Shown here piece after piece: positions 1 through 64,000 of a stretch of 64,000 nt of DNA. Every line of letters starts with the position of its first letter. Position 1 is the stretch's first letter. This DNA is from Theocolax elegans (Eukaryota > Arthropoda > Insecta > Hymenoptera > Cerocephalidae). The translations under genes were made by a program, and so were the position numbers. The notes under the pieces were generated by a model. It was not told where the DNA came from. It saw nothing but the letters and a program-made list of their open reading frames with translations, and did no database searches. Location: positions 10,941,505 to 11,005,504 of the forward strand of contig CM047427.1 in assembly GCA_026168455.1 (NCBI GenBank), given 5' to 3'.

Positions 1-849
1 AAAAAAAAATTTTTTACAATGTATATATTAACTTCTCTGTGGCGGAGGCGTGCTATGTCTTTTATAAAGAAATAATTATAATACATAAGTTGGCCTTAAT
101 AAACGTTTATTTGGTTGAAATATGTATAGTTTTTGTGGAAAATAATAAAATGTTTCATTTAATTGAATAAATTTTTTTGACGTAAAGGTAACATAAAATT
201 AGACATATTTAGAAAGCGAATTATAATTTATAAAATTTTACGAGTTCGTTGCTATTTGTACATTAACAAACAATCTGTATCGTAGATTTTTGGCTGACAT
301 ATATACATTACTTTTTAGGAAATCTCAAAAAAAAATTATAAAATTAAACATAGCCTAACGATGTACAAAAATAATTGCAAGTTTTGTTTGTTTTGTTGAA
401 TTTCTCTAATATGAATAAATAATTTTATTTAAAATTCAACTCATATGTAGGTTATAAATAAATAAAGTGCAATAAATTCTTAGTATTTAATAAATCAATT
501 TCCGTTTTTAAATTATATCCAATATTGTGTGGTATTCTACGTCGATAATGTAGGGAGGATACGATTTGAGTAAGGCACCAACATCATTTAAGAATAATTT
601 ATAAGAAACATTACTATATCTAAAACAAAGTAAAAAAATTTTTATTTGTAAAAAAATTGTTGTAAATATTACTGTTGTCGAGTAGTTAAAAAACAAATAC
701 TTGGCAAATTATATGTAAAATTGACTACAGGTTCAATTATATTTACTAATAGCACATGTTAAAAGAGCGACGTTAAAATAATAAAAAAAAAAAATTTCCC
801 ATAACTTGCAGTAAATTTTATATGTAATTTATATACATATTTTTGTATA
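1..849. other. AT-rich intergenic DNA
   Basis: No coding signal on either strand: short ORFs here are low-complexity and lack splice context. The only recognisable item is a SINE tail fragment at 754-792. Confidence 0.6.
754..792 (+). repeat. 3' fragment of tRNA-derived SINE
   Basis: The stretch ending GAGCGACGTTAAAATAAT plus an A run matches the 3' end of the full-length SINE at 43930-44141 (read on its own strand). Only the last ~40 bases remain, as expected for a strongly 5'-truncated insertion or a decayed copy. Confidence 0.6.
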
Positions 850-1057
850 CACTGAGAAAAAAGTTATAGTAAAAATTACAATGTTGTCTATTAATGCAAG
901 GGCAGACTGACACAATCCAAAAATTTACCATTGTAGTAAAAATTAATAACTCTCTAGTAAATTTTATTATACACTATGGTAAATTTTTGGATTGTGTCAG
1001 TCTGTCTCTGCATTACTAGACAACATTGTAATTTTTACTTCAACTTTTTTCTCAGTG
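850..1057. mobile_element. 208-bp palindromic MITE, CACTGAG ends, TA flanks
   Basis: The element starts CACTGAGAAAAAA and ends with the reverse complement TTTTTTCTCAGTG, with TA on both sides. The arms stay complementary almost to the centre (for example GTAAAAATTACAATGTTGTC facing ACAACATTGTAATTTTTAC, and CAGACTGACACAATCC facing GGATTGTGTCAGTCTG). TA target duplication and terminal inverted repeats without coding capacity fit a Tc1/mariner-type MITE. Related elements lie at 12713, 13868, 14823 and 22343. Confidence 0.85.
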
Positions 1058-1317
1058 TACAATATAATAATACTTACTCTAATCTCTTTAAATATTAAAA
1101 TATATTTGCTAAAAAATCTAATAAAATGTATAATGATGAAAGTATATCTCACTGTATTCCAATTAATTTGATATAATGCCATTTGTTTAAATGTAAAACC
1201 TCTCGATAAATCCAAAAATAAAGTTATCCGAAAATCTGACCCGATGTCTATTTCTAAAAACAGCTTTATACACTTAGGTATTGAATCGGGTATATCAAAA
1301 CGTCGGGACTCCTTTAC

Positions 1318-1413
1318 CATCTCTCGGTAAATTTGAAATCGGGCCAGGTCTCTTCCTCTCTGCGCACACGCGGTTTTATCGATGAGTGTGCCACGGTCAC
1401 TGAACGAGGCCAT
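1318..1413 (-). CDS. Possible first coding exon, unknown gene
   Basis: On the minus strand an ATG at 1413 opens 32 codons (MASFSDRGTLIDKTACAQRG...) of balanced composition. They are followed by a good donor (ATG|GTAAAG) at 1317. The frame stays open leftward for about 100 more codons, but these run into AT-rich DNA and into the MITE at 850-1057, so the exon probably ends at this donor or slightly beyond. CpG content rises around the ATG and falls on both sides, which suits the 5' end of a gene running off the left edge of the window. I do not recognise the protein. It could be a chance ORF. Confidence 0.35.
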
Positions 1414-2779
1414 ATCGAACTAAACGAATTTTCGGCACTGGAAATCGCGTATACACAACATCAATAATATATCTCCAGATTACATACACGTCGAGAATGT
1501 AAAAAACATCGGTATTTTAATCTTCGTACGATAACACTTCCATTCGAATTCAATTCGAATACTCCGTGATAATTTAATTATCCATTTGTGTCTGTGTGTT
1601 ATTTTAATTGTATATGTATACTAAACGTCTAACCAATTACAAGAGTATGTCAAACCGTGTAGATTCACGATGACACTGATGGTTTCGGTATGTATACATA
1701 AATTCCTTTTTTCTTCTTCTTCTTCCTCCGCGTGTAACACTTTCGTTTATACAAAGGCTGGACGAGCGTTAACGGGTGATTAAAATTTTGAAAATATTTA
1801 CCTATTTATCGTACAATGGGACGGGCATGAATTTTTCATTAAAATAAATTTTTAACTCTCCGTGTCACGCGTTGTTATTTACGATATGCGTTTTGCAGCT
1901 GCGTTATTTAGTTTTTTGTTTTATTTACATAATAAAGATGAGAGTGAGTAGATTTTCACGAAACTGCTGCGCCTAACGTTGTAACTGTGCACTCGAATCA
2001 TTTCCATTAATCATTTTGTCCCAGTATTATTTTGCATTGTTTGAGTATTCAAATGGAGAAAGACTAAATATATGCTAATTGTACCAGGCTGCGTTGCAGT
2101 AAGCAACGAAGTCAGTCGATCTAAGTCGGTGGCTTTTACATTGCTCGTACTGATTTTTCGAATATTATATTTCATACCTTTGAGTGAAATTTCTATTTTT
2201 CTAAGAATAAATACATTTTATTGTGTGAATCATCGAATATTGTGGAAGTTATCGAGAACTATTTGATTTTTAATGAAAACTTAATTTGCGAAAAAATAAA
2301 GGTACATTTATTAGTGAAAAACATTTAATGATAGATTCGAAACGTAAAATGTAATGAAAAGTTCAATTGGAATATTTAATGAATAATTAATTTATAAAGT
2401 CGAATGAAAACTTGAATTATAAAATTAGAAGAAATTAAAATTATGAATCATGATGTAAATTTAATTTATCTTAAATTATGATAAATTCAATGAACACAGA
2501 AATTGTAAAATTAAATAATAAAATTCAATTCATACGATACAACGAAAAATAAAATAATAAAATTTTACAAATAAGTAGTTAACATAATTTATAAGAAACT
2601 GAAATTATAAAATTTGACAAATAACTCACTTTACGCAATTCAATGAAAAATTAAAAAATTGAATAAAAACTTGATTCCTAAAATTCAATCGAAACTTAAA
2701 CATTGAAATTTAATGAAAAACTATAATTATTCGTAAAATTTTACAAAACTATGTCAACGACTCGAATTAAAAAAGGAAC
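1414..2779. other. Intergenic region, no gene seen
   Basis: AT-rich DNA between the possible minus-strand exon and the sideroflexin promoter region. 2260-2760 is extremely A/T-rich with many short AAATT/GAAAA runs and no coding frame. It presumably contains upstream regulatory DNA for both flanking genes, but no specific site can be named. Confidence 0.5.
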
Positions 2780-3232
2780 TCGTATATACACGCACTCCAC
2801 ACGCACGCGGTGGTCGATTATGAAATGATTTCATAACGAAAGAAAAAAAAAGAAAGATAAAAGGTAAAATACAGTGATGTAAAATACCTCCCTGACCCCG
2901 GAGAGGGAAACAAGGCTAGGCTGTAGAGCCCATACGAGAGAGAAAGCGATCCAAAGTTAAAGTCTGATCGTTGAGCGTTCGGTTCAGTGTCGCGACGACA
3001 GCTGTTCCGCGTTTTACGTAGTACGCGCACACCTTACGAATCGCTAATTTTATTTTTCCTTCGTTCTCGCGACACATCGTGTACATACCACAGGAGTCGT
3101 GAGAGGAGACTTCACAGGTGATTGGACCCTAAGTGGGATTCGAAGGTCGTGCTTGGAATCTTAACGTATATACACATATATATACACCAACACACATATA
3201 CACTTGATGTCGAGTTATCACGACTGATTAGG
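2780..3232 (+). promoter_or_regulatory. Probable sideroflexin promoter and 5' UTR exon
   Basis: A GC-richer, CpG-containing island in otherwise AT-rich DNA, about 0.7-1.1 kb before the sideroflexin start codon. A strong donor (GGTAAGA) lies at 3232/3233. An acceptor (TTTTCAG) at 3875 sits 35 bases before the ATG, so a non-coding first exon ending near 3232 spliced to 3876 is the simplest model. The transcription start itself cannot be fixed from sequence. Confidence 0.45.
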
Positions 3233-3910
3233 GTAAGATTTCGAAGAAGGTATTGAACAATAATTTTGTGTATTATATTATTATTTTACACGCTTTTTCG
3301 ATAATCGTGGTGCGTGCATATATTTTGAACGTTGCGTCTATATAACGTAATTCATGAATAATTCATATATACAAAGCAACAATTATTCCGATCGATCCGA
3401 GCAGTGATAACAAAAATTTTGTATATATACGCGTATTTTCGAATATTTTTTAATATACACGGAAAATGTAGGAATGAAACGCGATGAAAAGTGAAAAGTG
3501 TAAACATATTCAATTTTTCTTTGAAGAAAATTTCTGTACGTGTTTGAGCATCGACTTTTCCTTAATAAACGACGAAAGTCGTGTGTATTTTTAAATGTAT
3601 ACCTCTCTCTCGTGTTTAGCGGATTTAAAAAAGAATTTTTTCACTTTTCCTTCTTACAGTCTAAAAATAAACTATACTGAAATGTAAAATTCAGTGGATC
3701 CGATAACAATTTTTTATTCGTGTATGCGTACGATATTCTTAAAAATATAATTGTTTCAAAATAAGAAATATTTGTTATAATTTTAAAATCACTAAATATT
3801 TCTTACTTACAATCTAGCAAAAATGTTTTCAAAAATTCACACAATGAATTAATTATAATAATTTATACTTTTCAGAAAAGCTGAATCCGTGTATTGTGTG
3901 ACGAAAAAGA

Positions 3911-6900
3911 ATGTCGGATAAGATAGATATTGATAAACCGAGATGGGACCAATCTACTTATGCGGGCAGGGCACGTCACTTTTTAACCCTCACCAATCCC
4001 TTGAATGCCTTTGCGACCAATGCGGAACTCGAAAAAGCTAAGGATATCGTAACTAAATTCAGGTCTGTACATATCATTATTTATCGACTTTTTTCTTGTA
4101 ATATTACACGTTGTAAATATGATTTATTTTTGTATGATATGATTAATTACGTTGATATACACATGGTATGTTATTTATGATGTGATTAATTAAACACAGT
4201 TTTTTTAATTGTTATTGCTTATTTAAATTTTAATTTTTTTACGATCTGTTTATCTACTATATATTAATTTCGTATATATATACTCGTAGAGAAATTTGCT
4301 GTTCGAAGATCATTAACAAATTATTATTATAACAAAAAAATTATTGTTTATTACAACTTATATGATTCGTTTGATAATTAATGTAACTTACAAGTTGACG
4401 GTCTAATTTATTTATACAAAAAATGTTGTAATTATTCTACACACATTTTACTCTCAATCTGTCAAAGTTTTACATAGTATGACTAAAGTACACCCGTGCA
4501 CGCAATAAATCAATGCTTAACTCTATCACATTAAACACAGTAAAGAAAAAAAAAATTTTTTTATATCAATTTTAATGAGTTTTTATTATTCTATAACGTT
4601 ACAGTACAAACTCTCTATGCAATAAAAACACTGAATTTTCACGCAGATATTAAAATAACAGATAAGAACGATTATTTGTCTAGTCTACGAATCCGCGCAC
4701 ACTTTGGACTTTGAACCGTGGATCATAGACGAAGGTTAAACCGAACGATAATAAATGCATATGCGAGAGAATTACATTTTTCTTTCTCTGAAATCACAGA
4801 TCGTTAATTAAAAATGCGTTAATTGTACTGAAATACCATTATTCTTTACCGTAGGACAATGTAATCTTACTTTAAAATGTATATCGAATTGACGCGTTAT
4901 CAATGTACAAGTATTATCGCGTATATATACATACCCCCCGTAAGATATTATATAATAATAATAACGACAATTGTATTTTTATTTTTGTAGAAAAGGCACA
5001 ACGCTTGGTCAATTGGGCATAAGTGTGGACGAATTATGGAAAAACAAATATTTATACGACAGTGCTTACCATCCGGATACGGGAGAAAAAATGATACTCA
5101 TTGGTCGTATGAGTGCTCAAGTTCCTATGAATATGATGATTACCGGTTGCATGATGACGTTTTACAAGTACGTTCATCTTTATTTAGTTTTTTTCGTTTT
5201 ACCTTCATTTAGTTTTCGAACGAACGTTTTTAAAAAAAATATTACATACACGATGAAGTAAATAAAAAAAAAGTAAACATATACATATATATATTCATTT
5301 GGGAATGTGGGTCAATCTCATTGTTAAGTTTGGCATTAAAATTGCAAAACATAATACTGATAAGAATTAATGGTTTTGTCGTATCGTTGATTAAAAAAAA
5401 GATAACAATGTACATTTTATATATACAAATTTTGGTTTTTTTTAGTTATATTCGTTTTTATAAAAAAATTTTTTATTGACATCGGAATATTTTTGCGTGA
5501 TTTTTATTGTTTAAGGATGATTCGATTGAAGCTTTCTGTGTTAACAAAATAATGAGGAGAAACGAGGTTAAGACTCGAGGCTAATTATTATCAATTATTT
5601 ATCGGTTAGTAGCAGTTCGTGAGATCGGTTACCTAATTCCAAGTGTCAATCGCATTTGTACTATTAGAATTTTAATTGTATTCAAACGAGATCTATATAT
5701 TTATCTTTCAATAGAATTACGGGATATACTGTTTCTTTATAATTTCAGTATTAAAGTTTTATTTTTAGAAAAAAAAGAGAATGTCAAAATTTTAAGTGTT
5801 TCAAAGTAAATTTTTTAATTTTTGACATCTTACCTTATCGACATAAGGAATATTATTTATAAATCTTCGTTTGTAAATTATCTAAAAGTCTGCTTATTTG
5901 CACGCATTAATATTATATTATATTTTCGAAGAATTTCTTTATATAAACGTAACAGCACGCAGTACGCGCAGAATTTACGTTTTTGGATAAAGAATACTTT
6001 TCGAAGCCGCAATAACATTTCTCCTTAAAATCTATCTCAATGTTAGATCATTCTCAAATGAAAATCAATAAATTTTGTATGTTATAAGTTTTAATGAATT
6101 ATATCCCTTGTTGATAAGACTAGGAGGGTCAAAATACATTTTGGGGTGGCATTTTGAAGTTTCATATTTACTACTGTAAATGTATATGTATTGATGTATA
6201 TTTGTTGAGGCAAATGTTGATGTATATATATTTTAATAATTAAATTATCTAATTTTTAATCAATTATCTCTGTGTCGATAAAGAATAAAAATTAACTTCA
6301 AGAATCTCCGAAAGATTGATTTTGTCGGACCCAAATTATAGGAATCTGCACCTTTCAACCCACAAAATTATATCTAAAATATTGCATTAAAAATCTGAAA
6401 AAATTCACACGGATAGCTGAAAATATAAGGAAGGGCTTGACGTTTTGATTTTTTATGAAAATACATTTTTTAAATAATAATTGAGTAAACAATGTCTGGT
6501 CGGTAATAATTAGTCAAAAAAAGCATAATCTTTCAACCCGAATATCGTGATCAAATTATGGATTTAAAAATCTGGAAAAATTTGGGTATATTATTTAAAA
6601 CATGCCTAAGGGCTTGACGTTTGGCATTTTTTAAAAACTTCATTCATTTATTTATAAAAGAAAGTACAAAATACCATTTTCTGGGTCTGACATCCCCTTC
6701 ATATGAATAGGTATGCGATATTAAAATTACAGTGATTTAAACTTATCGATTTAAAAATCTGAACAAATAATCATGAGTAGTTTCCAACCTTCGAAAGAAA
6801 TCTATAAATCGGTAGTATAAGAAAATATAATTTCTTTTTAGTTAATTTTTAAATTTGTTTTATTCAATTTAAGGGTTTCTTCTACCAAAATTTGAAATAG

Positions 6901-7449
6901 AAATTAATAACAATATTAGGTGTATGCACTGCTTAGAATGAAACAAAAAAGATTTACTTATAACTCATCGTTTATTATTTTTTGGAAAGAAAAGATTGAA
7001 AATTGAAACCAATCGATATCAGTATCTAGATTATTAGCTATATGTGGCATCAGATATACTCTTGATAGCCAATACAAAAATCTCTGTCTGAAAGAAATAA
7101 TGTCTTTCAATAATAAAATTATCCTTATATTCAACTATCCATACAGAACATTATCCTTTACCAATATGTGTATACCAATACAAAATCAAATAAGCCAAAA
7201 AAAATCACAATAAAAAGTTAATATAAGGTGATCGGGATGAGGGCAAATGTAGAACCACAAACGTAATCTTTGCAAAGTTTCGAAAAAATTAAGTAATTTA
7301 AGTTTATTATGTTAAAACCAAGTTGTAAAATTTTTTGCCTTAATCGGTCGACGTAACGTTGGAAAGATTACATTTGCGGTTCTACATTTATACCCTCATC
7401 CAGATCACCACATACTCATTTATTAATAAATAATGGAGGGTGCTATTAA

Positions 7450-7496
<47 letters not shown>

Positions 7497-8607
7497 TATT
7501 AATTAATTATATATATATATATATATAAAGTATCTTTACTAATTAATACTAATGTATAACATTCCATTTCACCACCATTTCTTTATCTAGAGTAATTATT
7601 AAATTTACGAATCCTTTCAGATCACCGCAGGCAGTGATATTCTGGCAATGGTTCAATCAGTCATTCAACGCAGTTGTCAATTACACGAATCGTAGTGGCT
7701 CGAGCCCAATCCCAGTGGAGACACTTGGTATAAGTTACGTCGGTGCAACCGGTGGTGCAGTTGTCACCGCGTTGACACTAAATAAATTGGCAGCGCGAGG
7801 ACCCCCACTCGTCGGTAGGCTCGTGCCATTAGCTGCCGTTGCAGCTGCCAATTGTATAAACATTCCACTTATGCGTTTCACCGAATTGACCAACGGCATC
7901 GAGTTGCAAAATGAGAAGGGTGATAAATTAGGAAACAGTCAGAAAGCTGCTAGGGAGGCTATTACTTCGGTTGCTATATCTAGGATACTTATGGCTGCGC
8001 CGAGTATGAGTAAGAGTCGCTTTTCCTTTTTTGTTCCTATTTCAACATTTCAAATTTCCCGCGCTTTTCATTTTTCGATTTTTTTCATATTGTTTATGTT
8101 GATTTTTGATGATATCGAATTGGGTTTCAATTAATTGGGATTAGTAGATTATTATTTAGTTTCTTTTATAATTACATTCGATTGTTTTGTAGGTTAGATT
8201 ATTTTAAAAAAAAATTAATCTAATAAACGTTTGTTCGATACAGTTTTTTCTTTTGTATGATTGAAACAATTCAAAAATTTTAAGTGTATACTTAGATAAT
8301 TAAAATATTTTTAACTCGCATTTGTTACTCTGAAATATTAATAATATGTCTTATGTTTACAGTTTTAGCACCGATAGTCATCAATTCATTGGAGAAACGT
8401 AATTTATTGGCTAATGCTAAATGGGCAGCTGGACCCATTCAAGTAGCATTGTGCGGTGTTTGCTTAACTTTTGCTACACCATTGTGTTGTGCATTGTTCG
8501 CCCAACGTGTTGCAATATCTGTTGATCGTCTCGAAGAAGATGTATCTAAACAAGTGTTGGAAAAGGAACCGAACACCAAAACTGTATACTATAACAAAGG
8601 ATTGTGA
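3911..8607 (+). CDS. Sfxn1-3: Sideroflexin (SFXN1/3 type), four coding exons
   Basis: Coding exons 3911-4062, 4991-5167, 7621-8009 and 8363-8607 join in phase at GT-AG introns to give about 320 residues, the usual sideroflexin length (human SFXN1 has 322). Family signatures: N-terminal [19 protein letters not shown], then [19 protein letters not shown] in exon 2, [15 protein letters not shown] in exon 3 and [19 protein letters not shown] near the end. Several hydrophobic segments in exons 3-4 are the membrane helices. Sideroflexins are inner-mitochondrial-membrane amino-acid carriers; SFXN1 and SFXN3 import serine for one-carbon metabolism, and that role is inferred here from family. The gene looks intact. 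The 2.4-kb third intron holds a MITE and a TA microsatellite. It ends tail to tail with mRpL2. Confidence 0.96.
6325..6640. repeat. Dispersed repeat in sideroflexin intron 3
   Basis: The segment with GACCCAAATTATAGGAATCT, CTTTCAACCC and GGGCTTGACGTTTTG is similar, in opposite orientation, to 21140-21350 (GTAATTTGGGTTC, GGGTTAAAAGGTGTAGATCC, ACGACAAGCCC). Phrases such as GGGCTTGACGTTT occur twice within it (about 6434 and 6609). No coding capacity. Probably a non-autonomous transposon remnant. Confidence 0.5.
7227..7409. mobile_element. 183-bp palindromic MITE in sideroflexin intron 3
   Basis: GGTGATCGGGATGAGGGCAA at the left end faces its imperfect reverse complement ending CCCTCATCCAGATCACC, and ATGTAGAACC...GTAATCTTTGCA faces AAAGATTACATTTGCGGTTC. 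The near-complete hairpin lies wholly within the intron, so it need not disturb the reading frame. Confidence 0.8.
7456..7527. repeat. TA microsatellite pair
   Basis: Two (TA)n tracts (about 7456-7491 and 7509-7527) separated by a TAATTAATTA stretch, about 100 bp before the third coding exon of sideroflexin. Confidence 0.9.
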
Positions 8608-9695
8608 ATAATATTAACTACGTTTGCAATGTATTTTAATTTTGTTCACATTCCTTTATGACAAAAAGCTCAAAGAAAAGAAACTTACATTTTTCATTTT
8701 TTTGACAAGATGTACAATATTTTTTTCTCTTTTCTTTATGCACACCTGTGAATTTAAATACATGGTTTTCTTACATCTTCTACTAATTGATGATAATTTT
8801 TGTGATAAATAGACCTAAACTCTATTGTATTTTGTGAAACGTGTACAAATATAGCAAAAAACTTCTTAAAAGAAATATAAAATTAAAATAATATAACTAA
8901 ATAATGATTGGTATAAATGGAAATACTAATACATTAAAATATATATATATATATATCAATTTTATGGTATACGTCCTTATGTAAATTCTTAATATTATAA
9001 CGTAAATTAAAAAAAAGAGGAACCGAGTATGAAAAGTCACAGGTAATACAAAATAAGGTATCATTGCGTTGATCGCATGATTGAACAAATGTGAAAAGAG
9101 AAAATATATATATAAATATACAAATAAAAATGCAGAAATATTTCTGCTTTACGTGTTCCACAATAGCCTGCTAAAACTGTTGGGTCATGCAAATTACTAA
9201 ATAACATTATGAAGATTTTATCAAATCGTGTTAATAAGAGAAAGAAACTATTTTTTATTATTATAGATGATTTATATTCTCAATTTGAGATATTTCAAAC
9301 TGAAAGTTACCATAACTATATTTAATAAATATTGTTGTTGTTAATGCAACATTTCATTCCTCGAAGCATTCAGTTTTTCAATATATGTACAAATGTTATA
9401 TCCTGCTATGAGTAAGGCAAAGATATAGTTCTTATTTCTTTTTTCACAATGTTAAAACGTGTTTTTTACATTTACTTCAAGAATTGTTAATATAAAGACT
9501 GCAATTAAATGCTATACTTGAATGAGAAACTGAAAAACTTTTATGTAGAAAATTCTCTACGCTTATAAGGTTGAATAAATCTTTGCAAGGTATTAAAATA
9601 TACAATATTACAATTGTCAATTATTCTTGATAACTTGCAGAAGATGTTGAGACAATAAAGACAAATTCATCAAAAGAGGAAATTGAGAGAGTTAT
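8608..9695. other. 3' UTRs and gap between convergent genes
   Basis: AT-rich DNA between the sideroflexin stop codon and the likely mRpL2 polyadenylation signal. ORFs here on both strands are low-complexity (Phe/Ile/Tyr/Lys-rich) and are not genes. An AATAAA read on the minus strand at 9701-9696, about 70 nt after the mRpL2 stop, is a plausible poly(A) signal for that gene. Confidence 0.6.
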
Positions 9696-9769
9696 TTTAT
9701 TCTTTTTTATTAAACATCCTTAATTTATAAAATAATAATCATAAAATTTGGTATGTACAAAATTACAAT

Positions 9770-11156
9770 TTAAAAGCCATTTAAAGTAAAGTGAATTGTT
9801 TCATCTTTTACAGGATTGTGTGTATCAAATTTTCTTACTGGAGGTATAGGTCTAAGTTTACGTCCATGTTTACCAGTTTTTCTATGCCAAAGTCCACTTC
9901 TTGGTCTATTACCCAATTCTCTATTCTTTTGAGCACTTCCTACAGGTGTACTTTCATGTAATTCATTTGATAATTGACCAACAGTTGCCATACAATGTTT
10001 ACTGAGACTAAACTCTCTTTTACTAGGAACTTTGATAATGACTCTGTCGCCAGTTTTTAACGTGATAGTGGCATATGTACCAGCTGCGTGAATTAAAAAA
10101 CCACCTAAACCAGGATACTTTTCTACGCAATGGACTTGTGTACCAGTTGGTAAAGCTCCAAGTGGATAAGCATCACCTTCGTTAGGTAGAACTGGTATTC
10201 GTGGTATACCTTTATGCGTTCTGATTATATCACCAGGTTTCATATTAACAGTAGCCAGAATGTATTTTAATTCTTTGCCAGATCCAACTAGTGCTACATA
10301 ACTGGTACGACAACCATCCTTAAATATCTTTAAAACTTTTTCCTCCTTTGGCTTTTCTTCCAGATCAGTAGGCCCATCTCTAATCCACTTTATCCAATGA
10401 AATTTATGTTTTATACCACCACCAATACCTATACATACTTTTCGACCTAAAAATAATAATTTTATATAAATTATATTATAAATACATTGTTATTCACATA
10501 AATTTGAAGGATATTGATGTTGATGTTAATGATTAAACCAATACTTATTTACTTGTTGTTTTAACAAAAATCATCCATCCTTATCAAGCTTTACTATTTT
10601 GTCAATAATTATGTTGTATATTTATTTCAGACTCACTATTATACAATGTAATTATTGATGAAACGGTGTAGCCTGATACATATGGAACAAAGAAAATTAG
10701 TAGTAGCGTAATGAATTTAACTTAATTGAATCACAAGAAACTGCAAGAAATGAACATTGTATTAGTATTTACAAATAGTTAATTAAATTTATCAAATGAA
10801 GAGCAACAAATATTGTAAATTGAAAGATTCACAAGTATAAATTCGATACAAATGTCAAAATACGATTATTTTTCGCACTATAAATTTGCTTAATGTTTAT
10901 AAAAACTTGATAATAACACACCAGTAATAAGATCTCGACCAGCAAGATTCGTAACCTCTAAAGGCTCGATAGTGTATTCATCTTTATAATGAACGATTCT
11001 TCGATAACTTTTCCCTTTGACACCTGGCTTCGGAACGTTGACGTACTTCCAATAATCGCGAACTTGCTGAACCTGACAAGCAGCGGGTGCGAAAAATCGT
11101 GTTAAATCAAAACTTTGTTGACCAAGAAGTCGAGTAAGCACCGCCGAAGCAGACAT
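9770..11156 (-). CDS. mRpL2: Mitochondrial 39S ribosomal protein L2 (uL2m)
   Basis: Two coding exons on the minus strand, 11156-10922 and 10446-9770, join in phase at a GT-AG intron of 475 bp and encode about 303 residues, normal for insect mRpL2. Exon 1 carries the N-terminal extension and KYVNVPKPGVKGKSYRR with EPLEVTNLAGRDLITG. Exon 2 has GRKV, IGGGIKHKFHWIKWIRDGP, the TVNMKPGDIIRTHKGIPRIP core and a basic tail (GNRPRSGLWHRKTGKHGRKL). uL2 binds large-subunit rRNA at the peptidyl-transferase region; this nuclear-encoded copy acts in the mitochondrial ribosome. The start at 11156 is chosen because it gives a short, Ser/Ala/Arg-containing leader suited to mitochondrial import. No defects seen. 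Confidence 0.96.
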
Positions 11157-11240
11157 TTTTACAGTGAAACGATATATATATATATATTTGTATAAAATCT
11201 CACACAGATGTTTAGACAACTCAGACGGTAAGAAGCTCAC

Positions 11241-12180
11241 CTAATGTACCGATTGACGGTATAGTAAATTACTAATACCGAGAAAACTAAATGTATCAAT
11301 GGTTGGTAAAAGAAAATTAATCTTTTTAATACTTAATAATAAAATAATTTTTGACATTTCGGTTATTTTTTATTTACAACACACATTATGAGAATTCAAA
11401 ATAAACTTAAATCACCTCCGTTTTATACACTCCACATTATATATCTATACAATAATAAACAATGGTATCATTTATAAGAAACTAAAAAAATAAAATTCCG
11501 ACTCATTTCGTAAATGCTTCCTAAATTAACGTTCGAAAAAGAAAGAAAAATAGGTATTGTGAAAAGTGTAAAATGTAGTTTATAACTGTGTATTACATAG
11601 ACAACCATAATATAAAAATAACGTTTAAGAATTAATCTCAAAAATTAAAACTCAATGTCAAAATTATGTGAATATCTCGATCTTGATGGGCGAATTAGGA
11701 ATGAGTGAATGTTGTTGTATTTGTTATAAAGTCAAGAAATGAAAAAATGCAAATATCGTCGCGTAGCGCGCCTTGATCATCTAGTATAATAATAATAATT
11801 AGATAATTAAACGAAGGTAACGTCGATGTCGCGATCGTCAGGTTAACCCGAGAGTGACAATGCCTAATTGCTCGATTAGTTCGAAACAAGAATCAACAAG
11901 CCACTGGAACGTCTGATCACACAATATACAAGTGAGAAACATCGATAACCAATAAAGCACGAGTACGCTGCTTCTCTCTCACTCACTCCCCTATATATAT
12001 ATACGCGCACGTACGTTGTCTCTAATCAATGTTATTTCACCGCTTAGATTATAAATAATAATTGTATTCTTTTAAAGCATTTACCGTCGTACTTCCGAAT
12101 CAAACTTAATTTTAAATTAAAAAAGGCACTGATCTGCTACTTGACCACTATGGTTGGTAGAATTTCCTAGAGCAAAAAAA
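11241..12180. other. Intergenic DNA upstream of mRpL2
   Basis: Mixed-composition DNA. A CpG-richer patch at about 11755-12020 (GCGTAGCGCGCC, CGATGTCGCGATCGTCAGG, CTCTCTCTCACTCACTCCCC) could be regulatory. No coding frame with family resemblance is visible. Confidence 0.45.
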
Positions 12181-12243
12181 TAATTAATTTTAAATTTGAA
12201 ATATAATTTTAAAAAAATTATTTTATTTCTTCATTTATTCCAG

Positions 12244-12402
12244 AGTTATAACATTTGCAATCCGATAGAGGGTTGGATATTATTACACAATAATTCACTG
12301 TATCGCCGTGATCCTGCAGGGGAAAATGATATTCACTGGACTGGATATAAGTATAAGAACGATAAAAACATCCTGGATAAAAATAAAAATAAAGTGATAT
12401 AG
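12244..12402 (+). pseudogene. Possible orphan terminal exon, unknown product
   Basis: After an acceptor-like CTTCATTTATTCCAG the frame starting AGT TAT AAC reads 52 codons to a TAG. The peptide (SYNICNPIEGWILLHNNSLY... ending in a Lys/Asn-rich tail) has more balanced composition than the surrounding DNA. No matching upstream exon was found, and flanking sequence is repeat-rich. It may be a last exon, a decayed exon or chance. I do not recognise the protein. Confidence 0.25.
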
Positions 12403-12712
12403 ATAGTTTTTGTTTTGTAATTTACATAATACAAATCAAAATAATTATTGTTCAACGTAAATGTAATAATGTATAATAAATAATTTTCGTTATACAAACA
12501 TTTGGAGGACCTATAAAATAACAGATCGACTAAACAAACCATATTTTACTTATTTATTTACCAGATTACGATGAACAATTACAGAAAATCTTATAAATAA
12601 GTTACAAAATGTTGTGATACTGCAGACGTATTGACATCTGTTCGCAAACTGGTTTGAACAAACAAAACTAAAAACTAAGACTTAAACTATTGTAAAATCT
12701 ATTTATTTCCCT

Positions 12713-12941
12713 GTAACAAGTAGTTCTAGTAAAAATTACAATACTATATTTAGTGATGAAATTACAGAATGTCAAATTGGTAAATATTATGGTAAATATT
12801 GCAAAAATATATATAATAGTCAAAATTAATAGACTTTTAGTAAATGTTTACTATATACAGTAGAGTCATTTTTTAAATTTTGTCTGTAATTTCATTACTA
12901 GACAGTGTATTGTAATTTTTACTACAACTTTTTTCTCAGTG
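12713..12941. mobile_element. CACTGAG-family MITE, left end diverged
   Basis: The right end (ACTACAACTTTTTTCTCAGTG) and inner motif AGTAAAAATTACAAT near the left match the element at 850-1057, with a palindromic body (GATGAAATTACAGAATGTC facing TCTGTAATTTCATTAC). The left terminal bases no longer match CACTGAG, so the copy is older or damaged. Confidence 0.7.
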
Positions 12942-13036
12942 AAATAATAGAATAAAATTTATAATATTTACTTACTGGGAGAGTGTCGCATCTCCCGGAA
13001 ACGGATCTTTACCAAACTCAAGGATATGTTTACTAC

Positions 13037-13861
13037 TACTATAAAAATATGAAGAAACCCAGAGTTTTAGACTGTAACGTTCTTTTTACGATAGATATAA
13101 GCAAATAACGAAAAATATCGCCAAAAAAGCTCTTGACTTTGATCACTTATAACTCAAAAACAAATAGAGATAGATACTCAAATTTAAGATCAGAAGAAAA
13201 CTGAGATCAAGTAGATTATTAGAATAAAAAGATCAAATATCTCAAATTGGTCGAAAATTATGGAAAAAATAAAAGTAAGAAGACGATTTGGCCTAAAAAA
13301 TCAGCAAATCTTTTAAGGGGGTGGCTTTACCGATGGATTTCCGATCGAGATAAAAAAGTTAATTATTATACATTTATCTAAAAAAATACGCTCTTTTATG
13401 CAACACCCGAGTACATAAGCACTAGATAATTAAATAATAAATCATTCTACAAAGTTCCAGGTCAATACAACAAAGACACCCTAAAAAATTTCTGCACCGA
13501 AAATGTACGATTCTCCGTGATTTTTCGGTGTTGCATAAAAGTGAGTATTTTTTTAAATAAATGTAGTAATTACCGTTTTTGGCTCAGTAGGTAATCCACC
13601 AAATTGTTTAATCAAAATATCGTTAAATTCGTTTTTCTTTCATAACTTACAACCAAATCAAGATATTTGAACTTTTTTTTAATCTAATCAACTCGATCTC
13701 AGTTTTCTTCTGAACTTAAGTTTGAGTATTTATCTTTAATTGTTTTTGAGTTACAAGTAATCAAAGTCAAGAACTTTTTTGGTAAAGTTTTTTGTTATTT
13801 CCTTATATTTATCGTAAAAAAGAACGTTACAGTCTAAAACTCTGGGTTTCTTTATATATTT
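13037..13861. mobile_element. 825-bp foldback element
   Basis: Long inverted arms: AGAAACCCAGAGTTTTAGAC near 13053 faces GTCTAAAACTCTGGGTTTCT near 13833, then AACGTTCTTTTTACGATA faces its complement, and pairing continues inward (ATTTATCTAAAAAAATACGC facing a matching stretch at about 13530-13563). The centre contains a block also found at 21905-22062. There is no ORF of useful length. The element directly abuts the CACTGAG MITE at 13868. Confidence 0.85.
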
Positions 13862-13867
13862 ATAATA

Positions 13868-14049
13868 CACTGAGAAAAATTTATTAGTATAAATTACTAT
13901 TTTAATGGTAAAAGGAGGACAGACTTACACAATTGAAAAATTGCCACCATTGAGGAAAAATTACTGTTAATAATGGCAATTTTTATCATTATTATGGCAA
14001 TTTTTACCATTAAAATATAGTAATTTGTACTAAAAAATATTTCTCATTG
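13868..14049. mobile_element. 182-bp CACTGAG-family MITE with TA flanks
   Basis: TA, then CACTGAGAAAAATTTATTAG, to TTTCTCATTG then TA. Arms pair: TAAATTACTATTTTAATGGT facing ACCATTAAAATATAGTAATT. Same ends and flanks as 850-1057 but a different interior, so it is a separate subfamily. Confidence 0.8.
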
Positions 14050-14329
14050 TATAACATATCCTAGAGTTTAAAATTTTTAAATCTCTCGTTTAAAAAGTCC
14101 TTTTATTTTTAATACTTATATCAAATCTATTAAAGTAAACTGCCGTTAGATATACATATTTATATGGTTTATTTTTCCTACTTCTTTCTTAACTTTCGGC
14201 ACAATTTTATTTGAAAATAATAAATTTATTATTTACTTATTTATATATCTATGATATAAATAATTACTATAAAGAACAATTTTTTTGCTAAACGTTGCTC
14301 TCCCTTTTTTCTTACAATTTAAAGGCTTT

Positions 14330-14662
14330 TCTTGCGACAAAGATGTAAATTGGAGGAAGGACGAGGGGTAACGCAGAAGAAACACGGGTGGTGCCCATAA
14401 TCTAAAGCTTTCGAGAGTGGGGGGCGTCGTCGGAGGCTGCTCCTTCAGTAAGACGCCGCAAAAGCAAAGGAATCGCAAAGTTATATAGAAGGGTGAGTGA
14501 GATCGGAGGGTAAACGAAGATTAGACTCCTTCGAACCACTGAAAATTCAAGAGTCGACTTTTCTTTCCTCTTTCTTTTTCGGGTGGGGTACAAAGGACCG
14601 TGTTGATCTTTTTTTTTACTTACAGATGGCTGTCAACCGTGATGGTTATAAGAGATCGCGAG
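14330..14662 (+). promoter_or_regulatory. Promoter-like island with possible start exon
   Basis: GC-richer sequence ending in a strong donor (AAGG|GTGAGT, about 14490). Then comes a pyrimidine-rich acceptor (TTTTTTTTACTTACAG) immediately before ATGGCTGTCAACCGTGATGG at 14626, and another donor (CGAG|GTAATC) after 14662. This could be a 5' UTR exon plus a 37-nt start exon (MAVNRDGYKRSR) of a plus-strand gene whose later exons were not found. Strongly speculative. Confidence 0.3.
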
Positions 14663-14766
14663 GTAATCAGCTTTTTTTTCGTATAGTTAGAAATATACGA
14701 GGAAACGTTTATTTATGGATAACATTAAAATAATAATAATAAATAACAGCATTCGTTCGAATGTAG

Positions 14767-14769
<3 letters not shown>

Positions 14770-14810
<41 letters not shown>

Positions 14811-14812
14811 TA
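14770..14812. repeat. TA microsatellite
   Basis: About 17 uninterrupted TA units followed by a CATATATATGTATATG tract, directly before the composite element at 14823. Confidence 0.9.
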
Positions 14813-15041
14813 TGTATATGTACACTGAGAGACCAGTTCACGTAAAAATTACTATATTCTTCATGGAATTGAGCAACAAACTCACATAATGAGGAATTTC
14901 GCTATGCACATGGTAATATTTGCTATATGTTTCCCAATTTATGGAATTATTTTCCTCTAAATATTACAATATAACATAGTAAAAATTTAAATAATAAAAT
15001 ATAAGAAAGGTGGTTATCAAATAGTAAATAAATAAATTAAT

Positions 15042-15360
15042 AAAAATAACCCGAATTTATATTCAAGTTTTACTAAACTTAATAGCAAAATTTAATGTAT
15101 TTTAAAAATTAAGAGAAACTTTCGCCTTATTTGTATAAACTAGAATAGTAAAATTTTCATATCCAGCATAGTAAAAATTATGCAGACCAAGTGCCAGCCG
15201 AAAAATAACCCGAATTTATATTCAAATTTTACTAAACTTAATAGCAAAATTTAATGTATTTTAAAAATTAAGAGAAACTTTCGCCTTATTTGTATAAACT
15301 AGAATAGTAAAATTTTCATATCCAGCATAGTAAAAATTATGCAGACCAAGTGCCAGCCGA
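15042..15360. repeat. 159-bp tandem duplication
   Basis: The block beginning AAAAATAACCCGAATTTATA and ending CAAGTGCCAGCCG at 15200 is repeated at once from 15201 with only one visible substitution near the start (CAAGTTTTAC against CAAATTTTAC). It lies inside the composite element and must be a recent duplication. Confidence 0.92.
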
Positions 15361-15593
15361 TTGTCAGTTAGGTTAGGTGGCTTATTATTATTATACTTTT
15401 ACATAATTAATTAACGCATTGGACTAATCTGAATCGACAGAATTTTGTGTATTTTAATTGTAAATCGACTGATATATTTATTTATTGAGATTAATCTTTG
15501 CATAATACTATAAATGTTAATAAAGTTCCGGTATCATTTGAGCAACGTGTAACATATGAGGACGATTCGAAGTTAGGCAATAGAAAAGTGTTG

Positions 15594-15666
15594 ATGGCGC
15601 AGCGGTTATAGGTGCTCGACTTCGACCCCGAGGATCCCAGGTTCAAATCCCGACGCCGGACTGGAT
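15594..15666 (+). repeat. tRNA-like sequence with Pol III boxes
   Basis: TGGCGCAGCGGTTATAGG resembles an A box and GGTTCAAATCC is a textbook B box, followed by a T run (GGATTTTTTTC) that could end Pol III transcription. The expected acceptor stem does not pair, so it is a tRNA-derived relic or SINE head, not a functional tRNA gene. It sits within the composite DNA element. Confidence 0.6.
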
Positions 15667-16315
15667 TTTTTTCTTTCTTTAATTTATTAAATAAAATTTC
15701 ACTAAATCTAATGTACATAAACCCGAGTAGAAATGCTAGCCAGGCCGCCTGAATTAGAAAACAGGGCCTGAAAAGGCCGCCTGTTAAGGGCCGGGATACG
15801 AATGTAATGGAATTTAAGTCAGGGCCTAATTTTGTTAGTTCGGATGTGAGGTTATAGTAAAAGTCAATTTTGTTAGTTCGAATGTGAGGTTAGTAATAGT
15901 ATCTACAAATTATATAGTATTGTATATAAATTTTCAGGTTAGAATTTTATCAAGAGTTTTTTATAAATATAAAATGAATAAAAAAATGATAATGCTCAGA
16001 AGCTTAATTTACTAAGAGTTCGAAGGTATCGATTGAAAAGGAAAATACAATATATAAATAGTGAAAGTTTAAAAAAACACTTTAATAATATAAAAGTTTA
16101 TGCAGTATTATATTGCTTTAAATATGTGAAAAGATTTAATTTTGTATTGTATAAAAAAAGTGCAAAATTATTAATATTATATTATATTAAGATTGTTGTA
16201 ATTATTTGGAAATTATATTAAACCATATATTTTAATTATATTATCTATAATATTTATGTTTAATAAATATTGATGTATTAAAATGCATTTTATTCTATTT
16301 ACAAAACCTATACGC

Positions 16316-16345
16316 ACACACACGCACACACACACACACACACAT
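16316..16345. repeat. CA microsatellite
   Basis: An ACACACACGCACACACAC tract of about 30 bp inside the nested element. Confidence 0.9.
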
Positions 16346-16452
16346 GCATGTACGCACGCCTAATTAACCTTATATTTATAATTTTATATTAGTATATTTT
16401 GTGGTTTTTAAGATTACAAAGCTGTTACACATGTAAGATAACGTTTTATTAA

Positions 16453-16683
16453 CCTTTAGAGGACGGGATGGCCCCTATACGGGCCATGCCCATGATCGAC
16501 CCTTTACATGTGTTAGTTTAGAGATGAGGCATCACATAAACTCGATTTCTATAGAAAAGTGAGAGAAAACAGTAAACCCAAATCCCCGTCCTGTAAAGGT
16601 TAAAAGTGATTCGATGTTCTTAGACATTAATTTTATTGAAAAAAGAAGCTTTTTTGAACCAGAAAATCCCCGTCCTCTAAAGG
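16453..16683. mobile_element. 231-bp piggyBac-type MITE (TTAA flanks)
   Basis: TTAA at 16449-16452 and 16684-16687 flank inverted ends CCTTTAGAGGACGGG and CCCCGTCCTCTAAAGG. A third, internal copy of the end (CCCCGTCCTGTAAAGG) lies at about 16583-16599. TTAA target duplication with short terminal inverted repeats is the hallmark of the piggyBac superfamily. It has no ORF and lies within the 15722-16922 element, so it inserted later. Confidence 0.85.
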
Positions 16684-17033
16684 TTAACAATTAAAAACAA
16701 ATGTAAAATAACAAATACATTCAGATTTAGTTTTTACTACTAATTCAGTGCCTTAATATCACCTGAACATACCCACAAAATAGTATTACATAAAACAGGC
16801 CCTGATCTCCACCCCATTACATTTTTTAAAGGCCCTTTACAGGCACCTGTTCAGGGCCTTTTAATATTCGTCAGGTACCTGAACAGGGCCTTCTTTTTGC
16901 CTGGCAATCATTTCTACTCGGGAATAAAAATATTAAAACTCCAATAAATAAATTAAAATAAAAATAAAATAAAGAAGATGGCGCGCAAGCAGCTGAACAA
17001 AATAAATTTTTCTTTCTATGTATGTAAAACAAA

Positions 17034-17104
17034 AATTGCTATACTGCATAGTAAAATTTGCTATACTGCATAGTAAAATTTGCTATACTGCATAGTAAAA
17101 TTTA
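17034..17104. repeat. Three tandem copies of a ~24-bp unit
   Basis: GCTATACTGCATAGTAAAATTT is repeated three times near the right end of the composite element. The unit contains the AGTAAAATT motif seen in the terminal parts of the family. Confidence 0.9.
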
Positions 17105-17910
17105 AAGATTTCAAAGTTTACAAAGAAGTATAGTAATTTTTACTACTTTGCGAGTTTGTTGCTTCGTTCCTACAAAAATATAGTAATTTTTATGTGAACT
17201 GGTCTCTTAGTGTATATATATATATGGATGGTCTCTTTCAAAATAAAATGGGCAAGCAAAATTGAGTTGATAAGTTGTAATATAATTAAAAATTACGTAT
17301 ATTTTAACATTTTACAAGTGCATAATGAATTGAGATTATGTGTGGTAAGAACATTCTGGCACTGACCATCTAAACGTCAAAAGAAAAAAAAAGAAAAACT
17401 GTGTTTCATTTTTGTTTGAACTTTGATTTGGGAAAATATATAAAATCTTGCACGTCTAACACGAAAAACCAATGAATGATATAAAATTATTTAACAACAC
17501 AAAGATAGTATAGTATAGAATTATTACCCTAATTTCGTAAATATTCGATAAAAAAACATCATATTTTCCAAAAAATTTTGTCCAACAAAAGATAAAGAAA
17601 CGTTTCTTTTAGTTAACAAAGTAGGCCAGTTGTATAGGCTAAAAATATCATGTTTTTCGCTGATTTCCCGCCAAATATATTTAATTAATCTTATGTAAAT
17701 AGATAATTTTTTAAACATGTCAATTTATGTATTTTTAGGTTGGGTTTATATTGAATAGGAGGGATTTTTGAAAACCCACATGAAAATAATAAATAATTAT
17801 TTTTTTAAATATTTTAATATTCATATAACAAATTTGTTAAGTATGATATTTTTTCTGTAAACAGGTAGAACCTAAAAAATTTACAGCTATTCGATAACCC
17901 CAAACATACC

Positions 17911-18046
17911 CCAGTAGAAATCTGACCATAAATGTAACGTTTTTTAACCCAAAAAATGACCAAGTGTCATAAAATACCCAATAAATGCCTAATTAATAGC
18001 AAAATTAAAGTTTTAGTTAACCTTCAAATGATAAATTTCTACTAGG
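17911..18046. mobile_element. 136-bp MITE, CCAGTAGAAAT ends
   Basis: CCAGTAGAAATCTG at the left faces ATAAATTTCTACTAGG at the right. A second, more decayed copy lies at 31489-31637, sharing TGATCATAAATGTAACG and AAAATGGGCAAATGTCATAAAATA type sequence. Confidence 0.65.
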
Positions 18047-18461
18047 ATATGCCTAAATTCTTATCAAAAGTTTATATTTTTAATAATATTTCACATTGAC
18101 CGGTGTTTTAAAATATTAGATATTCAAAGATGTATTTGAGTCGATATTTTTTAACCACAGTAATTTTTGCATTTATACGAATACCAATTGCGAAATCCCT
18201 TTTCACGACAATATTCTAATATACGTTCAAAAATTACAGAAGAAAATCGTAAATCGTTTAGTAATCAAAATAAGATTATTTTTAACCAATTTACAATGAA
18301 ATGAAGCATATAATTAATTAATCATCGGCTGTTCAAATAACCCAATTTTTATCATCTCAATTACAAATGTTAGTTTTAATTTTCTAACAGGGAATTTGGA
18401 GAGGTCGAAAAATAACGTTAATTATTACGATGAACAATTACATTTGATGAACAAAGAAAAT

Positions 18462-18501
<40 letters not shown>
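18462..18501. repeat. AG microsatellite
   Basis: About 20 uninterrupted AG units immediately upstream of the promoter-like island at 18540. Confidence 0.95.
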
Positions 18502-18504
<3 letters not shown>

Positions 18505-18539
18505 GCAAGGTGTATACACTAAAAAAGTGATATACATAA

Positions 18540-19330
18540 GGAAACGAAATCGAATAAAAGTAGCACAAAAGGAAGAGGAAGGAAGGACGGAAGGAAGGAA
18601 GGAAGGAGAGCGAACCCGAGTTACGGAGGGATGACGATGCGAGGTAAGGTGGGTAAGATGGCGGACAATTTGCCGGTCGACTACTCTTGGCCGCGCGCGA
18701 GCTTCAACCCCCTACCACCCTCCAAAAGAAAGAGAGAGGGAGTAATAGATGTTCCTCCTCCGCGAGATAGGAAAGTTACCCACGTACAATCGAAACTTCA
18801 ACGGATTCCCCGGAAACTCGAATATTTCGTTTAACCAAAATGACTCTCTCTATATATATATTTACACACACAGCGAGTGAGATCGTTTAAAAAAAATTCT
18901 TTTTTCGATAAAACATTCGTTTAAGCAAACACTTATTAACAAAAAAATGTACATCATTGAACTTATACACACACACACACACTTTATAAAACCGACACGT
19001 TTAATCAAAGTCCGTGAAGGCATAATCTAAAATAAACTTTTGACCTATACGCGCGAAGAGAGTTGATCGAAGGGAACGCGTTTATGGAGCCATTAAGCGC
19101 GAGTATAACGTTAAAAAAACGAAGAGTAAGAAGAATCAAGATATATATATATATATATATAAGTGCGAGTAGGCGAAGGACATAAAAGTATAGCGAGCAA
19201 TCTTGCGTCCGTCGAGAAAGTAAAGTAGGTACGGCAGTTTCCTAGGAAAATCCAAGAGGACACGTTTCCCCGCTGTAATAAATAAACAACTTTATGAGCT
19301 TTTGCGAGGAGTTCTTAAAAGCTCGTATAT
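18540..19330 (+). promoter_or_regulatory. GC-richer promoter-like island
   Basis: CpG-rich relative to its surroundings, preceded by an (AG)20 tract and GGAAGGAAGG repeats. It contains ATGACGATGCGAG followed by a strong donor (GTAAGG) at about 18643, and an AAGATGGCGGAC motif. The 67-codon ORF from 18631 has no family resemblance. It could be the first exon of a plus-strand transcript; no later exon was identified. Confidence 0.35.
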
Positions 19331-19502
19331 GCGCGATCCTATATGTATATGTATATACGTATACACCTCGGTTATACGAATAAAAACGTGTAATCGACAT
19401 TTTTCTATAGATATCTTCTCCTTCTGTATTATTTCAAAAATAGAGTATTTATATATAAACATTTTTTTAAAAAAAGTATAATAATTTTATTTTGTTTATC
19501 AC

Positions 19503-19510
<8 letters not shown>

Positions 19511-19559
<49 letters not shown>

Positions 19560-19873
19560 GACGGAGCTGGAGGATCCGTTAAACGAATTACCTTGTGCAT
19601 GAAAAAAAAGAAAAGAAGAAGGATGTTAAAGACCGTTTAGAACGAGGTGTATAACCACATCGCGCAAGCTTTACCTCTCGTTATTACGTGGTATACTATG
19701 GGTGTATATATATATGTATAATTGTCCTCTCTTCTAAGTCGATTTTACCCTTTCCCTTCGCAATCCTCGTCCGCCCTCCTTCTCACCCTTCTCTTTTAAG
19801 CATTCCGTCCGCCATCTTCTCACTTAATAAAATAATTACCCAGAGCCAATTAAGCGGCTCTCTTACCACCACC

Positions 19874-19906
<33 letters not shown>
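19511..19906. repeat. TA and CT microsatellites
   Basis: (TA)23-24 at about 19511-19556 and (CT)n at about 19876-19905, bracketing another moderately GC-rich patch (19557-19870). The ORF spanning the CT tract is low-complexity and not credible. Confidence 0.9.
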
Positions 19907-19909
<3 letters not shown>

Positions 19910-19989
19910 ACTATGTATAACCGAGCTTTTGTCCTCGAGTACTAAAACAAAGACGGATAGAGACGGTCGATTCGACGACCGACCGACAC

Positions 19990-21139
19990 GTGCGCGAATC
20001 AAACTTACAGATCTTTATAGATGTGTATTATATACATTCTTATTTTTTTTTATCATCAGTAATATTAGTCTATACGATAGTAATGAGTATAATCGATATC
20101 GATCTTTATAGAACCTATTTCAAATTAGAGATGTATATATGTTCAATATCAATACTTTTTGCAGATTTCGTTCAGTCGAAATTTCGATCTTTTTTAAAAT
20201 TTTGTACATTTTTAACTTACATGTAATTTTATGAATTTGCCAAATTTTTAACCCTTAAATTGCAGTTTGGATTTAGCTATGATTTTTAAAAATTTGAAAC
20301 ATTTAAAGATATGAAATGTTATACTTATCCTATTAGTGACAAAAATTATTGTTTTCTCCTTTGATTTAAAATTAGTTCGTGAATTGACAAGTGAATAAGT
20401 TTTATTGCAAGGAAGAAACTATATAAATATTTTTAACCTATTTTTACTTAAAATGATTATTATACAATTAAGGAATGGAACGAATTGCATTTGTAAAACG
20501 ACAGATTTTTAAGATCGATTGTAATTTTTTTTTCATTGCCATAACTTATGAGTATAATCAAAGATTAATTCGATCGTATGACAAGATATTATTTTCAAGC
20601 AAAAAATGAATAAAACAAAGATTAATTTTTCTTAAAATTGTATAGGTACTGAAAATATGTCGATACACTGAAAATAGAATTTACAGATTTTTAAGAGGAT
20701 GACAAAGCTAATAAAAAATTCAAATTTATGTAAACTTATTGAATATGTTTATAATTTGTGTACTTTAGATTAAAGAAATGATACAAGTTACAATACACTA
20801 ATATTGTTTTTCTCAATTGATAAAAATTAATATATACATATATATCCTTTATGGCCCTTAAAAAATTCGGCGAAGCCTCTTAAAACGTGATATGATTATT
20901 ATAGTCGATTGGAAGTGACGTGATTGGCGAATGGTGACGTAAAAAAATACATAAGAAGCGTATGATCGCATGTATCAAGGAAACTGGGACAAAGCACAAG
21001 TTTTGAAAAGAAGCGGGCTTTGGAAAAAGAACGTAACCTGCCTTTCTCCTTTCGGTTGTCTTGCTTTTTATATTTTAAAATTTAAACAATTATATTATAA
21101 ATAAAAAAATTTTAAAAAACAGAATAACAAAGTGGGTAC
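19990..21139. other. AT-rich region, no gene seen
   Basis: No coding frame or clear repeat structure; a few CpG-containing patches (20870-21060). Confidence 0.5.
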
Positions 21140-21350
21140 TTTCACGCAAGTTGAGTCCTGATATTGTCAGACTCAGAAACTGTTCATATATTTTTTAATA
21201 AATTAAAATGAATTTTTGATAAATGCTAAACGACAAGCCCTTTATTATATTTTAACCTATATATACACATAAATTTTTTTAGATTTTTAATTTAATATTT
21301 TTTATACAATTTTTGGGTTAAAAGGTGTAGATCCCTGTAATTTGGGTTCA
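21140..21350. repeat. Inverted copy of the 6325-6640 repeat
   Basis: Read on the minus strand it follows the order of motifs seen in sideroflexin intron 3 (AACCCAAATTACAGGGATCT, ACCTTTTAACCC, GGGCTTGTCGTTTAGC). Moderately diverged. Confidence 0.5.
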
Positions 21351-21356
21351 ACATAC

Positions 21357-21880
21357 TCTTAAGGGGAGTCCATACCGATCGTTTCACAAATCCGCCACCC
21401 GCAAATTTGGGAGAAGAAGTGGCGCTACCGTTATAGATAGGCCGAGTTCGCGTATTCCACAATAATATGGGTAATTAAAGAAAATGGAGTTTTTACCACA
21501 CAAAATCGAAGTTGAACGCCATAGCTATTGATGTAATGATTACATATTACTTGACTGATCGAAAAGTCAATATTTTCGAAGAAATGTGATAAGTACGAAT
21601 CAAGCTGAAAACGCGCTTTCAAATCTCTTCGAAATTCTCACTATTCGTCAAAAATACTGACTTTTCGATCAGCTAAGCAATATGTAATTAATCATTACAT
21701 CAATAGCTCTATGGCGCTCAACTTAGATTTTGTGTGGTAAAAACTCCATTTTCTTTAATTGCCCATAGTTATTGTCGAGTACGAACTCAGCCTATCTGAC
21801 GGCAGCGCCACTTCTGCTCGCAAATTTTCGGGTGGTACTATGTTAAACTATAATCTATACGGATTACCCTTAGGGGATAG
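21357..21880. mobile_element. ~520-bp foldback element
   Basis: Near full-length inverted repeat: AGAAGTGGCGCTACCG faces GGCAGCGCCACTTCTGC, GAAAATGGAGTTTTTACCAC faces GTGGTAAAAACTCCATTTTC, and GATCGAAAAGTCAATATTTT faces AAAATACTGACTTTTCGATC, with outer ends AAGGGGAGTCCATACCG and ATACGGATTACCCTTAGG. A half copy of the same family is at 62311-62565. Confidence 0.88.
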
Positions 21881-21904
21881 CATAACCGGTAGGTCACTGA
21901 CTGA

Positions 21905-22062
21905 GCAAAAAAGTTAATTATTATATTTATTTCAAAAAATATGAATTAATATGTGGAACCCGAGTATAGAAGCACTAGATAATTAAATAATAATTAATTC
22001 TATAACGTTCCAGGTAAATACAACAATGACATCCTAAAAAATTTCTGCACCGAAAATTTGTA
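21905..22062. repeat. Block shared with the 13037-13861 foldback
   Basis: AAAAAAGTTAATTATTATA and CCGAGTATAGAAGCACTAGA through ATTTCTGCACCGAAAAT correspond to 13356-13505. It is the interior of that foldback without its arms. Confidence 0.75.
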
Positions 22063-22342
22063 AAATCATATCTCAAAAGTAAATTGTAAACATTGTAATT
22101 TAAATATATAATTAGCTTGTATATTTTTTTGTATACATCCTATTAGAGAATTGAAACCTGCATTTAATAGATTGTAAATAATTTATTTGCATAGAAATGG
22201 GTGAAAAACGTAATTAGTTTTACTTCTTTGATGAAACGCTTTTTCTCGTAGTTCTTAAGTATTCCTTTGTTATATTCGGATTAATTATATAAATGTTAAA
22301 TTGTTCCGAGATTATCCTCAACCGAAAAAGTTTTCGATCATA

Positions 22343-22598
22343 CACGGAAATAAAATTTTCAGTATATTTTACTAAACTGTTACTAACACGGTAACATACT
22401 GCCTAAATGCAAAAAATTACTGAACTTCAAGTAAAAATTAGTAGACTTTTATTAAAAATTGCTAGAAAGTTCAGTAAAAATTGTTAAAAAAATGTTAAGT
22501 AATTTTTTGGGTTTCAGCAGTCTGTTACCGCGTTAGTGAAAGTTTAGTAACATTTACAGAAAGTATAGTGAAATTGACTAAAACATTTCTCTCCGCGT
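22343..22598. mobile_element. 256-bp palindromic MITE, CACGGA ends, TA flanks
   Basis: TA, CACGGAAATAAAATTTTCAG to ACATTTCTCTCCGCG, TA. Arms pair through TACTAAACTGTTACTAACACGG facing CGCGTTAGTGAAAGTTTAGTA-type sequence and CAAAAAATTACTGAAC facing GTTAAGTAATTTTTTG. It has the same architecture as the CACTGAG family and is probably a related subfamily. Confidence 0.75.
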
Positions 22599-22599
22599 A

Positions 22600-23410
22600 G
22601 TAACAAAATCCGTTTCACTCGAACCTATTACCTGGCTAGATTTATTAACCATTTCTTATGCTACTCACCTAAAACAAAATACATAAAATAATATATCGTG
22701 TTTCTCGTAAATATATAGATTTATATTATTTAATTTTATTAAAAAAGTTTTATTCCCAATCAAATAAATAGATTCAATATAATTGTCACCGATCAACACA
22801 GCTTCACCTTATACTTTAATCCAAAACAATTAAATTATATCAGATATTAAAAATTCGTGTAATCTGACATTCCCGAATTACCGACACTTACATTAATTGA
22901 ATGAAGTATCAAGGTCTGCGCTACCTTGTAACCATCATATCATATTTACCTTGAAATTTCAAATAACAAATATATATATATAAATATTACAAGTATATAT
23001 TATATACAAATATATTACAGTCAAACATCGCACGCACACAACGTTACGTAATTAACGAATTTTAATCTAGGAAAATTATGAGCGCGAATAAACACGATAC
23101 AATTAACAATGCAGTGTTAATCAATCTATATACGTATCGAAGAAGGGAAAATCTATATTTATATATTTATACGCAGACAATTCAACATTTTTTACCTTTA
23201 CTGACTAACCATACAAATTAATCAACAATTTCAGTGAACCTGCTCGGATAATGTGAAATTTTTATCACGCTTACGCAAACATTATTGATACCTTTTTACT
23301 CTTTCTTCTTCTTTTTTTTCTAATCGTGTCAAGTATTAATTACCGTGAATCATTTAGATAAGGCTTAACACGTCAGTATATCAGTGAGAGAGAACTTTGA
23401 AAATCTGATT
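22600..23410. other. Upstream region of the first peritrophin gene
   Basis: AT-rich, no gene seen; presumed upstream regulatory DNA of the gene starting at 23488. Confidence 0.45.
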
Positions 23411-23412
23411 GT

Positions 23413-23450
23413 ATAAAAGGTGCTGGAGTACATTTTTTATTTACCAGTTT
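23413..23450 (+). promoter_or_regulatory. TATA box and likely start site, first peritrophin
   Basis: TATAAAAG at 23413-23420 followed about 30 bp later by a CCAGTTT initiator-like sequence. The coding start ATGAAAG lies 75 bp downstream of the box. The second peritrophin gene has the same TATAAAAGG arrangement. Confidence 0.7.
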
Positions 23451-23487
23451 CATCTTGTATACCATAAACGCCTAATTACAGTTTACG

Positions 23488-26400
23488 ATGAAAGGTACAC
23501 TTGGTGATCATAAGATTTATTCATTATTTTGTACACCTAACCTAGTTGAAATCGAAACGATTTTGTGTCATTCTAACAGTAAAAATTAAATGTATATTAA
23601 AAAGTTTAAAGAAAATGGCTGGTTGCGACCTGTAAAATAGATATTCCAAATCTCGAAACATTAACAAATTTCTCCTAGGATATGTGTACAATAGAAACAG
23701 TGCGGAAACGTGTGAACGAAATTTATTTTCTTTCGTATAATTCATTGATAAGTGGAGGAAAAAGTAAAGTATATTACTTAACAATTTATTATTATTGTTA
23801 GTGACTAATTTTTTTATTCAATTAAAATTAATAAATTTTTGTATTTAATTAAAATTACTTAACTTAATACTTATTAAGTGGAGAAAATATAAATCATTAT
23901 TTTATAATTATTATTATTACTAATAAAATTAAATTTTTATTTTATCTAAATTAAATTATTTTCATTCAACTGAAATCCATAAGTTATTTAAAATTGAATT
24001 ATTTCTATATATTACAACATTTTATTTAAATTGTAAAATATTTTAATTTCAAAACTAAATAGAAAAAACAAATATTGTTAAACAAACGACATTTAAATAA
24101 TTAATCCAAAAGTCGAATAAATATTGTCATTTACTAATTGATATATGCTTTTAATCATCTTCAAAAACACATAAAAATCGTATTCAATTGAAATTTAAGA
24201 AATTTATATTATAATAGCAAACTAAAAATGTAATTACATGTAAATGTAACGTTTATTATATAGAACATTTGTTTTAAGTTTTATATACCTATATATATAT
24301 GTCTCCAAATAAATTAAATTTATAATTCTCTCGTAAATCTATTCTTGTGTAATACATAATTATCATATAATTTTCGTTAAGCAAATCAAGATTATGTAAA
24401 AAAATTTAATCGTCACTTGAAGATAAAAAAGAGTATTATAAATCATTGATTTCACTTTCTCGTTAACGGTAATGCCACTTTATAAAAACAATTTTACGTT
24501 CAATTAATTAATTTTCCGTTACAATAATAATTAATCTCAACTGTAGGATTTAAAATTTTGTATGAGTAAGAATTATTTTAAATGGCAAAAAAAATACATT
24601 TTTTCCATAATTTTTCAGTACGGGTACGGTAATTAATAGTTTATTAAACGTGTAAACCGTGCAATTAAGATTTGATTATTTTTTTTATTTTGATTATTCG
24701 TATCACAGTTACTCTTAAAAAGAGCCGATCAATTATGTAAACCTTATTTTTAATAATAATCGTTAGTATTAAACTTCCTCAAATTTGTTATCTATAACGC
24801 GATTGTGATCTACGATCTATAAATCGATTTTATACATATAATGGTATAAGGCATTCGATGTTACAAGTGTTTAAAACAATTAATAATTACAATAATTAAT
24901 TTTTTTTTATTTGTATTAACTTTTTTAAAAATAATCATATATTAGTGTTTTTTTTTAATTTTTTGGGACCCTCTTTCATATACGATTATTCAAGGTCGTA
25001 GTACGAGATAACACGGTTAAAATTATATCACGTTGATTAAAGTTTGAATCGACAATGTTTAAGAATAAACCGTAGATGTATAATTCTTATAAATTAATAT
25101 TCATTCTACATTGTTAATAATAGTAAAATAAGTTTCTTAATTAAGATAAAAGTACTTGATGTGAGACGGGAATTACATTGCATTTATTATAATTCTAAAA
25201 CGTGATGTATTTCTTAATAGTTCTAAAAATTATATTAATGTACAAACATGCGCAGGGAATGCAATACTTAGGCAATTTTTTTGCATTCTACATTGTCGAC
25301 GTAAAATATCATATTAGATTCGAAATAATTGAAGAGAACATCGGATTACAATATTCTTAGAATATGTTGCCCATATTTATTAATTTTATTATTATCCATA
25401 GTGCTAATTGTTAAGCAGAAGTATTTATTCACTCTAGATAGGCTGTTTTTTTCATATAAATTTCCAAATGCTTTTCAAGATATTTTTCTGTTATTGTGAA
25501 ACGTATTAGATATTCATTGTTTCTTAAAACGTTGTCCCATAATATCTCTTCAATTTACGAAAAAAGTTGTAAATTTAGTAAGAAATTTTTCAAATGTTAA
25601 TAAATAATTATGGCTAAAACTGATTAAACATCCCTAGTAAAAACATAAGAAAACAATTAGGCATCGGTTGACGAAAATTGGAGGTGTTGACCAACGGGTT
25701 CGCCAACATTTATCAAATGACACGTCTTATTCCGTCACATTATAGACGGCTCCATTGGTTAACTGTTGGTTAAATTTTATTTTTGTACATAATTATTTAT
25801 TTTCTTTAATTATCTGAAAATTATTATTTTTATTAAAAGTAAATAAATTATTTTTAAAAAGTATTTATAAAATGCATAATTATTTATAAAAAGTATTTAG
25901 AAATTACATAGTTTATTAATTATATCTTTCAAATTTTAAAGTTAAATCAAATTTACAGATTGATACGATTGACATTGAGTTTTTATTATTTTAAATTTTA
26001 TTAAAAACTAAGCATACATAAGGAATGTATATACAGTTCGCAAGCTAATAGATAAAATAAATTTGACGTTAGAAAACACGTCACTTAAGCACGCTATCGA
26101 ATCCTTCTCTGTTGTAGGTAGCTTTTTTTCTTCCCTCGCAGCAGTTACCACAACTGTTAAAAAAAGAAGTTTTTTTATACTTTATTATTACCTAATTATT
26201 TATATTTTACACTAAAATAATGGTGCAAGTATCGCTTACTTTCCATAAGTTTATAAGACTGTAAGGGCTGCAGTTGATCCTTTGGATTTTCTTTATCCCT
26301 CGATCTTCTTGTTGCTGCGTATCCCATTGCAAGCTCCGTCGTCATAAAGAATTTAACATATGCAAAAATGATTTGGAGATGACTATTTAAATACTTATTA

Positions 26401-28392
26401 GTGTTAGACACATTCTGCAAAACTTTTTTAATTTTTTTTCTGTCTCTGTATATTTTGGAGTGACGTTTGCTTTCCATTTGTAAATGGATATACAGCAACT
26501 TTCTTCTACACAATTTTAAAATACAAATGATCAAACAATTTGCCGTGTAACTTTATACTATACTTCTATATATATACACTACAATGAACCATAACCTATA
26601 AAGCAAATCAAGTTGTTGTTAAAATATATGTTTTTAAATTGAGTTGTTAATATATATAGTTTTAGTCATAATTTTATAATCAATTTTAAATTATATAGTG
26701 AGAAAGTGTAAAAATTTAATAAACTTTGATTGTAAATTTTTTTTTTTTTTTTTAGTCTTTACTTACTCTTTACTCTTTTTTTACCGGTACGGTTGGTTAA
26801 GTGTTGGTTAATATTTTTATTAAGCGTTAGTTCAAGAAATTACTCAACAATTACTTGGACGACCATTTTCGTTGGTTTATTTTTTACTAGAGATAGACAT
26901 TTTATTATTAAACGAAGGTCAATAAACTATAAATTTATAAATTATGAAGATATTTTATGTAAATAAGGTACAGAGTATAAAAATTAAATAAGGCAGCATC
27001 TTAATAAATCCAAAGCAAATATATAATTATCGAAAAAGGTATTAAAATAGTAAATATAATTGTATGAAACCGACACGGTGGCGGAGTGGCGGAAACGCAC
27101 CTCGGCCGGTCATGAAAGTTAAGCAGCACCGAGCGCGGTTGGCACTTGGATGGGTGACCATTCTCGGGCTTAGCTTAAATGATCGGTTAGGTGTTTTTTC
27201 ACATTCCACAACGTGAGCGGGAGGTGTGAGGCATTCGGTTTCGGTGTTAAAGTCTACGCAATGTGACCTTACCACCCAAACAGAATTGTTCTCGAATACA
27301 CCGCCCTTCTCGGAGGAGGTTTTCCTAAATGGCATTTATCCCAACGGGTTTGGCCACAGGTTTTCCCTCTCTCCACGGGCATAACCCCGGGCAAATGCGA
27401 GAAGATGGGGTAAAGAGGGGGTAAAAATTGGAAATGGAATGAAATGGAATAATAAAGGTGTAGGGGATACGTAAAAACCTGTAAAAAGGTGTACGTGGAA
27501 ACTACCAAAATTTTAAAAAAAAAAAATTGTATGAGAAAAAAAGTGTATTTAGTGATATGGTTGTGCTGTAGTGAAAAGTGCTAATATTACAAGTTTTTTT
27601 TACTGTTTGTCATTTTAAAATAAAATATAAAAATATCTGTAGTATTTCTGATACGTTGTGCTACCTCTCCTCCATCATTGTTATATATTAAATATACTAA
27701 CACTTAGAAAAAACAGTAGATAGTCAATATCATATTCTCGAAACCTTACCATTTAGTGGAATAAATGTTTAAACATTTCTTTATTAGTTATGCCTTTCTA
27801 GTTTTTGGTTAAAAATCGTGTCTTAAATGCTTTTGTTTATTCTAGTACATAACAAAAAGATATATAAATATATTATATAATAAAATATGTCCTAAAAGTA
27901 TCTCATTACTAATTCTTATTCACTTTGTTTTCAGTACTTCTGAGTTTGGCACTGTTCGGCCTACTAGCCGTCACGTCGCGAGCATCGGAATGCCCATCCG
28001 AAGGTGAAAACGTGGTGCTACCAAATCCCGAGAAATGCTCAACGTACTACATCTGCAAAAAGGGCATCAAAATTCTGACCAATTGTCCAACTGGTTTACA
28101 CTTCGATCCGATCAAGTTAACTTGCGATTATCCAAAACAAGCCGGTTGCGAGAAAAATACGCCCGAGGAACCAGAAAAACCGGAAGTACCGGAAGTACCA
28201 GCTTCGATCGTTTGTCCGCCCCAGCAAAGTGTCGAGGAGAACATTTTGATACCAAATCCTAAAGATTGCCGAACCTTCTATCACTGCAGCAATGGTGTGC
28301 CGCATTTGAAGAAATGCCCTAACGGTTTACATTTCAATCCCCGGAAGGAATTTTGCGACTGGCCATCTGAAGCTAAATGCGTCGAAAACTAG
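23488..28392 (+). CDS. Secreted peritrophin-like protein, two chitin-binding domains
   Basis: Exon 1 is only ATGAAAG (23488-23494) before a GTACAC donor. Exon 2 is 27935-28392 after TTTGTTTTCAG. Joined in phase they give 154 residues. MKVLLSLALFGLLAVTSRAS is a signal peptide. Two type-2 chitin-binding (CBM14/peritrophin-A) domains follow, at residues 22-74 and 96-151, with Cys spacing 14-5-9-12-7 and 17-5-9-12-7. They are joined by an acidic Pro/Glu linker. Such proteins bind chitin in peritrophic matrix or cuticle; the tissue cannot be told here. The seven-base exon was found from the downstream frame, a TATA box and the identical design of the neighbour at 30109. AATAAA at 28435 is a likely poly(A) signal. 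The 4.4-kb intron carries a full SINE and another repeat element. Confidence 0.9.
25634..26890. mobile_element. Possible 1.26-kb element with CTAGTAAAAA ends
   Basis: CTAGTAAAAACATAAG at the left faces TTTATTTTTTACTAG at the right, and GACGAAAATTGG just inside the left end faces CCATTTTCGTTGG. Both ends also carry GGTTAACTGTTGGTTAA / GGTTAAGTGTTGGTTAA type motifs. It lies in the first peritrophin intron. Pairing is limited to the ends, so the boundaries are tentative. Confidence 0.45.
26196..26345 (-). pseudogene. Possible captured exon, unknown product
   Basis: On the minus strand MTTELAMGYAATRRSRDKEN... is of balanced composition for about 34 codons, then meets a good donor (GAAA|GTAAGC, about 26247). 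The rest of the ORF is AT-rich and not convincing. It sits inside the inverted-repeat interval 25634-26890 and on the strand opposite to the host gene. It may be a host fragment carried by a transposon, or chance. Confidence 0.2.
27068..27524 (+). mobile_element. 5S-rRNA-derived SINE (SINE3 type), complete
   Basis: 27106-27170 closely resembles the internal promoter half of 5S rRNA: GTTAAGCAGCACCGAGCGCG, then CACTTGGATGGGTGACC, which hold the A box and C box. A ~35-bp leader precedes it and a ~340-bp unrelated body follows, ending in an A run of about 12. The insertion is bounded by a perfect 10-bp duplication, AATTGTATGA, at 27058-27067 and 27525-27534. That shows LINE-type retrotransposition and gives exact ends. 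It lies in the intron of the first peritrophin gene, in the sense orientation. Confidence 0.88.
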
Positions 28393-28440
28393 ATTTATTT
28401 AATACATATATACTTATCTCTATTTAGTTTAATGAATAAA

Positions 28441-30029
28441 AAGTATCTTTATGTCGTTTTTTTAAAATGAGTCTATTTTAATTTCAAACTCGAAATTGCA
28501 TTTTTTTTATAAAAAAAAATATACATATAGAATATTAAGGAGGATCAATCAGTACATGAAACAATTGATAAGTATTTGAATTGATAATATGTGTTACAAA
28601 CGAGGAGATAATTTTTTTCCACTAGAAATGATTTGAGATAAATTAAATATCATTTTTACATGTAACTTATATGGGATAGCCGTAGAATTTGATTCTTAGA
28701 CAAGTGATAAACAAACATAAAATATATAATATTTCCAAAAAATTAAAGACGCTAAGAATTATTATGATCCAAAAGTAAATATAGATGAAGAATCGACATG
28801 AAATAAAAATTTAAAAAAAAAATCGTAAAAACGACCATGATTCTTAGATAGAAATATAAATAATTTTTTAAGTATAAAATAGTAATTTTTAAAATATGGG
28901 TATAGAAAATTGCTTGTTTCCAGCTATAAAATACCTATTTTTTATCTCAATCCATTAAAATAGATAAATTTCTACTAGTTTGGAAAATTCGAAGTAAATA
29001 CATATACTCACATAACAACTGCGACAGCTTTAGTTTCTTAATCTTCGAACAAATTTTGCTTTTCCTTTCTATATACAATAAGCGTATGAGATAAATGGTT
29101 TAATAACAATTACTATACTTTAGAGTAAGGTTGTAATATTCATTTTATAATTCAGGCTTATATAATGAACCAAGAAATGATTTATTAAATGTTTTATTAC
29201 TGAAATAAAACTGATTGCATTTTTCACTTATTTCTATTCAAATCGAACTATTTACAATCTATTAAATCGTTTCGATGTCTACTAGGGAATGTATGTATTT
29301 TATACCAAGAAATAGTATAAATGTATATAATTTTCTGACATTACTAAATTGTCTAAAATATCGGTAATGAACCTCCTTCGTAAATAGATTAAACGAAACG
29401 ATTTTTTCCATTCTTTTCTAGCAATTTCCAAACGAAATCGTCTGTTTAAAAAATGAATACAGTCTAATTTGTATTTGTTTCTGCTTGTATCCTACAAGTT
29501 CTACAAGTCATCTTATACATGATATTTAAATATCTGTAGTAAACAAGCTGATATTCTACATATTATAAATTCTGTACATGAATATTCAAACTTGAACATT
29601 TTGAGATCGCTTTAAATACCAATTAACGATACTTTCATGAACTATTCCAAATCTAACGAATGGTTAGGTAAATTAGAAAAAAATTGTTTTACTTAACACT
29701 TACTTAAACAATATAAACTGAATAACTTATATTTAATGTGTTTCCCCTTCTCAACACGGTTTAAATTCCACGCTACGCATAGATGTTAATCTATAAGTAA
29801 AAATTTGGGAGGGGGGGGGGCTAGTTAGCTGTATATAATGGCTCTCGCGCCTATACTTGCGTCAGGCGCTATCGCGTCTTTTGATACACAAATTGAATTT
29901 CGATGTTACTTTTTTTAAAGGAAACGTATGTATACCCAATACCAACTAATCTTTGATGATATTATTTTTAACGTAACACGATTTTAAGATTGTACAATCA
30001 AACGTAAGATTAATATCTATGTATTCTTC
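28441..30029. other. Spacer between the two peritrophin genes
   Basis: AT-rich; no third chitin-binding domain or ATGAAAG-type exon was seen. A run of ten G at 29811-29820 stands out. The 29820-29900 patch (GGCTCTCGCGCC, GCGTCAGGCGCTATCGCG) is CpG-rich and lies about 150 bp before the TATA box of the second gene. Confidence 0.5.
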
Positions 30030-30037
30030 TATAAAAG
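30030..30037 (+). promoter_or_regulatory. TATA box, second peritrophin gene
   Basis: TATAAAAG followed by GAG, 79 bp before the ATGAAAG start exon; nearly the same spacing as in the first gene (75 bp). Confidence 0.7.
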
Positions 30038-30108
30038 GAGGTTAAATTGTTGCGTATGGGTTTAGTATTATTTTTGAAGAAGAAAACACACAACATCTTT
30101 CATTCGTG

Positions 30109-30873
30109 ATGAAAGGTAATTTTGTTTACAAGTAAATCGGTTTAGAAACTTGAATTATTATCAAAAGATTTTTTGTAAATAGTAATCTTCTCATCTTCTC
30201 AAAATTATAAAAATTAATACTTTATATAAATATTTCCATGGAAATGTACGTCGTACATGATTTTACTGTCAAGCAATTCAAATTTTACTTTCGAGTAATC
30301 GATTGTGGTTGTATATATCTTTAAAAAAATATAATTAAATTTTCGTTTCAGATATGCTGTTTCAATGGAATCATGTACAATGATTACGAAAGACGTAAAC
30401 GCTTACGTTCACGGAAGAAACTTATAATTATTTTGCGTAATTACTTACATATGTATACATACGTTTCATTTAGAAATATAACCGTAGCAAAACGCGAGAT
30501 TAAAAAAAAATTTGTTTTCTACATTTCAGTGATCATCTTACTGTTGATAATCTGCGTAACAGTTGGGATAACCTACGCAATTCTGGATAATACCCGAAAT
30601 GTCGAATCCGAAGATGCTCGTTTACCTGGGAAAAAAATCAAATGTCCATGGCCACCGACTTCAAAGGACGTTTTGTTACCAAATCCAGAGAACTGCACGA
30701 CGTATTTCCACTGTAATTTTGGGCATCCCGTGCTGAAAATTTGCCCGGCGAAATTGCACTTCAACCCGAAGAAAAATTATTGCGACTGGCCGTGGAAAGC
30801 CGGTTGCGATCCTGCTTACGATCCGAAAAACAATCCGACCACCGAAACGCCCGATGTTTGTTTAGAAGATTAA
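30109..30873 (+). CDS. Secreted single-domain peritrophin-like protein
   Basis: Exon 1 is ATGAAAG (30109-30115) before a GTAATT donor. Exon 2 is 30530-30873 after TTCTACATTTCAG. The product is 116 residues. MKVIILLLIICVTVGITYA is a signal peptide. One type-2 chitin-binding domain spans residues 41-95 with Cys spacing 16-5-9-12-7 and the aromatic NPKKNYCDWPWKAGC end. A short Asn/Pro/Thr tail contains one extra cysteine (VCLED end) with no evident partner. An ORF reading upstream of 30530 in the same frame is the translated intron, not protein; the TATA box and shared exon design support the short start. The first gene's second domain is its nearest relative, suggesting duplication with loss or gain of a domain. 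AATAAA near 31120 may be the poly(A) signal. Confidence 0.88.
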
Positions 30874-31284
30874 TGTAACGTATACACGCGCGTGTGTAAC
30901 TTTGTCAAAGTCGTAGTGACGTAAGTGAATGATAAAAACTATAAGTATTATGTGTTAACGGCGATTAATGTACCTGTATTAGGTCTAGTAAGTTAAATTA
31001 AGGTAATTTTATTGTTTTTATAAGACTTTTGTTATTGTGACACTTGATTGTAATTATTTAAGTGCGAAATTGTATATATCGTTAAGTGGAGACTTACGTT
31101 TTTCTCTGTCGATTAGATAAATAAATTTGGTATTTATCAGATAAAACACTTGTTGCGCAAATGTCGTCTTAATTATAATCTGAATGATCTATTTTTCATT
31201 GATTCCCCGATTTAAAAAACGATATACAATTTTGTATTTTTTTTTTACTAAAAATTACAAATATTTAATTTGTTATTTGTACAT

Positions 31285-31470
31285 ATTGTATTATTTTAAC
31301 GTCACTCTTTTTATGATCCCAATTTGGTGCTAATCACCGACAGAGGGCATCCGATGTCTTTGTTAAGAAAAAATTTGTAAAATACATTTGCTCAGTGGTG
31401 GTTCTATCGATCGGTAGAGACCGGAAATCAAACTCGGGAGCTCCAGATTACGAGCCGAACCCTCTAAAGA
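31285..31470 (-). repeat. tRNA-derived SINE, diverged copy
   Basis: Same order as the full copy at 43930-44141: AACGTCACTCTTTTTATG, GTGCTAATCACCGAC, then a degraded B box (AATCAAACTCGGGAGCTCCAGATTACGAGCC). Many substitutions, so older than the copy at 43930. Confidence 0.75.
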
Positions 31471-31488
31471 AAAAGTAAATCGAAATGC

Positions 31489-31637
31489 TCTGGTTGAAAT
31501 CTGATCATAAATGTAACGTTTTTAAGCCAAAAAATGGGCAAATGTCATAAAATATCGAATAAAAGCCCTGCAATTATATAATGGAGAAATTAAAGTTTTA
31601 TTTAGGTTTCAAAAATGTTAAATTTATACTATAGAGT
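31489..31637. mobile_element. Decayed copy of the CCAGTAGAAAT MITE
   Basis: TGGTTGAAATCTGATCATAA, then AAAATGGGCAAATGTCATAAA and an AATTTATACTATAG end parallel 17911-18046. The ends are mutated. Confidence 0.55.
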
Positions 31638-32900
31638 GATGATAGTGTTTTTTAACACTGATTATAAAATCAAAGTAAGAAAAGCCGACTTCTACGTTAA
31701 TCGAATGTTTTAATCGAATGTTTTAATCGAATGTAATTATGATTTTTATTTTTAAAAATAATACGCGTATTTCAATTATTGCCAAAAATTATATTATGTA
31801 AAGTTTTAGTAAATCGTGTTTAATTAAACAGATTGAAAATTACAAGTTCGAATTTTACATGTTAGAATGTAATTCAAAGCAAGTATATAAACATTTAAGG
31901 GTATATATTTTTCAAATTTCACGCGCTTGAAATTATCGACTGAAAGTTGGTATTTTTACAAAAATAAATAAGATAATTATAATATATTCATATTACATGA
32001 AATATTGACATTTACTTACAAAGACATTATTTTCCAATCGATCATTCGTAACCTTCGACACTGCTCTTTTACATTGAAGTCTGGGGTATAAACAGAAAAT
32101 TTGTCGACTAACATTGCGCTTCTTATCATTATTCGTTTTATTCTTTTGATTAATTATTAAAAATTATACAGCCGTGAACAATGATCGATACGTCAGTAAA
32201 TATCAAAACGTATTCATATTATGCGTCCACATAGGGTGCAAAAAACAATTAACACACATAATATACCATCAGCTCAATTGACGACGTAATCATTTATTTT
32301 GCTTATCCTTTTATAAAAAAAAACTAAAATACAAAACTACGAAACGCTACATGTTGGAGGAATTTTGACAAAATATTATACGCAAAGCAGAATGTCACAT
32401 TAATATAATACAATATAATATAATTAAATCAATCTTGAAAAGATGCTGCTCCAGTAAAAATGAATTCCGTTTCTTAATTATAAAATACATATTTTGAATA
32501 GATATAGAACTACTGCTTCATGTTATTTGTTAATTTACAAACTAGTTTTATCGTTTCAAAAGTTGGTTTTCATATCGATTAAGTCAAAACCGAAAGAAAA
32601 AAGCTATTAGAACGGGATTCAAAATGTTTTTAGCGATTTCTTTTTTTATATATTAAAAAATTGACATATCAAGAGGTTGTTTCGAAGGAAGGAAATATGC
32701 TCAGTAAGAAATTTAGATTTTAGAAAGCCATATAAGCATGAGAAACTGAATTAAAATAGCTATTTTCTAGCAAAATGGCCAATTTTAAATAGACTGATAC
32801 TTCTATTAGAGAAGATATTTTTTAAAACGTGAAAAATGTAAGTGATTGTAATAATAATTTATGTTAATAAAAGACACTTTTGAACTTAGACCATCAAAAG
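31638..32900. other. AT-rich region, no gene seen
   Basis: No coding frame; a three-fold ATCGAATGTTTTA/ATCGAATGTAATT repeat at about 31698-31738 is the only local structure noted. Confidence 0.5.
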
Positions 32901-32909
32901 CTTTGGAAG

Positions 32910-33017
32910 AGCTATTTTCAACAAGTGCTTTCTTAACAAAGACATCGTATGACCAATGTCGCTGATTAGCTCCGATTTGTGAGCATAAAAAGGCGACGTT
33001 AAAATAATAAAAAAAAG
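32910..33017 (+). repeat. tRNA-derived SINE, 5'-truncated copy
   Basis: ATTTTCAACAAGTGCTTTCT, ATCGTATGACC, GTCGCTGATTAGC and AAAAAGGCGACGTTAAAATA match the 3' half of the SINE at 43930-44141 in the plus orientation, ending in an A run. The tRNA-related head is missing. Confidence 0.75.
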
Positions 33018-35080
33018 CTTTCTAAAGCGAATTAAGAAAATTATGAAGTTATGATACCTTGTTAATAAGAAAAATCATATATTTTAACCTATTAACAGAC
33101 CATTTTTTCTAGCAATTTCCAAACAAAGTCGTCCATTTCAAATAAACAGATTGCTTCTACTATACGGTAGAGTATTATACGTTATTGTTATAACAAAAAT
33201 TATATAATTCTTTTACTATATTTTATTTAATTTTTTAACAGAATATATAATAATGCCATACAATAACATTCAAAAAGTTCGCGCGTTTATAGGTTTTAAA
33301 TTTTAAAAACGCGGGAAATTTGAATTGTTTCTTTATTTGTGAGATTTATACGAAATATCTACCTATACATAAGAAAAACATTACAACTAAAAATTAAACC
33401 TTAATAATAACTCAAAATTTAAAAAAAATGTCGTTTAAAAGAAATGTAAACTAAAAGCGAGGCAAATACCTATAGGTACACCCGATAACAGGAAGGCAAA
33501 CGAAATTATATATCACCGAGATTCAGGATAATCTTTTCGATTCATTGAACCTCCAGCACACGTACGAGGACACAGAGTGTATCGCATACATCACTCGTCT
33601 GTGTACATATATACATATATGCAGTCCTTACAAAATATTCAGTACCTATCCATCCGAGTAGTACGCGCAGACGAATTTCACCACACACACACATATGTTC
33701 ATTTTTCTCAACTCGTATAAGAAAAAGTCAGAAAATAACTATACGGTCGATAAAACGCTTGTATACATACAAATAAAAATAAAGATGACGCGTCGTCTGT
33801 TTAAATTATTATTGTTAAGTAAATAAAATTCAGCTTTTTAATAAAAAATCTTGTTTTTCATTTGAAGAGTCTAGATATATACCGATTGAATATTTAAATA
33901 AATAATTATTATTATATCAAATAAGAATTTTAGTCGACATCTCTGCAGCATAATAATTTTCGTATTTATATATTATGTTATTGGGATAACATAGTATGTA
34001 TGCCAATTCGGCTTCCCATTATCGCGATAACAATCTAATATACGTTCAACAGTAATGGAAAAAAATGTTAAAAAAATTTTGAAATTTCAATGAATAAAAC
34101 AGCCTCGGCTGGTGTTTGAATAATTGTTATAGTTGCTTGAAAATAAAGATTTTAAAAAATGTTCTACAGGAATTTTATTTTCAAGGTTTTGTTAAAAACT
34201 TTTATATGGAAGTTTCAGAAACCCATTAGTTATAGTAAACCATCTAAATATCCGATGGGCTGGGCACTTGTAAAATACACTGGGGATCGATGAACCAAAA
34301 ATGAATTGTTGTATAGAGTTATAGTTGTATAGATTCAAAATTTAATATTCAGTACAGCAATATTAATTTATTTTATTTTATTTTTTAATATTTTAAGTTA
34401 AAAAAAGAAGCCATTTATTTTAATTACTTTTTTTAATAACTTAAAAGAAAGCTATGCAAAATGACTTGCTATACAGTGTTTTAATATTAAAATGTGAGGT
34501 AATGCAGAAACCTGCAATTATAAAAAATTGATAAAACTTAATTGGACATTTAAATTTTAGTATCCAATGCACTTTTCGATAACTTATTATAGGAATATAA
34601 TGACCATCGGAAATATATATTTAGACGCGTTATTGTGAAAAAATTGCACCTTTCACTGGAAATTTTAACAAAACTTATGCACACAGGAAAAATGTTTAAT
34701 TAAAAATGACTATACTTTAACAAAGGTGGGACAAACTACCAAAATAAGAAAACTTTACTATCGATCCTAAATGTATATTTTAACAGCTTGTCCCTTTTTT
34801 GCTAAAAAGTATAGTAATTTTTAATCCAACAATTTCTCTATTAACGTACATATATCTTAATTTCAAATATCTGACAAGTAGTTTTTAGAAAATACATTTT
34901 TTGTCCATTCTCATAATTATTTTTAAACAATTCAAACAATATAGTTAATCCTTTAAATTTTCGATCAGTATGTATCTACCCCCGTTAAAAAAATTATACG
35001 TGTACGTCTACATAGTCATCATCCTCTGAAAAAAAAAATTGGAGTTAAGGATCTCCAAGTGTAAAGCCGCAAATTGCAGT
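33018..35080. other. AT-rich region with a small CpG patch
   Basis: 33480-33720 is CpG-richer (ACACGTACGAGGACACAG, CACTCGTCTGTGTAC) and could be regulatory. No gene is visible. A palindromic repeat lies at 34681-34856. Confidence 0.45.
34681..34856. repeat. Possible relative of the CACTGAG MITEs
   Basis: ACACAGGAAAAATG at the left, ATTAAAAATGACTATACTTT facing AAGTATAGTAATTTTTAAT, and a CAATTTCTCTATT right end. It has the same layout as the TA-flanked MITEs but with degraded ends. Confidence 0.45.
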
Positions 35081-35335
35081 AACACAAGTATATAAACCGC
35101 CAGTCGAATTCTCACTTTGACTTTCTCTCCTCGTTTAGGAAGCCCCCCCAGCGCGTTAAAGGGGAGAACGAAAATGAAGGTATCTTGCAAAGTGGATAAT
35201 ACACACCGAACTCTGGTGAGTGTGAGACTGTTGGATCGGGCCAGCCAATAAGCGAGCAATGTAACCGCGCGTGCGTATCGCGGTCTACTCACACCCACCC
35301 ACACGTACACAGCCATCCGTACAGTTGGTTTCATA
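35080..35335. promoter_or_regulatory. GC-rich promoter-like island
   Basis: Contrasts sharply with its AT-rich surroundings: GCCCCCCCAGCGCG, GTGTGAGACTGTTGGATCGGGCC, ACCGCGCGTGCGTATCGCGG, CACCCACCCACACGTACAC. The 108-codon minus-strand ORF here has no family features. It may be a promoter or non-coding first exon. Confidence 0.35.
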
Positions 35336-35339
35336 AATT

Positions 35340-36719
35340 TTCCTAGAGAATTCGCAGAGTTGGTTAAATTTCGGTTTTAAAAATAAAGGAAACTTGTCGA
35401 CACTTTCAATTCGCAATCGTTGATGATCTATATCTTTTTTTTTATGAGGATATAAGTGTATCGAAGATTTTTTTGTAATTGTTGATTCGGATAAATTGTT
35501 GTAGAACGTTCGGATTATGAAAATTAAATTTGGGTTTAGTTAGGAGATAGAATATTCATTTCTTGGTAGCTTTAGCAAGAGAAAAAAAGTTTTTCAAAAT
35601 GCGAGAGTTGTATTTTTACTTTTAAAAAAAATCCTCAAAATTTTATTCTTTTTTTATTACTTACCGTTTTTGAAGGGTTTGTCAAAATGAAAAATTTATT
35701 TCTCGTTGTTGCTTCAAAAACAGGGGATAATCGGATAAATATAAGAATTTTGGGGCCTGGTAGAAATGTAACCAATTTATAATAATGTATATAAAAAAGA
35801 ATATAAGTATTTATCAAAATATACTATTACCATAATCTTAAAACTTTTTAAAGTAACTTAATATCATGTTACATTAAACTAAGCCTCATAATTGCTCATA
35901 GTGTTCGCTCATTTATTTGAATAAAATCAGGTACCCCACGACACTCGTCAATTTTAACCTCTCGATAGTGGTTTCATTGAATAAGCCAATATAAAAAAAC
36001 CAAACTATTAAAATTATTTTTAGCAAATCCGATTGTACGAAACGTATAAATGATTTTATAAAAATGATGATAATACTTGTATTTCATCTTCCATTATATT
36101 AATTTACAAAATTAAAAGGATTGTTTTTCAATTTTTTGAGGGCTAGGTAGGTTTTTAGTTCAAATAAAAAAAAACATTTTTACGTTATATGCAACGTTTC
36201 ATTGGCAAAATTCACCAAGCTCTTCAGGCTTATTAATCTGAGAATAATCTCAATAAAAGAATTAATACACTTATACTGTAAATGCAAAAAATAAAACTTT
36301 TGGTGCTCAATTGTGTTTTTTTCTCTAATATCTCTAAATTATCTTATTTTCTGACATTTTCATTTTTATTGGCATCCTTACTTTCACACCTTAAACCGAC
36401 GAAAATTTTTCTCATTTCCTATTAAATGAGACATCACAGTTAAAAATAGTATTCCAATTGAACAATGAACAGCTTCGCCAATATTCTTAACAATTTCTCT
36501 AATAAAAAAAATATTCAAATCAAGTATACGAAAGGATTTCGCAGTATTTTAAAAATTAGATTTGCTTTCGTAAAATGTTTTATCACCAAAAGATAAACTC
36601 CTTTACTTGAATTAAAGCACATAACCTATAGCCTCCAAAAATCTAAGAGAACTAAAACAAATCCGTGCAAGATAAAGAAAAAAAAAAACGTGAAAAATAA
36701 AAGAGAACGTGATAACGTA
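35340..36719. other. AT-rich region, no gene seen
   Basis: No credible coding frame or repeat structure. Confidence 0.5.
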
Positions 36720-37195
36720 AAGAAGAGCAGGATCATCCCTGAATTTCTGTAGTGTACTGTACTAGAAGCAAAACTCTGAACGGAGGGCGGCAAATAATAA
36801 CAATAATCATATTTCCCGGCAACATGGCGGCTGAAAGAGGATGGTTGGTTATGATATAGCTATACGTGAAGGGAGTGAGAGTGAGGGAGAGAGAGAGAGA
36901 GAGGTCGGAAGGATGAAACTCTCGACTGGGTAGAAAGCCAAGAGGAGGAGAGGGGTGGTTGGTTGGTTGGTCGCGTTGGGTTATCATAATATTACAAACC
37001 ACCGTTCCGCGGCAGTGCCGTATCCGTATTGTACGAGTACCCCAACGCGCTATTCCTAAGTCCTTGGTTGAATTCGCGTTGACGCGCGACTACGAATCAC
37101 CGCATCCGACAATTGTCTCTTACTCTCTCTCTCTCTCTCTCTTTTCCACTCTCTCGTTACGTCGATATATGACCAGAGTGGAATTTTAGTGGGTT
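36720..37195. promoter_or_regulatory. GC-richer island with GA/CT tracts
   Basis: Contains CCGGCAACATGGCGGCTGAA (a YY1/Pho-like ATGGCGGC context), a GAGAGAGAGA tract at about 36889-36902, GGTTGGTTGGTTGGTCGCG, and a CTCTCTCTCT tract at about 37123-37142. It has the character of an insect promoter with GAGA-type sites. ORFs overlapping it are low-complexity. Confidence 0.4.
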
Positions 37196-37199
37196 TCAT

Positions 37200-39050
37200 T
37201 TTCGAGGGAGTTACACCTATGCATATATACATACACGTACAAGCATTAGTGATTTAAAATAATTTTTAAGCGATCGCCGCTGATAAAATTAAAATATTTA
37301 TGTATAACAATAATAATAAGATACGTTTTGATGATTTCTGATGATGAATCAGTTTTATTCAACATACTTATTAAATTATTCTACATTATGTTAATATAGC
37401 ATTTTTAAATGTCAAACACCATTTTAGTGAATGCATGGATGTTATCACTTGCAATACTACATTACAATTATTTTGAATGCATATCTGAAGAAATTAGATA
37501 GATATACATATTTTAATAATGTTCGAATCGTTCAAATCACATAAAATATTTTCTAAATTTTTTTAAATTTTTCCCTACTTTATTATGTAACTTTTAATTT
37601 CTTAGCACATTATTCATTCATTACAAAAACTTACTGCAGAAAATCTCCAGAAAAAGTTCTTTATTGGATAGGTTGAAATTTTAAACGTAACAAAAAAACA
37701 TTATTCAAATATACTTAAAACAGAAAACAATAAAAAAATTTTATTTCCATAATTATTGCAATAAGTTAATAAATTATAACAAAAATTTTAATGCATTCAA
37801 TAATGAATTAGTGATTATTTATAATGAAATATTTTTTTATTATAGTAACCATTAACTTTACAAAAAATGTAAATTGTTTCTTTAAATAAGAAAACTTTTT
37901 TTGTTATTATTTAATTGATATGCCTAACAAAAATTAGACCATCTGTCAATGCGAGGCTACAATAGTTATTTTACAGTAGAAACTAGTCTTTTCTAACTAC
38001 TTGTGAACACTGTATATTTAGCACCGAAAAAATAGTTGCAATTTTTAATAGAAATGTCAATAGACATTTATTTATTAAAACGTATGTAAACTTTAATTTT
38101 TCATAGAAAATTTTCGAAGCTGTCTTAAAAAAATACAGCTCGGCATCGAACACAATTTTCCCTATCTTTATAAATTCAAGCTAAAATGTGTAACCTAAGA
38201 AAACTAAATGATTTTATGATGTACATTTGGTAATAAACATATTTCTGCCACAGTGTGAGTAAAGTTTGATTTTAGTTTTTGATATTAGGAACTAAAATGA
38301 TATTTTGCTAAACATTGTAACTAATAGTTTAAAAAAACTTTTGATGATATCAATTAAAAATATAAAAAATTATCTTTTTTGTTAGTTATGTTGGTGGATG
38401 TTGGTTAGTTCCACATTATACTACTTTATAAGTAAACAAAATTGTAAGAAAAATTACATTTTAGATTATAATTTTTTTCTGTAAAACTAATCCATAAACG
38501 ATTTTGAAATTGTTACAGCATAATGCTATTATTATGTCCTATTTTCACAATTTTAAATATATTTGATCAACTTTTTTCAGAGATATGAGCAATAAAATGT
38601 TTTGTACAAAAAAATATAATGCTTAATAACTTAGATAATAATAGATATTTTGAGCTGAGAAACAATAGGGATCGAAACTACAAAAAAATATTATTTTTTT
38701 CCCAAAATTTCAAGTGAGTTGAATGCTTTTTATTCTCGAAAACGTTCGACATAAAAACCCCAATTTTTTCACATTTAAATTTTTTTAATCAAAACTAACT
38801 GATATAATTACTTGAAATTTTCACATTTTATGACCATAAGATGGTTCGTTTATCATAACTTTTTTCAGCCCATTTGACTAATTAACTTTTTTTTTAAATA
38901 GCAAAAAAAACTAAGAGATAATTTGTCAATGAAAAATCGAGCAGATAGATCTTTAATTTTTATAAGTACATTAGGTCCAATTAAAAAAAATTAATATGTC
39001 AAAAATCAAAAATTGTTTTTAAAACAAAAACTATTTGGAAGATAAATAAC
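37200..39050. other. Very AT-rich region, no gene seen
   Basis: About 1.8 kb with no coding frame, no GC patch and no evident repeat. Confidence 0.5.
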
Positions 39051-39539
39051 GAAAGTCTTTCCGGAATTCGGAAAATAAAAAGCAAAATATACACGCAAGC
39101 TGGGTGATATTGACCGTAGTTTCGAAAATACGGCGGTATACGCACGCACAGACACACACACACACACATATCCGTACAGACATCCATACGTACATCCATG
39201 CAGACATTTTCTAAAAACACGTCAATTTCGACTTTTGATATGTTAAAACATACTTATAACATGTTTTTAGCGAGTCGGAAAATTTTACTATTACAAAGCT
39301 TTCTATATGAGGACGCGAAAATAGCAACGACGACTAGAAAAATAAATTGTTCCCAACGCACTATAAAAAAATCAAAACTAATAAAAATATATACATATAC
39401 GCACGCACGCATACACAAACTAACAACGTTGATATATTCCAACACCTATATGACTGAAATGGTGAAAAAAAAGAAGTCTGCATATTCACGGATCGGTAGG
39501 CCGAGCTGAAAATAATTAGCAATAAATTTTTAGCGTATA

Positions 39540-39980
39540 CCACAGTGGAGAACGCGAGAGAATAACGTGTATATAGGAAGAAATAACGAAAGAAAGAAGG
39601 AGATGAAAAAATATTTTTCGAACGGTGTAAAACGAGCCCCGACGCTTCACAATACGGATCGCGTTTTTTACGTTACCGCTACTCTCTCTCTATCTCTCTC
39701 TTCACTCTTTTATATTCCACCCCGTTAATGCGAAAATGAATGTATATGTATATATACGTATATAATATATGTTTATTCGTTGACGCTGTCGCTCGGTTTT
39801 ATACGCGCGACAATCCCATTATTTTGACTTTATTATAGAGCCACGCGATTATAATTATGTGGACGAACGAGAGACGCGCGATCTCTCGTACAATCTGCCA
39901 GCTTGGCTGTTTATTCATTGGGATGCACGAGGGTTTTCGGGGGTCTAGTCATGGAAAAAACAAGAGAGAGAAAGAAAGAG
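39540..39980. promoter_or_regulatory. GC-richer island with CT tract
   Basis: ACGAGCCCCGACGCTTCAC, CTACTCTCTCTCTATCTCTC, GTTGACGCTGTCGCTCGG, GAGACGCGCGATCTCTCG and GGGTTTTCGGGGGTC lie close together in AT-rich DNA. No gene was found on either side. Confidence 0.35.
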
Positions 39981-40664
39981 ATACTCGCTCAATCTACACA
40001 AAAATTTGCATTAATTTTACAGGGGATTATTAAAACGAGCGTTTTATTACGTTTTTAAATGATGGCTGCAAGCTCGTTGAATCTTTAAGCATTTTTGTTG
40101 TTGTATACGTATTTGAATAAGTTAGATTTTTATTTAAAAGGAAAGTAAAATAATGTAATATTGATGTAGTTTGCGTACATATATCTTCGTTGTATGTGAA
40201 AATATAAATTTTCTTACGGGAATATCAAAGTCAATCAATGATTTAAATTTCCTGCGCGTTTAAAATTATCGATTGAAAAGTACCGTTTTTAAAATAATTC
40301 ATATTTATTACATTAAAATTCAAAGAAATCCTCGAGAACATTGCCTTTTATTACGATGCAGTTTATAATTATGATTTTATAAACCTCTCCACCAATTGCC
40401 TTCAAACTTATATATATTGTGAGGTAAGCCTCACTTTTCATTAAAAATACTTTTAAAGACATAAATGTATGCTGTCACACTCTTGTAAGCCATTTAAACC
40501 TTAAATAGTGAAAATCAGCAATTCTGCTCCGGACTCTGGTAACCTAATACTGTTTAAAAGATGTCTTTTTATAGTCAGAAACTGCCTATAAATTTCCAGA
40601 GTGGGTCTAAATCATTAAGATCACTTATGGTCAAAATATCTGGGAAAAGTGCCCGAAATATTAT

Positions 40665-41685
40665 TAGAAATGTGTATTTGTTGTCTTATAACGATGAATC
40701 TATTAGCATGATCATTGCAAAAAAATGGTAATTATGCTCAAGCAGCAAGAATATACCGTAATCGTTTTCCTAATAGAAGACACCCAAACGATCGTACCAT
40801 TGCGAGACTTGTAGAGCGTCAACGACAACGACCACTTGGTCCGCGAGAAAGACGGAGAAATAATGTACCAGAAAGGGATCATCCACATGTGCTTGCAGTA
40901 TTAGGTTTGGTAGCAATTGGCCCCACATTAGTACTTGAGCAATTGCAAGACAATTAGGTATTCCAAAATCCACGGTGCACCGAATTCTGAGAGTTCACAG
41001 ATTCCATCCTTACCACGTAACATTGACACAACAGTTACTTGCTGAAGACTTTGAACGAAGGTGCCAGTTTTGTGCGTGGGCACAAATGATAATACAAGGA
41101 GATCCAGAATTTTTTAATTACGTCCTATTTAGTTATGAAGCTACTTTTCATAATACTGGTCAACTTAACAGGCACAAATGCCATTACTGATCTGTCGAAA
41201 ATCCACATTGGCTTCAACAAGTGAATCATCAGCAACGTTGGAGTTTGACCGTGTGATGCGGTATTATAAATGGAAACTTAATTGGTCCGTATTTCTTCGA
41301 AAGACATGTAAATCGCCACAACTATTTACGGTTTTTGAGAAATGATTTACCGGTCTTACTTGAAAATGTTGATCTGCACACAAGACAACGCATGTGGTTT
41401 CAACACGATGGTGCACCTGCTCATTTTGCCAGAATAGTTCGTGACTATCTGAACGTCAGATTCACTTATCGATGTATAGAACGTGGTGGATTTGAAGAAT
41501 GGTGTCTGAGATCTCCAGATTTGACCAGCTTGGATTTCTTTTTGTGGGGTTATCTGAAAAATATTGTCTACGCTGAAGTACCCACTACAAGAGAAAATAT
41601 GATGGACGGCATAACAATTGCATGTCGCAACATTCCCAGAATCGCTCTTCTAGCCACCATTAGAAGTTTTCAAAATCGAATTTAG
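40665..41685 (+). pseudogene. Decayed Tc1/mariner-type transposase
   Basis: The frame at about 40715-40925 encodes the N-terminal helix-turn-helix part (NYAQAARIYRNRFPNRRHPN, the DUF4817-type start of insect Tc1/mariner relatives). After one frameshift, a second frame runs from about 40927 to 41685 (ARQLGIPKSTVHRILRV, then HDGAPAHFARIVRDYL, then RSPDLTSLDFFLWGYLKNI). It is broken by three in-frame TGA codons, each where the family normally has Trp. The first catalytic Asp is replaced (LFSYEATFHN has Tyr where Asp is expected), while the second (HDGAPAH) and third catalytic region (SPDLTSLDFF) are recognisable. It cannot make active transposase. Confidence 0.88.
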
Positions 41686-41689
41686 TTAT

Positions 41690-42340
41690 ACCTTGATAAT
41701 AACGGGCAGTTGTTTGAACATCTTATTTGATGAATTTCCTGATCAAAGCGTCTTTAAAATCAGATTAGATAACTTACCCTTAGAAGAACTATCGCCTTGC
41801 CTTAAGTGGCTGGGACAACTATACGCCGATACACACACACACACACAAAGGGATTAAAAACTCGCCACGTCTTCGTCGTTAATCCTGGGTAAGGCTAAGA
41901 GCGAGTGATGGTCGAGATCTTAAAATTCCTAACACATGACCTTGACCTTTGTCCTTGAGGTGACGGTCAAGGATACCGTCAGTTGGCTTTCTTGTAACCC
42001 TACAGCTCTTGCATCTCAATATTTTTATAGGGTTGACTTTTTTCGTAAGGTCTGTACGCGTATACTGTTTTGATCCTGACCATGACCTTGACCATAACCT
42101 TGGCCAAGATCATACTGAACATAAAATTTCCCGCCCGTTCCATTTCCGAGAGCAAAAGTAGTGATTCCTATTTGAAAAAAACATTTTGTCCTTTAAATGA
42201 CCTTAACCCTTGACCTCAGGTTATGGTTAATATCACCGTCAGTTGGCCCCTTAAAAACCCTACAACTTTTGTATAGAAAGTTTTTTTCTATCTCCAATAT
42301 TTTTTGAGATATTCTCATCCGTTATTTAAAATAGGACACC

Positions 42341-42345
<5 letters not shown>
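41690..42345. mobile_element. 3' flank and right end of the mariner-type element
   Basis: Repeated GACCTTGACC/CCGTCAGTTGGC phrases (41941-41984, 42076-42110, 42199-42246) precede a terminal GGACACCCTGTA at 42334-42345, the inverted form of the CAGGGTGTCC end common in arthropod mariner-like elements. No matching left end was found before 40665, so the element appears truncated on the left. Confidence 0.6.

Positions 42346-42372
<27 letters not shown>
42345..42372. repeat. TA microsatellite
   Basis: About 13 TA units directly after the transposon end, probably grown from its TA target duplication. Confidence 0.85.
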
Positions 42373-42375
<3 letters not shown>

Positions 42376-42548
42376 CAGGTGGCCTCAATGATGTCCCCAC
42401 ATCACAGAGCAGATGATAGAAAAGTTGGACACGTATGTCCCTATGGGACAGTAGCGTCCCTATGGTTCCCGTCTATAATCCATCACCAGTCTCGCATAGG
42501 ACAACGGCAGTAGTGTGAGGGTAACCGAGGATTATAAGCGAGGTTCCA

Positions 42549-43040
42549 ATGAGACGCCGGTACCGCATAATACATCCACAACAAGCGAACAAAGCACCAA
42601 TCGAGGTTATTGATTTGACAGACGACCCACCCACGCAACCAATGGTACAACGACACGCACCCATGGAGTTGCCTCTGCCGCTCTTCGCCATAGATGGGGT
42701 ACACAGGCAATAAGAGACAGAAAACCCGACCCGACCATCAACATCAGCACTGCCACCAGAACTAACACCAGCACCAGAGCCAGAACCAGTTCGACCACCG
42801 ATGCAAGTACCCGCACCACAAATAGATAGACCCCGGTACCAGGATCGAACCCAGGAATTGCCGTATGTCTTGCGACAGATCCTGGATGGTCCTATGGTCT
42901 CGGTACCGCTAGGGGTGAAGAAATACGTGGTTTGCTACGAAGGGTTCAAGAGACTCCTACGGTTAAATCCACGCACGGGCGACATACGACATGTCGGCGC
43001 ATTAAAATTGGTAAATCTATACCACACACTTTTGCGTTAA
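42549..43040 (+). pseudogene. Unknown Pro-rich ORF with one in-frame stop
   Basis: From an ATG at 42549 one frame stays open to a stop at 43038-43040 except for a TAA at 42711, about 164 codons. The first part carries IEVIDLTDDPP, which looks like a SUMO-interacting motif. A Pro/Glu/Thr-rich middle (LTPAPEPEPVRPPMQ) follows, then a basic folded-looking end (VPLGVKKYVVCYEGFKRLL). Base composition is far more GC-rich than anything nearby, which suggests a foreign or recently moved origin, though the source is not recognised. It could be a host gene fragment, a transposon accessory gene or a piece of a DNA virus. Confidence 0.35.
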
Positions 43041-43639
43041 TTAAGTATAGATAGTAATTTTGTACTATAAATTTTTTTTTTCTTTTTTTTCTCCGATAAT
43101 AATTGTAAGAGTGAAATATCGAAATTTCACTCTCCGAAGAAAAAGAGGAATGCGACGCGCAATAATTACACGCGTTAATTATTTCTGATAATTATCCAAT
43201 TATTGAATATAATTAATCATTAGACTTAAGATTCGTAGTATAGTAAGATAGCTTCGCAACAGACACGCGTCGTAAATCGCAATTTAAATTCTAAGTGCTC
43301 AAACGCTTGAGGTTTCAATGATCTTAAAGCCTCAGTAATAAACCCTTCTTTTTTTAGCTTTAACTTAGAATTAGCTTTAACTTTTTTCTTTTCCAGATGT
43401 GCCATCTCAGGACACTACATTAGGCGGAGCCTGACAAATCAATTTTTGATAGTGATTTTGAATATGTCTGGTATTTATTGAGTCTATATCTGCCGTAATG
43501 CTATACGTAACGTATTACACATTTCTTTAAAAAATTACACACTTGCTGCCAAAAGTAATATAACAATTACCTTAATTTTAGTCATAGCTATGTATCGTAG
43601 AAATCATTACAGCGAAATGATTACAGCGCCATTCGAAGC
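43041..43639. other. Intergenic DNA, no gene seen
   Basis: AT-rich with a small hairpin (GAGTGAAATATCGAAATTTCACTC at 43110-43133 forms a perfect palindrome around CG). No coding frame. Confidence 0.5.
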
Positions 43640-44930
43640 TTTCAGATCGAGCAGCTATCGACGGAGGCTATAGCTCCGACATCCCCTTAAGAGCTGTTGC
43701 TATCTGATGCCCATACTCCATAACAAATGACACAGCAGATGTAATAACTGGTAATATTCTCATCAAAACCCTTACTATATCAGCCCCTACAACAACCCAG
43801 GACTTTTCATACCACGCTACTAATATGTCTAATAAAACATCAAAAAATAATTGACCAGCCGCAACAGTATCGGTAAAGCTCTGCTTCGCTTTCTTCATTG
43901 CGTGTGTTAAAACTCGTGTAATCTCATTTTTTTTTATTATTATTTTAGCGTCGCTCTTTTTATGCTTCCAAACCGGTGCTAATCAGCGACGGAGGTCATA
44001 CGATATCTTGGTGAAGAAAGCACTTGTTGAAAATACATTCGCCAGTGGTGCTTGTATCAATCGGCCGGGCCGGGAATCGAACCTGGGACCTCCAGATTAC
44101 GAGCCCGACGCCCTACCGACCGAGCCATCGCAGGCCTCTATGTGTAATCTCATTTAATGACAAACTAGTTTGATCTGCAAGATTACCTTGCTTTTCTGCT
44201 GTTGTCTTCACACACCCTACAACTCGATCCGTCTTCTGTTGAAAATTCTCCATATTACGATCTAAATCGCAAGAAGCTACAGCAGCAACTAGACCTACAC
44301 CTACTCCAGGAATACAGGCCATAGCCGTACGTGATACATTTTTCATCGTTACAAATTTACGTAAGAAATCACCTACCGAAGTAGTAGCTTCCTCAACTGA
44401 AAAATCCATTTGTACACGAGGCATATCTTGTTCTGTTAATCGGATTTGCCAAGAGGTATCTATCGTGGAAGGAATATACCCATAAATCCTGTGAATTCAA
44501 AGTCATCCGCTGCGCTCCAAAATATAGTCACCTGTATTTTCTCTAGAGCACAAATAACCAAATGCATTAAAATCTCCTTTATCCCTCCACGAATTATTCC
44601 TCTCAACATCCTCATCATTCATTAAAGTCCATAGATTCTCTATCTCATATGGAACTTCAATGACTGCTGTCGGATTAACTGTTGGAACCACCATTTCAGT
44701 AACAAAATTTTGGGCATATAATGGTTGTAAAACGTTATATTTCGCAGTATGATTACCTAAAATGCGTATTCCAGAATGAGGTATAAGTGACACATAAAAA
44801 GGTTGAGTAGCATTATGGGCACTTATTGTATATTTCATTCCTCCACGCCAACAACGAAAACAAGCCAAGATAGACATAGCTGTCGTTTGCCAAAGTGTCG
44901 ACGCCCATATACTGTGAGTATCTTTGTCAC
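43640..44930 (-). pseudogene. Endogenous picorna-like virus, capsid end and non-structural start
   Basis: Minus-strand ORFs at 44930-44503, 44424-44142 and 43915-43668 are pieces of one viral polyprotein in order. The first is the C-terminal jelly-roll capsid protein (CWRGGMKYTISAH strand motif, then PFYVSLIPHSG). The second begins after the capsid with an FTGFMGIF-type end, then a Gly/Ala hydrophobic segment and Gln/Lys-rich helices. The third has helical, hydrophobic sequence typical of the region before the 2C-like helicase; no helicase motif remains. Frameshifts near 44425-44510 and stops break the frame, and a SINE splits it at 43930-44141. Structural proteins lie 5' of non-structural ones in one frame, as in iflavirus-like genomes. 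The family name is inferred. The other part of the virus lies at 49006-50606 beyond a hAT insertion. Confidence 0.75.
43930..44141 (-). mobile_element. Full-length tRNA-derived SINE with 14-bp TSD
   Basis: Read on the minus strand it starts with a tRNA-like head (A box TGGCTCGGTCGGTAGGGCG, B box GGTTCGATTCCC), continues through an unrelated body and ends in an AATAATAATAAAAAAAAA tail. GTGTAATCTCATTT is duplicated at 43916-43929 and 44142-44155, marking LINE-mediated insertion. It lies inside the viral copy, so it came later. Other copies in the window: 754, 31285, 32910 and 60808. Confidence 0.93.
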
Positions 44931-45241
44931 CTGGTGTGGCCAGGTTCGGCTATTTGTAGCCAAAATGGCGATTTCATACTTATGTTGGCGACATGATTTT
45001 CAATTTTGGCGAGGGCGATTTTTTTGGCTTTATTACTTATTCCATGGCTATTTTAGGCTATTTTATAGGAAACATCTGTAGATTTTTTTAACCATAAACT
45101 CATAGAAAAAGTATACGAATTATCAGCAAATTTATATATTATAGGTAATACAAAAGGTAGAATAAGTGCAGTTTACTTTACAATGGCTAAGCCCGAGGGG
45201 CACAATTTTTAAACTAATTTTTACTTAAGGTATTTAGATAC

Positions 45242-45310
45242 AGTTTGTGGTCATGTGGTTAAGGTCTAGACTTGATACTCAAAAGATCGGAGTTCGATCC
45301 CGGTTCTCGG
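45242..45310 (+). repeat. tRNA-like sequence inside the hAT element
   Basis: TGGTCATGTGGTTAAGG resembles an A box and GGAGTTCGATCCC a B box, followed by a TTTTTTTTTT run. The acceptor stem does not pair, so it is not a normal tRNA gene. Possibly a SINE head or a Pol III promoter relic. Confidence 0.5.
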
Positions 45311-46237
45311 ATTTTTTTTTTTAAGTATTTTATTTTTTAAATACAGATTTATTCAACGTTGTCAAATAAAATAATGAACTTAAATGTTTTAAATATTATT
45401 TAAGAAATTAAATAGTAATAGAATAAACAAAATTCTTCAATGAAATAATTAAAATTATAATTTATGTAACTTATTAAGCTAATACTATCAAGATTTTAAA
45501 TTTTATTATTATGTTATTAAAATTATTGTTTAACAATTTTTTACTAAAAACTAATTGTTATTGTTAAAATTAAAAAAATTGAATTTACATTTTAGAGTTA
45601 AGCAAAAATTTAGGTGATCTTACTTCACTCAGCTAAGAATAAAGTTTTCTATCATAATAAAGGAATTTTTAATAAAACCTTTTCTTATTTAAATTGTTAA
45701 TACATATCATAAACAATGTTATGTTAAACAGTTATTATTTTTACAATTTTTATTAATGTAAACATCTTGTAGCTATACAAAAAATATCTAATTTTGGATA
45801 GTTTTAAATTAAAAAATTGACATGCTTCATAAGTAATACATAATTTCAAATTCAAATACGACCGTCTATTGTGTAGTCTTCTTTAATCGGTGCGCACTGT
45901 AAATATTTCTTTCAAACGTTGTAATAATTCGCGCACCTCTCGCGAAGCGCTTGTAGCGCTACTGTCGAAACTTCTGTAAACACGATCTCACACTCATATC
46001 CTCTTACATTAATTTCGAAGAACCAATCCCTGCGCAGAGCTAGTTCCAACACATGTTAGCGTTAATACACACGTATAGCAAGTTTATACACGTACATACA
46101 AATACATTCTCTTCCTCCTTTCAATTGTAACGGTACGACTACAATCTTTTACTGTGTGAACATCCAGAATAATACGTCTTGTGTGTGTTTGCGTAGCGGC
46201 AAAATACAAAATTTGTAAGTGTATAATGTGAAACAAA

Positions 46238-48550
46238 ATGGCAAGTAAACCAACAGTGAAATCTACTACTAAATCGAAAGAAATTAGATTATATAAATTC
46301 AATGCTGCTTGGGAAAATGAGACATGGGCAAAAGGTAAAATAATAAGAGCAGTTTTTTGAAATTATAAATTAAAAAAAATAATATTGTAAAATTATGCCG
46401 TAATTTATAAACGTTCAATATATATATTTTTCTTTCACGACGATAACTTTTTTTAATGCAGGATGGCTAGTCAAAAATGGAGATACACATAATGTAAATA
46501 AATAAGCGTTTTGTCAAGTGTGTCGTAAACCTTTGCGAGCTCACCCTACAGATTTAAAAGCTCATAGCACGAGAGATTCACACATCCAGCAGTTTGAAAG
46601 TTTAAGTGTTAAGAGTCAACCAAAAATAACTTCAATTTGCAAAACACAAACGGATAAAAAGAAAGAAAACCACGAAAGAGATTTGAAATTAGCAGTGTAC
46701 ATTGCAACGCATTCAAGCATAAGGAGTGTAGATCATCTTACTGAAATTTTGAAAGTCTTAAGTCTACAAGATCTCAAATTGCACAAGACTAAATGTGGAA
46801 ATTTGATAAAATATGTGATAGCACCAAATATGCTAAAAGAGTTAATAGACGACGTTGGTGATTGCCCTTACTCACTGATTATTGATGAGTCGACTGATGT
46901 TTCAACGATGAAGTTTCTGTGTCTTTGCATAAAATATTTTAGTCACAAACAAAATAAAGTAATTACTAATTATTTAGGTTTAATCGAAGTGGTGAAAACA
47001 GATGCTGATACATTGTGCAGTGCGATTATTAAGTACTCTGCAGAAATAAATTTAAATTTGAAAAATTTAATTGCCTTAGGGACAGATGGAGGAAGCAACC
47101 TCTGTGGGAAAAATCATTCAGTTTATACACTGCTAAGAGAACAATTTAATGCTAATTTACAATTGGTTCGATGCATCTGTCATTCACTGAACAATGCAGC
47201 TTCAGCTGCTGCAAACCACTTTCCAGCAAATATTGAATTTTTATGCAGGGAAATTTATAACTGGTTCAATCACAGTGCAATAAGAAAGTCAGAGTACATG
47301 ACAACTTGGGAAACAATAAATGCTGATGCTGAAAGTGATGATGAACTTAAGGATGATGAGATTTTAAAAGCTTCTACAGGTAATGAAAAAAACAGAAAAA
47401 AGAAAAAGCAAAAAATGTTAAAATTTGTACAGTTATCAGCAACCAGGTGGTTGGCAAGGTACAATGTTGTAAAAATTATTTTACTTCATTATATACCTCT
47501 AAAAACTCATTTTGATTTGGTAGTTAATACGGAGAAAGATTTTACGGCAAGGATGATAGCTGACATGCTAAAGGATCATAGTAATTACTTGTATTTATTA
47601 ATTATAAAACCGATATTAGGAGAAATCAATTATGTGAACGCATCTTTTCAAAGTACGTTCGTCGATTTAGGAGCCGCACACGACGATTTGAAAGATCTGT
47701 TGTTATTGCTAGCTAGGAAGATCATGAAATCAGGGTTTTTGAGCGAAGGTTTGGACTTAATGTTAAAAAATTTAGATAACGAATTAGCTTACTTACCAGT
47801 CGAAAAAGCCGACTTTGGTATAGAGTATAAAAATGCATTATTTAATTGCAATATTTCAAAAGATATTCAATTGAATATTGAAACGAGAGCATTTAAGTTT
47901 ATAAAAACTTTGTGTGTTGAGTTATCAAAAAGACTACCGGTCAATTTAACTTTGACCATAAATTAAAATTTTTATCTCCTTCTGTTTGTTTATCTCAAAC
48001 CTTACGACCCCGGTTTTCTGATTTACCGTTTTCAACTTACTTTTTGCCATCTAGTAAATTAGGCACTCTTGAAAACCAATGGAATAAATTATTAACAGTA
48101 GATTGGGTATTCCAGTTTGGCGATGATGCTATTAAAAATAGTAACACATTTTGGCCGATTGTGTATTCATTTAAAAATGCAGGTGGAAAGATAGTATTTA
48201 AGGAGCTTGCGACTTACGCTCTTACGCTTTTGTCATTCCCCTCCAGTAATGCAGTCGTAGAACGCGTGTTTTCAATTATGAATCAAGTAAAAACCAAAAT
48301 CCGCAATCACATGTTGCTTCCAATGTTAGATTCAATTTTGAGAATCCGAATGCAATTTTACGCGGATAACATGTGTTGTAAAACTTTTAAACCATCATCT
48401 GCCATGCTTGGAGATTTCAATTACAAAGTTCTTTATCCACAAATGGATAAAGAAAATAATGAAAAAAGTGACAATTTAATAGAGGAAGAGTTTGAAGTTT
48501 ATAGTTTATTAAACGCTTTTGATACGTGCATTAGTATACCGGAGTTGTAA
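46238..48550 (+). pseudogene. hAT transposase, nearly intact
   Basis: Exon 1 (46238-46334, MASKPTVKSTTKSKEIRLYK...) joins in phase through a GT-AG intron to 46462. The protein then has a BED-type zinc-finger remnant (FCQVCRKPLRAHPTDLKAH), the RNase-H-like catalytic parts LIIDESTDVS and LGTDGGSNLCGK, an acidic/Lys-rich insertion, and the C-terminal dimerisation region with the catalytic Glu (FPSSNAVVERVFSIMNQVKT). Two defects are seen: a TAA at 46503-46505 just before the zinc finger, and a frameshift near 47945-47966 that moves the last third (48044-48550) to another frame. With catalytic residues kept and only two lesions, decay is recent. The related family includes ZNF862/DUF4371-type transposases. 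Confidence 0.9.
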
Positions 48551-49005
48551 AAACAATATAATTATATTTAAATACATGAACGTATATTTTATATTACCAA
48601 TAAATAAATTAATTATTTTCACCACATTGTTTAATTATATTTTATAATCAGATGCAAAACTGCCTGTTTAATTTTACATCTTTAATTACATTTTATAATC
48701 AGATGCAATAATTTCAACTAATGTTAAATATAATTTATCAGTTTTGTAATTTAACAATAAAAAAATTACTTTTCATATTTTTCTATTTTTTAAATAATTC
48801 CTGTTTTCATCCTTTTTAATTCACTAAAATATATGCAGGGTGTCTAGATTTAAATATATGCAATTATGCTGATAACATTTTATTTGCTCATACTCAAGTC
48901 CGGATGCGGGGATTAATGAATTTTCAGTGAAGAATAGGATTAATTATTTCGTTTTCGCGCTCTGGCGATTTCTGGCGATTTTTGTCCGGTAGGTGGCGAC
49001 ACCAC

Positions 49006-50606
49006 GTTTGCCCATACTGGCCTTTAGTGCACATTCCCATTTGGGGTGGCATCGAAGGCACAAAGAATCCATCATTATCATCTAATAATAAATCTGATCT
49101 ATTTATAATAGATAAAACCTCCTGATGATCCACTAGTAAATAAGATCTACATAACAAACGCTTAAAATCTAATTGAGGATCATTGTGAATTACCCTAAAA
49201 GAAGACTTCCCTACATTAAAATTATCTGTATCATCAGGATTTTCTTTATCCATATGTACAGCAATTAGCTTTAGACCATCACTTCCTGTCAATATTGTAG
49301 GCTTAATGGGTCCTTTCTTTTTATCAGCTGAACCAGATGATGAAGCATCACTATCAGACTTCGTTTCTACTTTTGTGGTATCTACTAACTTCTTTGGTTT
49401 CTCTCGCTTAATAGCGATAGATTCATTCCAAGACGTTAATGGATTAATATACTTAGATAACGGTAATTAAAAAGATTTTGCTTCTTCTCCCTTACCTTTC
49501 TTCGCACTAAGAACACCTTCAGGAAAACTATGTTCAGGAACCCAAGTATAACTATCCTTGGGAAAATTATCCATCACATTATTTATTACAATCTGTCTTT
49601 GAAAGCCTTTTAAACCTTTCGAGTTAAAATCCTCATCTGCTCTCATATAAACGAGGACTTCTATTTTCTGAGCTGCAATTTCACAGGCCTTATTTCATTC
49701 ATAAAAGTTATATTAAACCTTGTATGTATATCCATCCCTATACTATAAGTTCTATGCTTTTGAAAATCTGTATACACACTACCAGTCCGACCAAACTTTC
49801 CTGAGGATCTACGCATAACCGTGTCATATATATACATGGGACACGAAACGATACACTCTTCTGTTCTCCTAAGTGAAAAACTATAACATACGTTGAGTTA
49901 ATTTCTGTAACTTTCTTCGTAGTTCGTGCAAATTCAGCAGACAACATTAATGCTTCCGTATGGAACAGATTACTTACAAAATCTAATCTTATTTCTATAG
50001 CTCCGCTCCAAAAAGCATAATTTGCGCAAGCATATTTTAAAGGTATACATTCACCGTTACTATCTCTCTTATTTTCCCGTAAAGTCCGGTCAACAATAAA
50101 ACTAAATATTCGAGTACCTTCTCCATGGTTTGTATTCCATTTAAATACTCTATGGAGCCCCCAAATTCGCGCCATATTAAAATAACTCTTTGATTCCTCT
50201 GTAACTGAACTTACTTCCTTACTTACACTCGATGTTGAATCTAACTTTAGAAACTGTGAATCATTATTTCTTACACCCGAACTAAAATTCCAGCGTGGAC
50301 GCGGTATTACCACAGAATTCTGATTGTCCATCTGTACTTTCGCTAAATACGACATACCAGTAAATTCAGCATGTAAGATTCTATAAAATGTCCTACTGCC
50401 TACAGTAGACGTTCCATCGATACCCGTATTAAGGGACTAAGAACTTGAACGTACACCCTATAATATTTAGACGGCCGAACAGCATCATTGGAATTTTCAT
50501 TCTTTACTAATCTAAGCCAAGGCCTATGATATCACTCAACAATACTGGAGAGGACGGGCGAAGTCCATTTACCAGTGACGTCCCAATATCTCAAGTATTG
50601 CTGAGC
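49006..50606 (-). pseudogene. Endogenous picorna-like virus, capsid region
   Basis: Minus-strand ORFs 50355-49738 and 49292-49006, with shorter open pieces at about 50606-50527 and 50525-50400, are consecutive parts of a capsid polyprotein. Recognisable jelly-roll features include PRPRWNFSSG, FWSGAIEIRLDFVSN-LFH and a VLVYMRADEDF strand, followed by a Ser/Lys-rich inter-domain stretch at about 49310-49420. Damage includes an in-frame TAA at 49467-49469 and frameshifts near 49700, 50380 and 50525. The right limit is sharp at about 50606, where foldback repeat sequence begins. The left limit at about 49006 is the hAT element, after which the virus resumes at 44930. The start of the polyprotein and the polymerase are absent from the window. 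Confidence 0.8.
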
Positions 50607-51439
50607 TATGTAAAATAATAACTCATATATATACATGCATTGTATACAAATTTTAATAATAATTTTTATAATTTTAATGTTTCTATATAATACTATTTTT
50701 GTGAAAATAGTCATTTATGCAGTCGATCATCGCATTGACAGTAAGGCGGACTGTATTAATACCAGCCACTTTAAAAACTTCACAGGATGAGTGTTTGAAA
50801 AAAGACCAAGACAAGCTAAGTCAAAATAAAAAATTTGATTGATTGTAGTATAAAATTAAAAAAAAACGAAAAATAAGAAAGAAAGGAAAAGAAAATTTAT
50901 TGTATTTCGCCCTGAGTATGCCTGGTGGGCTCATCAGTAGAGTCCAGGCATCTCGTCTCTAGATACAGATGAATGATATAATACAAAAATTTTGAAAAAC
51001 AGCTCTATTCCGTCGAGGAAGACATGGAATATATATGCCCCACCGATAGCAAACATTAGTAAGTGCCACATATTACCAGGTAGCCCCTTAACGCATTTAC
51101 ATAGAATTAATGTCTTAAACGTCAGAATATTGCCATATAAAGCATTTTGTGATCTAATGCCATTTAATTTTAAAATTTGAATTTTTTCAACTATTGGAAC
51201 ATTCGTGAATCTATTGCTTGTTCACACTATAAGTTATATGATAAATGAATTTATTGATCTCCACAAGCCAAAGACTATTCCTCACAACTCAGTAAGGCGG
51301 ACTGTATTAATACCAGCCACGTTAAAAACCTCACAGGATGAGTGTCAGACTTAATATATTTTATTTTAAAAGTATGGGGTAAATCAACCAGACTTTCTCC
51401 CACACATTTTACTAGACTTTATAATGATTTTTAAAAGGA

Positions 51440-51950
51440 GAATTCAACCAGACTTTCTCCCAGACTTCTCCCTCATCGAATCTTCGTCGCACTGTATCTT
51501 CAAAACATAAAATTTATATTGTATCTAATTCATAGAAACAATACATCTTCGACATGTTTTGAGCTATCGAACGCACAAAACCACTAGATACTTATCTATC
51601 ACATATGAAAAAAGTCACCAATGTTTTTCGTGTATCTCGCGACAACAAACTGGTGAAATGGTTAGGGTACAAAACGATATGAAAACCAACTTCAATTTGA
51701 TGATTGTGTTTTTATAATTGTAACCTAACCATTTCATCAGTTTGTTGTCGCGAGATACACGAAAAACATCAATAACTTTTTTCATATGTGATAGATAAGT
51801 ATCTGGTGGTTTTGTGAGTTCGATAGCTCAAAACATGTCGAGGATGTATTGTTTCTATTGATTAGATACAATATAAATTTTATATTTGGCAGATGCAGTG
51901 CGACGAAGATTCGACGAGGGAGAAGTCTGGGAGAAAGTCTGGTTGAATTC
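51440..51950. repeat. Palindromic unit 1
   Basis: GAATTCAACCAGACTTTCTC to its inverse ending GTCTGGTTGAATTC, with arms of about 230 bp (CATCGAATCTTCGTCGCACT facing GTGCGACGAAGATTCGACG) around a ~60-bp loop. Confidence 0.93.
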
Positions 51951-52230
51951 TCCCAGACTTTTAAAAATAATATATAAGTCTAGTAAAATGTGCGGGAGAA
52001 AGTCTGGTTAATTTTCCAATTTTTAAAATAATTTGTTTACCTGTGTGGTTAAAGTGGCTTATTAATCTCCGACTTTTGAAATAAATTTTGGCTGTGGCAA
52101 TAAATTCATATATCATCAGCTAGATTGTAATTTTGTAACTTTTTCTATACGGTTCCCAACATTATTTCCGTAGGAACAATTCTTACAAAATCAATTTTTT
52201 CTATTCAATTCTTCCTGATCTTTCGCATAT

Positions 52231-52443
52231 ATCTTCCAAACATAAAATTTATATTGTATCTAATTCATAGAAACAATACATCTTCGACATGTTTTGAGCT
52301 ATCGAACGCACAAAACCACTAGATACTTATCTATCACATATGAAAAAAGTCACCAATGTTTTTCGTGTATCTCGCGACAACAAACTGGTGAAATGGTTAG
52401 GGTACAAAACGATATGAAAACCAACTTCAATTTGATGATTGTG
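52231..52443. repeat. Left arm only of the palindromic unit
   Basis: From TCTTCCAAACATAAAATTTA to GATGATTGTG the left arm and part of the loop are present. The sequence then switches at TATGTAAAATAA to the second copy of the tandem duplication. This marks the duplication breakpoint, with a short shared TATGTAAAATAA at the junction. Confidence 0.9.
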
Positions 52444-53274
52444 TATGTAAAATAATAACTCATATATATACATGCATTGTATACAAATTTTAATAATAAT
52501 TTTTATAATTTTAATGTTTCTATATAATACTATTTTTGTGAAAATAGTCATTTATGCAGTCGATCATCGCATTGACAGTAAGGCGGACTGTATTAATACC
52601 AGCCACTTTAAAAACTTCACAGGATGAGTGTTTGAAAAAAGACCAAGACAAGCTAAGTCAAAATAAAAAATTTGATTGATTGTAGTATAAAATTAAAAAA
52701 AAACGGAAAATAAGAAAGAAAGGAAAAGAAAATTTATTGTATTTCGCCCTGAGTATGCCTGGTGGGCTCATCAGTAGAGTCCAGGCATCTCGTCTCTAGA
52801 TACAGATGAATGATATAATACAAAAATTTTGAAAAACAGCTCTATTCCGTCGAGGAAGACATGGAATATATATGCCCCACCGATAGCAAACATTAGTAAG
52901 TGCCACATATTACCAGGTAGCCCCTTAACGCATTTACATAGAATTAATGTCTTAAACGTCAGAATATTGCCATATAAAGCATTTTGTGATCTAATGCCAT
53001 TTAATTTTAAAATTTGAATTTTTTCAACTATTGGAACATTCGTGAATCTATTGCTTGTTCACACTATAAGTTATATGATAAATGAATTATTGATCTCCAC
53101 AAGCCAAAGACTATTCCTCACAACTCAGTAAGGCGGACTGTATTAATACCAGCCACGTTAAAACCTCACAGGATGAGTGTCAGACTTAATATATTTTATT
53201 TTAAAAGTATGGGGTAAATCAACCAGACTTTCTCCCACACATTTTACTAGACTTTATAATGATTTTTAAAAGGA
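52444..53274. repeat. Second copy of the duplicated filler
   Basis: Matches 50606-51439 with isolated differences such as ACGGAAAATAAG against ACGAAAAATAAG and two missing bases near 53090 and 53160. Confidence 0.9.
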
Positions 53275-54002
53275 GAATTCAACCAGACTTTCTCCCAGAC
53301 TTCTCCCTCATCGAATCTTCGTCGCACTGTATCTTCCAAACATAAAATTTATATTGTATCTAATTCATAGAAACAATACATCTTCGACATGTTTTGAGCT
53401 ATCGAACGCACAAAACCACTAGATACTTATCTATCACATATGAAAAAAGTCACCAATGTTTTTCGTGTATCTCGCGACAACAAACTGGTGAAATGGTTAG
53501 GGTACAAAACGATATGAAAACCAACTTCAATTTGATGATTGTGTTTTTATAATTGTAACCTAACCATTTCATCAGTTTGTTGTCGCGAGATACACGAAAA
53601 ACATCAATAACTTTTTTCATATGTGATAGATAAGTATCTGGTGGTTTTGTGAGTTCGATAGCTCAAAACATGTCGAGGATGTATTGTTTCTATTGATTAG
53701 ATACAATATAAATTTTATATTTGGCAGATGCAGTGCGACGAAGATTCGACGAGGGAGAAGTCTGGGAGAAAGTCTGGTTGAATTCTCCTTTTAAAAATCA
53801 TTATAAAGTCTAGTAAAATGTGTGGGAGAAAGTATGGCTTATTTATCCCAGACTTTTAAAATAAAATATATTAAGTCTGACACTCATCCTGTGAGGTTTT
53901 TAACGTGGCTGGTATTAATACAGTCCGCCTTACTGAGTTGTGAGGAATAGTCTTTGGCTTGTGGAGATCAATAAATTCATTTATCATATAACTTATAGTG
54001 TG
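53060..54002. mobile_element. 943-bp foldback with perfect-looking outer ends
   Basis: CACACTATAAGTTATATGAT at 53060 faces ATCATATAACTTATAGTGTG ending at 54002. Pairing continues inward through GTAAGGCGGACTGTATTAAT and the CTTTCTCCCACAC sub-repeats to palindromic unit 2. This is the clearest complete foldback in the cluster. Confidence 0.88.
53275..53785. repeat. Palindromic unit 2
   Basis: GAATTC to GAATTC, nearly identical to unit 1, at the centre of the 943-bp foldback. Confidence 0.93.
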
Positions 54003-54107
54003 TAATTTCTGTAACTTTCTTCGTAGTTCGTGCAAATTCAGCAGACACATTAATGCTTCCGTATGGAACAGATTACTTACAAAATCTAATCTTATTTCTA
54101 TAGCTCC
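54003..54107 (-). pseudogene. 105-bp captured fragment of the viral capsid copy
   Basis: From TAATTTCTGTAACTTTCTTC to TTCTATAGCTCC it matches 49899-50004 of the neighbouring viral copy in the same orientation, differing by one missing base (CAGACACATT against CAGACAACATT). It lies exactly between the end of the 943-bp foldback and the start of palindromic unit 3. Confidence 0.95.
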
Positions 54108-54596
54108 AGACTTCTGCCTCATCGAATCTTCGTCGCACTGTATCTTCCAAACATAAAATTTATATTGTATCTAATTCATAGAAACAATACATCTTCGACA
54201 TGTTTTGAGCTATCGAACGCACAAAACCACTAGATACTTATCTATCACATATGAAAAAAGTCACCAATGTTTTTCGTGTATCTCGCGACAACAAACTGGT
54301 GAAATGGTTAGGGTACAAAACGATATGAAAACCAACTTCAATTTGATGATTGTGTTTTTATAATTGTAACCTAACCATTTCATCAGTTTGTTGTCGCGAG
54401 ATACACGAAAAACATCAATAACTTTTTTCATATGTGATAGATAAGTATCTGGTGGTTTTGTGAGTTCGATAGCTCAAAACATGTCGAGGATGTATTGTTT
54501 CTATTGATTAGATACAATATAAATTTTATATTTGGCAGATGCAGTGCGACGAAGATTCGACGAGGGAGAAGTCTGGGAGAAAGTCTGGTTGAATTC
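54108..54596. repeat. Palindromic unit 3
   Basis: Starts AGACTTCTGCCTCATCG (one substitution against the other units) and ends GTCTGGTTGAATTC. Its left flank is the captured viral fragment. Confidence 0.93.
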
Positions 54597-55074
54597 TCCC
54601 AGACTTTTAAAAATAATTATAAAGTCTAGTAAAATGTGCGGGAGAAAGTCTGGTTAAATTCTTCCAGATTTTAAAAATAATTATAAAGTCTAGTAAACTG
54701 TGTGGGAGAAAGTATGGCTTATTTATCCCAGACTTTTAAAATAAAATATATTAAGTATGGCAAAAAGTAAGGGATAGTCTCATCAGCTAGACTTTGCCAA
54801 GACTTTATAAGCCTGACTTTTCCTAGACGTTCCCAGGACTTTTTTTACACGGGTCGCTACATCAATTCCCCCTCATATTTGAATCTTGCAATTTTTTTTT
54901 CAATTTAAAAATGGTTTCAATTTACTAAATATTATTTAATACAAAGCATAATATAATTCACGGATACATATCTTTTAATCGTCCGTAAATTACGATAAAA
55001 CCAAGAAATATGTATCTGTAATAATTTTGTAGTCAAATTTACTAAACGGAATAAAGTATGAACAAAGTAAAAGT
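54597..55074. repeat. Cluster arm, copy A
   Basis: TCCCAGACTTTTAAAAATAA through TTTTTTTACACGGGTCGCTA to GAACAAAGTAAAAGTAA; repeated almost base for base at 56234-56715. Confidence 0.93.
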
Positions 55075-55728
55075 AATGATTTTTAAAAGGAGAATTCAAC
55101 CAGACTTTCTCCCACACATTTTACTAGACTTTATAATGATTTTTAAAAGGAGAATTCAACCAGACTTTCTCCCACACATTTTACTAGACTTTATAATGAT
55201 TTTTAAAAGGAGAATTCAACCAGACTTTCTCCCACACATTTTACTAGACTTTATAATGATTTTTAAAAGGAGAATTCAACCAGACTTTCTCCCACACATT
55301 TTACTAGACTTTATAATGATTTTTAAAAGGAGAATTCAACCAGACTTTCTCCCACACATTTTACTAGACTTTATAATGATTTTTAAAAGGAGAATTCAAC
55401 CAGACTTTCTCCCACACATTTTACTAGACTTTATAATGATTTTTAAAAGGAGAATTCAACCAGACTTTCTCCCACACATTTTACTAGACTTTATAATGAT
55501 TTTTAAAAGGAGAATTCAACCAGACTTTCTCCCACACATTTTACTAGACTTTATAATGATTTTTAAAAGGAGAATTCAACCAGACTTTCTCCCACACATT
55601 TTACTAGACTTTATAATGATTTTTAAAAGGAGAATTCAACCAGACTTTCTCCCACACATTTTACTAGACTTTATAATGATTTTTAAAAGGAGAATTCAAC
55701 CAGACTTTCTCCCACACATTTTACTAGA
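55075..55728. repeat. 60-bp tandem array, 11 copies
   Basis: A 60-bp unit (ATTTTTAAAAGGAGAATTCA, then ACCAGACTTTCTCCCACACA, then TTTTACTAGACTTTATAATG) is repeated without a visible difference, the last copy cut at TTTTACTAGA. The unit also occurs once at about 51424 and 53263. Because 60 is a multiple of three it makes a 271-codon open frame that is not a gene. Perfect identity points to very recent expansion or to an assembly effect. Confidence 0.97.
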
Positions 55729-56233
55729 ATTAACCAGACTTTCTCCCAGACTTCTCCCTCATCGAATCTTCGTCGCACTGTATCTTCAAAACATAAAATT
55801 TATATTGTATCTAATTCATAGAAACAATACATCTTCGACATGTTTTGAGCTATCGAACGCACAAAACCACTAGATACTTATCTATCACATATGAAAAAAG
55901 TCACCAATGTTTTTCGTGTATCTCGCGACAACAAACTGGTGAAATGGTTAGGGTACAAACGATATGAAACCAACTTCCAATTTGATGATTGTGTTTTTAT
56001 AATTGTAACCTAACCATTTCATCAGTTTGTTGTCGCGAGATACACGAAAACATCAATAACTTTTTTCATATGTGATAGATAAGTATCTGGTGGTTTTGTG
56101 AGTTCGATAGCTCAAACATGTCGAGGATGTATTGTTTCTATTGATTAGATACAATATAAATTTTATATTTGGCAGATGCAGTGCGACGAAGATTCGACGA
56201 GGGAGAAGTCTGGGAGAAAGTCTGGTTGAATTC
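55729..56233. repeat. Palindromic unit 4
   Basis: Same unit again, but with several lost bases in A runs (GGTACAAACG, ATGAAACCAAC, GAAAACATC, CTCAAACATG) compared with units 1-3. Confidence 0.93.
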
Positions 56234-56715
56234 TCCCAGACTTTTAAAAATAATTATAAAGTCTAGTAAAATGTGCGGGAGAAAGTCTGGTTAAATTCTT
56301 CCAGATTTTAAAAATAATTATAAAGTCTAGTAAACTGTGTGGGAGAAAGTATGGCTTATTTATCCCAGACTTTTAAAATAAAATATATTAAGTATGGCAA
56401 AAAGTAAGGGATAGTCTCATCAGCTAGACTTTGCCAAGACTTTATAAGCCTGACTTTTCCTAGACGTTCCCAGGACTTTTTTTACACGGGTCGCTACATC
56501 AATTCCCCCTCATATTTGAATCTTGCAATTTTTTTTTCAATTTAAAAATGGTTTCAATTTACTAAATATTATTTAATACAAAGCATAATATAATTCACGG
56601 ATACATATCTTTTAATCGTCCGTAAATTACGATAAAACCAAGAAATATGTATCTGTAATAATTTTGTAGTCAAATTTACTAAACGGAATAAAGTATGAAC
56701 AAAGTAAAAGTAATT
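56234..56715. repeat. Cluster arm, copy B
   Basis: Near-identical to 54597-55074, ending GTAAAAGTAATTATTTTT where copy A continues into the 60-bp array. Confidence 0.93.
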
Positions 56716-57289
56716 ATTTTTCAAAATTGAATTAATAAATAGTCTCATTGCCTAGTAGAAATCAAATTCCAGTCAGTAAGTATTAAACAAAATAAATGTT
56801 ATTTATTTTAGTAATATTGAAATTTATTTTTGTTATTTCATCTATTTTGTAGTTCATACTTGTAAAGATTAGGTTTGAATCCAAATTATAAAATGGTCAA
56901 GATAAAAATATCATAAGAAACCCTCAAATATTGCAACTATACGATACAAATCAGTTGTAAATAAATTGAACAACTGAAAAAGCAACCTAAATTCAGAATG
57001 AATTTATGAGTTTACGTCGTCCGAAATAAGTTTTAAGGTTACGTTCATTAACAAGGTATGTACCGTCTCCTTCATCGTAATTAGCCTTCAAAGTTTATTT
57101 ATTTCTATTTTCATACATTGTAAATTAATAAGGTAAATCGTTCTTTCCCGTTAAAATGCTCACGAATAAACATAACCGACAACCAACAGAAAATAAAAAA
57201 AGAAATTAAATTTTGTTAGAACCTAAAACAATCAACGAGTTAATACCTCAACCCAATAAATAATTAACAAGATCGAAAGATATCGATTC
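56716..57289. other. AT-rich region, no gene seen
   Basis: Unique-looking DNA after the foldback cluster; no coding frame. Confidence 0.5.
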
Positions 57290-57900
57290 AGTAGCATTAA
57301 CCTTTTAAACGCGACTATATATATGTATATACATTTTTTGTTTTATGCTAACTGTGAGTGCAGACACGTTTCCCCTTCGGGCGTGAGACGAAGAGATCGT
57401 GTGGCGTAAAAGTGGGAAGCATTTTCTCTCTTTCTCTCTCTATGGTTGCTGAGGAGAACTGCTTTTAGGAGCGCACTTTTCGCATCTCATCTCCCTACAC
57501 TTTTTTTGTTCCTCGTTCACGCCTTACTCTGCGTATATACATACCTTCGTCTCACCATTTCCCTCGCAATTCTATAGCTGTATATATATATCTATATGTA
57601 TCTGTTATTTTCTTTGTCTTTTGCTTGAGAGAGAGAGAGAGAAACCGTTGGAAAAATTGGGATTCTCTGACGCTTGTGTCTTTTCACCCTGGGGATAAGG
57701 AAGTTTCGCCGGTGAAACTCGGAAAAAAGCCGCTTGGCAATCGGGAGATTTTAGGGTGGATTGCCGTGTGCTCTTCTTTTATTTTACACGATTTTTTTAC
57801 ACACACACACATACACATAGAAAGTGTGAGAGAGAGAAAGAGAAATAAGGGATAAAGCTCGAATAAAACAAGTGACGAAATTCGCATTGCGGAATCATTA
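57290..57900. promoter_or_regulatory. GC-richer island with GA/CT tracts
   Basis: CCCCTTCGGGCGTGAGACG, TCTCTCTTTCTCTCTCTATG, GAGAGAGAGAGAGA (about 57627) and TCTGACGCTTGTGTCTTTTC close together in AT-rich surroundings. The overlapping 76- and 85-codon ORFs are low-complexity. Promoter-like; no gene attached. Confidence 0.35.
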
Positions 57901-58694
57901 TGGGTTCGTAAACTTCTTACCAGTTTATCCTTTGATATCAAATTATTTTTTTTATTTATTGATTTATAGTCTCATTTATTGAATTTAAGACATGTAATGA
58001 TGAGAGATTAGATGCGATTGAAAGCTTTGTATAAACATTCTATTACAACAAATCGTAGATTATTTTCACATTCATTTTTGTCAGCAGAACTCCAACTTTT
58101 TACACTTATGAAATCAGTACAGTTAGAAAATCACATATTCTATTATCTTTATCTAAAGACTATTAGTTTATTATAAAAACCGTTTTGATTTAAAAAATTA
58201 TAATTTTAATTTTTACCAAAAGCACAAAATTATAAAATTAATCTTTTGAGTAACTTTTTACATATTTCAAAATTTGATAAATTATGATTTAATTTTTTTT
58301 ATTAATAGTATAATAAAAATACTACATTATTACACTTTACATAGAATAAAATATTTATTTTACGCAACCGAAAGGTATAGGAAAACGGTTCAATCATTTT
58401 ACTTCCAAATTCTAGAGTGAAGTCAATCAAATATTAAATTTTCTCGCGTTTCCAATTTTTCAATTTTTTTGCTATTCTAGACGTATATTGCTGTGCTGGT
58501 GATTTTTGCTATAAAATTATTTTCCTCGAAAATCTGGTATTTATCAATTGTTTTTTTTCAATTATTAGAATAATAATATTGGTGTCAAAATATTTATTCT
58601 TTTACTAACAAGGAGAACATCATATGTTTGGGAAACGGATTGTGTCCAGCTTGCAAGATATGTTTTCTAGTACAAAAATATGTAGAAAGCCAGA
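57901..58694. other. AT-rich region, no gene seen
   Basis: No credible coding frame or repeat. Confidence 0.5.
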
Positions 58695-59194
58695 GCCGCA
58701 GACCCTATAACAATCGTTTTTTTCAAAATTTATACGCTGTTAAAGCAGAATTTACAAAAGAAGGCTTTACTTTAAATGCTTGTAACTTCTACAGTGTCAA
58801 ATATTAATAGTTAAACCAAAGTTTAATCAAAAGTTGAGATAAAATGAATATAATTAAAAAAATAGTACGCTCAAATCCGTTAGAATGGAGCAGAGTTATA
58901 GCCGAAATAAGAATTAGAAGAAATTTAGCTTAAAAAATCAATAAAATTTGTAGCATCCAATTTTTGTTAAAAGATTTTAAATTCTTAATTTGATTATAAC
59001 TTTGCTCCATTTCATCGGATTTAAACGTCTTCTTTTTAAATTATATCTATTTTATCTCAGCTTTTCATTAAACTTTGGTTTGAATGTCAATATTTGATAG
59101 ATTAGAAGTAACAAGCGTTTGAAATAAAGTCTCTATTTTTTGGAAATTTTAATAGCGTATTACTTTTGAAAAAACGATTGTTAGGGTCTGCGGC
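58695..59194. mobile_element. 500-bp foldback element
   Basis: GCCGCAGACCCTATAACAAT and CGTTTTTTTCAAAA at the left face TTTTGAAAAAACGATTGTTA and GGGTCTGCGGC at the right. Inner arms pair too (GTTAAACCAAAGTTTAATC facing ATTAAACTTTGGTTTGAA; AATGGAGCAGAGTTATA facing TATAACTTTGCTCCATTT). No ORF. Confidence 0.88.
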
Positions 59195-59635
59195 TACAAA
59201 CTGGGCACGATCCTTTTTCCAAACATATGAGGGTCTCCTTGGATATGATCTAAAATTACCAATAAATTCATTATTTATGGCCAAACCATGGTCTTCTCTA
59301 ATTTCAAAATGATCATTTTCTACTACAGGCTCGTTCTCGATTACAATAATGTTTCCACGACATCTTCTTCATCTGCACCCTGATTTCATTAAATAAAACG
59401 CTTGCTTTCGTTCAGCGTACAATCCTTCTTTAAAAACTTGTGCAAACGTGTAATCTCAAGGAAAGTAACAAACAAACAAACAGAGACGGTATTAATATTG
59501 TAATACCTTTTATCCAAATAAGGTTTTACAAAAGCTCTCAAGAAAATGTAAATATCCCTGATAGAAAGTTAAATGGGTATTACCATAATTTCGTCAAATG
59601 GACTCTTCGTAAACAAGATTACCTTAATTAAGATA
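59195..59635. other. Intergenic DNA, no gene seen
   Basis: Moderate base composition; short ORFs without family resemblance. Confidence 0.45.
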
Positions 59636-60500
59636 TCTCCTGTACCTCTCGTTTTAACCCCAACGTACGATGTATATATATATACGAGATCGACTCGCTG
59701 AACAACAAAGAAAACGATCGAGCAAACCAAAAATAAATCGGGTGATCAGCAAAGATCTCTCTTTCTCTTTCTCCCTCAAAGAAAAAAGGTCGAGCTAGTG
59801 TATGTATACGTATATACATACATCGATTCGAAAAAAAAAAGGAAAGACAGAGTCGTATACGAGAAAAAGGAGGGGTTGGTGGAAGAAAGCACTTAAAGAA
59901 TTATCCGAACTCAAAAAGGAGGGTAAGGGGTGTGTCACGTGCGAGTTTTCCCAGGCCGACACCTAATACCTACTAATACCGTACCGTGTATCTATCTACC
60001 CTTTTACCACTCGACGCTAGTTGGAAAGAGTAAGTAGGGTCGTGTTGTTCTCTCTCTTGCTTTCTCACTCTCTCTCTCTCTTTATCTCACTCTATACTAC
60101 GAGTTGAGTTTACGGTATAGCATACTACTCGTAGTAGTGGGATACACTGAGGGAATAAGATTTTTTTCGCAGCTGCGACTGGAAAATACCGAGAGATGGA
60201 TGTTTAAAGAGACCAGAGAGAGGAAATTGAGAGTCAACTGGGCGCGATCGAATTGTGTATAGAGGTACAACAGACTATACTGTTGGCTTTTCTTTTCGTA
60301 TTCTATGTATATATACACACTCGGGGATTTTATCAAACTACGATCGTCGTGTATGTGTGTGGTAACCTTTTCTGTTTCCTTTTTTTTTCTTGTTTGTCAC
60401 TGACAAGATACATCCACGAAGTATACCTATACGACCTTGGGATACGGTGTTTTTCTTCATTTCTTTCGATCCCCACATGGAGAGACAAGTTGAATAAAAA
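59636..60500. promoter_or_regulatory. GC-richer promoter-like island
   Basis: Includes GATCGACTCGCTGAAC, GGGTAAGGGGTGTGTCACGTG, CCCAGGCCGACACC, CGACGCTAGTTGG, a CTCTCTCTCTCTC tract at about 60068-60080 and CAGCTGCGACTGG. CpG-rich against its neighbours. ORFs here are not convincing. It could be a promoter or first exon for a gene outside the window. Confidence 0.35.
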
Positions 60501-60807
60501 TTACTCAAATGATCTATAGGTAAAATGTTTGTATAGTTTTCGTCCAGAATTTTATAGATAAATTGAGAATTAGATTGACATTTTTACCATTCTGGATATA
60601 GTGACTTTTCTCAAACGAGAAGTCGATTTCGAGCACGAGTTTGTTTCAGAAATTTGATCATGCTGACTCTACAACATTTACCCAAAACATTTAGATACTT
60701 TTTAGAACAAATTTTTTCTCCGTGAATGTGTAAGAATTATTTAACAACTTTTAGAATTTAAGTTGTGAGTAAAGTTTGGAACACGAAAACGTAGTGTTGA
60801 TATACAT

Positions 60808-60962
60808 TTTTTTGTGCTCCCAACATGATGCTAAACAGTGACGTCTTTGTAAAGAAAGCACATTGTTGAAAACACACATTTACCCAGCGGTGCTCGTATC
60901 AATGGTCCGGGATCGGGAATCGAACCTGGGACCTCCACATTACGAGCTCGACGTACCAACCA
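60808..60962 (-). repeat. tRNA-derived SINE, partial copy
   Basis: GTGCTCGTATCAATGG, then GGGAATCGAACCTGGGACCT and ATTACGAGCTCGACG match the head and body of the SINE at 43930-44141 on the minus strand. The A-box end is lost. The B box is intact. Confidence 0.85.
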
Positions 60963-61302
60963 TAAATTTAAGTTTCTAATTTTTGTCAATAAATGAAAAA
61001 GTTTTTGCGGTTGTTTGACATTAGAGTTTAATTCTGTATGGTATTAGGAGTAATTAATGAAAGTTTAGTGTCAATCCGTTGTTTAAAAATTGTGTGACAC
61101 TTATTGACTCTCGTGTAACATAACTTATAAATGCGTTATTAAATTCATTATTCGCTATTATCCTTCATTTACAACGATAGATTATATGTAATACTGTACA
61201 GATTTAGGCTCTGATGCCAAAAATGTTCAAACGCTTTTTCAATTACACCGGCACACAATAAAATTGTACTGACATTAGAACTTCATTATAATATTAACTT
61301 TT
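60963..61302. other. AT-rich region, no gene seen
   Basis: No coding frame or clear repeat. Confidence 0.5.
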
Positions 61303-61624
61303 ATGTTGCTATATCAGGCGTAATTAAGAAATTATAAAAGAAAAGTAGTACCATTATTTTATAGAAGAATGATTTAATTCGTTTTGGTTATTGGAATTAA
61401 TAAAATAAAGAGTTTCATTTTTAAATTATTTATTAATAATGTTAATTAATATTATTTTATACAATATTATTGAGAAATTACATTTACATCACAAAAGATT
61501 TAACGTATTATCTTTTTTTTATTTACAAAAATTTAAAAAAAAATGAATTAAATCACTCTAGCTTCTATAAAATAATGGTACTATTATTCTTTTATAATTT
61601 CTTAATTAAGTCTGACAGCAACAT
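61303..61624. mobile_element. 322-bp palindromic MITE
   Basis: ATGTTGCTATATCAGGCGTA at the left faces CTTAATTAAGTCTGACAGCAACAT at the right, and AGTACCATTATTTTATAGAA faces TTCTATAAAATAATGGTACT. The arms meet in an AT-rich centre. Confidence 0.88.
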
Positions 61625-62310
61625 TTTTTCACTACTTTTGATATAGGACGTTGTGCAAGACGTTGATATATTCAAAAATTTGACTGTATATAGATATAAT
61701 TTCAATGCTAAAAATTGGAAGGAGTCTGAAAATTCATGAAAATATTATTGTAAAGTGCTGATACCATCCCTTTTTTGTGTCGGTATATTATTGATAAAAA
61801 TTAAAAAGTACTCTTAAACAAATAAAGTATAGGTAAAAAGAGTATTGGTAACTTTATCGCGTGGATAAAGGTCAAGTATCGTATAGGGTAAAGAATACTT
61901 GTATATTCGTATATTACACACGTATCTTATAGGTTATGTAAGCGTACTCTATGGGCGTATTTACCTCTTTGGGCCGATTAACTTCCGCGCTTCATGCCAC
62001 ACGGCGACTCTTATAATTACTTCTATCCATCATAGAAGTCTTTACTAAATTTATCGTGTACGCTATCACAACAAAAAATTCATGGTTTGACGATCTCTTA
62101 ACAGTACTTCAAAACTTATATTTATATGTTATTAAATATGTGAATAAATTCTTATACACTCACTGAAAAAAATTGTTCTTAAATGTGAATCTACCGGAAA
62201 ATCTGGTTGCTCTAAAATGATTATTCTATAATTAAGAGGAATATGCTTGATCTTAGAATATTGGTCTTTTTGAATTAAATTTTTCAATTTCGTACTAAAG
62301 TAGGTTCCAC
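61625..62310. other. AT-rich region, no gene seen
   Basis: A small CpG patch (GGGCCGATTAACTTCCGCGC, about 61971-61990) and otherwise no structure. Confidence 0.45.
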
Positions 62311-62565
62311 TTAGGAGGAGTCCGTAGAGTATAGTTTTACAAAACCACCGTCTGAAATTTTGCAAGCAGAAATGGCGCTACGGTCAGGTAGGTTAAGTTC
62401 ATATTCAACAATAATTTCTACCACACAAAATTGATGTTGAGAGGAATAGATAATGATTAATTATTTATTTCTTACCTGATCGAAAAGTCAGTATTTTCGA
62501 CGAAAAGTGATAAGTACGAAGTGACTAATTCGGAGTGTGTTTTCAGTAATGATGCGTATAAATAG
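62311..62565. repeat. Half copy of the 21357-21880 foldback family
   Basis: CTTAGGAGGAGTCCGTA, GCAGAAATGGCGCTACGGTCAG, ACCACACAAAATTGATGTTGA and CTGATCGAAAAGTCAGTATT through GATAAGTACGAA follow the left arm of the larger element. The right arm is absent. Confidence 0.8.
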
Positions 62566-64000
62566 TTAAGGAATCCGAAAGAAGCCTTCCAAGCCAAGGT
62601 AAAAATTTACTAAAACAATCATGGTATACGATAGTTGATAGGGGGTAATTTTCCGATAGTATCTATCAACAATTGGTAATCAGTTTCTATCTGTGCGTAT
62701 GTATGTAATTTTTATTGAAAAATCTTGTAATAAATAACACTAAAATTATTAATGAAAGTAAAAAATTAATGTATAGTCAGTGAAATTAATTCTACATGAT
62801 TATACCTAAATTATTTCTATACGTATATAATGTACGTAGGCTATCATTTCACTAAACATAACTTATATAAATTTTATATATTATAGATTATATCATTAAT
62901 AATAAACCCAAAATTTTTGTATAATTTTTTTAATCGATTACTGATTTTTTTTAAGAAATACTTCCAAGGTTGTTACAATTCAATTGGTTTAAAAAATTAG
63001 TTACATTCTATTTGCAAAACTATTATAAATATAGATTATGTATACATAGTGTATCCTGACATGCAAAGACTAGAAATAATCTATACAAAATATTTACATG
63101 TCTATAACATTAAATATACCCTTATTACAATTTATATTTTTAATTGATCTCTCGATTTCTATCTCGTACATCTGAAGAGAAATTTGCCATTCGACAAATT
63201 ATTTTGTAAATAATCAACATAAAAATGCATATTTTCTATAGGTTTTTAAATAAAACCTCAAAATAATCTTTCGTAAAATATTAACGATTCGTTACGTGAA
63301 AAAAAGGAAAGAGCAATTAAAATACTACAGAATTAAGGAAGAAAATCTTCATTCATCATAAGAAAAAAAGTTCCACAAAAGACTCTAGGACGAGCCCGTC
63401 TGTCAAGTTTAAAAATTTTTTTCGCGGCATTCTTGAGCATGGTCGCGTGTGCCATAATTCATGCCGTCGCCGTCGGCTGGATAACACGCATGCACACTCG
63501 CGTGTAATCCAACAAAAAGCTTTTTACACAGTCGGTTGAAGAAAAATTATCTTCTCGAACGAAAATACAAGCGAAAAAAAAGGAATAATGTAAAATATTC
63601 TAATTAGAGTAGAACATTAATTTACTCGTCAATCGTTAGTATTCAATGTATAATTTAATTAAAATTTATGTCGTCTGTTGTAGAAGAATCAAGGAAATTA
63701 TTTATTATTCGTTTAATTTTATTTATTATTGTTCTTTACAAAGTGGAACATTGTTAGGCGTTTCAGTGATCCGAGGTAGAAACTAAACTTTTTTTTACTT
63801 TGTGAGCTAGCTAAAGCAATTTCTAACCTTAAAACAGTCGAAACTGTAAGATTTTTGCTAAAGAATATATAACACGTGATTTATGAATATCTGATAGATT
63901 ATCTATCGATAATTTTGTACTATTAATAATATTTTTACAATGACATAATTTTGTAAAGCATTGTAACTCAATGTAACTTAACCTTATTAATCCAGCGAAA
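62566..64000. other. AT-rich region with one CpG patch
   Basis: 63390-63520 is CpG-rich (GGTCGCGTGTGCCATAATTC, GCCGTCGCCGTCGGCTGG, ACTCGCGTGTAATCC) and could be regulatory. No coding frame is recognised up to the window end. Confidence 0.45.

What the first reader, a model, noticed from the sequence alone, without database searches (positions are those of the whole stretch)
43640..50606. Endogenous picorna-like RNA virus copy split by a hAT transposon and a SINE
The sequence shows ordered, minus-strand, frame-broken pieces of a capsid polyprotein and the start of a non-structural region on both sides of a hAT element, with a SINE (14-bp duplication) inside the left part. A (+)RNA virus with no DNA stage must have been copied by a host reverse transcriptase. 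Nesting gives a relative order: virus first, then SINE and hAT insertions. Such long, non-retroviral RNA virus copies of the order Picornavirales are uncommon in insect genomes.
Basis: partly seen in the sequence, partly recalled or inferred. Interest (0 to 1): 0.88.

Follow-up and report, generated by a model that had tools for sequence, protein, structure and literature searches.

The report
Broken iflavirus coat-gene fossil in wasp DNA
The DNA of an insect, likely a wasp, carries a broken copy of the coat-protein genes of a virus related to bee iflaviruses; it was likely made by a host reverse transcriptase and later received two jumping elements, a kind of virus fossil described as rare in arthropods.

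Summary
On the minus strand, in viral gene order, lie remnants of VP2 (weak match), VP3 (E 3e-37), the N-terminal part of VP1 (0.009) and the rest of VP1 (5e-27), matching solved iflavirus capsids, then an unmatched stretch that would be the start of the non-structural region. The three viral-like stretches sum to 2,636 bp. VP1 is interrupted at 44930-49006 by a hAT-like transposon whose ends lie where the VP1 match stops and resumes. A tRNA-like SINE with a perfect 14-bp target duplication sits at 43930-44141. Stops and frame changes break the reading frame. The window's mitochondrial ribosomal protein L2 points to a hymenopteran. Iflaviridae fits better than "picorna-like". Caveats: the part after VP1 has no credible match; no viral 3' end or poly(A) is seen; the right flank (50607-56733) is a repeat tangle with an apparently unpolished stretch (52040-52230) and a second 106-bp piece of the same VP3 (54003-54107), so the right edge is unsafe. 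The own genome could not be searched. Fossils of this order are described as rare in arthropods (PMC12548735), though known (PMC6955108): a new member of a known kind.

The parts
50344..50606 (-). VP2 C-terminal remnant
   Evidence: Residues 2-31 of ORF 49738-50436 align weakly (E 0.18-0.24, no stretch significant alone) to the C-terminal end of iflavirus VP2 chains 6eh1_B, 6egx_B, 5lsf_B; ORF 50535-50714 has no viral match. Partly inferred from position.
49819..50322 (-). VP3 capsid domain
   Evidence: phmmer vs PDB, 5lsf_C 7-177, E 3e-37; 5g52_C and 5l7q_C (deformed wing virus) E about 1e-7
49248..49818 (-). presumed rest of VP3 and linker to VP1, frame broken
   Evidence: Inferred from position; pieces 49470-49694 and 49664-49897 have no viral match; stop codon at 49467-49469 in the VP1 frame
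49005..49247 (-). VP1 N-terminal part
   Evidence: 5lsf_A 6-76, E 0.009
44930..49006 (+). hAT-like DNA transposon inside VP1
   Evidence: Ends lie where the VP1 match stops (49005) and resumes (44931); inverted ends score 24, reached by 3 of 2000 shuffles, in windows chosen after seeing the alignment; flanking 8-mers agree at 5 of 8 at the best of the offsets tried, weak
46506..47966 (+). hAT-like transposase ORF, first part
   Evidence: PF14291 (DUF4371) E 7.8e-8, above cut-off
47921..48550 (+). hAT-like transposase ORF, C-terminal part
   Evidence: PF05699 Dimer_Tnp_hAT E 0.0011, 19.2 bits vs cut-off 21.4
44554..44931 (-). VP1 main part
   Evidence: 6eh1_A E 5.3e-27; 5lsf_A 72-198 E 7.6e-27; CRPV_capsid E 0.0063, below cut-off
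44478..44573 (-). VP1 C-terminal end in a shifted frame
   Evidence: 6egx_A 181-212, E 0.83, collinear with the preceding match; weak alone
44156..44477 (-). stretch following VP1, presumed start of the non-structural region
   Evidence: Open and same strand, but no credible match (Pfam; PDB best E 0.42); inferred
43930..44141 (-). tRNA-related SINE
   Evidence: Related copies at 31289-31456, 32913-33016 and 60844-60953 of this window; tRNA covariance match at 44070-44127, 26.6 bits, cut-off 29
43916..43929 (.). SINE target-site duplication, left
   Evidence: 14 of 14 identical to 44142-44155
44142..44155 (.). SINE target-site duplication, right
   Evidence: 14 of 14 identical to 43916-43929
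43668..43915 (-). last open stretch on the virus's 3' side
   Evidence: Open to a stop at 43668-43670; no Pfam match, not tested against PDB; inferred to be viral from continuity across the SINE
54003..54107 (-). second copy of a 106-bp VP3 piece (49899-50004)
   Evidence: 99% identical, one missing base
52127..52204 (-). deletion-riddled copy of the same VP3 piece, likely an unpolished read
   Evidence: Alignment score 79 to 49899-50004 vs maximum 43 in 500 shuffles; the whole stretch, about 52040-52230 vs 53888-54137: 62 deleted bases, 12 mismatches, 0 insertions in 250 columns

Best explanation
This is a broken DNA copy of the capsid genes of an iflavirus-like RNA virus in an insect genome, likely of a wasp; it was likely made by a host reverse transcriptase, and a SINE and a hAT-like transposon inserted into it afterwards. 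Shown: homology to iflavirus VP3 and VP1 in iflavirus order, frame breaks, the SINE duplication, and the hAT-like element lying between the two VP1 halves. Inferred: an internal stretch of viral RNA was copied by the enzyme of a host retroelement and joined to the chromosome in a germ cell without using the viral 3' end; the copy then drifted as non-coding DNA. No present function is proposed; if transcribed antisense it could supply piRNAs, which is untested.
For: VP3 E 3e-37 and VP1 5e-27 against solved iflavirus capsids, with deformed wing virus VP3 next. Order VP2(weak)-VP3-VP1 agrees with the ICTV order VP2-VP4-VP3-VP1, capsid first in the polyprotein (PMC5657024, passages). VP1 chain position 76 at about 49005 and 72 at about 44931 meet at the hAT ends. 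SINE target duplication 14/14, with related SINE copies at three other places of the window. A host gene in the same window is closest to hymenopteran proteins by identity.
Against: The stretch after VP1 has no credible match. The hAT target duplication is only 5/8 alike. No target-site duplication was sought or seen for the viral insertion itself, and no poly(A) marks its 3' side: of the A/T runs of 8 or more in 42900-51000, the nearest on the left lie at 43072-43090, about 580 bp outside, and the one at 43927 belongs to the SINE; so the copying enzyme cannot be named. A nearby stretch looks unpolished, so single frame breaks could in part be assembly errors. Pfam finds no capsid family above its cut-off. 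Structure prediction did not help: both models had low confidence (mean pLDDT 50.2 and 31.9), and searches with the first, the only one searched, listed no iflavirus capsid.
Confidence: 0.93

Rival explanations
1. The viral sequence is contaminating viral cDNA or a chimeric misassembly, not a chromosomal insertion.
For: A stretch 1.4 kb from the viral edge looks like an unpolished read (about 52040-52230; 62 deleted bases, 0 insertions in 250 columns), and a VP3 piece recurs at 54003-54107.
Against: A SINE with a perfect target duplication and a hAT-like element lie inside the viral sequence, which free viral RNA would not carry; the frame is broken at several separate places.
Confidence: 0.03
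2. The source was a dicistrovirus or another Picornavirales family, not an iflavirus.
For: Pfam's only capsid hint is CRPV_capsid (E 0.0063, below cut-off), named after a dicistrovirus (recalled); the replicase, on which the family is normally decided, is missing.
Against: The 4 PDB sequences matching VP3 at E 1e-5 or better are two forms of one iflavirus VP3 (5lsf_C, 6eh1_C; virus name recalled) and two of deformed wing virus VP3 (5g52_C, 5l7q_C); other picornavirus-type VP3 chains follow at E 0.015 or weaker.
Confidence: 0.06
3. The viral DNA arose together with the neighbouring ribozyme-bearing repeat: a reverse transcriptase switched between that element's RNA and viral RNA, giving a chimeric insertion.
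For: The repeat begins at 50607, where recognisable viral context ends, and again at 52444 in another context; it holds a hammerhead-like motif at 50899-50969 (E 0.0008, 32.8 bits, below cut-off 48.5).
Against: The repeat could simply have inserted into or been joined to a longer viral copy; the assembly there is doubtful; the lone-strand fold does not form the hammerhead.
Confidence: 0.1

Closest known systems
Sacbrood virus type iflavirus capsid (PDB 5lsf, 6egx, 6eh1; virus name recalled, not printed by the tool)
   Same: VP3 and VP1 match collinearly; only 7 residues lie between the weak VP2-end match and the VP3 match, leaving no room for a VP4 between them
   Different: Here a broken chromosomal DNA copy of part of the genome, divergent from the solved virus
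Non-retroviral endogenous viral elements of insects
   Same: RNA-virus sequence in host DNA, frame broken, amid transposons
   Different: Arthropod ones are said to come particularly from Mononegavirales, Martellivirales and Durnavirales and rarely from Picornavirales (PMC12548735, passages). Picorna-Calici copies are nevertheless among the 13 clades listed for arthropods, though none was found in basal hexapods (PMC6955108, section 12). A survey of ant genomes has no occurrence of 'iflavir' or 'picorna' in its main text (PMC6540820)
Deformed wing virus capsid (PDB 5mv6 group)
   Same: VP3 match E about 1e-7
   Different: Weaker than the best match by about 96 bits (131.5 vs 35)

Membership tests
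Endogenous element derived from Iflaviridae | Capsid proteins homologous to iflavirus capsids | tested here: met
   VP3 E 3e-37, VP1 E 5e-27
Endogenous element derived from Iflaviridae | Capsid order VP2-VP4-VP3-VP1 | tested here: inconclusive
   VP2 (E about 0.2)-VP3-VP1 in order; VP4 not seen; order from PMC5657024
Endogenous element derived from Iflaviridae | Helicase, protease and polymerase after the capsid genes in the same frame | tested here: inconclusive
   Following stretch unmatched; 53 of 53 minus-strand flank ORFs of 45 aa or more (40000-43700 and 50500-60000) gave no replicase family at E 0.1
Non-retroviral endogenous viral element | Joined to host DNA in the chromosome | tested here: met
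   Mobile elements nested inside, host gene mRpL2 in the same window; not checked in independent reads
hAT transposon (interrupting element) | hAT transposase domains | tested here: inconclusive
   PF14291 (DUF4371; its link to hAT is recalled) above cut-off; PF05699 Dimer_Tnp_hAT E 0.0011, below cut-off
hAT transposon (interrupting element) | Inverted ends and 8-bp target duplication | tested here: inconclusive
   Ends: 3 of 2000 shuffles reach the score; duplication 5/8 at best
SINE (interrupting element) | Target-site duplication and dispersed copies | tested here: met
   Duplication 14/14; related copies at 31289, 32913 and 60844
SINE (interrupting element) | tRNA-derived promoter | tested here: inconclusive
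   tRNA model 26.6 bits, cut-off 29, E 0.059

The most novel reading that the evidence does not exclude
A self-cleaving-ribozyme retroelement captured iflavirus RNA: the viral cDNA and the hammerhead-bearing repeat that starts at the very base where the virus ends (50607) are one chimeric reverse-transcription product, which would give a direct record of how a cytoplasmic RNA virus was written into an insect chromosome.
Probability: 0.08. Interest if true: 0.75.

Novelty: new member of a known kind. Interest (0 to 1): 0.45.

Why it matters
Iflaviruses infect many insects, yet fossils of their order are described as rare in arthropod DNA. A capsid-only fossil would be missed by polymerase-based screens, and its nested SINE and hAT would let the infection be placed in time once the same locus is read in related species. 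It would show that the ancestors of this insect, likely a parasitoid wasp, met a virus of this group.

Tried and rejected

Literature: 10 paper searches. The six on endogenous elements with iflavirus-type terms listed 19 of 19, 7 of 7, 20 of 77, 25 of 42, 15 of 34 and 15 of 15 papers; no listed title is about an iflavirus copy in an insect genome. Most listed papers were not opened and the rest were seen in passages or single sections, so nothing is claimed as absent from print.

Full report
Observation. Minus-strand ORFs in 43640-50606 were searched piece by piece against solved structures. ORF 49738-50436 matches iflavirus VP3 (5lsf_C, residues 39-206 of the ORF, E 3e-37), with 5g52_C and 5l7q_C next (E about 1e-7) and a weak, collinear match of residues 2-31 to the C-terminal end of VP2 (E 0.18-0.24). 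That PDB 5MV6, grouped with 5l7q, is deformed wing virus is stated in PMC7775750 (passages); that 5g52 is deformed wing virus and that 5lsf, 6egx and 6eh1 are sacbrood virus is recalled. ORF 48924-49466 matches VP1 residues 6-76 (E 0.009). ORF 44503-44949 matches VP1 72-198 of the same chain (E 7.6e-27; best row 6eh1_A 5.3e-27). A shifted frame at 44478-44573 continues the VP1 match (6egx_A 181-212, E 0.83; weak alone, but collinear). The longest ORF on either side of the hAT exceeds all of 500 base shuffles (232 aa vs at most 135; 141 vs at most 134). Pfam is much less telling: of 9 minus-strand pieces, one gave CRPV_capsid at E 0.0063, below cut-off, one an unrelated hit at E 0.11, and 7 gave nothing.

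Family. The order VP2-VP3-VP1, capsid first, agrees with the ICTV description VP2-VP4-VP3-VP1 in the N-terminal part of one polyprotein (PMC5657024, passages). Only 7 residues separate the VP2 and VP3 matches in the ORF, while the solved VP2 chain goes on for 4 residues and the VP3 match starts at its residue 7, so no VP4 fits between them; a review says no VP4 residues could be resolved in the sacbrood virion, although it gives the genome order as VP2, VP4, VP3, VP1 (PMC9505205, passages). The VP2 match is too weak to lean on. What follows VP1 (44156-44477 and 43668-43915) has no Pfam match; its first part has no credible PDB match, its second was not tested there. It is called non-structural only by position.

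Interruptions. The SINE at 43930-44141 has an exact 14-bp target duplication and relatives at 31289-31456 (81%), 32913-33016 (88%) and 60844-60953 (85%); a tRNA model matches at 44070-44127 on the minus strand, just below cut-off. The hAT-like element at 44930-49006 encodes DUF4371 and, below cut-off, hAT dimerisation sequence in two overlapping ORFs. Its inverted ends score 24, reached by 3 of 2000 shuffles, in windows chosen after the alignment; its 8-bp flanks agree at 5 of 8 positions at the best of 49 offset pairs tried. The stronger argument is independent: the VP1 match stops at about 49005 with chain position 76 and resumes at about 44931 with position 72. So the virus came first and the SINE and hAT later; the order between SINE and hAT is not settled.

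Decay. Viral matches lie in different frames, and in-frame stop codons were confirmed, for example at 49467-49469 between VP3 and VP1 sequence. The viral-like stretches sum to 262 + 774 + 1600 = 2,636 bp, one copy of the SINE duplication counted, against 8,600-8,900 nt for sacbrood virus (PMC9505205) and 9-11 kb for the family (PMC10747428). Scanning 53 of 53 minus-strand flank ORFs of 45 aa or more (40000-43700 and 50500-60000) against Pfam found no viral replicase family at E 0.1; the plus strand and the rest of the window were not scanned this way.

Host. The window's mitochondrial ribosomal protein L2 (9773-10489) has 667 relatives at E 0.001 or better, of which 120 are listed. The top row by E-value is a butterfly (Papilio machaon, 61% identity, longer protein). 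The next named rows are wasps: Trichomalopsis sarcophagae (79%), Ceratosolen solmsi marchali (76%), Trichogramma pretiosum (76%) and Copidosoma floridanum (75%). Other hymenopterans reach similar identity over a shorter part (Odynerus spinipes 79% over 82%, the ant Cardiocondyla obscurior 78% over 86%). A hymenopteran fits best, likely a chalcid wasp (group name recalled); the species is not identified.

Right flank. From 50607 to 56733 lies a tangle of near-identical direct and inverted repeats. The stretch of about 52040-52230 aligns to 53888-54137 with 62 deleted bases, 12 mismatches and no insertions in 250 columns, which looks like an unpolished long read rather than evolution. Inside the tangle, 54003-54107 repeats VP3 sequence 49899-50004 at 99%. 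The right edge at 50606 is therefore provisional. The repeat that starts there also holds a hammerhead-like motif with two complementary 8-mers; the lone-strand minimum-energy fold pairs those instead of forming the hammerhead.

Mechanism. An RNA virus without DNA stage can enter a chromosome only through reverse transcription by another element's enzyme (established knowledge of non-retroviral endogenous elements). Here the recognised capsid ends are internal to the viral genome and no poly(A) run of 8 or more marks the 3' side (nearest outside T-runs at 43072-43090), so priming at the viral tail is not supported; internal priming or template switching followed by end joining is inferred. No function is shown.

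Literature. PMC12548735 (passages) states that arthropod and plant endogenous elements are rarely derived from Picornavirales and found eight eukaryotic Picornavirales polymerase sequences; it gives 1,222 putative eukaryotic-DNA polymerase sequences in all, 274 from arthropods. PMC6955108 (section 12) lists Picorna-Calici among 13 virus clades with copies in arthropod genomes, citing earlier work, but found none in basal hexapods: the kind is known. The ant-genome survey PMC6540820 has no occurrence of 'iflavir' or 'picorna' in its main text. In wheat aphids four new iflaviruses were found as RNA, while the passage seen on the 90 genome-borne elements lists Partitiviridae, Chuviridae, Nyamiviridae, Rhabdoviridae, Metaviridae and Orthototiviridae before it is cut off (PMC11978097, passages). 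[quoted passage not shown] two in the pink bollworm are from mononegaviruses (PMC8232680, section 13). Tick iflaviruses were considered as possible endogenous elements; the one tested by PCR was found in RNA only (PMC8195936, passages).

Verdict. Real, correctly read by the first stage, refined to Iflaviridae; a new member of a known kind with moderate interest.

Noticed in passing
50899-50969 and 52736-52806 (minus strand): Hammerhead-ribozyme-like motif (type III model, 32.8 bits, E 0.0008, below cut-off 48.5) with two complementary 8-mers, in a unit flanked by 56-bp direct repeats (50739-50794, 51290-51345); perhaps a retrozyme- or Penelope-like element (family names from the listing and recall). 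The lone-strand fold does not form the hammerhead.
   Followed up: partly
52040-52230: Stretch with 62 deleted bases and no insertions relative to 53888-54137: apparently unpolished long-read sequence left in the assembly.
   Followed up: partly
54003-54107: 99% copy of the VP3 piece 49899-50004 placed between repeats; a duplication or an assembly artefact.
   Followed up: partly
55074-55728: 60-bp tandem array of 10.9 copies, 100% matches, related at 97.6% to sequence at 51381-51465 near the neighbouring foldback repeat.
   Followed up: no
42473-43040: Stretch with long ORFs on both strands and no Pfam match, next to the virus's left flank; the 2-kb bin around it has the highest GC of the window (0.399).
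   Followed up: no
45240-45316: A tRNA-like stretch followed by a T-run inside the hAT-like element, seen by eye; possibly a second SINE nested in it.
   Followed up: no
41257-41685: ORF resembling a mariner-type transposase by eye (recalled resemblance); Pfam gave no such match.
   Followed up: no
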